A stretch of 64,000 nucleotides of DNA, from positions 21,438,062-21,502,061 of the forward strand of contig OU612074.1 of assembly GCA_914767715.1 (NCBI GenBank). The letters run 5' to 3'. The notes beneath the pieces are model-generated. The model was not told where the DNA came from, did not search any database, and saw only the letters and a list, made by a program, of their open reading frames with translations. A program made the translations under genes and the position numbers. Shown here piece after piece: positions 1 to 64,000 of the stretch. The number at the start of each line of letters is the position of its first letter. The first letter of the stretch is position 1. Source of the stretch: Membranipora membranacea. Its lineage: Eukaryota; Bryozoa; Gymnolaemata; Cheilostomatida; Membraniporidae.

Positions 1-115
1 CCATAACCTCCTCAATATTTGGATTCTGAAGCTGGAATTCACCCACATGATAGAATAAAATATGGAGAATAAGATGTGATACAAAGGAGCAGCCTCAAAC
101 TAAGTCTTTAAATAT
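1..115. repeat. Terminal inverted repeat of a fold-back element, cut by window start
   Basis: This stretch closely matches the right arm of the fold-back element at 45519-46163 (copy at about 46049-46163) and, in reverse, its left arm. It ends at the same point as that arm, after a TCTTTAAA motif. The rest of the element lies outside the window. A third partial copy is at 58125-58280. Confidence 0.8.
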
Positions 116-284
116 CATTTTTACAGAGCATAGCCTTTATTACAAAACACTTTGAAAGTGGTAACACTTGACTGTATCTTAGACGAAACAACACCTGGAA
201 CTATCCAGAACAAAATTCTAGGAATGTGCTTCTACACAGTCAGATGACAAGAATTTTGGATGATGACTATCTCTGTACATGTGG

Positions 285-960
285 CCTTGTTGCCTAAAAC
301 GACAGAGCTCAGACTCACAGCTAATGGTAAAGTTCTGTTATGTACAAATGATTATATCCGATATGCACTACAGTATGTTGACTAATGCCATTGACTCACT
401 TGGAGCTTCATATATCTTTTTCAACCAACAATTTACACCTTACAGCGTTATGGGAGACTTTCAATCGTAGTGGCACGGATATGTGCTATTATAACACAAA
501 CAATCATAGGTAAATTCATATTGCCTCTCATACTGCATATGAATTGTGAATGGGATGGTTTTGCGAGGGATGGATGCATCCATCAGAAACCATACCATCA
601 GGATAGACTGCAGCTGAAACAAGGATCCTATTGTATAATACAATATCATATCAGCCAGCTACTTTCTCGCCAAGTTACGCCAAAACAAAAAGTGACAAAT
701 ATGAAAGAAAGCATACCAGTGCCAAATGAATCACTCTCCTTGAAGGTGCAGAGCAAAGCAGGAAAGGAAGAGAAATTATGAGAAAAATGTTCAGTATCAC
801 AGTCATATTATCCCTTCCCTATCAGTTATGCCAATCACAATGCCTCCAAAGACCTCATTTTTATATATAGTGACAATCAAACACAGGGCAAACCCATACT
901 CTAGGCTAAACCAGACCAGAGTTCTCACAGTTTCAGATCAGCTATATCATTCAATTATGT
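285..960 (+). pseudogene. Relic of a class A GPCR of the local family
   Basis: A heavily decayed receptor copy. In separate frames I can line up pieces with the receptor at 15565-16669. A segment at about 310-370 resembles the intracellular loop 1/TM2 start (ELRLTANGKVLL against DLRLTPHGKVII). A piece at 450-550 keeps the ERx(..) and IGKF..LPLILHM pattern of TM3/TM4. An extracellular-loop-like segment lies at 690-780 (PVPNES). A TM5-like segment follows at 800-860 (IIPSLSVMPITM against VLPSLVVLLITI). The stops and frameshifts between these pieces rule out a working product. The similarity is weaker than in the other copies, but the pieces occur in the right order. Confidence 0.6.
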
Positions 961-1866
961 CCTAGTGAGAGTAAATTGGGTTTTTTTGTGCATAGCTTTG
1001 ATCAGTGGTTGTTGTATCTTTTCTCAATACTTTAACTGATCAATAGCGATTGACTACAAACATTGTGATAACATCATTACTTGTTCTTCCTGCCTCAAAT
1101 ATCTTCTTTCCGTATTCAGCATCTTTGTTAAGATGTTTTGTCTCCTGATGCTCAAGTAAAAATACGGTATGGTTAAGGTATGAGTGAAATACCACGCTTA
1201 TAAGCAGTTGGTCCCCATAAGGACTAAAAGTAAATTAACAGTAAGGACTACACATGGGAACTTTGTCAAGATTTTCAAAAGACCAAAGGCTACCTCGTGT
1301 TAAAATGAAATTGTTTTAGATAACCTTTGCTGATGCCCATAGTTTGTTCACATATAATGTTGATCTTTGTGGTTTTACATTTTATTGTACAATACTGACT
1401 ACAAAATAACATTGTTAATCCTTTCAAATAGAGGTATTTCGTGCAAATAATAAATTTAAGTAAATAAAGATAATCGTCAGTCCTTCTCATAGGATAAGAA
1501 AGCTGGAATTAGAATCCATACAACAGACAAGTTCACTATAAATGTGATGATTATTAAATTATTGAACTATCACCAGGCAACCCCGACATGCATAATGAAA
1601 TACTTCATATTAAACAAAATAGAAACTATAGAAAACAAACCCAGATAATAAATATTCTTTTTATTCTAAAACAAATTATGATCATGAATCTACCTTATTA
1701 AATGGCTAGAAAACAAACTTGGCTTGGATCACTTGGGAAACTCCACAGCCACATAATAACAGTTAGGAGTGTTACATGTTTTAAGTGTCTGCTTGCACTC
1801 ACAATTATAACAACAATATATCACTAAATTGAATCTAGTCTATTGAAACAGTCAAGGAAACTTGAT
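961..1866. other. No gene recognised
   Basis: AT-rich sequence with only short chance reading frames. I see no domain, RNA gene or clear repeat. It lies between the receptor relic and the 3' end of the intact receptor gene on the minus strand. Confidence 0.5.
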
Positions 1867-2952
1867 TTAGTGATGACAGGATATGAACACAGATTTGAGT
1901 GACTCCCTGTATTGTTTGTTCATGAAGCCATACACAGCAATATTCAATATGCCGTATACTTCATTGTGTAAGACTTTGAAAAGTGTTAGTGTCAATTTTG
2001 GGCTATTGATGAGGCTCTTCAGAACATAGATTGGAATGAGAAAAAACAACGATATGAAGCTGATAATAATTATATAGATGGCGGCTAACATCAATCCCCG
2101 ATCTCGTGGTTGGCCGGTAATTACTGTTCCTACCTTCCTCGTCATGGATATGAGCTCTCGCACTGTGAGGGGGATGGTGATGAGCATTACTATAAATGAA
2201 GGAACAAATTGGATGTCATATTTGAAAAAGATCTTTTCAATCAAGGTTGCTTCTCTTCCTCCCTTTCTTCCCTTTGTGTTGTCCATCCTTGGGGCAAATG
2301 GTTTGAATGTGCTGATATGGTCTCCTCCAGTGGAATTTTCCTCTTCCCCAATGAATTGATCGTGCCATGTGGCAGTAGGGGTAGGGAAACGTGTAGCATT
2401 CTCTGTGAAAATTTCGGTAGCTTGGTCAAGCATGCCACCAATGTCATCTGCTGATGATTCCATAGATCTTGAAGTGACTTCATTGGCGACATAGACACTC
2501 CATGTCAGCAAATGCAAAACTACAGCAACAGTCAGCATGAATTTCCCTATGTTCTTTACGACTGCATGGGCACCATGTTTGAATGGATAGCACAATGCCA
2601 TAAAACGCTCGAAGCAGCCAAAAGCTGTGATATAGCTGCGCATATGAATGCTACTTCTGTTGCATGTTTCCCATAATCCTTGGATATACAAACTGCCATG
2701 CTTGACATGCACAGTATTATCGATAACTGATATTATACTAAAGTAGATATCTGAGAGAGCCATGCCAAGTAGAACTTTGCCATTTGGTGATTGTCTTAGG
2801 CCTGGCATCTTGAGCAGCAATCCCGCATGGAAAAGATTCGCCACAACCAAAAAGCTGTGCCAGCTGACAGTAAGCAATCTCTCTTCTAGAGATTTAGAAA
2901 GCATAGTTTCTATCTCCTTCAAAAAACGTCTCTTCAAGCTGGATATCCTCAA
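1867..2952 (-). CDS. Intronless rhodopsin-class (class A) GPCR, intact
   Basis: A single uninterrupted 361-residue frame with seven hydrophobic spans at about 28-49, 59-79, 100-123, 137-157, 248-266, 286-310 and 322-344. Class A landmarks are visible: Asn39 in TM1, LxxxD with Asp68 in TM2, ERF (115-117) followed by MALCYPF in place of DRY, a Pro in TM6 (307), and NIAVY (337-341) in place of NPxxY, followed by a basic tail. The loop between TM4 and TM5 is unusually long (about 90 residues) and carries NAT and NST glycosylation sequons. The upstream Met is 16 residues before a second Met (start 2904); that second Met aligns with one in the 15.6-kb paralogue, so it may be the true start. The ligand is unknown. 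As a class A receptor it should sit in the plasma membrane and couple to G proteins. Confidence 0.85.
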   Translation of the reverse strand: MRISSLKRRFLKEIETMLSKSLEERLLTVSWHSFLVVANLFHAGLLLKMPGLRQSPNGKVLLGMALSDIYFSIISVIDNTVHVKHGSLYIQGLWETCNRSSIHMRSYITAFGCFERFMALCYPFKHGAHAVVKNIGKFMLTVAVVLHLLTWSVYVANEVTSRSMESSADDIGGMLDQATEIFTENATRFPTPTATWHDQFIGEEENSTGGDHISTFKPFAPRMDNTKGRKGGREATLIEKIFFKYDIQFVPSFIVMLITIPLTVRELISMTRKVGTVITGQPRDRGLMLAAIYIIIISFISLFFLIPIYVLKSLINSPKLTLTLFKVLHNEVYGILNIAVYGFMNKQYRESLKSVFISCHH

Positions 2953-4029
2953 ATTAATAATTTAACATATAATTTGGAATGCAGCCATGCAGCCATGCTA
3001 TTATATACATAAAGAGAATAGACTATTCGATAATATTTCAGCCAAAGTTTTATTACATATCAGGCGAAACTATGAGTTCAACGGTTTGTATCTGTTATTG
3101 AAGGCCTGGAAAATTCCCAGTCTAGGCAGCTTGGGCTTTCTAATTAATTATTATGTCCGAAAGTAATTAATTAGAAAGTGCTCTTTACGCGTGGCACTCA
3201 AAGTATCGTACTCTGGATGTTTATATTTATAAATGGCAATCTCTCAAGATAATCTTACCATGCTTTTTCCATGCAGATCAATACTGGCATCACAAATCCT
3301 CTGATTTCTTTTGAAATTTGTTTTATTAAGGATGAGCCTAGTAATTATAATAGGGAAAAATGGCATATAGTAACATATGTATCAGGAAACAACATAATTT
3401 ATTTCAATTTATGGCTGAACAATCTAGCTGAGGTTTGAATTCAATTGAATTCGATTGAAATCTAGCAAAGTTCAACAGCCCATCACGGTTTCACATCGTT
3501 TCAATCAATGAATCATAATATGCACTGAAAAGTTAAAAGGAATGATTGTATATTACGTACTGAGACAATTATAGTCTGATAAAATTACTGTATAGTCAGA
3601 TAAAAATTTTCAATCATAATTTTTGATATGCTTGATTTGATGATACTGTGCAGTTCACATGAATCTGTGACGTAAAGCTATTTCAGTTGCATGAAAGTCA
3701 TGGACATTGTTACAGTAGCTTTCATTTTACAGGTATAAATGGCTTGAGAAAGTAATCTTGAGCTAATCAACAAACTATAAATGAATTCTGAAGTTCGATC
3801 GGTCGGTTGGATTGCTTGTTGCTCTGTTGGAGATTGTAAGTGTGCATTTTTTTAAATATTACTTTCCAATCAAAAGCAGTTTTGGAGAAACGTTGATTTT
3901 TCACATTTTGAAGCGAAAAACCAATTGTCATCAATATTGCAAAATTTTGATAGTAATTCAAGACTCATTCAGTCAAAGTGATATTTGAATTTATCCTATC
4001 CCGCTTGAGTCTGAAAAAAATGTGTGGCA
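2953..4029. other. No gene recognised
   Basis: AT-rich region between the receptor gene and the retrotransposon. Just upstream of the receptor lies its putative promoter side (2953-3100), where I see no certain element. A short inverted repeat occurs near 3139-3176 (TTTCTAATTAATTA and its complement). Confidence 0.4.
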
Positions 4030-4277
4030 CCAATTTAGCTGTACTGTAGAAGCCAAACAAACTGCCACTTCCCAAAAGTTGACCGCTGTAAAGGCTGAGA
4101 AGCATTCCTACTCAATAACAACACCATGTCAATGGCAGCCATGACTAAGTATGCTCAAACCAGAAGAAGCATTCTACCATCAAACCAGCAACAACTCTCA
4201 ACACTGTCTCCGCTAGCCCTCTTCCATCTAACACACATGAAGATGGTAAACCTTCCTCCTCTAAAAATCCAAGCAAG

Positions 4278-4652
4278 ATGTGTCACAACTGTAAGACAAA
4301 GGATTCACATGACACCGTCGACTGTCGAAAGTTGTCAAAGCTGCCATATGCCAAACAAAAGGAGATAATCAAGCAAGAGAACCTGTGCTTCCACTGCTTG
4401 CGCAAGGGACATGGTAGACAGAATTGCTGGGTCAAAGTCAAGTGCGTCAAGTGCAATGAAGTCCACGCAACATGCCTCCATGACAGTAGGACAGATTCTT
4501 CAGGACTGTCCAACTCAAAATACAACCTATCTGTTACGGATGAAGCAGTTAGCCACAACATGCACAAAACTCAAGCCTCACTACAACCATCCTTCCGGTG
4601 TATGTCTCCTCACCCGAGAACCCAGAAAAGGAAACTCTGGTTTATGCTCTAG
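4278..4652 (+). pseudogene. BEL/Pao Gag nucleocapsid part (zinc knuckles)
   Basis: This piece holds Cys/His clusters typical of BEL/Pao Gag. The first is CHNCKTKDSHDTVDC. The second is CFHCLRKGHGRQNC, a CCHC knuckle, followed by a further CVKC segment. These would bind the element's RNA in the particle. The N-terminal Gag sequence upstream is in other frames and mostly missing, and the frame runs out where the protease piece takes over in another frame. Only a fragment remains. Confidence 0.85.
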
Positions 4653-4948
4653 TGGACAGTATGTCTAATACGTCCTTTATATCTGCTGACACTGCCGATT
4701 ACCTCAATGCCCCATTTTCACCCGCTAGACTGAAGATGTCTACAATGACATCACAAAACCAGATTGTCAATTGCAGGAAATACTCTCAGCTAAGAGTAAG
4801 AGGACTGAACTCAGATGACTACATCTACATTCCTCAAACCTTCTCACAGACCTGCATCCCTGGGGATCGTGATCACATTCCAACACCTGAAACAGCATTG
4901 AAATGGAAGAGTCTGCAACACATCGCAAACAAGCTCACACCACTTTAG
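4598..4948 (+). pseudogene. BEL/Pao aspartic protease fragment
   Basis: The piece resembles the retropepsin-like domain of BEL polyproteins: a hydrophobic strand followed by the active-site loop, here VDSMSNTSF. The usual third active-site residue, Gly of DSG, has become Met. The frame stops at 4946-4948, before the reverse transcriptase part. Both changes argue against activity. Confidence 0.75.
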
Positions 4949-5059
4949 TCCTGCGACATTGCTCTTCTGATTGGCTTCAATTGCCCAGCAGCCTAGTACC
5001 CACTTGCTAGAATACAACCAAGTGTAACTGAACCGAATGCTCTACAAAGTATTCTTGGA

Positions 5060-6907
5060 TTGAGCATTGTTGGGGGCTCATGTGTTGGTGATCAGCAACT
5101 AGCTATAGCTCATAAGATTAATGCTGAGGAACTGAACTCTGATGAAATCATGAGATGCCTCACAGATGACTTCAACGTCAATGACGGTACCCCTATGTCA
5201 CAGGACAACTTACTCTTCATGAAGAAAATGATCGAGTCTGTCACAACAGTAGATAACTTCTACACAATGCCTTTACCTTTCAAGCAGCTACCCCAGCTTC
5301 CAGACAATAGATCATATGCCTTGAGAAGATTTAAAGGGCTCCAAAGAAAGCTGGCCTCAGACCCACTACTCAACAGCAAATACAGGGAGTTTATGCCAGA
5401 GATAATCTCCAAAGGCGAAGCCCAACTCTGCAGTCCTGCTGAACCTGGTTGGTTCATTCCCCACCATGGAGTCTTCAATCCTCACAAACCAGGCAAGCTA
5501 AGAGTTGTTTATGATTGCAGTGCTACATACCAAGGCCAGTCTTTGAACAAACAGCTACTGCAAGGCCCCGATCTGAACAACACCCTCGCAGGTGTTCTAT
5601 GTAGATTCCTAAAGGATAAGGTGGCAGTCACATGCGACATACAGAAAATGTTTCACCAATTTCGGGTGGCTTAAGTAGATAGGAAATATCTTAAATTCTT
5701 GTGGTACGAAGATGGATCTGATAATATCACAGACTATCAGATGAACGTTCATCTCTTCCGAGCCACCTCATCTCCTAGCTGTGCTATATTTGGCCTTAAA
5801 CAACTGGCAACAGACCACTCAGCTGAGTATCCAGAAGCGTCATCCTTCATTCATAACAGCTTCAATGTTGATGATGAACTGATCTCTCTACCAACCCCTA
5901 CCCAAGCAATAAGACTCATCAAAGATGCTTAATGTCTCACCAAGAAAGGCAACCTAGTACTTCATAAGTTTCTCTCAAACAATGCTGAGGTAGCTAAAAC
6001 GCTAGGATGCGACGGTCCATATACAAAGGATATATCCTCCATGTCAGACGTTACTCGTGCTCTAAGTCTCAACGGGGATATCTCAGAAGACAGCTTCAAG
6101 TTTTTAGACAAATCCAATGAACCTAAGCCTCGCACTCGCAGAGGTATTCTGTCTAGCGTTGCATCAGTCTTTGACCCGCTAGGGTTTCTCGCACCATTCA
6201 TTCTCGTTGTTAAACTTCTCATACAGGATCTTTGTAAGGAAATGAAAGATTGGGACGACCCATTATCTGAAGATCAATCAGTTAAATGGAAGAGATGGTT
6301 GAGTAGTCTGCCTGACCTCAATACCTTCCAATTCCCAAGATGTTTCCTACAGGTTGACTCTGACTACCAAAACCCTACAGTCGAGCTACACATGTTTTCA
6401 GATGCTAGCTCCTATGCTTACGGTGCCTGTGCCTACCTTCAGGTGTTTGACTCCTCATCTAATGTGAATGTTACTTTAGTAATGTCTAAATCTCGTGTGG
6501 CTCCTCAGAAAGCAGTTACCATCCCTCGCCTTGAACTTCAAGCGGCCAGTCGGTCAATCAAGCTAGCTGATTTCTTACTAAGCGAGTTGAATTATGATGA
6601 TCTCAAATCTTCTTTCAGGTCTGACTCAGAGACCGTAATTAGCTACATCGCAAACGAAGCCAAAGCGCTTCACACATTTGTGTGTAATCGGGTCCAAAGA
6701 ATCAAAGATTCATCAATTACAGGACAATGGCATTACGTCTCAACCCACGAAAACCCAGCCGACATAGTCTCTAGAGGCGCTTATGTCTCTCAGCTAACAG
6801 ATTCCTGGTTACATGGCCCAGCTTTTCTCTCTGATCCCTCCTTCAGCATGCTGGCCAAAACCCAACCTGAAATCCCCCTAAAAAACAATGACCCAGAGAT
6901 CAGATGA
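5060..6907 (+). pseudogene. BEL/Pao reverse transcriptase and RNase H, with in-frame stops
   Basis: One frame carries the fingers and palm of the reverse transcriptase (HHGVFNP, LRVVYDCSA, CDIQKMFHQ), then the catalytic region, where YVDD has become NVDD (near 5867). It continues into the connection and RNase H (FSDASSYAYGACAY and the IPRLELQAA motif). In-frame stops at 5672 and 5930 and the terminal TGA at 6905 look like point mutations, because the reading simply continues in the same frame after each. This is decay of a once open frame, not a set of separate genes. Confidence 0.88.
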
Positions 6908-8383
6908 GTGTTCTCTCATGCTACCATTGCTGGATCTGAGATAGAACTCCTCTCCCATTTCTACGAATTCAGCTCGTGGATCAAGGTGACTAAAATCATA
7001 AGCCTCATTCTCAGATTCGGATCAAAGCTCAACAAGGATTCTAAAACATCAGATATACACCCTGACAGTAGCGTAGTATTCAACACAATCGTCAAGCTCA
7101 TACAAAGACGGTACTTCGCAGACGACATAGACAAACTAGAAAACGAGCTCCCACTTACAAAGCGGTCACAGCTGTTCAAACTAGACCCTTTCCTTGACAG
7201 TCATGGTATATTGGGGGTCGTCTAAAGGATGCACTTACCGCGTACAATGTCAGGCATCCAGCCCTTCTACCTGGAAAGGCCCATCTAACTAAACTGTTCG
7301 CTTCCCACAAACACGCCGAAGCAGCTCATCAAGGAAAGCTCACTACAATTAATCATATCAGAACCAGTGGTATTTTCCTCTTCGGTCAAGGTGCACGGAT
7401 GATCTCATCAATAATACATAGGTGTGTGAGATGCACTCGTATACGGGGACAACCACTTACTCAGAAGATGTCTAACCTGCCAACTTCAAGGACAGAGCCA
7501 GCCCCACCCTTCACCCATGTAGGCATGGATTGCTTCGGCCCTTTTATCTGCAAGGACAAGAGGAAAGAAAACAAACGCTACGGCCTCATCTTCTGCTGTT
7601 TAGCCAGTCGTGCTGTACACCTCGAACTTCTAGATGATATGTCGACAGATTGTTTCATCAACAGTTTTAGATATTTCACTTCAATTAGAGGACCTGTTCA
7701 AACCATGATCTCGGATAGAGGTACCAACTACGTTGGTGCTAATAATGAATTTCAGAAGGCTTTGCTCGATATGATCGACGCCAAAACACAAACCTACCTC
7801 AAGTCTAAACAGTGTGACTTCGAGTTCAACGTGCCCTCTGCCAGCCACATGGGTGGTTGCTGGGAGCGCCTCATCAGGACGGTAAGAAATGTAATGTCAG
7901 GCATCCTTCTCGAACAAACTTCAACTAGACTAGACACAGCTAGTCTACGGACACTTCTCTACGAATGCATGGCAATTATCAACTCCAGGCCTCTGTCATT
8001 AGAACAGATGAACACAGAATCAACTGTAGAACCTCTCTCGCTGACACCTAACATGCTACTAACCATGAAAGGTCAACACCACTCATCTCCAGGCAACTTC
8101 ACTGAACCTGACCTATATTCCAGAAAAAGATGGAGACGAGTACCTCCATCATCTCCAATCCAGACAAAAGTGGATCTCTCCTCAGAGAAACGTGCAACCT
8201 GGTGACGTCGTGCTGCTTGCTGAAACCAGTGAACCTAGGTGCGAATGGAAACTTGCACTAGTCAAAGCAGCCTACCTCAGTAAAGATGGCCTTGTACGTA
8301 AGGTCCAGCTTCATCTCGGCAGCCGCAAACTACTCGACAGGCCTGTACACAAACTAGTGCTACTCATACCAACCAACAACTAA
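6908..8383 (+). pseudogene. BEL/Pao integrase and C-terminal domain, frameshifted
   Basis: After the TGA at 6905 the same frame continues to about 7222, where a run of five G marks a frameshift. The integrase core follows in the next frame (7225-8205). It keeps the DDE residues in context: Asp in GMDCFGPF, Asp in ISDRGTNY and Glu in GGCWERLIR. A short deletion between two RRW-like repeats near 8140 shifts into the frame of the last piece, 8192-8383. That piece is the BEL-specific C-terminal domain (QPGDVVLL through RPVHKLVLL) and ends with its own TAA. Confidence 0.85.
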
Positions 8384-8416
8384 CCACAGAGAGAAAACTG
8401 CGTTTTCCGTTAGGGG

Positions 8417-9186
8417 TGTAACGATGTTAGATAGCGCTGGCGTTAGGGGTCGGTAAACGGTGTTGTAGTTTGTGCAAGGGACATTTCTGTTGCTATTTTT
8501 AGCAGATAATACAATTTAAATACTCTATAAATGGACCATAAGCCCTTGAGCTGATATTTCTAACAATAGAATGCAGTCCTCTTATCTTGTCACGCAGACC
8601 AAACCTATCTGTGACAGAAATCATGATATTCACTAGTCATCGAGTTTGCGTACTGCTTACATCACAGCTAAGAGCACTCAGTTAACCTGTAAGTGTATTT
8701 TTCTACAACTCTTTTTACAGTGCATACACACAGCACAACACAAATCTCATATTGCTTATGTTGTTGAATTGCTATCCCTTACATTCATTCCTTATGTGTA
8801 GTGTGCAACTTGTCAATGTATAAACATGTCCTCATAATCAATTATTATTTACAGTTGATGTACACAGGACTAGTCACCTATGCTCATAATTATTATATTG
8901 GATAGCTATTTTATCCGCTCATAATGTGTGAGTTTTTCTTCGTGTACTATTTAGAATCATGTACATTTTTCCTTTGGTAAATGACGTAACCGCTCAATCA
9001 ATTGAGGAATTAATTATAACAAGAGAGTTTTTCATTGTTTGATGCTTGTCAGCATCACACCAGCTATTTCTCGTAGCATACTCATTCGCTCATTCGTTTT
9101 TCTCTCTTACACATATTATTAATTCATTTTACCTTTCCACAGGTTTACCAGTAAATCAGTAAAACAATACACTGCGTCATACACAC
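8417..9186 (+). repeat. Probable 3' LTR of the BEL/Pao element (end uncertain)
   Basis: A short purine tract (AGGGG) sits directly before TGTAACG, shortly after the stop of the polyprotein. This is where the 3' LTR of BEL elements begins. The right end is a guess, near GCGTCATACACA at about 9186. With no 5' copy in the window the LTR cannot be confirmed by pairing. Confidence 0.4.
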
Positions 9187-10835
9187 GGAATTCAAAATAG
9201 CCTTCGCAATACAGCAACTGCTAATCAATACAACCTCTACACAAAAACATGGCCATGTCATTTGTCCAAGCTGTGCAATATGACTGCAGCTCTAAGACTA
9301 GATAGTTCCGCAATCTCAAGAGCAAATTGACATGATGGTGCTGAGCACGCCGATTCTAGCTGCTATTTGCAGAAAATCAATATCAATCAAACTGCTCAGT
9401 GACTTAAAATTGTCTCCACTTTCCTTATTATCTCCCCCCTACGTCGAACTTAATTTGCCTTCAACTCTTCATAAACTTCCTATAAACCTGCATCTACAAT
9501 AATTTTGGCTATGTGTTGTTATATCTTTAATCATATAACACCAAAGTCTAAAAAAAACGTTACATTTTTAAAAAAATTTTAATTTTCGACTCTCAAGCAA
9601 ATTATATATTATGATCAAACTTAGGCATGCTAATTTGAAAATTCCGCCATCTTTGATAAGAGTTATCGCCAATCTTAACTACATTTTTGTAGCAATTTAG
9701 AAGTTTAGAAGTTTAAATTTCAGAAGTATTAGTTTCTAGCTGTGGCCCGGCTCAGAGTGCCAAAGAGATTATTCAATGAATACACACAAAGTTCATCCAT
9801 TGTCTAAGGCTATTGATGATAATGATAATAATGAATATTTAAGTTGAGCTCAATTTTATATTGAGTATTTTGCAACAACTCATGTGCATAGAAGAATCTT
9901 TAATGTTGACTTAACATGATACTCAAATTAATTCTCATTTTTCCATGTTAATTTGCTTTCCTGAGCCAGTTTGTGCGTCTTTTTAAACAACAAAGAATTG
10001 AGGGCAACAAATTTGCTCATAAATCAAGTTATAAGTCTTCTTAATAACTGAGAGAGAGATGGTTCGCACCTAAAATGTAATTTGTTGTTGATGCAATTAT
10101 CAAAATTGAAGACAAGGTTTAATCTAAGTTTTAGTGATATGATTAAAATGTTTCAAGACACATAATAAAACAGCAGTTTTAATCGTAATATATGAACGCA
10201 ATTCTTGGGGCCCATTTTCTCAGCTCGAAATTGAATACAAAAGCGATTGATAATTTTCATATGAAACTCTAGAAAGACTTATAGTCTACACAGCAAGAGA
10301 AAAGTAAAGGTTCAATGAAATACTCACAATTTATTTGAACAATTCAGCGCCAGTAACACAGGATTAAGCAATTATAACATCTTCGATTAAAAACTTCATA
10401 AGGATACTGCGCTTCACAAGTAAGTTCAAATGACACCAATTATTAAGTTTTAGCTGCAAGCAATCTAAAATATGTTTTATTTTTTTTTTTTTTTTTTTAC
10501 ACTTTCATTGGCAGTCTATTTCATTCCAGTAGCGGAATGTTTTCCGAATAGTGCCAAAAAAAAAGGAAAAGGAAAAGAAAAAAAAAAAAGGAAAGCTTGA
10601 GACTGAAGATGAGTTAAAATGTTTATCATTGAATAACTCAAGAAAACATTGAAATAACCTCTCTTATATATCTTTACTGATATCTCATCACCAAATTATA
10701 AATTTATCGTACTTTTGCTTGTCCAAAACACAATATAATATTCATGCTATTCTTAGTATCAGATCATTATTCAATTATATCAGGATTGGAGAGGACATCT
10801 TGTTAAGGTGACTAAAGGTTTTATATTGTGAGACA
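9187..10835. other. No gene recognised; simple-sequence tracts
   Basis: AT-rich sequence without a coding signature. It holds a T tract at about 10479-10498, an A/G-rich stretch at 10555-10595 and a short dispersed repeat listed separately. The end of the region is the 5' flank of the receptor pseudogene. Confidence 0.4.
10495..10575. repeat. Short dispersed repeat, copy 1
   Basis: About 80 bases resembling 26405-26485. Both copies read as a T-rich run, ACTTT, then GGCAGT..ATTT, then TTTTC(C/T)GAATAGTGCC followed by an A/G-rich run. The A-rich end suggests a short retroposed element. Its family is unknown. Confidence 0.55.
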
Positions 10836-11905
10836 ATGGATTGGAAGTTGTTTGCAGCAATCTGGCTTAGCTTTATAATTGTGACAAACCCCCTTCATTT
10901 CGGCCTGCTTCTTAGATCGCGAGATCTTAGACAAACACCTAATGGAAAAGTTTTATTGGCCATAGCTCTTGCAGAAATATACCACAGTATGATGGCTATT
11001 ATATATAAAACAGGACCACATATACCCTCTGAATCTGTGGAAGCGAATGATATTTACTTCAAGGCTTTATTTGAGGCGTGTGGTCGCAGGTAGTGCACAT
11101 TTACGCTATTATATCACTGCATTTGGCTGTTTCGAGCGTTTTATGGCTTTGTGCTATCCATTCAAACATCGAGCCGATGTTATTGTGACAAATATAGGAA
11201 AGTTAATGCTTGCTCTTGCTCTCTTTCTGCATCTGATGAATTGGAGCATCTATGTTGCAAATGGAACGGTTCAAGGACCAAAAAGGTCTTATGATTCAGC
11301 ATCTGATAAAATGCCATCAAGGAGAAGCAGAAGTGCATCAGAGAATTATACTCATCAGAATGATAATTTTTTCCCAAATGACACCCTGATAAACCAAAAA
11401 AAGAGGAAAAGCTAAATCTGAGCTTTTTAGAAAATCAAACATTGAGAAGTTCTGGTGATCTAAATGGGACTGTAACTGGAGTAGCTGAGGAACCTAAGGA
11501 GCATGCAGCAACAAATCTGGTTGCAAAATTTTTCTGAAATAGGATCTACAAGTGATCCCCACAGTTATCATAATGCTCATTACAATTCCCCTGACCATGA
11601 GAGAACTCTTAGCTATGAGGAAAGTTGGAAACATTTCAACCTGCCAGCCAATAGATCGAGGATTAGTTCTAGCTGTCATCTACATACTGATCATAAGTAC
11701 AGTGGCGCTTATATATCTTTTCCTCTGTATGTTATGAGCAGCATCTACAAGCTGCCAAGGAAGGTTGTGATACATTTTTTGGTCCTACATGATGATGTTT
11801 ATGGCATATTGAATATTGCTGTCTATGTCCTCATGAACTAAAAATACAGCAGACATTGAAATCTACTTTCTTCAACATATTCAATGTCATAAAAGCTGGC
11901 AGCTC
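10836..11905 (+). pseudogene. Class A GPCR pseudogene, three or more frameshifts
   Basis: A full-length copy of the local receptor family in broken frames. TM1-TM2 are in one frame (10836-11093, starting MDWKLF). TM3-TM4 are in the next (from about 11088), with ERF and MALCYPF kept. TM5-TM6 lie in a third frame (about 11550-11737), entered after an in-frame stop near 11547. TM7 with NIAVY returns to the second frame (about 11738-11841). A TAA replaces the codon after the last MN, and recognisable tail sequence continues to about 11900. All seven spans align with the intact copy at 1867-2952, so loss of function appears recent relative to the duplication. Confidence 0.88.
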
Positions 11906-13073
11906 TTCCAATTGATTTCTAGCTAGTGACACTTAATACTATGCATTTTGATATCCTATTCCATGTGGCAATTCAAATCGATATTAATTATTGACCAAAA
12001 TTTTCTGTAATTTTCTGCATGACTTGTTTTTGAAAAATCTAATAGTGTTGCCGAGCAACAATGACACAAATTCTTTCTTCAATAAATTGTTGTATTTGTA
12101 TAATATCGGAAGCAGAATTTTGGAGTTTTAAAATATCCCTGACGGTTAATTGGCTTGTCATTACTAAAAGCAAATGGTTAAATTAATTAGTTTTCTAGAT
12201 CTGAAAACACAATCAGCTCTGTTAACGATGATATCAACAACAATTTGATAATTATTGTTACTAATACGTAGTCCACCAGAGTGATCAGAGATACCTTGAG
12301 AATTTAACATCGATAGTGTTTTCAATAAATCCACCAATAATTCAGGAATGATTTGAATCTGCCTAACTATGTTGAGTTACTTATCAGAGTACCTTTAAGT
12401 ACCAAAACTGAATGTTTTGACCAACTTGCGGTCAGCGAGAGTCGGTCAGTCAGTTGTACCAGATTTGTGACAAATTTGATAAGTAGATTGAAAAAACTAT
12501 TGATCAATATTTATTGAATTAAGCAATCGGATAATATTAATTTTAGTCTATTTCTAAAGGTAATTGATTTATACAAGTGCCCCCGACTGTATGGTATTTA
12601 TTGACCAACCAGCAACTGAAGACAGGCTAATTCCATCTGCAACAGCTGATATAGATAAATCTAATCAGCGGATTGCGATAAACTGCTCAAAAATCATCAA
12701 CTGAGCCAATAGCTTCAGTTTCAGTGACTTTACCTTGCAGAGCTTTTCTTAAACACCTTAAGGACTCAAACCACATATTTAGATATATATGTATATATAT
12801 GTTTTACCACATTTTCTTAGGTTTTATTATAACATATATATATTTATTATCTATACATATATACATATTGCAATCCCTAAATGATTTGGTAGTAGGGCAT
12901 ACCATCTCAAACCTGTGTGCGTGAGTCAATGATTTAATTTTGACATAATCTAATAATGATTTAGGTTTCTGCCAGGGTTACCACCACCACCACGATGAAC
13001 AAGCAAACAGGGGGGAAACAAACTTTTTCTCAGAATTCTTGGTGAAAATGTTGGTTAAAATCGCAAGGGATAG
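11906..13073. other. No gene recognised
   Basis: AT-rich sequence with a TATA/ATATAC-rich tract at about 12780-12870. I find no exon pattern or RNA gene. Confidence 0.4.
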
Positions 13074-13290
13074 TTACTCACCACATCGTGGCGGCAAAAA
13101 AGTGTGTGCCTTAGGGTGAGGCTGCAATATCTGCAACAATTTGCTCTCAGTTTGTAGGCAGGTTGGAGCAAACCTGGGGGTCCAACAACTCCCAGTAGTC
13201 AGTGGACTGCAGTGGGATTCAAACCCGTAACCTTCAACACTTGCATGCTGAAGGACTGGTGTAGTAGCCACCTCCTACTCTTACTGGTGA
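13074..13290 (-). mobile_element. tRNA-derived SINE-like element
   Basis: Read on the minus strand, the head (about 13290 down to 13200) has an A-box-like GTGGCTACTACACCAG. A B-box, GGTTTGAATCCC, follows with tRNA-like spacing, and then a non-tRNA body runs to about 13074. The B-box differs from the GGTTCGANTCC consensus at one position. The arrangement matches a tRNA-headed SINE more than a true tRNA gene, because no acceptor stem can be closed. Confidence 0.6.
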
Positions 13291-14469
13291 GTTATCTTCT
13301 CTTTTTTTTGCCTTGAACTCAACCAAGCTTTTTGTTGGGGAATTCATTAGTTCTCCTCATCATAAACAAACATCTGATGCTGTGAAATATGATACACACC
13401 TAACATATTTAGTAGCTAAGGCAATGATACTCTTGTGTCCTCTAAGATTCTCATATTCTTCACTCAACTTCTCATTGTATTTATGAAGATCTCGTCATTT
13501 AATAAAGACAAATGTATGTTCAGCTAAAATATGATCACAATATTTCAGTAACAGCAGAATATTGGCATCAATCAGATAATGTACATACAACCAAGGAATA
13601 ACCCTGTTACTCCATGATAAAACATACATTTATCAATCCTGCCATCCATAAAGATCTAGTGTCTGAAACAGAATTAGATTACAACACAAGTAGTGAAAAA
13701 GTATAGCTAATTTCATGCAACAGCTTAGTTAGTTAGTCAACAACAGTGGCCCCAAGACCTAAGCCAATGGAGCCAAAAGATCAAGTCCAAGATCATAAGG
13801 CCCTGACGTATTCATAAAATCTAGACCTTAGCTCAATCACCAGTGCTGGATACTGAAATTTCTCTTAGCCAGTGGAGATGTATATGGCTGTAATTTACCA
13901 TTTTTGATTGCTACTCAACTGACCAGGTAACAAATCATACTTGAAAGTCTGATATTGTGTGTTTAGCTTCTATAACCTGGCTAGTTATATAAGTGGTTGT
14001 CTCCTATTTTCGTATGTTTTCGTGTCTGTTGATGGCGGTGACTAGTTTGCCGTTTGCTGGAAACTTTAGACTTTAAAAATCCAAATTCACCACATTGGGC
14101 AACATACAACTTGTACACAAAGCTGATTTGCCTGTGCTTATGCCATTCGTTGTAAGGTGGAAAATTTACTGCAACCTTTTGACGGGATATAGTTTCCTTC
14201 AGTTCCTGAATTGAGGGCAAAGCAAACAAACCTGCAGACCATACACCACCTTATAGCATTAGTGTAGGTAATATTCATCAAAAGTTTCAGGTAGCCACAC
14301 CTGCTACCTGTAACTTTGCGGTCAATTTACCTCATACCGCTTTAGAAGAAGGTAATTTAGTGGTGATTGCCCTAATAGACATAATAAAGTGTGTTGGTTT
14401 TCATTCAATGAAAGGTATCGAAATAGACACTAGCACTTAGCATAACATGTTATACTTCCAAAGACTGAT
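13291..14469. other. No gene recognised
   Basis: AT-rich sequence with scattered short frames. An open stretch at 13981-14229 (minus) has no recognisable motif or splice context. Confidence 0.4.
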
Positions 14470-14835
14470 CGGTGTGTGCCCTCTACCTTAATTTCTGAGC
14501 TCACAAATGAAATGGGATACTCTAGGATACCTCAGGGACCTTTGCAGAGAATGTCATACATCACCCTTGTTAAATGCCTAACAATGATGCCTATGCTGAG
14601 AGTTGAGGAGAAAACCCCAGTAAAAGAAACCATTAGCAAGGATCTTTCTTTTCAGCTGGCTGACAAAACGAAAACAGAGAAAACTCATGAAAAATATTTG
14701 TTGAGCATCCTAGCCGAGTGACCCCTTCATTTATAGCAGTGTGAATTACAATGTTCCTAATAAAAGAGCTAATTTCCATTATGGAAAAACGTTATTTGGA
14801 CTAATGTGGGCCAGCCAAGAGATCGTAGGTAATTT
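14470..14835 (+). pseudogene. Relic of a class A GPCR (loop and TM5 region only)
   Basis: About 360 bases align in order with 16095-16440 of the receptor at 15565. The match covers the end of the long second extracellular loop (EEKTPVKE against EEQIPVKE), a decayed TM5 (ITMFLIKELISIM against ITIPLTIQELFSM) and the GPAKRS/GRPRDRG junction before TM6. Stops interrupt all frames. TM1-TM4 and TM6-TM7 are not found here, so this is a partial duplicate or a deleted copy. Confidence 0.7.
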
Positions 14836-15564
14836 TCAGCTATGTTGTGACATGCTACGTTCCAAGCAAATAAATGATTGATAGCAATAATGATATTTGT
14901 TACTTTTGTCCACAGTGAAAACTTTTCTTTGAAATCAGTAATCAGCATTCAGTTTGTCGAAACAAAAAAGTCGAAAAAGTTGATCAGGGGTAAAACACTG
15001 CCAATAATTTAACTGAGTTAGTCTTATTTTATTGAAGTTCCATTGAGGATCAAGTTTGAAAATCTTCTGTTGAAAATTGAGGTTGTTTTTGATTTGAGGT
15101 TCCATCAGCCATTTCCATGTGCTTATTGATATTCTGCTCTAGCACCTTTTACTGAGTGCTCCTTGTATTTAAACTGAATCATTCTAGAATAAACTATGAA
15201 ATGAAGGAAGATATATGCATAATTTACACCCTCATGACTGGTATGGCATATGAATGCTTTCTATGGCTACTTTAACTAGCAATGGACACATATTATCCAA
15301 AATGCACAGCTCCAAAAACAAATTAACGGATATATTAACATCTTTTACAAGAAAGATGTCTATTATAAATTTTTTAATTAAGCTCTGTGTTCAAAGTGAG
15401 AACTTAATTGCTTTCGGCTTCATAAAAAGAAAATAAATACAAATTTTAGCAGCTAATGAAGGACAGTATTCCCTTGCTCAGTAATTGCAGTTGTACCAAT
15501 CATCAAACAATCTGTTGAACTAATTACTTGAACTAAGTTTATTCAAAATAATAATCACAATGAA
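14836..15564. other. No gene recognised; 5' flank of receptor
   Basis: AT-rich sequence upstream of the next receptor copy. No clear promoter element can be assigned. Confidence 0.4.
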
Positions 15565-16669
15565 TTGATCAGAAATTTTGTGAGTTTCACTTCGAGTGAG
15601 AATCTCCTTAGGAAGGGTGAAATAATGCTGACAATAACACCGAGGCAGATCATGTTCTCTGTCGGCTGGCATGGTGTCCTGGTGGTTACCAATTTTCTCC
15701 ACACTGCCTTACTGCTCAAGGTGCCTGATCTGAGGTTGACACCTCATGGAAAAGTCATAATTGGGATGGCTCTATCAGATATTTACTTCAGCATGTGGGT
15801 CATCATCAGAAAAACTGTCCCTGATATGAGTACTAGAAATGATCAAATGATATTATATCTCCAAGCACTGGTCAGGACGGGCCCTGTCACTAGTGCACAG
15901 CTACGCATCTATATATTGGCATTTGGCTGCTTTGAACGTTTCATAGCTGTCTGCTATCCATTTAAACATGGTGCTAATGCAGTTGTTCTGAACATAGGGA
16001 AATTGATGTTGACTCTGGCCATAGTTATGCATGTGTTGAACTGGAGTGCCTTTGTGACCAAAGAGATGATAGGATCAAGAAAGTTAGAAGCATCGGAACC
16101 AGCTGGGCTGTTCTTAGATAGCTCAGGAACATATGCAGAGAATTTTACGCAACAAGCTGACACCACGTCCAATAGTTGAGCTCAACATGAGGGAGGAGGA
16201 ACAAATTCCAGTAAAAGAGCCAATAGCAGCACCTTCACAAACAACAGGTAACTCTGGGAGGGACAGGACAAAGGAAAGAGAAACAACATTGCTAGGGAAA
16301 GTGTTCTTTGAGTATCCCATTCAAGTACTACCTTCCCTTGTAGTTCTACTCATCACGATTCCTCTTACAATACAAGAGCTTTTTTCCATGACGAAGAAAG
16401 TTGGTGACACATCTTCTGGGCGGCCAAGAGATCGTGGTTTAGTTCTAGCCGCAATCCACATTATGATTATCAGTGCTATATCACTAATATGTCTTGTGTG
16501 GACATTCTTCATGAAAATCATCTTCAAGTTGCCAAAAGCAAAAATTATATTTTTCATAGTTTTGCATGACGAGGTGTACAACGGCATACTCAATGTTATT
16601 CTATACGGCTTGATGAACAAACCATACAGGGAGACACTGAAATCTATCTCCAGTTCATGCCATTTATAG
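15565..16669 (+). pseudogene. Class A GPCR with one frameshift in extracellular loop 2
   Basis: TM1-TM4 lie in one frame (15565-16179) and TM5-TM7 in the next (16133-16669). The spans and motifs match the intact paralogue: ALSDIYFSM in TM2, CFERFIAVCYPF after TM3, and NVILY in TM7 with a YRETLK tail. The two frames overlap only inside the long, variable loop between TM4 and TM5 (16133-16179). One single-base change there would restore a full receptor, so this could be a young pseudogene, a sequencing or assembly error, or less likely a tiny intron. The second Met (15625) aligns with the second Met of the 1867-2952 gene and is the likelier start. All other motifs are intact. Confidence 0.8.
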
Positions 16670-16789
16670 TTGAAGATGATTCAATTGTCATATTGAGCAA
16701 CTTTAGATGATGAGATCATGACATCAAGAGCTCAGAGTGTCGACAGACAATAAACATTCTAATTGAGAGGATTGAAGACTCCAGCATGA

Positions 16790-17800
16790 TTAATTGGTCA
16801 CCTTTGGTCACCTTTCACCGTTGTTGTCCTACGCGGGTGGCAGGTTTCTGCTTGATTCCAAATTCTACCAAACTCCTCCATCGCGTTCGATCTTCAACAT
16901 CCGATCCATCTAGATCAAGCCATCTAAGGTCTGAGTTCACCGTGCCGCACCCCTTTTGTTTTGGTCTACCCATAGGTCACACTCCTTCGACTGTCATCAC
17001 TGACACTCTCCGCATGTTGTCCTCACTTTCTCTCCGTCTAACATGCCCATACCACTGCGTTCCCTTTCTCCTAATCAGATCTTCAATTGGCATCACTCCG
17101 GCCTCTGCTTTTATTTCCTCATTTCTCTTGTGGTCCTCTAGACTTATACTAATGCAATATCGCAACACCGCATCTTGCAGAATGACATCTTATCTGCCAA
17201 TGAACCTGTGATTGGCCATGTCTCATTTCCATATAGCATAGCTGGTCTGATAGATGTTTTATACATCAGCACTTTCAGTTTATTTAGCATTTTCTTGTCA
17301 CAGAGCACACAAGACGGTACTCTCTCCTTATTCCAAGCCTTGGATATTCTCAGATCTATCTCCTTGCGGCAACCTCCATCTTGGTGGATTGTTGTGCCCA
17401 AGTACTTGAACTGAGAACATTCAGGCAGGCTTCCTGCTTCTTGACTCCAATACTTCTTTATCCTGATGCTCTCTTGGTCTCCAACTGTTGGCAAATGCTC
17501 TGTTTTCTTTCGGCTTATCTTCAATCCAGCTGCTTCCATCATCTCTCTCCAGATCTCTAACCCTCTTTCTAGTTTCTCTCGATCACTATAAAAAAGGGCC
17601 AGTTCATCAGCAAATAGCATTACCCATGGGCTATCCTCATTGATGTATTCTGTTAGAACATCAATTACTATGATGAAAAGCAGCGGGCTTAGTGCCGATC
17701 CTTGATGTAATCCATCTTCAATGTGGATCTTGATAAACTCATTGTCCAAAATTGTATCCCAAGAATATGATACCCGAAGAACCCTTATCTGATGACGGTC
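16790..17800 (-). mobile_element. RTE-like LINE fragment (reverse transcriptase C-terminal half)
   Basis: On the minus strand a 201-residue frame (17749-17144) carries the palm of a non-LTR reverse transcriptase: GLHQGSALSPLLF, then LFADELALF where the catalytic FADD has become FADE, then LKISRKKTEHL and FKYLGTTI. It continues in another frame (17168-16977) with the thumb and C-terminal segment (RRKGTQWYGHVRRRESE). The spacing and wording of these motifs fit the RTE group. The 5' half, including the endonuclease, is missing, and the altered catalytic motif and frameshift make it inactive. Confidence 0.8.
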
Positions 17801-19320
17801 CTAGGGGTCATTTGTGTTCAGAAGCTCAGTCATGTGTCTTCATTTATCCAACTCAATACGATCATATTTAAATTGATATTATGAATATTATTGTATTTGC
17901 GTAATTCAGAGCGGACCTCCAGATAGACATCAAAACCCAATAATTTTGCTAGCCATTTCATAGGTTCAATAACCCGAGTTGGGGATTGTTAACTTCCAAT
18001 AATAGAAGAATGTCACTCATTTACATTGTTATTTTTGATTCATAGTAAACTGATTGTTAAGTTCTTGATTCATTTTCTCGCAAGAACTGATCTTTAATTC
18101 TGATCTCTGATTTTAAAGATATTTTTCTATGCCGGTTTGAGCAATTAATATTGTTATTTTAGATTGAAATATGAAAGATTATAAATGTTTATGGCTAGCC
18201 ATCTATGTATGGTCATCATTAATATATAATTGATTTCTACCTTAGGGATTATTATTGGCTACAGTTTAGTTTGACTAGCTTTGGGTGACGTATCGTTAGA
18301 CTATGCAAACTTGGGCCATTAGACCCTCATCTAATGGAAAAGGGGTTTAGAAAATATCAACTATCAATAAATATAACATTTGAAGACTTTGATCATCTAG
18401 GGAAGTAATTTCTTCGATTGAATTAAAATATTTACTGAGAGCTACTCCATTATCTTCAAAAAAGTTTAAAACACTGGCGCGTTTTGTAATATAACCCCCT
18501 TTAGTTGGTATATGGCAATAAATGTAAAGTCTCTGAAAAGTATTTCTCAATCTTGTATGTTCAGTATTTGCTAAAGCCAACCAGCTGTCGAACTTGTGCC
18601 AAGAAACTTGTGTGAGTTTTCTAAGGTTGTTACTGGGATGTGAATCAATGCCAAATGCAAAAACTGCCAGTTTTTTAGCTACATCCTATCGTTGACAGAA
18701 AGTTACCTTCTGATGGAATGTCTCCTCAAGCCGCCATGATCCATTAATTCACAGCAATGGTTAGTTTTTCGGTAATAGTTTTTATCTGATATATTCCTGT
18801 ACAACCAGTATATTAATATTTACTTGATGTTATTTGAAATTGTACTCTTAATACACAGTTTGAGGCCTGAAAACCTTGAACCGCTTTTTTCCCCTCAATG
18901 CTTCTGGTATTTCTGCAACAAGTCTCACTAACATTAGGTATTGATACAGTTAACTCTGTGAGTGTGACTCAAATACTTGTTTACAAAAAAACCTGCAGCA
19001 ACTGAGAAAAAAAAAGTCATCAAACTCCCTATAGAGCATTCTTACATTTCCTTTCTTTTATTGAGAAGTTACTCCGAGAAGTTGGTTTAAATTGTCTATA
19101 ATTCTTTGACGACAATAGAAATTTAGGTCTTTAGACACATAATAGATTTTTCAACGCAAACCGCCACCATTATGAATAATCTCAGTCATATACAATCATC
19201 TCCGATATTAGAGTTCTATAATTTTTAATTTCACATTTGAATTTAAATTTTTTTATTTATCTGGGATCCACCGGTCTGCGAGGGTTAATGGGTGGAGATT
19301 TTTCAGTAGTGAACAGTCAA
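17801..19320. other. No gene recognised
   Basis: The 3' flank of the M13 gene. The longest frame is a 77-codon minus-strand stretch (18347-18580) that matches nothing I know and has no visible splice partners. Confidence 0.4.
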
Positions 19321-22300
19321 CTACCAAACTCTGCATTTCTTCTCTGGGTTCATAACAGAGCCAGCCGGGCAGTTGAAAGCTGTGGAGAATGCAAACATAT
19401 TTGACAACTCCCCTATAACCCTATACAAAATAAGAGAAGCAAACTGATTATCAGAATAATAGAAATAAAGCAAATCGCTACTGGTGATAGGAGGTTTAAG
19501 AGAAGATAGATTCTGGGTATTTCACTGAGTTGAATTATTAAGCATAATTATCAATTCATCTTTCCATGCTGGTAAATTGCAAAACAGCTTGTTTGACCGA
19601 TTGGCTGTTGCACTCACCTGTATTTCATAGGTGGATGAGTGCTTGTTGCCACCCGTGACTTTAGCGAGGACACCTTCATAACCTCACAATCAACCTGGAA
19701 AACACAATAAAGACCAAAATATATCCTTCGTTACACTACACTGCATTCTAATAAGCCGGAGGCATCAGTGACTTAGTGGTAATTGGGTCACTCTATCCAC
19801 TAATCGGCATCACCTGTGGTATCGCACTTGTTCAAGGTGTATTGATATTTTGATGAAATGAGGCAACATGAAAGCAAACTGCATGAAGGTCAACATGAGA
19901 GCTATAACCCATGCCCATCATGTTTTCTCTTCAATGGTAACATTTAGTGCCATTTTATTGTGTCATTGAACTTTTTGAAAGTTTGTCACAAAAATTCAGT
20001 TAGAATGGAGCAGGGAATATCCCTACTAAAACCTAGATAAAGTTAGGATGTAGTAATTCCATCTCAAAATGTAGAGATTTCAAACTAAAGATCTGGAGAA
20101 TCTGAACAAGCAGTGCATTTAGTAGGAGCACTAGCACCCACCCTAACCTGTAGTTTTGAATATGTCATAACAAAGTCACAAGTACCTGAGCGACGCTGAG
20201 GAAAAACAGTTCGCTTGGGCTCATACCCTCAAGTCCTGGAAGGCGCTGTCCAGGTCCATGTGTCTCCTCATATTTACTGAAAGCTTGAAATGCTATCCTT
20301 GCAGCTCCATTATCAGCAATATTAGTTCCAAGTGTTGTCTTACCATTTATCTAGTAAAGGAAAGTTGGTTTTTTAGTATCGGATATCGGAGAAATAATTT
20401 TCAAATGCCACATTAATATTTATAACTTTATGAACTATGGTTATTAAGATAAATCAAAGATGCCACCTCATTTTGATATTGTTCGTGAAGAAATTTAAGC
20501 CATTGATGGAAGGTCAATTCATAGTATAGCTTTGAAATATCTGTACACTCTCACAAGCTCTATTTAACTCGATGAGGGGTTTTAGCATACAAGTACTAGT
20601 ATTGACAAATTTTCACTCCTTTCGTTGAGAGTTAACACTCACATTTTTGTCAACTTCTTTGACGTGATAGGCACTGTATTGATCTATCATGCACTGGGTT
20701 TGGTTATTGAAAGAGTCGATTGTTATTTGATCCCACCAATCTCTCAAATTACCCTCTTTGTCAAACTGACGACCTAAAATAAAAATAAAATATTGATAAG
20801 CGAAGTTATCCATTCCATGTTCTATAATGTTGGTGTTGTCTGCTTGATTGGTAAGTAAGAGAATTGAGAATGAAATGTGTTGTGGCTCTATTGGTTGGAT
20901 TTCCTAGTCAGCGGTAGTGAATCTTAGTATAAATATATGTATTGGTCATTAGTTAGTTATTGGTTATTGTTATTGTTCAGTGTTATTACTATTTGAAACT
21001 ATGAAGCCAATTATGACATAACGTTTGGCCTGCTGCCATAAGTATTGATACTAATACTGGCTGGAGCCTAAATGCATTTGGCTGACTGACTTGAAATTAA
21101 GGGTCAAACCTGTATCGTCGAACGCGCTTGTCATAGGAAATCCAAAATAAATGCCGATACCACCGTAATTCAATGACCTGTGAGAAATAGGGCAAAAGGT
21201 ATTTTAGTCTAAGAGATGGTTTGGTTTGGTTAAATTAATAGGATGGTAGAATTGGAAGAGTTCAAATGGTAATACATCATGTGTTGAATAAACTGGGAAC
21301 ATGTCCCTTCATATGAGGATGACACAATCATTCCTGCCGAGTTGTGTATAGTGAAACATAGACTTTACTTTCTTAGCACTTGGGATGAACCACATCACTG
21401 CTGATAATGTCTAGAGAGGAGTCACGTCCAGATGTCCCATACTTACATAGGTTGTTCGGCATCCCAATATGGAGACTGAAATATACCTGCTGGCAATTCT
21501 AAAAAACAGGGGAAAATAATAAACTCATGTAAGAGAATAATAAGTCATGGAAATCAATTTCAACTCTAAGAATGACAGAAATCGCTGGCCATACTCAATG
21601 AAGTACTAACTGGCGCTTTTGTCTAAATGAGATATCGGGCTTTTTAAGCCCTTTGTAGTTTGAATTTCGATTAGGCTTTTGTAGCCAGGGATCATAATTT
21701 CACAGTTTTGTCGAGTGCAGCTGTGAGTGTGAGGTGAAGTATGAAATTAATATAAATGCTTAATGAATTTTTAAATGAAAAAGGGGTAATGCTATCCTTA
21801 TACATAATGTAGACTTTCTGACTTCAGCTTCTCTGGGCTTAGGAAGTTTTATTAATCTCAGTGCTTACAATATAAGGGTATCATTATCGGAGCTGTGGGT
21901 TGCTTCTAATATATGTACTCATAATTGACTGAAAAGTTATGTGTACATTTGCTGCACAGATTCCAAGTATAACAACACAGGAAGAAAGAGGTATTTTTCA
22001 GTCAAACAGAAAACATTTATCATAATATTTGTGTATGTATGAGGAGTTATAGTTATGTTCATGTAATAGAAATAGAATAAATCAACTCCTCAGGTTACCA
22101 ACCTATTAAGTTCTGTTCATTGCTGTAGTAAGAATTAATCTCTGCTGGTTTCGCACTCCATCTAAATGAGGATACATATCATGAAGTGTCAGAAGATTTT
22201 TTCTGTTACGGAAACCTCAATAATAGGCCTAGAGTATAACTTTTATCACAGGTGGGAATATCGGAGTGACCATCTACAATCAATCGTAAGGCAGGGTAGC

Positions 22301-25300
22301 GTGGCTTTTAGATATGTAATGCTTGATCAATAAGTGTACAACAAGTAGGGGGTTATTCAGCTCCTTCTTTCCTTTAAAATCACATCATCAGAGATAATAA
22401 TTTTTGTCTTTTGCTGGACTTACAGAGGCAAACTGCTACATTTTATATGTAGTATATGCATAACAGTAGCTATGGAAAAAAATTGTTAACTTTGCCACAT
22501 ATTTGATGCAGTCTGTTTTTTTCGACAAACATGAGATTCATTTTGATAGATTTGATCTCTTACCTTTCAGTGTCAACCGGTTTGAGAATGTGATTGAACT
22601 CTCTCATCACCAACCATCTCAGCCACGTTAATTGGTTAAGGAAGTATTCATCATGTGCGAACTTGAGCTTCAAATGAAAAGTTAACAAACAGTATCAATA
22701 CATTAAGATATACTTTATATATACTACTATATCTCTGTCAATTGATCTTTTGACACAGGTTAAAACAAATACAATAAAGTATTAAATATTTTCACTCACA
22801 TTCTTGTCACACTTAATTACATATTTCTGAACTTACCCCTTCATACCTCTTATCTAAGGCTGTATTATTGAACAGCCAGTCTGGGTAGCCAATATTTTCT
22901 CCCATAGCTGCTAACTGAAAGTATTAGGGAACGTTTTAAATTGCCAGATAAAATTACGCTGCTATGATATTTATATTTGACCATTAAAATATGTCTAAAC
23001 TATTATAGACATGACATTTGATGGCAGGATATCTGTGGTAAATATAGAAATTCCCTCTGGAGATTTCATTGTGAATTTAGCAAAATCATCAAGATGTTTT
23101 GTCAGGTTTAATGATTTGCAATGTTGACAACCACACACAGCTCATTTACCAACTTTACCTTTTCTTTTGCTAACAATTTCGTTGCATCATCCATCCACTC
23201 AGATTCCTTAAGCATTTCATCAAAGGCTTCCTTCAGCCCCTTAACCATATCCATCAGCTTTATACAAGATCAAGTCAATATTGTATAAATCAATTAATAG
23301 CATCGCCTGTATTTTGTGTCATAATGCATTAATTACTAGTGTTAAAACCAAGTTCTCATTTACATACCTTATCCATCTGATATCAGCGGATATTTCGACA
23401 AACTCATCATTCCATCATTCAACATTTTGACAGATATGCATCGATAGTTAATGAAGAATATATGACGGTTCAAATTTCGTAACTTAAAGCCTACCAAACA
23501 GCTTTTGCATGATAGCATTGAAATTTTTTATAATGCAAAACTGTCATAACCTAATCATAGATAACTGCCTCACTATAACATGAGTTGGTCTTTGGGTATT
23601 CTTTAACTAGCAGTAATTTTTTACCGGTTTCTTTGGGTCTGTTTTGAACATCTTGCTCACAAAGAGCCGACCCACGGCCCATCCTAGTCTGTTGTTTGTA
23701 TAATCTGAACACTTCAACTCGCGAGGTTTTTGTTCTGGTATTGAGAATGCCTCCTACAAACACAAGCCACTCTCTGTAAACATCAACAACAACAATTGAT
23801 TACTCATCAATTTACAGAGTAATATCCTTTCCATTTGAGAGAGAAAAATTTTTTTTTAATTTGCAAATATTTTTGCAGTTGCAGTGAGTATTTGAAGAGC
23901 ACATTTTTCCAGGGTGTTTAGGGTAATATCTTAAAGTTAAAATTTGAGCCTATTCAATGGCATAGCTGGAACTATTATACATTTTTCGTAGATTGGAATT
24001 TATCAGATATACGTATTATAATTCGATGACTTTGATTAAAAAGCTTTATATAGAAGCCATCTAGCTGTGTAAATAAAATCCTCTTGAGACCTCCTGTGCC
24101 TGGAGATAATATTGACGGCATTACCTTGGTCATATAGAATGTCATAAAGGTTTTACCATTTAGCGAGTCAATTAATTTTTGACAAGATATTCCATGTGGC
24201 ACACACACATATACCTATGGCACAAAATAGGAACCAAAACCTGTGAATGACCCGTTATTTGGCCCGAGCACTTTCTATTCATTATATTACAATCAAATTG
24301 ATCTACATTGGCCTTGTAAGACAGCATACTATATCAAAGCAATCACTCAAACAATCGCCATCCAAGACTGATCTGAAAGTCATTTTTGGTTTCTTATTGA
24401 ATGTTGAAATAAAAGAAACCTACTGATGGATGGCTAAAAATAGTATCACAAGGTATACAATTAGTTTTTCGAAACAAACTGGATGAGTTATACTCCAAAT
24501 TGAGGCCATTGGTATGATGCGATATGAGAATATAAATCCAACAGAAACTGAAAAAATGTGACCTGTTCAGCACACTTCTCCAATGCTACTGCATGATTAT
24601 ACTGCACTTAGTTATACATTCATTTAAAATAATGGATAAGCTTACTACACTCAACCCTTAACCCTTAACCCTTAACCTTTAACCCTTAACCCTTAACCCT
24701 TTAACCTTAACCCTTAACCCATAATCCTTAACCCTTAACCCCTAACTCTTCACCATTAACGCTTAACCCTTAACCTAACTTTAACACTAACCCTAACCTA
24801 ACTCTTACCAGACTTAACCTAATACATACATACCTTGTAAAACTTATTCTCTATGTCTATTAGAGCCTGAGGTAAGTAACCGATCCTGTACTCTGTGATT
24901 CGCCACACTAGATAGTTTGCCAGAACTCTCGCTGGTGTTTCTGATACTATATCTGACATGTTACGTAGGAAATCAGTTGCATAGACAACAACCTCAGTAT
25001 CATCTTCAAATGTGAAATCCACATCCTTGAAGAGCATATTCATATATGTTTTCCAAGGAAACTGTAAAAGTGAAAGATTGAAAATATACTCATAACTTTG
25101 TAATCAACCCATTGAGAAGTTTGGAGAGGAGTTTATTAAAAAAGTAAAATATTGGTTATCCAATCTACTGTTGCAAGTCACATGAGAAAAAATCAATCCC
25201 ACTCATTCTTTTAATCCATATGTGTTGTATGGCCAGCATTTGCCTTGAGCAGAATTGCTGTTGAGACTGTCTTTTCTTGTCATGTTCATAACCTCAGTTA

Positions 25301-25925
25301 AGGAAGTCAGGTAGATCATCTTCTTTTAAAATGACTACAACAGCTAGTGTTAACGCTCACCTTGTCAGAGATTATTGTAGAGAGGTCGCCAACCTTGAAT
25401 TTGCGGTATCTTCCTGGCCAATCATTCGCTTCCTCATCTGTTAACGCTATCTGTATATTATGGGATCAGAAGTTATTTCATAATATATTTTAAATGAAAT
25501 TCACTTGTAACAAAAATTATAAAAACCTCAAATAAAGGATTTGACTTTTTTCCCGCATATAAATCTTGTTACGCGGGATTACATTTAACATGTCTGTGTC
25601 ATTTTTATGTTTTTTGGCGAACAGTATGCCATAAAACTAAACGCAATCACTTTAGTTGGTACTATATAATAACTTGAGATAAGATATCATATTTCAGGAT
25701 GGTTGTGATTACAAACATCATAACACACAGTTTCGCGGAGGCTTAACAAGATGACAATGAGCATTAAAATCAGATTATGCTGACAGTATTCATAGATCAC
25801 TAATCAAAGTATATTGATTGATTTCAATGATGCACACCGTTCAAAAGTGACGAAAGTGACAGACCTGTGAAAGCCACGATAGCATTTGAATAGACGTGTG
25901 ATAAATGTTGCTATAGATCAATATG

Positions 25926-25980
<55 letters not shown>

Positions 25981-28900
25981 TACATAGTTACCTTTGCCAT
26001 GGATATTTCGAATTCAATAACGTCATCAACGTCTTTGTCAACAGTTTCAGGATCAGCTTTGAGAAACAGTGCAACCTCTTTAATAAATAATTTGTATGCT
26101 GCTAACTCCTTAGCGAATTCGGGTTCAAGGTAGTACTGCCTGTTATACAGACCTAGATAGAACTCATCCAGCTACAAGGGCAATAAACTCACTAGGAAAT
26201 CTTTTTTCGCAAATAGATATTCTGGTACAATCTTAATTCACAGGTTTGAATACAAAATAAACGAGCCACACCATCAAAAAAAGCTCTTGTTTTGATTATC
26301 GCTGCATAGATAATGCAATCATGGGTTTAATATTCACATAAAATCTGAAAATAGTATGGTTTGTATTATGATAACAGAAAAATAATCAGCATTCTCATCA
26401 GAATTTTTTTTAAACTTTTATGGGCAGTTCATTTATTCCTCTAGGGGAAAATTTTCTGAATAGTGCCGAAAAAAAGGAAATAAAAATAGCTTGCGAATGG
26501 ATTGTGAATGGTTTCCATAAAACAGCCATATTTTTTAATCTCCCATAATTGTATTTTGCTCACCTGGACTATATTTTTTGTGTTGTCTTTGTCATCTGCA
26601 GAAACCCAAATGTCCAGCAGATACCCGTTGTTCAACAACCTCAGTTTGGTGAGAGTATCTAGTAAATCAAAATCCTCGGCTTTCCACTTTGGATCAATCA
26701 TCGGCCAACCACCTAGCTTCGCTTGCAGCTTCAGCAGTGGGGCAACTCCCAACTTCTCTATTTCATCTAAAGATAATCAATCAACATGAATATTTATACT
26801 TTACGTTTTTCTTGATGTTATAGTTTTTTTCTAGCTTGATTATTACAAAGAAAAAATTTGATTGCACAGACAATGTAATATGTCATGGGATTGTTTAGTA
26901 TAAATGAGTCTTCAAGCTGTAGCTGAATTATTCTACGTCTCAAAATCCTTTGAGGAAAAGTGGCCTACCTGTATCCTTACAAGCATCAAAGAGATTTCTG
27001 GCTTTCTTTACAGAATCAGGGTCCAAAGATATATTATCTTCTTTCAAAAACTCTGAAGTAAAAAATTAATATTTATGAAATACCAAACAACAAAACACCA
27101 GAGCTTCAAAATTTTTCATTTCTCTTATGTAATCGCCAGTCAGAGATATTTTTCTATTTTCAGGACCAATCTTGCCAAACTCAAAGAGGGTTTTCTTAGT
27201 CATCAATGATAACTTATAATGTAATTGATGTGTGATCAAATATAATGTGGCTCCTCAAAAGTAATATAATGAGAATACTTTGGAGTAGTCATTAAGCTGA
27301 AAATGTGTCATCGTCACATTGCTGATTGAAATGAGGGTATATCTTCATTGTCTTAGTCAATTTGATGTGTTTTACCTATGATTTTAAGCGCTCTTTCATT
27401 GTCCAGCTTGGAACCCACTGAATAGGATGCCCTGTGTTCAGGAATTTTTGTTCTAGCAATCCATCCTCCGCATGCATATTCATAAAAGTCCTCACACGGA
27501 TCAGTGCTGGAATTCAGGTTTGACAGTATGGTGTTTGCTACAACAATATAAAATGGTTGAAAGCAAGAGAGAAAGATCAGCATGTCCTAAAACTGTGAAC
27601 ACATGAATTCAAATTTAGAGAGAGGTTTCGGATTAAGGAATAGGATATAGGATATAGGAAGTTTTGAATCCGCTACCATAATTGATCATTACCTAATGTT
27701 GTCTGACCATCACATATTATGAGTCGATATTAAACCCATTATATACAGCCACCGTTCCAATTATGATGCAGTGGAAAACAAAAAACTCGATCATATACCA
27801 CAAGATATTGTATCATAGGAGGTATATGGCTATGAATGATTCGAGTATATCTTAACACATTGTAGAGCAATATCACAATGGAACTTGTTCCTGAAAATCC
27901 ACTATCGAACATCAGTTCTTAAAGACCAGTTTAAATTCTAATAATTCTCACCTGTTTTCACACACACCTCGGTTTTACAGATGTTCAATTCATCTTTCAG
28001 CTGATCTTCCTCTACTCAAAACGTGATAGAAAACACGGTTAGATAACACAAATAGGAAGTATTTAAATTACATTGTGTAGCGTCTTTTTGCTATAGAGTA
28101 AGAGGTGGAACGGCTAGGCCGAAATGAGTACGGGTCAAGCAACGGCACTGCGTTTCATACCAAAGAATTGTCTGACAATTCTGTACAATTCTAGAATTGT
28201 CAGAAACTGACCTATATATCAATACCCAACCAGCAACCATTATTGTGTAATTAACCCTGCCTGCTAAATAAATTACTTTCATTATTGGTATTGTATAGCC
28301 ATAGTATAAGCCTTTACAGTTCTAGTTAATATCATACAATTGGATATGCTATAATCAATAGATATTGCTGTGCAAGGTAGCATCAAAATCTATATTGTGG
28401 GAGGCCCAGGTTCAGATCAGAGCTTTGCTACTAATAAAAATGTACAACATCGCTCCCCAGATGAGCGAGGAATTACTTTGTATCAACTGTCCTACATGCC
28501 TAAGTGGAGAGAAGTGATATGTGAATGAGGCCATATTATCCACAGAACCACTGACTACTGAAAATATGCTGACTGATGCTAAAAAAACTCAAACTTGGTG
28601 TCACAGCAAGTAGTATGAGTGCTGATTATTGGCATAGTCTAAACTACGCCCCTTGTGATTATTGAGAGTGAATGGCTTTCAGCTATTTCTATTTGTTGGC
28701 CAAAGATGCTCTGAGCATGGAGTTAGCTCTGAATGTTATGGTATGTGGGCTGAGGGAGGCAAAGGTAAATCATCTATCGTAAGCCTGGTATATATTCATT
28801 ACCTGTCTACAAAGGAGCTTTTGATGTTATACTATATCATTCTCAGCCATCTCAGTTATACGGTGTACAGGAAGCAATTCTGGCATAGTTCTCTCTCACT

Positions 28901-31900
28901 CTTGGATGGTAGTTCCCTAGTAGGTGTTGGCACTAGTACAGATAGTATTAAAATGTTAGACTAGTGGCAACACCGTTTAATGTAATAAATTTTAATCTGT
29001 CAGCTTGAGTGCCACAAGCAGGGAGATTGGCCAATAACAGGCATATTTACATAACTACCTTGATATCCTTCTTGTCAAAATTTTTAATTGTCCAATTAAG
29101 TATAATTAACACTGTTTGTTAATCCTTCACACACATTCCATTGCACTTGTAACAAGTCATCATGACACACTTGTGGAATCAGAGAGACAGGAGTCATTGT
29201 AAGCTGACCTAACTTCCTGTCTTTTGCCGCTGCTAATGAATGCCGTGAATTTTTAATTTCGCGAATAATCATTTTTATAATGATGGTTGTTTGGGTGTAA
29301 GTGCAATCATGATCATTCTTTGATGGAAGAGTTAGGGGGCGGGAAGTTGTAACATTTTATGCAAAATACTAGATAATTGTCCAAATTCCATTTGTATATT
29401 TTTATCAAATTATTTCACCAAACTCTGCTTCAAAGCTCATCATTGTACAGAGTTATTATGGCAAGAATGAGATTGCCTCGCAAAAAACCTTAAATTCTCT
29501 GGCGCCCTTATTCTCCAGTATTTGCAAAAAATTTTCATTGATATTCCGCGCTTCTTGGTCAACTTCAAGAGTTGAGCCAGCATTATATAATAATCTGTGT
29601 GTTTATCCACAGGTTTGTCCATTTTTAAATCTAGAGGTACCTCATAAGTTCTGTGAAGGTCGCCTATGAATGCCAGTGTAAACAAAATTAACATTCTTAC
29701 TGGCTTATCTTGATTATGACTTCATGGTTAAATAACTTGGATACCAACAATACATCCAATTATGCTTGGCTAAGATGTTGATGTTAATTGAAAGGTAAAC
29801 AATTGACAGATGACACTGTGAGAATCTTGTTCAAATTCAATAATAAGCTAATCTCATTGAAAATGATCAGACAGATCAAACTGTACACTGTAGCCATTAA
29901 TTGCATGCATCAAAGAGTTTGGTATGTTAAAGGTTCTATCAACCTGAAATTCCAATCATTTCAACAAATTCAGATTAGGGGCTTGCAGGGCCATTACAGC
30001 TGTTAAATTTTAAAACGATAAATTATTGCCTGGACAGCCTTTTGGCAGATAATCTTCCAAAGCTCTCAGATTATTATTATCGGCTGCATTGATAAATTTA
30101 GAATTTACAGTGACCACCAGACATTCTGTACAAACGAGTTCTATTGTGTCATTGAATGACAGGCCTGTTAGATTTACTCTTGCTTCTCTCTACCCATATA
30201 CCATAAAATTCAATTAATGGCTACAATGCACTGTTTAATCTGCCCGATCATTTTCAATGAGATTAGCTTATTGAATTTGAACAAGATTCTCACGGTGTCA
30301 TTTGCCAATTGTTTACCTTTCAATTGACATCAACATCTTAGCCAAGCATAATTGGATGTATTGTTGGTATCCAAGTTATTTACCCATGAAGTCATAATTA
30401 AGATAAGCCAGTCAGAATATTCATTTTGTTTACACTGGCATTCATAGGTAACCTTCACAGAACAGATAAGGTACCAGTAGATTTAAAAATGGACAACCCT
30501 GTGGGTAAAGACACAGATTATCAAATAATGCTGGCTCAACTCTTGAAGTTGACCAAGAAGCGCGGAAAATCAATGAAACCTTTTTGCAAATACTAGAGAA
30601 TAAGGGCGCCTGAGAATTTAAGGTTTTTTTGCGAGGCAATCTCATTCTTGACATAATAACTCTGTTCAATGATGAGCTTTGAAGCAGAGTTTGGTGAAAT
30701 AATTTGATAAAAATATACAATTGGAATTTGGACAATTATCTAGTGTTTTGCATAAAAATGTTACAACTTCTCGCCCCTCACTCTTCTGACAAAGAATGAT
30801 CATGATTGCAATTACACCCAAACAACCATCATTATAAAAACGAATATTCGCGAAATTTAAAACTCACCGCATTCATTATCAGCAGCAAAAGACAGGAAGT
30901 TAGGTCAGCTTACAATGACTCCTGTCTCTCTGATTCCACAAGTGTGTCATGGTCACTTGTTACAAGTGCAATGGAATGTGTATGAAGGATTAACAAACAG
31001 TGTTAATTATACTTAATTGTACAATTAAAAATTTTGACAACAAGGATATCAAGGTAGTTATGTAATTATGCCTGTTATTGGCTAACCTCCCGCTTGTGGC
31101 ACTCAAGCTGACAGATTAAAATTTATTACTTTAAACGGTGTTGCCACTAGTCTAACATTTTAATACTATCTGTACTAGTGCCAACACCTACTAGGGAACT
31201 ACCATCCAAGAGTTAGAGAGAATATGCCAAAATTGCTTCCTGTACACCGTATAACTGAGATGGCTGAGAAATATATAGTATTACATCAAGAGCTCCTTTG
31301 TAGACAGGTAATGAATATATACCAGGCTTACGATAGATGATTTACCTTTGCCTCCCTCAGCCCACATACCATAACATTCAGAGCTAACTCCATGCTCAGA
31401 GCATCTTTGGCCAACAAATAGAAATAGCTGAAAGCCATTCACTCTCAATAATCACAAGGGGCGTAGTTTAGACTATGCCAATAATCAGTACTCATACTAC
31501 TTGCTGTGACACCAAGTTTGAGTTTTTTTAGCATCAGTCAGCATATTTCCAGTAGTCAGTGGTTCTGTGGCTTATATGGCCTCATTCACATATCACTTCT
31601 CTCCACTTAGGCATGTAGGACAGTTGATACAAAATAATTCCTCGCTCATCTGGGGAGCGATGTTGTACATTTTTATTAGTAGCAAAGCTCTGATCTGACC
31701 CTGGGCCTCCCGCAATATAGATTTTGATGCTACCTTGCACAGCAATATCTATTCATTACAGCATATCCAATTGTATGATATTGACTAGAACTGTAAATGC
31801 TTATACTATGGCTATACAATATCAATAATGAAAATAATTTATTTAGCAGGCAGGGTTAATTACACAATAATGGTTGCTGGTTGGGTAATGAAATATAGGT

Positions 31901-32614
31901 CAGTTTCTGACAATTCTAGAATTGTACAGAATTGTCAGACAATTCTTGGGTATGAAACGCAGTGCGGGTATTTCTAGATATTTTGATACCAGTCATTACA
32001 GGTGTGAGTGATTATCGTGAGAAAGCACCACTTTACCAAGTACAGCAGTTATAGCATACGATTATACTCTGTTCCATTCATAACATGCTTTAGAAACCGT
32101 ATTATGAAGCCAAATCTATTTTTTTAAATGATAATAGAATGAAAACTTGTCTTCACAGTGATATATAATATATTTAAAATGGAGACGCTTTCCCGTATTC
32201 TTCAGGGATAATTAAAGAGAAATATGATGCTGCTATCCCAAGTGCAAAGATACAAAGCGGGTGGCCTTATGCAAAAATTCAGAGCTGCTGATCATGTTTG
32301 AGAAAGTGTGTTGACCAACCAGCTAGTGCTTGGTTACACAACTGTATGACCAAATATAAAGGTATAGATACCTGCATTTATTGATCTTATACATGGTGCA
32401 ACCCTATATACAGTTGTATGCTGCTGAAATGTAAATCGCACTGTTGAATTTGTTTATACAACCTTCATTATCGGCTTGGAATTCGACTACATGGCAATGC
32501 ATTGTTGTGTATTAGAATTGGAAAATAAAACTTACCTTGTATAGTCTGCGGAGATGAATATTTCGCTTTACCTAGGCAGATTAGAACTAAGACGAAAATC
32601 TTTAATCTTTCCAT
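19321..32614 (-). CDS. Secreted M13 (neprilysin/ECE) family protein, predicted catalytically dead
   Basis: Nineteen exons (minus strand): 32614-32536, 28011-27952, 27537-27376, 27052-26969, 26766-26564, 26171-25992, 25450-25361, 25061-24834, 23753-23625, 23257-23159, 22914-22837, 22667-22564, 22161-22103, 21498-21447, 21177-21110, 20773-20643, 20350-20186, 19694-19618, 19420-19321. All are bounded by AG/GT and in phase, giving 715 residues. Exon 1 encodes a signal peptide ([15 protein letters not shown]) where most M13 proteins have a membrane anchor. Family marks: [12 protein letters not shown] (61-72), [54 protein letters not shown], and a terminal CRVW. The zinc motif HExxH is replaced by FPMTS (549-553), and the third zinc ligand, Glu of GENIAD, is Thr611. 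Asp615, a His-Pro at 677 and Arg683 remain. It should fold as a peptidase but not cleave; I infer a binding role. Confidence 0.9.
20186..20350 (-). other. M13 exon 17: third zinc ligand lost
   Basis: The exon begins [16 protein letters not shown]. In the family this reads GENIADNGG, with Glu as third zinc ligand; here it is Thr. The Asp that orients the zinc-binding His remains. This is independent support for loss of metal binding. Confidence 0.9.
21110..21177 (-). other. M13 exon 15: zinc motif replaced
   Basis: This exon encodes [17 protein letters not shown]. In active M13 enzymes the same place reads NFG.IG..GHE.THAFDD. The flanking residues are all conserved, so the alignment is unambiguous: both zinc-binding His and the catalytic Glu are substituted by Phe, Ser and Pro. 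The splice sites and phase are normal, and nothing suggests an error at this point. Confidence 0.9.
24653..24808. repeat. CCCTTAA heptamer array in M13 intron 8
   Basis: About twenty imperfect tandem copies of CCCTTAA (complement TTAAGGG) lie in the intron just after exon 8. They degrade at the right end into CCCTAA/CCTAA units. The unit is one base longer than the animal telomere hexamer. Confidence 0.9.
25927..25973. repeat. (TA)n microsatellite in M13 intron 6
   Basis: An uninterrupted TA dinucleotide run directly downstream of exon 6, less than 20 bases from its donor site. Confidence 0.95.
26405..26485. repeat. Short dispersed repeat, copy 2
   Basis: Resembles 10495-10575, including GAATAGTGCC followed by an A-rich run. 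It lies in the intron after M13 exon 5. Confidence 0.55.
28146..31965. repeat. 3.8-kb near-perfect palindrome in M13 intron 1
   Basis: The left arm (28146-29903) and right arm (30211-31965) are inverted copies of each other along their whole length of about 1.76 kb, with scattered substitutions and very few indels. A spacer of about 307 bases separates them. The symmetry centre computed from the inner and outer ends agrees to within a few bases (about 30057). Neither arm has a recognised coding domain. An open stretch of about 60 codons (LHRT..DLKMD..LTKKRG) occurs in both arms, but the right copy has a stop and the differences are mostly amino-acid changing. The structure sits wholly inside intron 1 and leaves its splice sites untouched. 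Confidence 0.92.
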
Positions 32615-33175
32615 TCAGACTTTTTTTTTTTCACAAGTGACTTGTTGAGGGCTGCAGAAGATTGTATGGGTTAAAATAAGTTGCAGGTTACTTATATGCT
32701 GCAATAACTTCAAAACATGAGAAAAATGTGCTCCTGTGGTTCCGAGATGATATGTCCTTAACCCTGGGTGTCAAAATCATAGTTACCTACAGCAGTGACA
32801 TATATTCGCCTTGTTTAGATTCTTTTAACCTTCGACAGATCCATTAAAGCAGCCCTGGAGGTGGGTAACACACATTGGCAATGTCTGCTGTAGATGTAAC
32901 ATCTGCTGAAGATGTCAGAAAGCAGGCCAAAACCAGCCAAAGTTGGAAAAAAGGTCTGAATTAATCAATATTTTTAGATTTTTCTACGTAAGCATCACCA
33001 GCTTTAAGATAAAAACAACCAATTGCACTAGAACATAAATGTATAATGTTCATGTTGATTGCATATCAATACAATCTTGAATTGTGTTGTATCAGAATGC
33101 TTTTGAGGAGCTTTTATATGAACTTGGATTCCTCATGGTTATATTGATAGCCAAACCTACCATCTAGCATAGTTG
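32615..33175. other. 5' flank of the M13 gene
   Basis: Upstream side of the M13 start codon. An A tract (complement of 32620-32631) lies immediately 5' of the start codon. No clear TATA element can be assigned. Confidence 0.4.
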
Positions 33176-33584
33176 TTTTAAACCACTGCTGACACAGCTG
33201 GGTTTTGCCAACCAAAGCCACTAGTCAAAAATTTAAATAGAGAGTTTAGGCTTCAAACAACTAGCCAGTATATTTGAATGGAGTTATATGAGCTCTCAAA
33301 ATGTAGGGAGTATCTTCTTCCCCAGCCATCCACCAATAGTGATGACAAATGTTGTTGTTGACCAATCAAGTGCCTTTTAAAACTAGCTGAGATCCAACAC
33401 AAATAAGAATGTTGGATCTCAGCGAGATTTTAAAGGCACCTGATTGGTCAACAACAACATTTGTCATCACTGATGTTGGATGGCTGGCTACTGGCTAGAT
33501 GTTTTGATGCCACAATCTTCTGTTTAAAGTTTTGGCTGGTGGCTATGCTGGGCAAAGCCCAGCTTTGGCAGCAGTGGTTTAAAG
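33176..33584. mobile_element. Fold-back (hairpin) MITE-like element
   Basis: The two halves are inverted copies. AAACCACTGCTG near 33179 pairs with CAGCAGTGGTTT near 33581. A very good inner hairpin of about 80-base arms (33322-33398 with 33411-33486) surrounds a 12-base loop. The outer parts of the arms are more diverged and the left arm is longer. No coding capacity is present, as expected for a non-autonomous element. Confidence 0.8.
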
Positions 33585-35555
33585 TCTTAGCTCTGAAACA
33601 TTGAAGAAAAACTACCTCTCTTGCCTTCAAGCAAAATAAGCTGCGATTTTCATGGGACATTCGTAAACTCATTCCCAACAACTGGCCTTGCAGGATCACC
33701 AGACGTCACATCCGCTTATTGCTAGTCTCGAATCTCGATAAATAACCATCTTTTTACCCTATGCGGTTCACAGCAGCAAAATGAAAAAGAACCTGCAATT
33801 AGGTGAACGGTATTAAAATTCAACTCTTGTGCAGGAGTTCATAAAATTCCTGAATACAACAATGCTTTTTCGCAAAAAATATAAAACTGGTCAATCCCCT
33901 TGGCTTGAGGGAGGCACTTGTGACCTGTTATCTTGAATTTCTAACAGACATTATCGGCATATGGTACAGATCATCATGTTTGGTATAATAGGACTGTCAT
34001 AGGTCAAGACACATCAAACATAAATATTAGTTTCATGAGATGCAGTCACAAACTGGTGTTAATGTGTTATCATCTGTAGATAAGAGAACATTATCAACAG
34101 ATGGCCATCTGCATAACCCTATTCTATTCTTTACAAAAAAACTGTTATGAGTTGATACCAGAAATAACATAATTATTGAAATCTATATCTGGAAGATCAT
34201 AATTTCTTGTGACAAACCATGGTCTTCCATATATATCCAGTCCCTAATAGCATTCTAGGAATGCCTATGTCATCAATGCTGAACACATTTACAAACCACT
34301 TGGTGCATGCAGAGCTATGAGGCATGAGGCATGAGCTGTTCTCCGCTTGACTCTCCCTGGTCAATATCACTATCAGAACCTGAACTTAACTCATTGTGTT
34401 TGCAAACATGCACCTTAAAATTGCGCATGATGTATATTTTACCATAGGCCTATGACATCTTCTTTGTGGAAATAAAAGCCTAGTTTATCAGTGATCTACA
34501 TGCACAGTCAAGATCAAGAGATTCAATATGTTTTTAGCTTGTTGCAATTAAGTAAACAAAATGTATTGATTGTTATAACTATATACGTAGCATCTTGTAT
34601 GAATGTATTTGTGTTCCTCCTAAAATCAGCAATGTGATGAACTGGAGTGAATTCCACTAGGGAAAAATAGTGAGCAGTAAAATACACAGGAGTAAAATAT
34701 AAAGTGATAAAAATATTACTAAACATTATGTTAAAACTATAGTATTTACAAAAAAGTATTGGGTAGCTTCTCTTTCCTCCAGAGTCTGGGTCGCAAGCGG
34801 CACCTGAAAATGTCGCCCACTCTTCCTTATACCTGTCTTACATTCAAGGCCAAACTAACATACTACAGTACAGGGGTGGGAAACTCAAGTTAGGGAAAAT
34901 TGTCAACTCACTTCACATCTACCTCAGTTTTGGAAGTCTTGACTCCACTCCACTCTACTCTTTGACTTTTTTCTCTGGCCTACTCTACTCTGTTGTTTAA
35001 TACATACCATGATTATTCTCATAGAGTGTTGACTGTGAGCTACTCGAGTAGACAAGAGAGTTATTATATGTTAGTATTTTGCAATGTTTGCTTGCTCATT
35101 CACCGTTCCCTTAGTTTCATGTTGCTTGGTAACATTGCAATTACCATTTGTTGCCTTATATTTTGCAATGTGATATGATTAATCATTAATTGATATACGT
35201 TTAAATATTACTGATCAATGCACCAAGGTACCACTAAAGAGCATTTTTTACAATAGTCGCTATATCTACTGAGAGTAGAGTTCAGTTGTGGTACCTGGTG
35301 ATGGAGACGGAGATGTTTGCCCGCCCCTACTATACAACCCTATTTCTGGCGTTGCATGTTTATATTGTCTTTAGATAGATAATTCCGAGAGACTGCACTG
35401 TTTAGTGTGCAATTTGGCATCAGGATGTACGATGCAGAAGCAGCCGCTTTGATGATTCTCAAGCTTATCGGGTTTATACTGAGGAGTGAATGTCTAATAC
35501 GCAGGGCTGGCGTAGCTCAGAATTGATATAATTCTGTTGTTATAAATCAGACTGA
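33585..35555. other. No gene recognised
   Basis: AT-rich sequence with short frames only. No splice-linked coding pattern is visible. Confidence 0.35.
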
Positions 35556-35800
35556 GCATGCTACTCGTCACACCATGCCTCTCCGGTGTCAACAAGCTAC
35601 GGACAGCAGATCTTGTTCTGTGGATAGCCATAACCAGCAAACTTCAGGTGGATGTCAAGGGTAACACCCAAGAGTTTTGCAGAATGACAATTCGGTCCTC
35701 AATTCTGATAGGTGCGTCCAGGTTAACATCCAGTTGTGGAGTAAACACCATGAGTTGTGCTTTGCCTGCATTGAGACACTTGAAGTTGTCTGTGCCTCAG
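35556..35800 (-). mobile_element. Non-LTR reverse transcriptase relic
   Basis: The minus strand reads LNAGKAQLMVFTP, then, after a frame change, LGVTLDIHLKFAG, and then RTRSAVRSLLTP. This is the typical segment after the catalytic core of CR1/Jockey-group reverse transcriptases, where LN..KT..M is followed by LGV.LD..L.F. Only about 80 codons remain, with frameshifts. Confidence 0.7.
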
Positions 35801-38800
35801 CTGTCTGCATTGTATTATATTGTATTGTCACTGATCTATTATGACCTGATTTGCTATGTACTATGACATCATTTTCATCACTGTGGTGTATATTGTAATG
35901 TTGTCTGCATATTTAAAGGGATAATACGCTTCTGATCTCTGTTTGGCAGCCAATGGAGCGCAGAAAAATGTATGTACATACATAAACTCCTTATTTATAA
36001 TTCAAAACCCCTTGTTCTGCTCAAATGTGCATTCTAAATTGTAGTTGTGCATCTCCAACAAGAAATAAGACAACTAACAGAATTGCTCGTGAACTGAAAA
36101 AAGCTGATTTTGTGAGCAGTTGTGTGCTCCTACCTCTTGGTTAGTGTCTCAATTAGACAGATACTCATGAGTACGCATGTGCAATAATGATGACCTTTGG
36201 ACTTTAGCTTGTTATTTTCTAACAGCCCAGCTTTACACTTTTATTACCATAACCGGATATGGTAATAAAATTGTGTATGAACAGCAGTAATCTAATGACC
36301 AAATAAAGTAACAATACAAATAATATAAAATACAATCCTCTACCCATGAAGATAAACATTATTGACTTTAAAGTCATTACTACTTCAAGTAATTATACGA
36401 CAGATTACAGTGTGACGTCAAACAATTTGCTATTTTAAAAGGTTCGCATTCAACATTATTCACATCATATTCAATACACATTTAAAACTATTTTGATTGC
36501 TGTGAAAGTGAAATCTTTGAAAATTTAATTGTTTAAAAAGGTTTAATCATTTAGAAAGTTCATCACAGGAGACTTATTGCTGTCTCATAAGGATTAGTTA
36601 GCACAAGAGCCAAAAACCTCATTCAGAAAGATGTGTGTGCGTGTGTGTGTGTGTGCCTGCGTGCGTGCGTGCGTGTGCGTGTGTAGATTTGTTTTACGTA
36701 TGAATGTATGCAGGAAATTTAAATAATTTTATTCAATAATATTACATACTGTTAGCTTTATCATTCCAACTATTATTGCCATCCCATGCTACTGCCCAGA
36801 TGAGTTTTGTATTGGCAAATTGTAAGAGGTTTATAATAAGCAAACTGGCAATGAATGTTTTGTCACCATTTAAGGAAATGGTTTGCCAAATCGACTTGAG
36901 ATTAAATGAGGTTTAGAATCTTCACAGACGGAGTGGAAGTTTTGACTGAGCTGTGGGTTAAAGTTCTCATGATTACAAAAGCATTAAATTTAATGATGTG
37001 TATTCCGAAGAAACATGATTTCCTAAGCTTTGTCTTTCATCCAGCAAAATGAGGCTTCTGATTTCAAATTTTCTTGGCTATGCCACCAGATGACTTCCTA
37101 AAGGCAAAGGACGAAACCTTCACAAGTAAACCTCTATATCTGTTATCCATGCAATCACATATAATCTAGTTTGCATTAAAAGTTTGATGTAAGTTTAGGC
37201 TATGGAGAAAATCAATTTACTTTTAATTACACTATACCTTTCATCATTAATCACATATACATATGCTTATAGTGATACTACTAATCCATGAGGGCCAAAG
37301 AGGAAATTAAACTGTGATTAAAACATATCAAGTGACGAGAGGGAAATATTTTGAGAGAACAATCATAATAGTTTGTATATAGGATACATATGGGTAAAAT
37401 AAATAATTGACACACTGGACATATCTTACTAGGATGAAAACAGGACAAAGGAAGAAATGTCTGACAGCGTGAAATTTCTGAGATCCAACATTTTCCCCAG
37501 TCAATAGTAAAATGGACAGGTAAAAGTCTAGGCTGATGGTAACCTGACTGGTAACCTGACTGGTATACCACTCACCATGCACATGCACAAATTATCCGTT
37601 ACATGACCAGAAAAGCTATAGCTCAATTTGCTATGCCGCAGACAAGTTGATGGCAAATTAAAGATCATATTCTGTTTATACTATGTTGGTGAAAGAACTG
37701 AAAAGGTCCCTGGGTGAACTCAGCTCTAGTTGACTCTTTTCACTATTTAATAGCAATATTTTGTGAAAATTAGGGTGAAGCTATCATTGATGATGACATA
37801 TTGCTAGGCTGCTTTTGCCCAAGTAGTTTTGCAAAATTTCAATTTAAACGAGGGACTGTTGCTTAAGAAACTCTGCAAAACAACCAGGAAATCATAGAAA
37901 TTGCAAAACACCTGGTAAATCATCCCAACATTTTATTTCCCTCAAATTCATCACTATCCTAGCTTATCTTTAATCACTCAAACCTGATAATAATCCAAAA
38001 AAACAGTTAATTATCAACAACGGCCTCTCCTGAAGGGAAAAATGGTCTCACTGTTGACGATTATGTTTCTACCTTTTGTGACACAATCCTGATGGTCACT
38101 CATTTTGACATCAATAGACTGAGAATGGAACCAAGACAATCACTTTTCCATTCAATTTTGATCATTGAACACGTTGAGATACCTAACTATTATCTGCATA
38201 AAGCGCCACCCTTTGCGATGCCTGTTGACTGGATCCCATTCTTACAAGACAGGATAAGGAAATAAGATGTTTTCTCTAGGAGCCTCAAACAGATTGCACA
38301 TGACAAAAGGGAAAAATCTATGATCTGTTGAAAATAGCTGTCGCGAAATGTATACATTAATCGGCTAGGGGAGGCTGTATTTTGATACTTTACATGGCCT
38401 GTTTTGAATATGCATCAACGTAGTATGTTCTACATAGGTTCTGCAAAATTGGTAAGAATGCATTTTTTTAAAGTGAGAAAAGACTTGCAAAATAACTTGT
38501 GTATCTAAGGATTTAGCGAGAAGAGATCCGAATTTCAGAATACTGAAGTTGTGATTGCAAAAGCATATGACAAAATTATAAAATCCAGGTATGTAATTAC
38601 CAATACTATATACACTATAATGAAACCGTAATAAAATTTTCAAATTAGATAGCTATCACTAAGCTACCTTATATGACATAGTATCAAGTAGGAAAAAGGA
38701 AATATGAAGTGCAGTTAGATTCCTTTGTGGCGTTGAAAATCGGAAGCAAATTTCGCTAAAAAATAATGGTACCTCATACCCCTATAGCAGATAGCCTACC

Positions 38801-39359
38801 ATATCACTTTTAACAGGTTGCATTTTTTCAAAATGCCACTGCCTTCAGTGGGCGCTGATGTGAAGGAAAATACAACCAAATTGTTACGGATGGCTCGCAT
38901 TATGATTCTGGAGAGTATGTCATCTTCAACCAGACTAGTGGCATTTAAAGCAACTTGCAAGATTTCCCCAAGGATTCATATGTGACAGACCTCATACAAA
39001 TATCACAAATTATAAAGGCCTCTTTAAGTACAAATTAGATTCATTTTAGAAATTGAGATATGAATTTGTTGCTAAGTTCGAATATTCACATCAATAATTT
39101 ATATTTATATACAAAAATCATGCTGGTGTACTGTGACCTAATAATGATGTTCTTAAGGTTGTATGACCAGCTCACTCCTCATAGTCTGGATAATTATGTT
39201 GACTTGTTTTGACACTATATTGTCCGCTATGAAAAAAATATCAAAGTCTCGTTTCGACAAATAAAAATCCACATACTAATTAAAAAAGTATAAAAAAAGC
39301 AAATGACATCTTGCAATAGGAGCAGGTGCCATAACAGTAGGGTGTCAAACATCCAGATT
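35801..39359. other. No gene recognised; one GT-rich microsatellite
   Basis: AT-rich intergenic sequence. It includes a GTGTGTGC/GCGTGC microsatellite at about 36632-36685. Short open stretches at 37281-37588 and 38365-38643 on the minus strand have no recognisable motif. Confidence 0.4.
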
Positions 39360-39361
39360 TC

Positions 39362-40610
39362 GACATGTTTAAGATTTGAAAATTAGTTTCATTATTGTTC
39401 TGTACTGCTTGTTCATGATTCCGTATATGATTCAATAAACCATAAAGACCATCATGTAGAAGTCTCAATGCTATTTTCAACTCTTCTGGCACTTTGTAGA
39501 TACTCCTAAATAGGTACAAAGGAAGAAGAGATATTAGAGCGATAACACTAATTATCATTATAAAGATTACAGCTTCATGTAACCCACGGTCTCTAGGCTG
39601 GCCTATCCCGTTTGCCAAACTTTTATCTTGCCTTGGAGTTCTCTGATGGTCGCAGTCATGGTAAAGAATATGACTAGAAGTGCTGGGAAAAGTTGGACCT
39701 CATATTGAATGAGTATTTTCATAACCAAAGTTGTCTCTTCAGCTTCTTTCCTATTGCGATTCGAATTATTTATGACAACGCATCCTTGTCTTTCACATCT
39801 GCATCTGGTGCCTCCTTCTCCCCCTTTGTGACCTCTTCCCCTTTGCGTCCTCCTCTTCCCTCTTTGTGTAGTTCTCCCTGTCCATTTCCTTTTCTAGCTC
39901 CTGCGCTGGCCCCTTCTTCATGCCCAGTCCTTCCTCCCACTCCGAACCCACCTTCCGCTCCTGTTCCGTTGCCCGCCCCATCTTCCATTCTTGATCTTCC
40001 GACTCCACCTGCAGCTTGCAAATGAGTGACACTCTCTGGCAAGTGTGTAACGTTCTCCGGCGAACTAGTGACATTCTCTGGCAATTGAGTGACGTTCTCT
40101 GTCAAATCTTCACCTAACTCTAAGGCCAATTTACCAGATCTTACAGCGTCTTCCTTCCAAAAATAGATGCTGCAACTCATTGCATGCAGTATAATGATCG
40201 TTATCCAAATTATCTTTCCCAAGTTCTTCACAACAAAGTTGGTTCCATGCCTGTACGGATGGCACAATGCCATATAACGTTCAGAGCAGGCAAAAGCTGT
40301 GATATAGTAACGCATCTGTCTACAAGCACGGAGACAGGCTACCAAAAAGCTTCAGCATACAGTTTCCAAGGCTTAACCAGAACGAAAATAAGTCCACTGT
40401 CATCAACAATGTTTAACGAACTAAAGTACATGTCCAACAACGCCATAGTCAAGAGAACCTTGCCGCTAGGTCTAAACCTCAGGTCAGGTACCTTCAACAG
40501 CAATCCAGAATGCAGTAGGCTATATTTGCCACCACTACCAAACTATGCCAGACAGTTGGAAAAACAGTCCAACCAAATGTTGATGGCATCCTCACGTCTG
40601 ATGTCACAGA
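39362..40610 (-). pseudogene. Class A GPCR pseudogene with glycosylation-sequon repeat
   Basis: All seven spans can be followed on the minus strand, but in changing frames. TM1 (WHSLVVVANI) is followed by a shift before LLLKVPDLR and TM2 (MALLDMYFSS). Another shift comes before TM3, where SERY and MALCHPY replace ERF and MALCYPF. TM4 and a long loop lie in the open 191-codon piece (40345-39770). TM5 (LFPALLVIFFTM) is in another frame. TM6 and the start of TM7 are in 39618-39280, with a final shift before YGIMNKQYR. The loop holds three ENVT units and an ESVT, then a Gly/Glu/Lys-rich stretch. Five or so frame changes make it a pseudogene. Confidence 0.85.
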
Positions 40611-42059
40611 TTCAAGAAGATGGTTTCTCCAAACTAGATATGTGGTGTCTGGCGAACTTTTACCAAGTGACACATGTTAGATGCTCTACTCAGTTTTTAT
40701 TTCCTCTCATTGATTGAACTGCTTTGCTATAAGCTTATTGACAGAGAAATCATACTATCAGATCAAATGTTGAGCAGAATCATATTGACGACACCATTAA
40801 TAAAAGTAATATATTCGTTATTAAGTTTTTCTTCATTGATTTGATGGACTTCAGAACAGTCTAAACTCTACTGCTAATGGTGGATTGAAGTATTTTTCAC
40901 GATTGTTGGTTCCATTTTTCATGCTTTTGAAGTTATGCTCCCATAATCTAAATTTGAAAAATATTTCCTACATGTTTTGCCTACGTAGTTTTACTCGAGT
41001 GCTCTGATACTTGCTGTATATTTGACCACAGTTAGTTCAGGATACAACATACTTAAGATTTAAACCACACTCAGGATGAAGGAGGTTGTGCAGCAAATTG
41101 ATATTCAGAGATTGTGATCAAATAACATAAATACGTTTTGATTTCAACTAACCATTATAGATAAGTATGTGTTGCTGTTATATATGCTTATAAATGCAAG
41201 CACTTATATCTGTTTGTTAAATACCTAGATATATATTTACAGGTATAAAAAAGTATTATTATTAGGTTTGAGGTATAAACTTTAAACTCAAAGCTCAAAT
41301 ACCTTTAATCTGGTGGGAGTGCCTCCACAAACCCATCACTGACCTCAATCTCAAAACAACTGCGTTTACAGAGAAAAGAAGAACCTGGTTGATCAACACT
41401 AAAGATTAATCACAGGGGCAGAAGAACGTACAGCTTTGTACCAAGAGTTGATCATTGTTTGTTATCCCCACTTTTAGCAAAATGAGACAATTCTAATATC
41501 TACCAGGTACCGTTCCTGACAGACTGACATATTTGTGGAACCTTTTACAGCTCATACCCTTTCATTGGGTTTCATAGTGAAACTTGTGTGAGTTGATTTA
41601 AAAAAGGCGTAGACAATTAAACTCTAATGATAATCTTGTCCCAGCTTCATCAAAACACACTCCAATGAGTTTCATCTAACTTAAACATGAGATTGCGATT
41701 TTTTATGTTATAACTGAAACCTAATTTCAAAGTTTTAATTTTTTTAATTTAGTACTCATGAGAAGGTTAGTAATAGATCATACTCTTTTTGCCAATCTTA
41801 TGCAATATTGAATAAAGGTAATTCTTATTTTGAATTGAAATCTTTGAAAAGGTAGATAAAGTTTTACTAATGGGATGTGATCAGCCAGGAAACATGAAAG
41901 GGAAAAGAACAAGAAAGATTCAATTTATTGAACAATACTACCTTTATTAGCCCGTTCAACATAGATTCATTGGTTGACACACCGACATAACAGTTTACAA
42001 TTTATATATATATACACATATACATAAATATGAAATTAAAAGCAAGTCACATTAGCAGT
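40611..42059. other. No gene recognised
   Basis: AT-rich sequence flanking the receptor pseudogene. A TATATA/TACATA-rich tract is near 42000-42030. Confidence 0.35.
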
Positions 42060-42700
42060 GCGAGAAACGAAAGTTCAATTCACCAGCAATTCCAATTGTG
42101 TATGTGACTATTTGAGAATTGTGGTTTCGATTCTAAAACTGACAAGTGCTTATATGTCAGCACTCAACCTGTCATGACCTGCTTTTAGTCTTTCTAAGCT
42201 AGATATCAAATCAGAATCGAGTGTGTAAAATGCGTACTTTCTGGTGTTCCTGATTGAGCATCCGGTGCTTGCACTGTTGAGTGCTAATGAACTAGCATTC
42301 TCAATCTGTGATGACCATATATAAATAATTGTCTATGTGACTCTAGGTGAATTGAGGTTTTGTTTTTCACATTGTCAATGCACTATGAGTCACGTGCACA
42401 ATTATATACATAATTGAGTATGGTTACACACTTGGTCAATTTAATGAATCTTACTAAAAAAACGAGTATCCGGGATCATATTTCTAAGTGCTAATGAGAC
42501 AGCACTCTCATTCTGTGATCACATTCTTCTGTTATTGTAATCTAGAAAAAAAATACAGAATAGAGTTTCTTTAATTGCCTTACCTCTCTCGACCTCTCTC
42601 GCTGAAAGTATAAATCAAACTGATACAATAAGTTTCCGACGCTTGTTCCGCCTAGTGCAAATGAGAAATTATTGATTCTGTGTTGCTAATTTTAGTTCTT
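42060..42700. repeat. Degenerate spaced direct repeats
   Basis: Four similar modules occur near 42145, 42278, 42486 and 42653. Each has AGTGC(T/A)(A/T)AT, an ATGA or TGTCAG element, a CACTCTCA/CATTCTCA-like run and CTGTG(A/T)T. Spacing is irregular, 130-210 bases. They may be decayed copies of one tandem unit. Evidence is weak. Confidence 0.35.
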
Positions 42701-43264
42701 GTTAACTAAATAAATAAAGCAAGCTAAATTGTGCAAGTTCATTAAACTTTCAAGCATATTGACTGTCTTCATTATACAGCAGGACATCATGTCACTGACT
42801 GCTTACATGAAAACTCAGGAGAGAGAAACATCAAGGTGCTGGGGGCTGGAACAATCAACCTTGAAAACTCCCCAAATGGGTGTCGAACCCTAAAAAATCA
42901 AAATATTCATGACTAACTTAATAACGATAACCTACACAACACATTTCCATTTGTATTCTCGAATTTTAAAATCAAATCAAATACACCTGATATCGCTAGC
43001 CCTAATCCAGATATCTAGATATGAATTAAGTAAGAGCGTATCCCAGGTATTTCTTGTACTTCAAAGAGATCAAATCGAAACACCTTAATTTGCTTTTTTG
43101 AGTTTTTAAAATTAGTGGCTTTCCTAATCATTAAAGCAAGAGAGTGATAGTCAATCGCATTGCAAATATTTCAACCAAGGATTCATATGTGACGGATTTT
43201 TTTCCTTCAAGATCCAACGTTTTGGGTGGCCAAGATTTTTAAAAATGATTTCAGTGTCTATTTG

Positions 43265-44612
43265 CATTGCTTCATGGATATCATCATGGAAGCAAGGTGG
43301 ACTACCGGTGGACTACCGGTGGACGTGCTGATGATAGATGATGTTTCACTAGCAGTCGTCACCATCTGCCTACGGTTCGTTAGGCAGCTGTGAGTCCAGT
43401 TGATGACATTTGGGTGCATGTCAGAGTTTCATAACTTGTTGATTAGCACTGATGGAGATATTGTGTTAAAAGCACTGGTGAAGTCAATGAACACAGAGTT
43501 GACAGAGTTCTTAGAGTTACAATCTAAGTGTTCGCTTATAAGGTCTAGAGTTAGTAGAAGAGCATCATCAGTCGACCTCCCAGGACGGTAGGCAAACTGA
43601 TGTGGGTCGGTTACAAGCGGCAGATAGTGTTTCACTTGCAGTCTCTCAAGGCATTTAGATAATACTGAGGTTAAGGCTATAGGTCGAAAGTCCTTGACCG
43701 CACATGCTGATTTGATCTTCGGAATCGGCTTAATATTGGAGAGTTTCCATTGGTGTTGGAATATACCTTGAGATATACTGTTGTTGAAGAGAGTGCGTAC
43801 TGGTTCTGCTAGTGTGTGAGCCGCTGTTTTGAGGAGACTCGGTGAGATTGAGTTCAGCCTACTCTAGACTCAATCAGAGCAGCTCCAGCCTACTCTAGAC
43901 TCAATCAGCGACTGGTGTCACAACCACAAGCTGCTCATCAATACAACCAAAACTAAGTCACTGACCTTCACTAATGCAAGAGACAATCCACCATCTCCTG
44001 TTCTCTCTATCAACAACACCAGCATTGATAATGTCAATGATTACAAGTATCTAGGCACAACTCTCACGTCAAAGCTAAAGTTTGACCTAAATACCGAGCT
44101 TATCACATCTAAAACTCGCAAGAAACTGTTTATCATGAGTAAATCACGTTACATGGGAACATCAGATCAGATCAGCTCATGCTAAACTGCTATCAAACAT
44201 TTATTGAGAGTTCCCTGCTTTTCCACTCCACTGCCATATATCACCATATGTCAGAGAAAAACAAAGCTGACCTATATAAAGTGACACGTACCGCTGAGAA
44301 GCTAGCCAACACTACTCTACCACAACCACAACATGTTGTTGAACAGCGACTCAAGACCAAGGCTCTGAGAATAACCGCCAGTATTGACGTTTGACATGCT
44401 ACCATCTGGTCGGTTTCGTGCTGTAAAAGCACGTATAAATCTGAGGCGTAATTGTTTCCGTGCCATTGCAATTAATACATTGAACAAATAAATCTTAGTC
44501 TATGCTTTTTCCACTTTTATTTTTTTGTATTTATACTTGCATTTTAAGAGCTCATTTTACAGTTTTATCAGCAGTCCAGCAATTTTATTTATCAGTAGTG
44601 ATATAATAAAGG
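43265..44612 (+). mobile_element. CR1/Rex1-like LINE with inverted 5' half
   Basis: The upstream half is antisense. A minus-strand frame (43635-43429) carries HQFAYRPGRSTDDALL and FIDFTSAFNTISP, the middle of a Rex1/CR1-type reverse transcriptase. The downstream half is sense and starts just after the junction at about 43855. It has KLLINTTKTKSLTF, YKYLGTTLTSKLKF and, near 44400, the terminal LPSGRFRAVKARINLRR. The 3' end is a short TACATACATA run at about 44610. Thus the 5' and 3' parts of one element face opposite ways. The junction shows a duplicated CAGCCTACTCTAGACTCAAT. Confidence 0.75.
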
Positions 44613-44624
44613 TACATACATACA

Positions 44625-44795
44625 TACATGTAAAAGTCTCATTAGTTGTTTCACTTCCTTTGGTACCTTGTAGATACTCTGCCATATGTTCAAATGAACA
44701 GGAGACATAAAAGCAATAACACTCAATATTATTATCTAGTTTACAGTTTCAAGTGACCCACAATCTGTTGGCTGTCCTGCCCAAGGTTATTAATT
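44625..44795 (-). pseudogene. Class A GPCR relic (TM6 to TM7 start)
   Basis: On the minus strand about 50 codons align with TM6 and the following loop of the pseudogene at 39.4-40.6 kb: SVIAFMSPVHL against SVIALISLLPL, then QSIYKVPKEVKQLMRLL against RSIYKVPEELKIALRLL. One stop interrupts it. The LINE ends immediately upstream at 44612, so the LINE may have inserted into or beside this remnant. Confidence 0.75.
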
Positions 44796-45518
44796 TTCTT
44801 CATAGCTTTAAAGTCTTGAGGAAAGTAACAAACAACCCCTGTTAATATCATAGCACACTCATATCAACAGAAAAAAAAGGACATTATTGAATGACATCAC
44901 CGATTTCAAAGTGGGAAAACCCAGGTGAGAGGGGTGGGGAACCGTAATTGGATTAGGAAACCCTTTTGAAAGGAACAGAAGAACATCGCTTAAAAGAATA
45001 TCATTTGATTGCCCGTCAAACTTACTAAGATATACTCAAGAAGAAAATAGCGGTTTTATAATTCTTCTCAATGGGTAAGCTAGCACATGTCATACACAGA
45101 CAGTTACAGACTACTATAAAAAAAAAGGCTCAGCGGCAGATAAAGGATTATAATCAAATCTCTGAGATTCATGCAGCAACTGCTATGTTGGTAATTTTTT
45201 TAATTTAATCCTTACCTATTAAATATGTCATATTACAGTTGTACATGTTTGATGGGTTTAAAACTTACATTTAAGTTGCCTGCTCTTATTGGTAGATGCA
45301 ATAATATATCCAAATATCAATGAAATGAATGAGGAAGTTGGTACAATAGTTGCACAGCATGTTGCACCTCAGTCATACCTGTCGACCCTCCCGGTTAGGA
45401 GGTTTCCTGTATTTAGGGCATACTCCCTGTAGTGAAAAGTCCCCTGTATCCTCACAGTTTACCAACGATTCATGTAAAAAAAATTCTTAGGATACAAAGA
45501 AGAAATCCTTCTACAAGA
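44796..45518. other. No gene recognised
   Basis: AT-rich spacer between the receptor relic and the fold-back element. Confidence 0.35.
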
Positions 45519-46163
45519 ATCTTAAAGAATTTGTTTGAGGCTGCTCTTTTGTATCACATCTTATTCCCCATATTTTATTCTATCATGTGAGCGATTTTCA
45601 GCTTTATAATCCAAATATTGAGGAAGTTATGGCCTCTCAAACTTCCAAGGTGACGGCAATTTATCGGCAGTATGAATCAGCCGGCAATCCCTAGGGTACG
45701 TTACTAATATTGATGATCAAAATGTTCAAATCTGTAACGGTCTCGAACCCAGGTCCAAATGGCTTTGCAGGCGACGCCGCTAATACTCAGCTATATTGTC
45801 TACTGGCTAACCTAGTTGGTCCAAGTGGCGTGATGGTAGCGTCGCGTCGTTGCCTATAGGTATTGGGACCCGGGGTTCGATTCCAACCCAGGTCTGAATT
45901 TTGATCATCATCTTATCTGTGTGATTATTAGTGTATTAACTAATAACTCATAATGTCTATGCCAGATGTCTATGGTTGTGACATACCCCAGGGGAAACAT
46001 CCGGCTTATTCCCAATGCCGATTGAAGGCAATCACCCTGGAAGTTTGAGAGGCCATAACTTCCTCAATATTTGGATTCTAAAGCTGAAAATCGCTCACAT
46101 GATAGAATAAAATATGGAGAATAGGATGTGATACAAAAGAGCAGCCTCAAACAAAGTCTTTAA
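45519..46163. mobile_element. Fold-back element with two opposed tRNA-like SINE heads
   Basis: The long terminal inverted repeats (about 45519-45705 and 45970-46163) match closely over roughly 190 bases. Between them sit two tRNA-like sequences in opposite orientation. The plus copy (about 45819-45895) has an A-box-like TGGCGTGATGG and a perfect B-box GGTTCGATTCC. The minus copy (about 45808-45733) has the related B-box GGTTCGAGACC. Sequence beyond each head (CTGAATTTTGATCATC) is also mirrored, so the whole unit is one large imperfect palindrome. Related single arms occur at 1-115 and 58125-58280, showing a dispersed family. Confidence 0.85.
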
Positions 46164-46793
46164 AGAGTTGGCCTCAGTTTTTACGTTCAGATTATTGATG
46201 TTGCAAATTCACCTTCCCTTCCCTTCTGCAGGTGAAACTGTGTCCGTTGAAATGCTCGAATGCTCAGGTAAGCAAATCTAAATATTTGACTACGTGATAT
46301 TCACAGCCCAATGTGGTAGGGAAGTCTCAGGGTCATTTCACAAACATGCCTGATGTTAGGCCAGAAGCAGCTATAGCCTAAGTTGTTATGGCACGGACAA
46401 TATTTGATGGCAGGATTCTGATCACTTTTTATACTACATCAATATATTTTCTGTAAAATTCACCGGGTGTACCCAGTTGTAGTGGTCATATTTTGAAAAT
46501 AAATGGCAATTCGTTTTCAATTTAAATGAAGAGAACATAAATCCTCAAGCTGACCTACTTGTATAGAGGACCAATCATCAGTGTGATAATAAAGAAATCT
46601 ATTTATAAAATACTCAATCGCATCAACTTGAATTTGGCATTGACATAGCAAATATCAATAATGCATCTTTGTACGGTGCTATTGACTTACGCCCAGCCTT
46701 TGTTAAATTTAACTCTCATGCTTTAGCAGATGACATAATACAAGGAAGCATGAACATGTCTAACAAAATGACGGTATCACTTTGACTAACATT

Positions 46794-49282
46794 ATGGAGT
46801 GTATTATTCACTATGAGAAAGTAGATGAAGCAGCCGAGAGTGTTGTTTTGTCAGCCTCAAGGCTTGCTGAACTCAAATATGTGGCTAAAGAGTGGGTGAA
46901 AACTGGGAAAGAGCCGGAATGCTTCATTGGCAAAAATCTATTGACAATGACAATGGATGAATGTAGTACCTATAAATACCATCGTCTTTGTATGTTCAGA
47001 TTTTCTAAATCCAAGCTAGAAAGAGCCAAGGAAAGTGCCATGAAGAGAAAGGTTTGTATAGAACATGCTCATGATTCAGGATTTACTCTCAAATATTAAT
47101 TGATGACCACGGTGCTGTATGGAAGACCACCTTGTGTTGCTTTGTTTGAACCGATATGAAACTTTGTGTGACGTTGCTCTCAGTCAGAGATAGTGTTTGG
47201 GCCAAGAAGATCATACTGTGATAAATAAGAGAGTTCTATCAAGGAGAAAAAGACTCTTACTCCTTGATAGAACTCTATTATATATCACAGAATGATCACA
47301 ACACTGAATTAAATCATAGTTGGAAAATCTGAGCTGCCTTCAATTTTTTTCAGTCTTGATTGATTGACCCTTGTAATTGCTACTCATTAACCCTGCTCTA
47401 ATAATATCCTGTTTTTAAGAATGAGGATGGAGCCAATTTGCCGAGCCCAAAGAAACTCAGGTCTTCAGAACCGAGTACTAGTAAGCCTCAGACATTCTCT
47501 TCTACCTGTGTCATATGTAATAAGGAGAAGTACAAAAACCGCAAGAAACTACCGACCTCTAGAGCTGAGACTTTAGATGCTGGTAAGTACAATAAACTGC
47601 TACATCATAATCTCAGGTTTTATTCTGCCTTCTGCAGACTCTGTAGGGTTGAATTGTTGATTAATTGAGGGAACTTTTCCAATAACATGTGTTGTATGAT
47701 CTAAGCTGCATCAATCATAACTATCTGGAGACGAATGATATATCAGTGAGAGAGCCAGCTTTCAAAAATATTATCCTTCTATTTAGGGGGTTTACTTCCT
47801 GCCGCAGAAGCCAAGAATGACACAAAGCTGTTGTCAAGTTTTCAGTTAGGAGATCCTGTTGCCCGTGAAATGAGATATCATTGTGCATGCCACAAGAATT
47901 ATATCGCAACTGTTACGAACCAGCTCAGGTAAAAACTATAAAATCTGTTTATCATTGTCATTTGTCTGGCTCAACATTATTTGTGTTACATTCCTATGCT
48001 GTCCCTCTTTGAAAATTGTTAACAAGTTCACTTGGACGTAGAGATGAGTTCATATGAAGTGCTGTAAAATTGTTATACCAATTGTTTTAGATCTAAATCA
48101 AAAGCTCGCTTTGTGAGATCTGCATCATGGCGACAACTTGAGGACCTGGTTAGCTCAAAGATAGAGCGCGAGAAGGGTTTTTACACTGTATCTGATTTAC
48201 TTGGCTTATATAATAAAATACGTAGAGATAACAGAGAAGATGAGACCAGGTAAGACTATGATATATATTTATATATACTAGTATCCCACAATGCAATTTT
48301 CTGGAATTCCCAGTGAGATCAGGGCGATAAAATCTTGCGAGACTGGGGTTCCCAGGTTGAAGTTGCATTGTGCAAGCATAATCAACCTGCGGTTTTGAGA
48401 ACACTCAAATGCATTGATCAAACTTTGGCCTTGTTAGATTAGGATTAATTAAAAAAAAATGAAAAGTTATGTCAAAATCTTTTTCTTCCTCTGACTAACA
48501 TGTATTGTGCTTTAAGACAAAAATATCATCTTTTTACAGCCGAAAAGCTTTTGTCTACCGCCTGAAGAGAGAGTTTAAAGGCCGCCTTAGTTTTCATCAA
48601 GCCTCTGATCCCTCTCATGGTGATATAGTGACGAGCAGCAATGCAGTTTTGACTGATTTAGTGACTGATACATCAGTACTCACAAACACATCCAGCCTCT
48701 TGAGCGAGGTCGACACTGCCAGCTCATGTGATGAGGAAATCCCTTTCAATAGTGTAACCCAATCCAATCAATATCAACTCAATCAGGCAGCAATTTCACT
48801 CCGTTTGTATATAGATCAAACCAAAAAAGTCGAGATCCCCTGGCCACCTACTGCAGACAACCTTAACGCTGAGGCCTGTGTCGAATTTGTTCCGCCACCT
48901 ACTATTTAATTTTCTAGCTATGACGACAGGTCATGCTGATGTGGTCTGTGACTGGAACACCTACTATAATTTGGACGCCTCTGTTCGCCTAAAAATTCTC
49001 AGCTTAGCCCAAGACATTGTACAGCTAAGCTCCAAAGGTGCTGCTGTTACTCCTAAGTCTTTAGCCATCGGCCTAAAAATGAGGCATATGACTGGGTTTA
49101 AATTGCTAGCCAAACTTATTCATGGATTTGGTCATTATTGCAGCTATGACTCAATTATTAGGCTCGAAACAGCACTTGCTTTGAAGCAAGCTGCAAATAC
49201 AGCTTTCAGAGAGAACAGTCTTGATGAGGAGGAGGAGGAGGCTGGCGGAGACGAGGATGATGAGGATGAGGAAAATGAGTGA
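46794..49282 (+). pseudogene. Multi-exon gene of unknown family, one frameshift
   Basis: Five exons splice in phase: 46794-47051, 47420-47582, 47787-47928, 48091-48249, and 48540 to the end. The protein has a YHRLCMFRF segment, a Cys pair CVICNKEKYKNRKK, a second cluster YHCACHKNY, then RSASWRQLEDLV and a final region with LFNFLAMTTG, LSLAQDIVQLSSKG, TPKSLAIGLKMRHMTG and GFGHYCSYDS. It ends in an acidic tail (EEEEEAGGDEDDEDEENE). One extra base near 48900 (between VPPP and LFNFLA) breaks the last exon. The pattern reminds me of large repeated gene families in invertebrate genomes, but I cannot name it. The Cys/His spacing suggests metal binding. I assign no function. Confidence 0.65.
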
Positions 49283-49299
49283 CCAAATAATAAAAGTTC

Positions 49300-50690
49300 T
49301 TGTTGACTGTAACAAAAAATACTACAATTTTCACTAACTAAAAGTGATTTTGTGAAAAATTTGTGAGATGCTGCTGCTGACAATGACTGATACAACCGGG
49401 TACACCCTTATTTGTTAATTCAGCACCCTTTTTTACCCTAGAAACATTTATATTCTCGTTCTCTGTTGGCTGTATCGAACACTAAAATCTTCACTAACTT
49501 AAAGCTCTTTATTGAATCAATTGGGATATGCTGTCATATACTGCCACGCTGCCGCTGATGATGACCACTATAACCGGGAACACCCTCATTTTTGGATTCA
49601 GCACACTTTTTTACACTAGAAGCATATTAATCTTGTTCCCTGTTGACCGTTGACTGTATCAAATGCCACAATTATCACTTAGTAGAAGTGAATTTGTAAA
49701 AAAAAGTCGGATTTGCTCCCACGCTGCCGCTGACAATGACTGATACAACTGGGTACACCCTCATTTTTGAATTCAGCACCCTTTTTTACCCTAGGAACAT
49801 ATATATTCTTGTTCTCTGTTGGCTGTATCAAACACTAAAATATTCACTAACTAAAAGCGCTTGGTTGAAAATTTTGGGACATGCTGCCATATGCTGCCAC
49901 GCTGCCGCTGATGATGACCCCTACAACCAGGTACACCCTCATTTTTGGATTCAGCACATTTTTTTACACTAGAAGCATATTAATCTTGTTCCCTGTTGAC
50001 CGTTGACTGTATCAAATGCCACAATTTTCACTTAGTAGAAGTGAATTTGTAAAGAAAAGTCGGATTTGCTCCCACGCTGCCGCTGACAATGACCAATACA
50101 ACCGGGTACACACTCATTTTTGGATTCAGCACACTTTTTTACCCTAGAAACAGATATATTCTTGTTCTCTGTTGGCTGTAACAAACACTACAATCTTTAC
50201 TAATTAAATGTGATTTATTGAACATTTGTGATATGCTGCCATATACTGCCACGCTGCCGCTGACGATGACCGCTACAACCGGGTACACCCTCATTTTTGG
50301 ATTCAGCACACTTTTTTACTCTAGAAACATATTATTCTTGTTCTCTGTTGACCGTTGACTGTATCAAACACTACAATTTTAACTAACTAAATGAGAATTT
50401 GTAAAAGATGTGGCATATGCTGCCGCGCTGCCGCTGACAATGACCAATACAACCGGGTACACCCTCAATTTTGGATTCAGCACACTTTTTTACCCTAGAA
50501 ACAGATATATTCTTGTTCTCTATTGGCTGTAACAAACACTACAATCTTTACTAACTAAATGCGATTTATTGAAAATTTGTGATATGCTGCCATATACTGC
50601 CACGCTGCTGCTGACGATGACCGCTACAACCGGGTACACCCTCATTTTTGGATTCAGCACACTTTTTTACCCTAGAAATACTTGTTTTTT
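49300..50690. repeat. Satellite array of alternating A and B monomers (353-base dimer)
   Basis: Eight monomers of 174-178 bases can be phased on the motif ACCGGGTACACCCTCA (49395, 49573, 49748, 49926, 50101, 50278, 50452, 50629). They alternate strictly. A-type monomers have GCTGACAATGAC before the motif. B-type monomers have an extra TGCCATATACTGCCACG and GATGACC.CTA. The true period is therefore a dimer of about 353 bases, repeated four times. All monomers contain GCTGCCGCTGA and TTGTTC(T/C)CTGTTG. Confidence 0.92.
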
Positions 50691-50780
50691 TCCTGCCATC
50701 AAAAATTGTCCGTGCCATTTTTTTTTTAGAGCACTTAGAGCTAGGCTGCTTCTGACCTATTTGACAAAGCACGACGTTTG

Positions 50781-51340
50781 AAAAATTAGCGCATAAAATA
50801 TTGGAGCTACAATGCTCGAGCGTTTTAACTCATTGTTATACACAATGGTTGTTATGGTATTTGTATTTATGACAGGATTACCTCTATATACCTCGGATAC
50901 TAACAATTCATTAAATCCCGAGACTTGTGGTAAATTAAGCAAATCTTGATGACACGCTATTGCATTCATGTGGCTTTGGTCAAACTTTGTAGAGATGATC
51001 TCTGGCCAACTTTGAACAAAGCCAAGTGTTGATAGTGTTCATGACATAGTCGCAATACAGCAGCACCTTACTGTGTTAGAAAACTTTGTGCATAGTGCCA
51101 ACCAACTGAGAAAATGGTTGTATGGAAACCAGAATTTGTGAAGGTTATAAATTAATAGGACCATCCAATTTAACATATTATCCCAAGCGTGAGTTTTAGT
51201 GAATTTAGAAGAATGCCACATTAATACTTTGTGAACTACTAGGCTGTATCCATTGATTTTAAGTGGTAGGGTCAATCAGGACGGGTGGCGGAGGGGAAGT
51301 TATAGGGCATTTCAGCCCATTTTGGGAAAATAACTAGCGA
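50781..51340. other. No gene recognised
   Basis: Spacer between the TIR-bounded element and the inverted LINE fragment. Confidence 0.35.
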
Positions 51341-51585
51341 TCAGCTGACTATCATTGTAAAATTAAGTGAATGAGGGAGATTTGATCGCTTCTTGGTCTT
51401 CATGAAAGAGCTGATGATGGAAAAAGCTTTACTAATTCTTCGTCGAGCGGTTGCCTCATTATTAAGTGCGTCATGAGTATCATCAAAGCTAACCCAAAAT
51501 TGTGTGTCATCAGCGTAAATATGGCAAGAGATACGTAGGCTCCTGAGAAGATGAGGTAAGAGGGACATAATACAGAACTGCTCTG
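51341..51585 (-). mobile_element. Inverted fragment of the adjacent L2/CR1-like LINE
   Basis: On the minus strand this encodes SLLPHLLRSLRISCHIY, ADDTQFWVSFDDTHD and then KAFSIISSFMKT. It duplicates, with a few changes, residues present in the sense copy at about 52240-52410. It abuts the truncated 5' end of that copy. Because the segment is duplicated rather than moved, simple twin priming does not explain it. Confidence 0.8.
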
Positions 51586-53343
51586 CTTCTGGTGAATTTA
51601 AATTGCTTACAGAACAGGATGTTTCTACATTGCGGAAAGAAAAATGTACCCCTAGTGTTGATGTTCTACCACAATCACAGTTCACTTCAATGTTCTATTC
51701 TATGTTACCGATCATTTGTAAGATTATTAATTGATCATTATCTACCGGTGTATTTCCCCCTTGTAAGCGATCACAGATAGCCCCTTTGTTAAAATCCCCG
51801 GCTATCGATCCAGACATTTTAAACTCGTATCGTCCAGTTTCCAATCTGCCGTTTGTCTCTAAAGCAATTGAAACTGCAGTTTGCAACCAGCTCATAGCAC
51901 ATCTCAATGTAAATCAGCTTCTTGATTCACATCAGTCAGGCCATAGTGTAGAAATGGCTTTTCAGCAGGTCTATTCTTCATGAGCTTGATAGAGGGAGGT
52001 CTGTGTTTTTAGTGCTTATTGATTTGTCAGCGGCTTTCGACACTATTTCTCATACTCATCTGTTATCATTGTTAAAATCACATTTCAATCTTGGAGGCAA
52101 TGTGTTAAAGTGGTTTTATTCATACTTAGAATCTCGTAGTTTCCAAGTTAGGATAGAAAATGACTCATCGGAACCTAAACCACTAAATGTGGGTGTGCCG
52201 CAACGAAGCGTGCTTGGGCCAGTTCTGTTTAACTGTATTATGTCCCTCTTACCTCCTCTTCTCAGGAGCCTAGGTATCTCTTGCCATATTTACGCTGATG
52301 ACACACAATTTCGGGTTAGCTTTGATGATACTCATGACGCAATTAATAATGAGGCCACTCGACGAAGAATTAGTAAAGCTTTTTCCATCATCAGCTCTTT
52401 CATGAAGACCAACCACCTGAAACTGAACCTAGATAAAACCATGTTCATTCCCTTTTCCCGCAAATGTGATCCCAGCTTATACTCTCCGTTGAAACTAGAT
52501 GGCTGCACAGTTATCATGCTGCAATTGAAAGTGCGCAACCTAGGTGTTGTTATGGATTCCATGTTGACATTTGATAGTCAGATTAGAGAATTAAGAAAGT
52601 CCTGTTTTTTCCAACTACGCAGATTAAAGGCTATCAGACAATTCATACCGTCACATCATTTTGCCACGCTCATTCATAGTTTCATCACATCTCGCATCGA
52701 TTTCTGCAACTCCATCTATTTCACCCTCCCAGACTTTGCCCGCAATCAAATTCAAACTATCCAAAACAGCTGCGCAAAATGCCTCACTGGTGCACAGCGA
52801 TTCGACTCTGCCACCGCTGCACTATAGTCACTCCACTGGCTTCCTATCAAAGCCAGAGCTCAATTTAAAATTCTTCTTTTTGCGTACAAGATCTATCATT
52901 ACTCTCCTGATACACCATCTCATTTCATCAATCAATTCTACATTCCTGAACCTCGCCGTGTCACTAGAAGCAGCTCAAAAATTATCCTCGCATCCCATCA
53001 CACCTCTCGCTTGGCCACATTCGGTGGAAAATCCCTACCATCATCACTCGTAACCCTCTGGAATCCCCTGCCCCCTGATTTGCAGCTGTTGCCGAGCCTT
53101 ACCGGTTTTAAGTCCGCTACTAAAAATATTTATTTAGGTTGTACTTTGAGTAATTAGATTTTATTTTATAGATTTATATAGCAGTATCAGAATTATGTTT
53201 TAATTTTATCCTCATGCACATATTTTATGCATTTTATTTCACCTTTATTTTATTGGTTTCAATGTAATAACGCTTAGAATTTTTTGCTCCGCAATTTTAT
53301 TAAGCGTTTCACAAATAAACTTTATTATTATTATTATTATTAT
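51586..53343 (+). mobile_element. L2/CR1-like LINE, 5'-truncated, mostly open reverse transcriptase
   Basis: The plus strand has SYRPVSNLPFVSKAIE (51820s). After a stop and small shift, a 274-codon frame (52003-52827) follows with LIDLSAAFDTISHTHLL, VPQRSVLGPVLF (usually VPQGSVLGP), HIYADDTQF, HLKLNLDKT and LGVVMDSMLTF. After a TAG the C-terminal CR1/L2 segment continues (LHWLPIKARAQFKILLF and LPSSLVTLWNPLP). The 3' end carries a (TTA/ATT)n tail at about 53320-53343, usual for this group. The YADD catalytic motif is intact, but the stops and missing 5' end show it is dead. Confidence 0.9.
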
Positions 53344-56340
53344 CGCTTCGAATCTGCAATTCTTTTGACTTATGGAGGGATAAAATAAGTGTTTTTGTTT
53401 TGCATAAGTTAAAATTTATTTGGCAGGGGTCTCAATTTAGGATTCCCTAAAAAGAATTTGCAACATCAGATAGAGAATACTCCACTGTCCCTGGGCAATC
53501 TGATGTCACAACTTTCAGTTTTACATCTATTGATTGGACCTCTGAACCTTACAATGTGCAGACTATTGTGTGTACTAACTTTCAAACCCGAGTAACTCCT
53601 TCACAATCCCAACTTATAAACTAATGGGCCCCTCCAACCACCTGTTGGAGTTGAAAATAAATAGTGTCACTGCATATTCATATTAGCTATGAAGTTTTGG
53701 CGGTTTTCAAAGTTGACCTGCTGAAAATGTGGTAGGGCCATGGACCCCTGGCCCTAACTATGAATACACCACTGGTGAACTAAAACACATAATTTTTAAT
53801 TGTCCATCACATCAGGAGAAGAGAACTACAAATTCTAATGACGACTCACCATCTTTTGTGGTTTATGTGATCAAAAATTAACTAAAATGTTCTCAAATTC
53901 GGACAACATCAAAGTTATGAATATCCACTGCTACCGCTGATGACAAGTTTTTGTCCATGATGACCCAAGCGTCAAACGTAGCAACTAAACTAAATTTTTA
54001 GGCATTTTTTTATGATTACTTGACTTACATTAATCACATTGTTATTATAATATGAATGTTGAATATAAAATGCTTATGATTTAATTGTAGCAATATGAAA
54101 TCTTTTGCTCCAGCTTTTTATTATTCATTATGAGATACTGATTTTAGCAGGATGGAACAAAGGATTTTGACAAGCCAATCAATGATTTTACTCACGTTTG
54201 TTGCTTTCAGGTAGGTTTTGAGGAGCAGGGAAAATGAATTGTTTATGAATTGATAGGAGTTTGGATACAGACTAATCACACTGGCACTGAGGTAGTAATT
54301 GTATTGAGCTGGGCTGATTTAGGGATAGGAAATAATGAGTATTAAGTTCACATTTTGTGTAATCTGTTGACTAACCAATAAAGCTGAATACTAAATCAAT
54401 ATTTACATAAAAGAAATACATGAATCCCTATGAATCCCCTGATTTTGGTGCTGTCAGACGGAAGGAGGGGGTGCATGAGATTTTAGATGATAGGGTTCGC
54501 TACGCGTTGCCAAATGTTTGATGTACTAATAAATGTGAGATAAATGTAATTCAAATTCAGAGAAATAAATTAGTTTCAGTCCTTTCCCCTTCCATGCTTG
54601 TTCTAGTATGAATAGTGTATTGAGCTGAGATAATCACACCGGGATCTGGATCTAACAGATACCTCACACCTCATCATTGTATTCAGTGTAATTTTCTCTC
54701 CTTTAGGAATTCTTCGATGAACTATGGATTATAGTGTATCTGCTTCCAAAAAAGTTATACAATATCGAAGAGCTTCATTTGGACACCTCCGAGTTTTAAA
54801 TTTTGCCATTATGATAATGATTATTCAGTTTCCAAAATAAGTGTCGTGTATTCTGTATTTCAGCGCTGTTGACCAGCAGCTTTGTTCTAAGACTGAATAA
54901 ACTTTTCGCGTAAGGTGCTGTCAAACTTGTTGGGACAATTTCTGGTCATGAGTTTTACAGACCTTACAGCGACTTCTCTTGTTCGTAGAGAAGTTTACTT
55001 TGAGTGAAGTTGAGGCTTAGCACCCCTTCAAGTCCAATCGCAATGCAGATCAGGCAGCAGCAGCGCACCACTTTGTGGGGGGATCTCGATTGTGTAAATT
55101 TGAGTCTCAACAGTGATGTTTGGGTAGATTTTGGACTGGTGATTGGTGACATATCTAGACATTGAAAGCTTAGTCTAAGATCATTATTGTAGTGGAAGTA
55201 GACTGCTGTGGATCTACAGCCTGGTCTGATACCATCTTGAGTTGGACTGTCAGGCACTAAAAGTGCAGTAGAGGATATAAAGGCGCATCTGTGAGGATTT
55301 GGCAACATCATTGAGTGATGCAAAAAGGGAAACAATCCTAATGCAATCATTTTTTACAGGAATAAACTGAGGGGATTGAGTGATTAGCAAATTACTCAGG
55401 GAAGTAGGCTGAGTGGGGATTATGCGTTAAATAATATACATTGCGGTGCTGGATGGAGACCCCACTGTCACTCAACAAGTCAGCCTGGTTAAGTTACAGA
55501 TCAACTTTCACCAGTTTGGTTTTGATAGTTGATTGGGTTGACAAACATTTATAATTATTGATGCTAATTAGCCCCATCAACCCATTCTTTTTTTATGATG
55601 GTGAAATGGCACAATTGGTTAGCGCGATTGCTATTCACTGCCAGGCGAAAGCGCAGTTGTTACAGCCCCAACCACCGTCGGTGTATACTACTTCTATTTT
55701 ATACTTGCTTATGTTTATGGTTTGGTCAGTGTTTTGACCTGAATGGAGTGCTTTAGTTTGCAAGCCTTGACTCATGATTTTCTTCTGTTCTTCTGACGAC
55801 CAAAGAGCTGCGTATTTTGCAGAATTTTTCGATTTGTCTTTTTGGTCAGGGTACTTTAAGTTATAATAATATTTTCTTTGTTGTGATGACTAACCAACAA
55901 TTAAACACATTAGTGAACTCTGACCACATCAAGACAAGTTTAGAGGAATTCTACATACAATTTATCAATAGAAAGTTAATGATGATAAATCCATCATCCA
56001 TACAAGGAAGTATCGGACAATATGACAAGCTGGTTACTTGGCTGTGATTGATAAGAGGGTTAGTGATTTATTTATTGTATTTCACATCCTCATAAAGATA
56101 AGATACACTCAAAATATCGATGACTCATTCAATTTCCTTATGATGTAAACGACAAATTAACACATTTATCATTTTGATGAAAATGATAAACTGGATAAGG
56201 TGAGTATTTAGTTTCTGTGAGTGTGGGTTGTGTGTTGTGTGTTCTGTGTTTGTGTATATGTAAATGATCTAAACAGAACATCATCATCAGTCCTCATCAT
56301 ATCGCGTGTCTATAACTGAGAATATCTCAATCTGATAACA
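53344..56340. other. No gene recognised, apart from one tRNA-like relic
   Basis: AT-rich sequence. A 128-codon minus-strand frame (54964-55350) has no motif I can identify and no splice partners. A tRNA-like relic lies at 55600-55675. Confidence 0.4.
55600..55675 (+). repeat. tRNA-derived SINE-like relic
   Basis: An A-box-like TGGCACAATTGGTTAGCGCG is followed at tRNA-like distance by a damaged B-box (AGTTGTTACAGCCCC). The B-box lost the TTCGA core, and the stems do not close, so it is not a working tRNA gene. Confidence 0.5.
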
Positions 56341-59300
56341 ATGTCAGAGGAGGGAGGAGAGAACTTACCGAGGGATAATCTGACACGAGCTGATACATGG
56401 AGAAGAAGGTAAGAGAAGTATGCGTAATCAGAGAATAAACACTTGTGCTCATTGTGATACATTCAGGTTATGTTGATTGAAGTAGATTCAGTTTGCATTC
56501 ATAACAGCAACAGTTATGTTTATTATACTGATCTGTCTTAAACCAGTGGTTGATGATTAGAAGGCAGGTTTGGAGTATAAAGTCACATGCATGAGGGGAA
56601 CCTCATAAACCTTACTGAGGTCAATTGTAGGATGCCTTTTGTGTACTGATATTGACTTGGTTGTGGTTTATCTAGGCAAAGGATTGGGTGGAAGAACTTG
56701 GGCTTAGTTCCATATATTGAATGCAAGCTAACTTTGCCACTATTACTCAATTTTATCTCTCTTCTGTGTCTCGGTTTGCAATTCAATTACATAATACACT
56801 GTGATTACAGTATTACAGAATTCTTTGTGTAGGTTTAAGTTAGGAGTGATAATTCCATGCAGAGCCTAAGGTATTAACGATTCTATGGTATATTTACAGA
56901 CTAACTGTAGGACAGCTTGCTATAGGCATTGCAGGGATGCTACTTGGAGTGACTTTGTTATCTATTGATGCTGGGCCGGAATCAACTGGGTATGATGTGA
57001 TGATTGGTTCAGTCACAATTGTCAGTGGTATAGCCTCACTCATCACTGCTGGATGTACAAGGCTAACTAGACCCTCATTAGGAGTAAACAGGCGGGTAAG
57101 ATAAATCATCCTGAATCATGTTGTCATGTCTTACTGAGACAAACCTACTAACAGCCAACAGTCAGTTGACCGGTGTATATTCTAACATATTGTTCAACTG
57201 TCATCTGTTAGTGTTGTATTTATGGTTCATTTAAATAGAAAATCTTATGGCCCCATACATCTGATTGATTGTGAGAAATTAGCCGTCTCTTGGCAGAAAT
57301 TCCAAAGCAATCAACTAGTTCTAGTTACTAGTTTCAATAGAAAAAAAAATTGTCATGATGTAAGCAAATACTAATAGCTTGTCGAGGAATAGTGCAGTAA
57401 GATTTTGTTGTGATTTCAAAACCTATATTTTTTTTGCATTTTACTTTATCAGGAGGGGTTATTTCCCCTTCGCAACCCCTTCATCATAATGTGGCCGTAA
57501 ACTTACAAGCTATTATGATTGCTGCTCTGAAGACTAGAACAGGTTCGAAATGATGAGGACATCATTGCCATTTTATTGGGCTTGTTGTTTCTTTTGATAT
57601 AATGGTGCTGACCATGGAGGCTCTAGTTGCTGGATAAGATTCACCTTATCATTGAGAGCCCAGCAACAAATTTTGTCTTATTGCCTGATTTATCAAAGGA
57701 ATTAGGCCGCAAAGGCTTTTTTTGACGTGGATGGTGGAGTCAAGTCCATTGAAAATCTCAAAACAATTGATATTCATTCTTACAGATAGTGCGCATCATG
57801 GTTTTCGTTTATAAGAATATATTATGATCAGCCTAAAATGTGCCAATTTACAAAAGTCTGGTATAATTTCCCGAATGTACTTGGCTTCACATGTGAGAAC
57901 AATAAACTTTCTTTTGACAGAATTTTCAACGCTACAGACAAAAAACATGTATGCCTTTGATCGTCTATGGTGATCTTGCCAAACTGCTATACTAGTAAAT
58001 GACTTTTCTGTTCTGTCTCCAACATCTTTGATCTGTTTCGAATCATTGCCTAATTTTTCACATAACCTCATAAAATTTAAAAGGGTCACTTCATAACATG
58101 AGATAAAAACTCAATTAAAGTCTAGGTAACATTGCCTTTTTTGTCTCATATCTTATTTTCTATACTTCGGTCTATCATTTGAGCGAGTTTCAGCATTAGA
58201 ATCCAAATATGGAGGAAGTTATTGGATCTTAAACCTCGTAGGTATTGGCTGTCAATCAGGATTGGGAATCAGTGGATTAGAGGATTCAGAAATGAAGCAT
58301 GGATTTGTACAAAAGTTACGGAATACACCATTATGCACATTGAGGGTTTGAAGTGAAGGGAGATCCTCGTCCACACACGCGTTTGATTCATACAACTCAG
58401 TCATGTGGAGGTTCCAAAGAAACAGAACAAATATTATCTAGACAAACAAATTGATGTTGTGGTGTAGTAAGCGCCCTACTGTAGGTTGTTAGCATTGAAT
58501 TCGAAGCATAACAATGTCAGATTAACATTGTGTCTCCTTTGTCAAAGGTGGTAGGAAGCATCGTTCTGAATACGCTTGATCTGCTATTAAAGTTTGGTGT
58601 TATTACAACCTTTGGAGTGTTCAACTTTATTCCTAATGGCTCTCTTTCACATGGATGCACAAAGGAATATTGTAAGGTAAGTCATGAGATCAATGGGAAC
58701 TGAGATGCTGTGTCGTAATATAGTGGCTAAATCGCGTTACAGTATTCATAACGTACACTCACATTCATCAACAGCTTGGTTTCACTTCAAATATATTACA
58801 GCACATTTAAGATTTAGAAATTTTAGTAAAATCATCCCATCCTGGTCCTTACATTGTTTGTTAAGAGGTTGGAGAGATAACATTCTCCAGATATAACCGT
58901 ACTTATCTTAATATCTATATGCAGGTTTACTCTCTGGTGCTCACCATATTCTCAATAGAGATTATACAGTTTCTAGCTGGTATCGCCACCTATGCCATTT
59001 CATGTCGACGGCTTAAGGTGAGCACTAATACAACCCAAGCAACTCCGCAGTTGACGAGAACCCAAACCCAAGCTGATGCCTACTCAGCAGGTGAGACATT
59101 TCTGGGCTGTTAATTATTAACAAATTTTCAAACAGTTGAATCAAACTATAAAACCAACTAAAATTCAAGCCGATAGACAAAACCTTGTCCATAGACAGAA
59201 CCCACAAACAAATAAGAGGCTCAGGATAAAGACATCAAGTCCATCGCTCATATAAATGACAAAGCGCTAGTACCATTCCACAAACTGGCACAGTCGTCAT

Positions 59301-60970
59301 GACTTCTGTTAATGGATTTAAATGAGAAACGAAAAAATGAGTTCTAGTATTCTGATCTTCTAGATGTAGCGATGAGGACAGCTAATATCTCAACAGCAAC
59401 CTCAGTGCTGAGTGAAGAGGTTCTCAGTCGTATCAAAAGATGTCAAATTCATTCCAAACACATAAAAATAGGACAACAGATTGGAGGGGGGTTCTATGGA
59501 ATTGTATATAAAGGAAAATATCAGAGGCCAGGTCAATTAGAAATAACAGTCGGCATCAAAACACTCAAAGGTAGGTGTGTATATGTGTGTGGTTATGTGT
59601 GTGATTATGTGATTATGTGTATGCTTATTACTGTGATTGTGATGTGTTAATCTGGATTATCTTAAAATACTGAAATGCATGTTATTAAATTGTCCGCCTG
59701 CGCAAGTGTCAGCTACTCTTTGGGATTTCCTAACTTGAATATTTGTCTTGAGCAGAATCTTGTTATTTGTCAAATCTGTAGAAAAGATTTTTCAATAGCA
59801 CAATTCTACACTATTACTCTACACTAGTATACACTATTATTACTCATTCAGTAGAAACAGCTAATAATTCAGAAGTCGAGAGCTTTCTACAGGAGGGAAC
59901 AATGATGATGTTCTTTGATCATGTGAATATACTTGAACTCATAGGAGTTATTTATGAGAGTGACATCCCTCCAATGGTTGTTTTACCTTTTATGGCTAAC
60001 GGTGACTTGAGATCCTTTATCAGGAAAACCGAGGTGGGTTTTCAAATAAATCTGTATTGTGATCATCTATTGGCACATTAAAACAGGCTTTGTAAATGAA
60101 CGACACATTTTCAAGGTATTTGTTAGCCTGGGATTTAGGTCAATACTGGGGCCTTGTCTGAATTATGGGTTGTGGTGGATATTGCTTCTGTTGTGTTATC
60201 TACTCCTGAATCAATATAATAGTGCATTTCAGAATGGACCCATGTGCTTGTGTTATGGTTCTGTTTTGATTGGCTGACCGGTTTTGGTTTGTTATTGTAT
60301 GGAGTTCTCTGCTCATGTTGGGTTTGTTTGTTGGTGGATTGTTTGTTTGGCCTGGGCAACATAGAGTGAGAGCTAACAGCAACGCACTGTAAACCGAAAG
60401 TAGGAGTTGTTAACGATTCATTACAGCCATTGACATATTTGAATCTAATGTTTTGAATACTTCAACTAAGCCATTGATGACCGTGATTTCTGAATATTTG
60501 ACATGTTCTAAATTGGATAGGTATAAAAATTATAGCTGATGGCCAGATATAGCTTTGCATTATCCAGATAAAAATTATGCCAGTTATTAATTATTTCGAC
60601 ATGTTTCATATCAGTAAAAAGCCTACTGTTTAGTTTCCTTTTACATTCTACTTTGTGGTTGATCTATGTTACCCAGCCTAACATCAACAACAAACCAACA
60701 CACCCAACCTGAGTAGATAACTCCATATTGTTGGACTGAATCCCAGTCTAGGTATTTTTACCATTTGAGAATGTGCACACCTGGTGAAAAAAAACATGTT
60801 CAACGTATGCATTAAAGTATTATTATTGATATGACACTGATTCATATTTTTTTCCACCAGCACCTGACGTTTGGTGATGCGTGTCACTTTGCATATCAGG
60901 TGTCAAATGGAATGTCCTACATGTCACAGCAGCGTTTTGTGCATCGTGACTTGGCTGCGCGTAACTGCAT
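56341..60970 (+). CDS. Four-span membrane protein fused to MET/AXL-like tyrosine kinase (3' end outside window)
   Basis: Exons 56341-56408, 56900-57095, 58548-58676, 58925-59090, 59364-59570, 59852-60033 and 60861-60970 join in phase at GT/AG sites (352 residues so far). Residues 1-25 are polar, without a signal peptide. Four membrane spans follow at about 26-45, 55-75, 92-114 and 135-157, with Cys125 and Cys130 in the loop before span 4. The arrangement resembles CD20/MS4A-type tetraspans, weakly. After a linker the kinase begins: glycine loop [12 protein letters not shown] (226-237), VGIK with Lys252, FLQEG with the helix-C Glu270, [12 protein letters not shown] hinge, and HRDLAARNC with catalytic Asp346. 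The hinge and FLxEG wording match the MET/AXL group. The DFG and activation-loop exons are not found before 64000. Alternative: two adjacent genes, the second starting at Met 59372. Confidence 0.75.
58125..58280. repeat. Single arm of the fold-back element family
   Basis: Diverged copy of the left arm of 45519-46163, from TCTCATATCTTATTTTCTAT through ATGGAGGAAGTTAT to GATTGGGAATCAG. It lies in the intron between kinase-gene exons 2 and 3. No matching second arm is visible next to it. Confidence 0.75.
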
Positions 60971-60994
60971 GTAAGTTTTCTTTTTATTAGTCAT

Positions 60995-61107
60995 TGTGTG
61001 AATTACTCACTATTTTTTGTGTATTACTCACCACTTTGTGTGTATTACTCATTACTTTATGTGTACTACTTACCACTTCATGTGCATTATTCATCACTTT
61101 ATGTGTA
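60995..61107. repeat. Tandem repeat in kinase-gene intron
   Basis: About five copies of a roughly 22-base unit, TTTGTGTATTACTCACCAC with variants, begin some 25 bases after the donor site of the HRD exon. Confidence 0.85.
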
Positions 61108-62264
61108 TATTTGTGCAGTCCAATAAGCAACTATGTTGAATGAGTGATGAATGAGAATTTCATAGTCAGCAATGCTTTACTTATTAATAATTATAATCCA
61201 AAAAAATTCCAGGTTCTCTATGGTTATAATCATTGAAACCATTAGTGTTTAAGAGTCGGATGTACTGTACAGCCCTAGTAAATTGTCGCTTCTTTATAGT
61301 TTTAGTCTCTGATATATATTCATATCTGACCCTGAATATGCATATGGCACTATATGTATGATTACTGTTAACACTTTCTCATATTTGATTGGTCCAAATG
61401 TTCAAAAATATTACAGCCAACCCATTGTAAACATTTGTTAAGTAGATTTCCCGTGTTTTTGAAGGTTAATACTTTGACGATGTAATCACTGACGCAAAAT
61501 TATATGCTGATTTAATTTCTCAACAAATAGCCATTTAACATATATGTGCCATATGATACAAATTTATTTTCACAAATAGTTTTGATAATTCTCATGATAT
61601 CTGTTGTGCGACGCAATGAGTTGTCCCCTCCACGAAAGAAGAGGCACAACACTAAAAGTCACTTAAACTGGCGCGCAAATGAGGGGGTGCACGGGGATTA
61701 ATCATGTGTGGTGACAGGCTAGACCATTGGCTGATCAGTGTAATTAGAGGCGGAGACTGGCCAGTATTTTCACCACTTTCCGATGCTTTTTTTGGGGTAA
61801 AACTTTATTGGACAAATTTATCACACAATTCCGCTTTAGCATATCAAATTCCCATTAAAAAGAATTCACTACTGCTCCTCTTATTTCCAAAAAACCAGGA
61901 GGAATTTGAATGCTGTTAACCCCATTTGATCACTTTACGTTGTCTGGGCCTTATATACCCATCTATACCCATTTAATGCCTAATTAGACTAATTGGCCAG
62001 CTATAATGACGAACTCATACTGTGGCACGGCAGTTTTGGAGCAGTTGTTTCCCTTGATATCATAGTCTCTACCAATATTTATGCCATGAGACTTCAATCG
62101 GGAACACTAACGCCATCAAGGTCAGCTATACATAACAGCTGACATCTATGTTACATTATTAAAGACACTCAATGAGTGCAATAATGAAGATATTGATGCA
62201 TATGCCATCTATGCCGGCTCAATCCTATATGGGCCGGGTCCAGAAATATACAGTAAGCTAACAG
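61108..62264. other. No exon found
   Basis: AT-rich sequence, presumably intron of the kinase gene. I searched the plus strand by eye for the expected DFG exon and did not find it. Confidence 0.4.
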
Positions 62265-62337
62265 CTCCTCTATAGGGGCAGCCCACCTTCTGTTTTGTCA
62301 TAAACAGGGCCCTCTGTTTTGTCATAAACAGGGCTAA

Positions 62338-62420
62338 CAGCTTTTTGGCCTATTGGCTAAGATCAAAGTGTCACTGCCAATGGCCGATTAGTGCCTGTTT
62401 CAGTTTCTGGCAGCTTGCTG
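62338..62420 (+). pseudogene. U2 snRNA-derived sequence, copy 1
   Basis: Begins AGCTTTTTGGCCTATTGGCT and continues AAGATCAAAGTG, then CTGTTTCAGTTT further on. The homology covers the 5' stem-loop of U2. The branch-site pairing region and Sm site are missing. Confidence 0.7.
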
Positions 62421-62591
62421 CACACTTATGATAAGGAGGTCCACCATGACCAAACCTCTAGGATGCATTCTAGTTTACTAGGATGTATCACACTCTCAGT
62501 ATGAGGACTCCGGGCAACTTGCGTCCCTCTTTAGGGGCAGCCTACCCCCTGTTTTGTAATAAACAGGGCCCTCTGTTTTGTCATAAACATT

Positions 62592-62672
62592 GCTAACAGC
62601 TTCTCGGCCTATTGGCTAAGATCAAAGTCACTGCCGATGGCGTTTAATACCTGTTTCAGTTTCTGGCAGCTT
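62592..62672 (+). pseudogene. U2 snRNA-derived sequence, copy 2
   Basis: Better preserved than copy 1: GCTTCTCGGCCTATTGGCT then AAGATCAAAGT, followed by TTTAATACCTGTTTCAGTTT, which recalls the stem II area with deletions. No intact GTAGTA and no Sm site, so it cannot serve as a spliceosomal U2. Confidence 0.75.
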
Positions 62673-63169
62673 GCTGCACACTCACGATTAGGAGGTCCTC
62701 TATGGTCTCACCTCCAGGATGCATTCTAGTCTTCTAGAATGTATCACACTCTCGGTACGAGGACTTTGGGAAACTTGCGTACCTCTTAAGGGACAGCTCA
62801 CACTCTGTTTTGTCATACACTAAGTTTCCCATGCTGCGAATGATCGTTCGCATCCTATTGATAGGATTTTGGCTGTGATGTGTAGTTTGGCTTGTTATGT
62901 AATCAAAACACAGCACAATATCAATAGGATCTGAACACACTCGGTTTGTGAATGCGAATGACCAATGCATACAAAATTGAGTATCTTAATTGCTTCCATG
63001 CTGCAAATGAAGGGCTAAAATTGGTCAATGCGCTTTCACACGGCGCATGGAAACATCGTGATAAACAGGGCTACCAGCTCAATCCTATTAGATGGTATGA
63101 TGGTGTCTCATAGTCGATAAAACAGCTGGCATCAGTACATAAAAATGCAAGGACAGAACATAGATTTAT

Positions 63170-63930
63170 ACAGTATGCTCATAGTGCTATCGCTATTAGA
63201 CGGGCTGCAGATACTGCAGTATCTCATAGTAGATTAGAAGCTGACATCAGTACATTGACACATACTAGCGGATCCGCATCGAGTGATCGCTATAAGGTAT
63301 CGAGGTATCATACTATAGCAGAGTTGCTCAACGCAGTACAGCATCAGGAAATCGCTATACCACCTCCGGGTGTGACGGTACCAAGGTACCGTATTAGCAG
63401 ATTACCAGAAGCAGTTCAGCACCAAGAAATCTCTATAAAGATACCATATATCACCTTTAGTAGATATGTTTACAGCGGATTGGCACCCAGCAATCGCTTT
63501 ATACCACACCCTACGAGAGTGGCAGATACCACAGTATCACCTATAGCAGATTAGCTTACAGCCGGTGTATCAAGGTACCATATTAGCGACTAGCTAACTG
63601 TTGGTCAGCGCCAAGCAATCTCTATAACCGATACCAATGGTATGGTATATAGCCGATTCGCTGAAAGCCAGTCAGCGCCAAGCAGTGTCTATAACCTATA
63701 CAAAGATATCACATATTATAGTGAACTAGCTCATGGCAGGTCAGAACCAACCTATATACCTCCTCAGGAGATGACGATACAAAGTATCACATAGAGCGCA
63801 TAGCAGATTTGGATCACCAATCTGTATATACCACCACAGTAGTGGATGATAGTGCACTGTCACATTATAGCAGATTTGCAGATCAATCTCCTCAGTCTCT
63901 GTACCACCTCAGGAGTGGAAGGTATAATGG
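63170..63930. repeat. Degenerate tandem satellite to the window end
   Basis: About nine to ten diverged units of roughly 75-85 bases can be followed by the recurring words TATAGCAGATT, GGTCAGC(G/A)CCAAGCAATC and TCTATAACC or CTATACCACC. Units differ by many substitutions and small indels. The 99-codon open stretch at 63255-63554 is an effect of the repeat and not a gene. Confidence 0.7.
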
Positions 63931-64000
63931 TATCATTATTATAAAATATTGGAAAATCATAACCACTCAACCAGGAGTTATCACTCATATAAGCAGTCAA

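Follow-up and report, generated by a model that had tools for sequence, protein, structure and literature searches.

Receptor tyrosine kinases are single-pass proteins into which the signal enters via an ectodomain. The locus described here raises the question of whether such a kinase can be carried by a four-span membrane module instead. A preliminary description of the window, i.e. the whole 64,000-nucleotide stretch of the Membranipora membranacea genome that was analysed, had proposed seven in-phase exons at 56341-60970 that encode four membrane spans followed by a MET/AXL-like kinase.

Exon chain and genomic copies

All seven exons proved exact: their introns follow the GT-AG rule, the phases chain as 0, 2, 0, 0, 1, 1, 0, and the spliced sequence reads through 352 residues without a stop. 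The kinase extends beyond 60970: exons 8-10 were found just past the window end, giving a full ten-exon protein of 520 residues. The gene is laid out as follows:

56341..56408, forward strand: exon 1, start codon and residues 1-22, putative cytosolic N-terminus, phase 0
56900..57095, forward strand: exon 2, spans 1 and 2 with the conserved inner loop; starts in phase 2 within an Arg codon, ends in phase 0
58548..58676, forward strand: exon 3, span 3 (VVGSIVLN..., phase 0) and outer loop 2
58925..59090, forward strand: exon 4, span 4 and start of the juxtamembrane linker
59018..59023, forward strand: alternative donor AAG/GTGAGC inside exon 4
59091..59363, forward strand: intron 4, phase 1, junction of tetraspan and kinase
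59364..59570, forward strand: exon 5, end of the juxtamembrane stretch, kinase glycine loop and catalytic lysine K252
59852..60033, forward strand: exon 6, kinase N-lobe, helix C with Glu270, hinge
60861..60970, forward strand: exon 7, catalytic loop HRDLAARN (344-351)
60971..64000, forward strand: intron 7, continuing 175 bases beyond the window end
64176-64338, 64956-65092 and 65264-65468 (window-extended), forward strand: exons 8-10, completing the kinase

The part of intron 7 inside the window (60971..64000) contained no match to any DFG or APE pattern tried. The initial reading as one gene with four spans and a MET-like kinase is supported. A long extracellular part is lacking, as an in-frame TGA lies 24 bases 5' of the ATG. 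Among the 409 GT sites between 55.0 and 61.2 kb, the donors of the seven exons rank 1, 3, 4 (tied with a site at 59017), 6, 7, 8 and 9, the first and third places being held by exon 3 and exon 1, respectively. All seven exons score positively as coding in their own frame, and higher than in either of the remaining forward frames; introns 2, 6 and 7 score negatively in all three. Counting against the coding call, some reverse frame outscores the true frame in exons 1, 2, 3 and 7. When 20000 random sets of open non-coding sequence were scored, 562 reached the joint score of the four tetraspan exons. Neither Rfam nor tRNA scans gave a match in the 64-kb window.

Further copies, here termed A, B and C, were sought in the 339 Mb of the genome. 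Copy B, located on C5, is intact, with 10/10 exons in the phases of the window gene and 522 residues. Copy A matches all ten exons with exon 6 broken, and both copy C and a fragment on C9 are decayed. With the tetraspan part as query, the genome search returned 17 matches, confined to the window gene, the C5 cluster and the single C9 fragment. With one copy broken and others decayed, the family may be young and lineage-bound. The same losses might be taken as signs of a decaying or non-functional chimera, a reading that we regard as extremely improbable, as the window gene and copy B are open across ten exons, all kinase motifs sought are present, and both halves are constrained. Exon 1 is 91% identical at the DNA level to copies A and B, the only indel in exons 1-4 relative to these copies is one of 6 bases in frame, and all ten residues of the inner loop (78-87) are identical between the window gene and copy B. 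Intron 4, by comparison, aligns to A and B with 87 and 103 gap columns, respectively. The dN/dS ratio of exons 1-4 is 0.54 against copy B (p 0.0066) and 0.43 against copy A (p 0.00017); against copy B, it amounts to 0.18 for kinase exons 5-10 and 0.50 for exon 5 alone. Both halves are thus under purifying selection, which is only moderate for the tetraspan.

The junction between tetraspan and kinase

The preliminary description had named a separate kinase transcript and a tetraspan transcript ending at a read-through stop near 59111 as the case that would speak against a fusion. Under such a scheme, there would be two neighbouring genes: one for a short tetraspan protein that stops at 59113 or after span 4, the other for a soluble kinase that is transcribed from a promoter in intron 4 and starts at Met189 (59372). 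Reading through exon 4 is possible and leads to a stop, which exists but ends at 59113 (193 residues); read-through is likewise possible in copies A and B, where it stops later (212 and 233 residues). In addition, intron 4 of the window gene harbors TATAAA at 59147 (as TATAAAA) and at 59251, against a background of 53 TATAAA and 17 TATAAAA in the window. Since the introns of the copies still align with 70-76% identity where compared, duplication of a block could have carried two neighbouring genes and preserved their order. Yet, the read-through stop and the TATA-like sites of the window gene are absent from copies A and B, whereas both copies retain the donor after 59090 as well as the acceptor before 59364, and exon phases agree across the junction in all three genes. 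Neither AATAAA nor ATTAAA occurs in intron 4 of the window gene or of copies A and B. Moreover, a canonical relative on C3 also joins its span exon to the corresponding kinase exon in phase 1, and the juxtamembrane length is the usual one, with 74 residues from span 4 to the glycine loop; the median is 72 among the 34 relatives for which span and loop could be located. The two-gene case is thus disfavoured, and we consider it very unlikely.

Somewhat less unlikely, though still doubtful, is a single gene with two forms, in which the full kinase would be accompanied by a kinase-less tetraspan that acts as a dominant-negative or scaffold. The donor at 59017 has the same score as that at 59090 (6.41), and its joining to exon 5 places a stop directly after span 4, yielding 163 residues without the kinase. 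However, this site is of doubtful use because it is weaker in the copies (GTGAAC in A, AAA/GTGAGC in B). The best explanation, which we hold with considerable confidence, is one gene that encodes a multi-pass, receptor-like MET-like kinase with a four-span module, which would most likely be driven by clustering, a partner or a lipid.

The kinase and the membrane module

The 520-residue protein matches the Pfam kinase family with E 1.7e-90, and all families above cut-off are kinase families; there was no match to a Sema/PSI/IPT ectodomain. GxGxxG, Lys, Glu, HRD and DFG are present at 227, 252, 270, 344 and 364, among them Lys252 and Glu270 at the positions first noted, and the kinase is complete and probably active. 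Among solved structures, MET (1.5e-77) and RON (7.2e-76) rank ahead of MER (best match 6.5e-68), so that of the proposed MET/AXL-like character the first half is borne out and the second is not; all three are outranked by a longer chain labelled EGFR, which is matched in two stretches. In the kinase tree, the window gene and copy B group with other Membranipora kinases on C2, C3 and C6 and with Watersipora kinases (98/96). Shared with MET/RON, and in particular with the "hepatocyte growth factor receptor-like" protein P0001 of Watersipora and the Membranipora C3 gene, are the kinase domain, the YY activation-loop motif, similar kinase exon blocks, a short distance from hinge to HRD (43 vs 44) and a phase-1 intron that separates span from kinase. 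The C3 gene itself shares 70-83% identity with the Watersipora protein across four blocks of kinase exons; in the glycine-loop block, where the alignment extends into the intron, identity is 45%. It has a single strong span (3.47), followed by a phase-1 intron before the kinase exon. In contrast, the window gene shows four hydrophobic segments where MET/RON has one span, and no Sema/PSI/IPT match.

The preliminary description had stated that known animal receptor tyrosine kinases have one membrane span and a large ectodomain. In the 120 listed kinase matches, at most two candidate spans precede the kinase; 66 of these matches have at least 200 residues ahead of the HRD motif. MET/AXL/Eph-like receptors of sponges (Amphimedon, Dysidea, Halichondria, Geodia, Ephydatia) possess related kinase domains with at most one strong span, or two if an extra weak or N-terminal segment is counted. 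Their hinge-to-HRD spacing is 51-57 (14 measured), and in the tree they lie outside the group of the window kinase. As a possible multi-span precedent, the choanoflagellate HMTK family was weighed and set aside, as the portion of its description drawn on here mentions PTB domains and a kinase and is silent on spans.

The four membrane spans of the initial reading correspond to four hydrophobic 19-residue segments with Kyte-Doolittle peaks of 1.8-2.0, and a low-confidence AlphaFold model built from the single sequence (pLDDT 41) shows four long helices; a Foldseek search with this model gave nothing usable. Lys and Arg residues number 5, 0, 2, 2 and 5 in the N-terminal end, loops 1-3 and the C-terminal side, a loose fit to the topology. 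The outer loops comprise about 8 and 16 residues, the second (exon 3) with an N-glycosylation sequon at N118 and the cysteines Cys125 and Cys130. The tetraspan is predicted to cross the membrane as four helices, its N- and C-terminal ends lying on the cytosolic side. A protein database search with the tetraspan part yielded no relative, and relatives of the protein were not found in prokaryote genomes and viral contigs. Tetraspanin and claudin profiles are not among the families that match the tetraspan at E up to 10, and pairwise z values are -0.1 against CD81 and -0.7 against claudin-4.

Kinship of the four-span part and a candidate origin

The proposed likeness of the tetraspan to CD20/MS4A fared differently in different comparisons. 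It gains nothing from direct profile tests: none of the three whole tetraspan sequences matches the CD20 profile at E up to 10, and against a Pfam CD20 cut-off of 27.9 bits, spans 1-3 score 9.1 bits (E 1.7), CD20 coming last of three weakly matching families, and spans 1-2 taken separately score 12.4 bits (E 0.17), with CD20 third of four. With shallow profiles, hhalign assigns a probability of 0.1% against solved MS4A proteins. A small MS4A profile was equalled by 99 of 2000 shuffles and its halves by 1015 and 121, and even CD81 attains a z of 2.8 with one MS4A2 chain. According to the portion of a 2010 survey drawn on here, such short MS4A-like similarities are also found in unrelated membrane proteins (PMC2826416). 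These results would be expected if the fusion were real and its four-span part belonged to another or a new family, resembling CD20/MS4A by chance hydrophobic likeness. We rate this origin as a tentative alternative of appreciable weight. In contrast, scores against the MS4A2 chain 8k7t and against the mean of four MS4A chains were reached by 3 and 6 of 3000 shuffles, respectively.

Further evidence against an unrelated origin comes from the genome itself. A genome-wide search with the CD20 profile returned six matches, each below the cut-off as a single exon. Three of the six were included in the exon comparison and two in the Pfam scoring, which placed two Membranipora genes at 34.5 and 36.5 bits, above the cut-off. 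The CD20-family genes are located at the following positions:

C2, near 23.54 and 23.57 Mb
C9, near 6.72 Mb

In 3/3 of these CD20-like genes, the exon for spans 1 and 2 begins in phase 2 within an Arg codon, a phase-0 end being possible, and is followed by an exon that begins in phase 0 with VVAA.V.N (corresponding to VVGSIVLN of the window gene). These genes and the window gene thus have in common a phase-2 intron ahead of span 1 and a phase-0 intron ahead of span 3. When the query was shuffled 3000 times, the alignment score to one of these genes (L069) was reached 5, 11 and 8 times for the window gene and copies A and B, respectively; alignment to a second is weak (314 of 3000). It is therefore the intron phases and one of two aligned genes that speak for the proposed kinship. 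Further likenesses to CD20/MS4A are the two cysteines in the second outer loop and, if the predicted topology holds, four spans with the ends inside; on the other hand, the window tetraspan stays below the family profile cut-off. To our knowledge, no CD20/MS4A member carries a kinase. On balance, descent of the four-span exons from a CD20-like gene appears rather probable from these shared features.

Given the common intron phases, the alignment above shuffles and the kinship of the kinase to MET, a MET-like receptor probably had its ectodomain and span exchanged for a CD20-like module, with a phase-1 intron as the point of joining. The kinase exons would stem from the bryozoan line of MET-like receptors, with the four-span exons standing where ectodomain and single-span exons were; the two parts meet at a phase-1 intron, much as span and kinase do in the canonical gene. 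The resulting protein would consist of an N-terminal four-helix module, a juxtamembrane stretch of about 74 residues and a complete MET-like kinase. Because its outer loops are so short, the protein could hardly accommodate a large ligand by itself. Most likely, it forms oligomers, or several copies are gathered by a lipid or a membrane partner bound to the four-span module. The gathered kinases could then trans-phosphorylate the paired activation-loop tyrosines, after which adaptors may bind tyrosines of the tail (NYMRV, DYHKY).

If this holds true, a MET-like kinase on a four-span module that exposes hardly anything outside the cell would represent a kinase rewired to another type of input. 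Among the open-licence papers listed by literature searches, no title or abstract opening gave an account of such a four-span tyrosine kinase. With chances slightly better than even, we see a CD20-MET fusion of the bryozoan lineage as a new class of multi-pass receptor tyrosine kinases, with at least two intact copies, a switch operated by a membrane partner, a lipid or clustering, and an occurrence of CD20/MS4A beyond vertebrates. The presence of both a single-span relative and CD20-like genes in one genome makes the swap directly testable. The CD20-family genes of Membranipora also speak against the view, taken here from part of the 2010 survey, that invertebrates are without MS4A genes (PMC2826416).

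The ten-exon gene and its protein

The window (C10:21438062–21502061 of a genome of 339.3 Mb in 18 contigs) contains the seven exons that a preliminary description had joined into a tetraspan-kinase fusion, and these were recovered base-exact with GT-AG introns, matching phases and 352 open residues. From 60971 to the window end, the patterns tried revealed no DFG, APE or related motif; three further exons were found in the 10 kb just past the window (L009), giving a full protein of 520 residues. Exons 1–4 encode the tetraspan part and exons 5–10 the MET-like kinase part, with intron 4 as the junction.

Exons of the window gene (exons 8–10 in window coordinates continued past 64000)
56341–56408, + strand, exon 1; GT-AG introns, phases chain
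56900–57095, + strand, exon 2; its first base completes the Arg23 codon, phase 0 at its end
58548–58676, + strand, exon 3; begins VVGSIVLN, phase 0
58925–59090, + strand, exon 4; GT-AG introns, phases chain
59364–59570, + strand, exon 5; GT-AG introns, phases chain
59852–60033, + strand, exon 6; GT-AG introns, phases chain
60861–60970, + strand, exon 7; GT-AG introns, phases chain
64176–64338, exon 8; in phase
64956–65092, exon 9; in phase
65264–65468, exon 10; in phase, stop present

Among the 409 GT sites between 55.0 and 61.2 kb, the donors of the seven exons rank 1, 3, 4, 6, 7, 8 and 9. The top nine also include 56199, which precedes the ATG, and 59017, which lies within exon 4 and scores the same as 59090. 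Trained on the window's long open frames (receptor-like and transposon frames), a codon score gives positive values for 7/7 exons in frame and negative ones when introns 2, 6 and 7 are read forward. On its own this score is moderate evidence for exons, since some reverse frame outscores the true one in exons 1, 2, 3 and 7, and of 20000 random sets of open non-coding sequence, 562 do at least as well as the four tetraspan exons jointly. Intron 7 also carries tandem arrays of a 21-base unit (60997–61108) and of a 256-base unit in two copies (62267–62817).

The kinase domain is complete (PF07714, 1.7e-90, residues 220–478). Lys252, Glu270, the glycine loop (227) and HRD (344), all named earlier, are in place, as are DFG (364), RDYY (374) and SLEAM (392). 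The top solved-structure match is an EGFR-labelled 678-residue chain with two matched stretches, followed by MET (1.5e-77), RON (7.2e-76) and MER (6.5e-68). Of the proposed MET/AXL-like character, the MET half is borne out by the MET match and by the bryozoan MET-like tree group described below, and the AXL half is not, MER being its best representative.

Four membrane spans are predicted, as proposed, from hydrophobic segments at about 25–45, 54–77, 88–115 and 132–158; a low-confidence single-sequence AlphaFold model (mean pLDDT 41) likewise has four helices (12–45, 53–78, 87–115, 127–162), and Foldseek on this model gave no meaningful match. The first outer loop has about 8 residues; the second, of about 16, contains Cys125 and Cys130 together with a sequon at N118. 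Counts of Lys plus Arg (5 at the N-end, 0, 2 and 2 in loops 1–3, 5 on the C-side) loosely fit two cytosolic termini.

Copies of the gene and the junction

A genome search with the tetraspan part returned 17 matches: four in the window gene, eleven in one cluster and two overlapping ones in a C9 fragment with stops.

C5 29385470–29410711, − strand, cluster of copies A, B and C

Copy B retains 10/10 exons with the phases of the window gene and GT-AG sites, encoding 522 residues. All ten exons were matched in copy A (locus L028), where exon 6 is interrupted by a roughly 22-base unit repeated about six times, with stops, a pattern that could come from genuine decay or from the assembly. In copy C only the tetraspan part was matched, and these matches contain stops.

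The tetraspan and kinase parts very probably belong to one gene. The exon 4 donor and exon 5 acceptor are retained in the window gene, A and B. Read-through of exon 4 meets a stop after 7 further residues in the window gene, 24 in A and 45 in B; the read-through stop of the window gene is therefore not conserved. TATAAA occurs twice in its intron 4 and is absent from that of A and B, and AATAAA or ATTAAA is found in intron 4 of none of the three. The internal donor 59017 has weaker counterparts in A and B. Exons 1–4 show a single 6-base in-frame indel across copies, and intron 4 shows 87 (A) and 103 (B) gap columns. Against a single gene, the order of the two parts could have been inherited passively, since introns 1 (window gene and A only), 3 and 4 are still alignable at 70–76% identity. 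For exons 1–4, dN/dS is 0.54 for the window gene and B (Fisher p 0.0066), 0.43 for the window gene and A (p 0.00017) and 0.54 for A and B. It is 0.18 for kinase exons 5–10 of the window gene and B (p about 1e-14), and 0.26 (A) and 0.50 (B) for exon 5 alone. The last span and glycine loop are 74 residues apart, as against a median of 72 (range 40–161) in the 34 relatives in which both elements could be located when spans had to reach 2.0, a level that the window gene's own spans (1.8–2.0) would miss.

Layout, complete kinase and conservation of the gene are established at the sequence level. The kinase would most likely lie in the cytosol and be switched on by oligomerisation or by clustering through a partner, followed by trans-phosphorylation at RDYY, and the tail tyrosines in NYMRV and DYHKY would provide docking sites. 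Between the window gene and B, 35/42 tail residues are identical. A working face in the membrane and cytosol would fit, because the inner loop (10/10) and span 3 (22/28) are the best-conserved membrane parts and outer loop 1 (3/8) the least.

Relatives of the two parts

The search for kinase relatives found 191, and the best 120 were inspected for spans. None of these 120, many of them partial (at least 200 residues ahead of the HRD motif in 66), has more than two candidate spans ahead of the kinase at a threshold of 1.6, and a second, weak or N-terminal segment occurs in two; the single-span norm invoked for receptor kinases was checked against this set. MET-like kinases with similar exon blocks lie in the same genome on C3 near 1.218 Mb and C6 near 2.232 Mb. 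Compared with a Watersipora protein, the C3 gene is 70–83% identical in four kinase blocks, and its glycine-loop block drops to 45%. It has a single strong span (3.47), whose exon, as read, ends in phase 1, the phase in which the kinase exon begins; by our span boundaries, the exon of the last span continues for 28 residues beyond that span in this gene and in the window gene alike. Upstream of the C6 kinase exon, about 3.9 kb held no segment above 2.0 and one at 1.98. In a tree of 27 kinases (C2 and C6 rows incomplete), the window gene and B group at 100/100, and these join own C2, C3 and C6 kinases and Watersipora at 98/96. In an N-lobe tree of 43 rows, the window gene falls into a group of 14, mostly MET-like kinases (89/90), that excludes the sponge and the echinoderm MET-like rows. 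Another kinase piece, near 5.78 Mb on C3, reads HRE instead of HRD, and no tetraspan exon was found in the 4 kb upstream of it. Clusters of related tyrosine kinase exons on C4 (20.87–21.02 Mb) and C9 (0.86–1.00 Mb) look like tandem arrays.

For the tetraspan part, a protein-database search that depends on shared five-residue words gave no relative among 1079 candidates at E ≤ 0.001 or 582 at E ≤ 10, and none was found outside this one genome. The CD20/MS4A likeness proposed earlier fared unevenly. None of three whole tetraspan sequences matched the CD20 profile. Spans 1–2 reached 12.4 bits, third of four weak families, with no CD20 match in ten decoys (nine of the ten shuffles made plus the reverse); spans 1–3 reached 9.1 bits, hhalign gave 0.1%, and 99/2000 shuffles reached the score against a small MS4A profile. 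Against four solved MS4A chains, 56 (CD20), 174 (MS4A2, 8ywa), 3 (8k7t) and 42 (8y81) of 3000 query shuffles reached the observed score, and 6/3000 the mean; pairwise z was −1.8 to 1.2 for CD81, claudin-4 and three window frames, and 2.8 for CD81 against the 8k7t chain (MS4A2). These direct tests of kinship are weak, and with the profile failing, the domain is not classed as a CD20/MS4A member.

A CD20 family search of the genome gave six single-exon matches, none above the cut-off and none inside tetraspan-kinase genes, including three exons for spans 1–2 (L066, L067 and L069).

C2 near 23.54 Mb, CD20-family exon for spans 1–2
C2 near 23.57 Mb, CD20-family exon for spans 1–2
C9 near 6.72 Mb, CD20-family exon for spans 1–2

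In each of the three, the final base of an Arg codon opens the exon (phase 2), and a GT, preceded by AAA in L067, allows it to close in phase 0; the following exon is in phase 0 and opens with VVAA.V.N, like VVGSIVLN of the window gene. As read, the exon that comes next in L069 begins in phase 0 and encodes a hydrophobic stretch but runs into a stop. Alignments to L069 stand above shuffles (reached by 5, 11 and 8 of 3000 for the window gene, A and B), and those to L066 do so weakly or not at all (314, 120 and 41 of 3000). Given the shared intron phases and the L069 alignment, a CD20-like gene is the probable source of the four-span exons. L066, L067 and L069 are CD20-family genes of a probably invertebrate genome; two joined exon pairs (spans 1–3) exceed the Pfam cut-off at 34.5 and 36.5 bits, and the scores of these two against MS4A chains are reached by 0–1 of 1000 shuffles.

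Other features of the window

Receptor-like multi-span frames lie at 1870–2961 (−), 10812–11838 (+), 15532–16666 (+) and 39283–40351 (−), the first and third plainly similar (z about 14–16); some loci appear divided among frames, and six frames scanned gave one weak rhodopsin-family match (0.0049). Long frames with breaks at 4149–8380 (+) resemble a BEL/Pao-type retrotransposon gag-pol, and fragments at 17147–17800 (−), 43432–43863 (−) and 51735–52824 (+) a LINE reverse transcriptase, both labels coming from reading. M13 (neprilysin-type) peptidase exons occupy 24822–27586 (−), with Peptidase_M13_N above cut-off in two frames.
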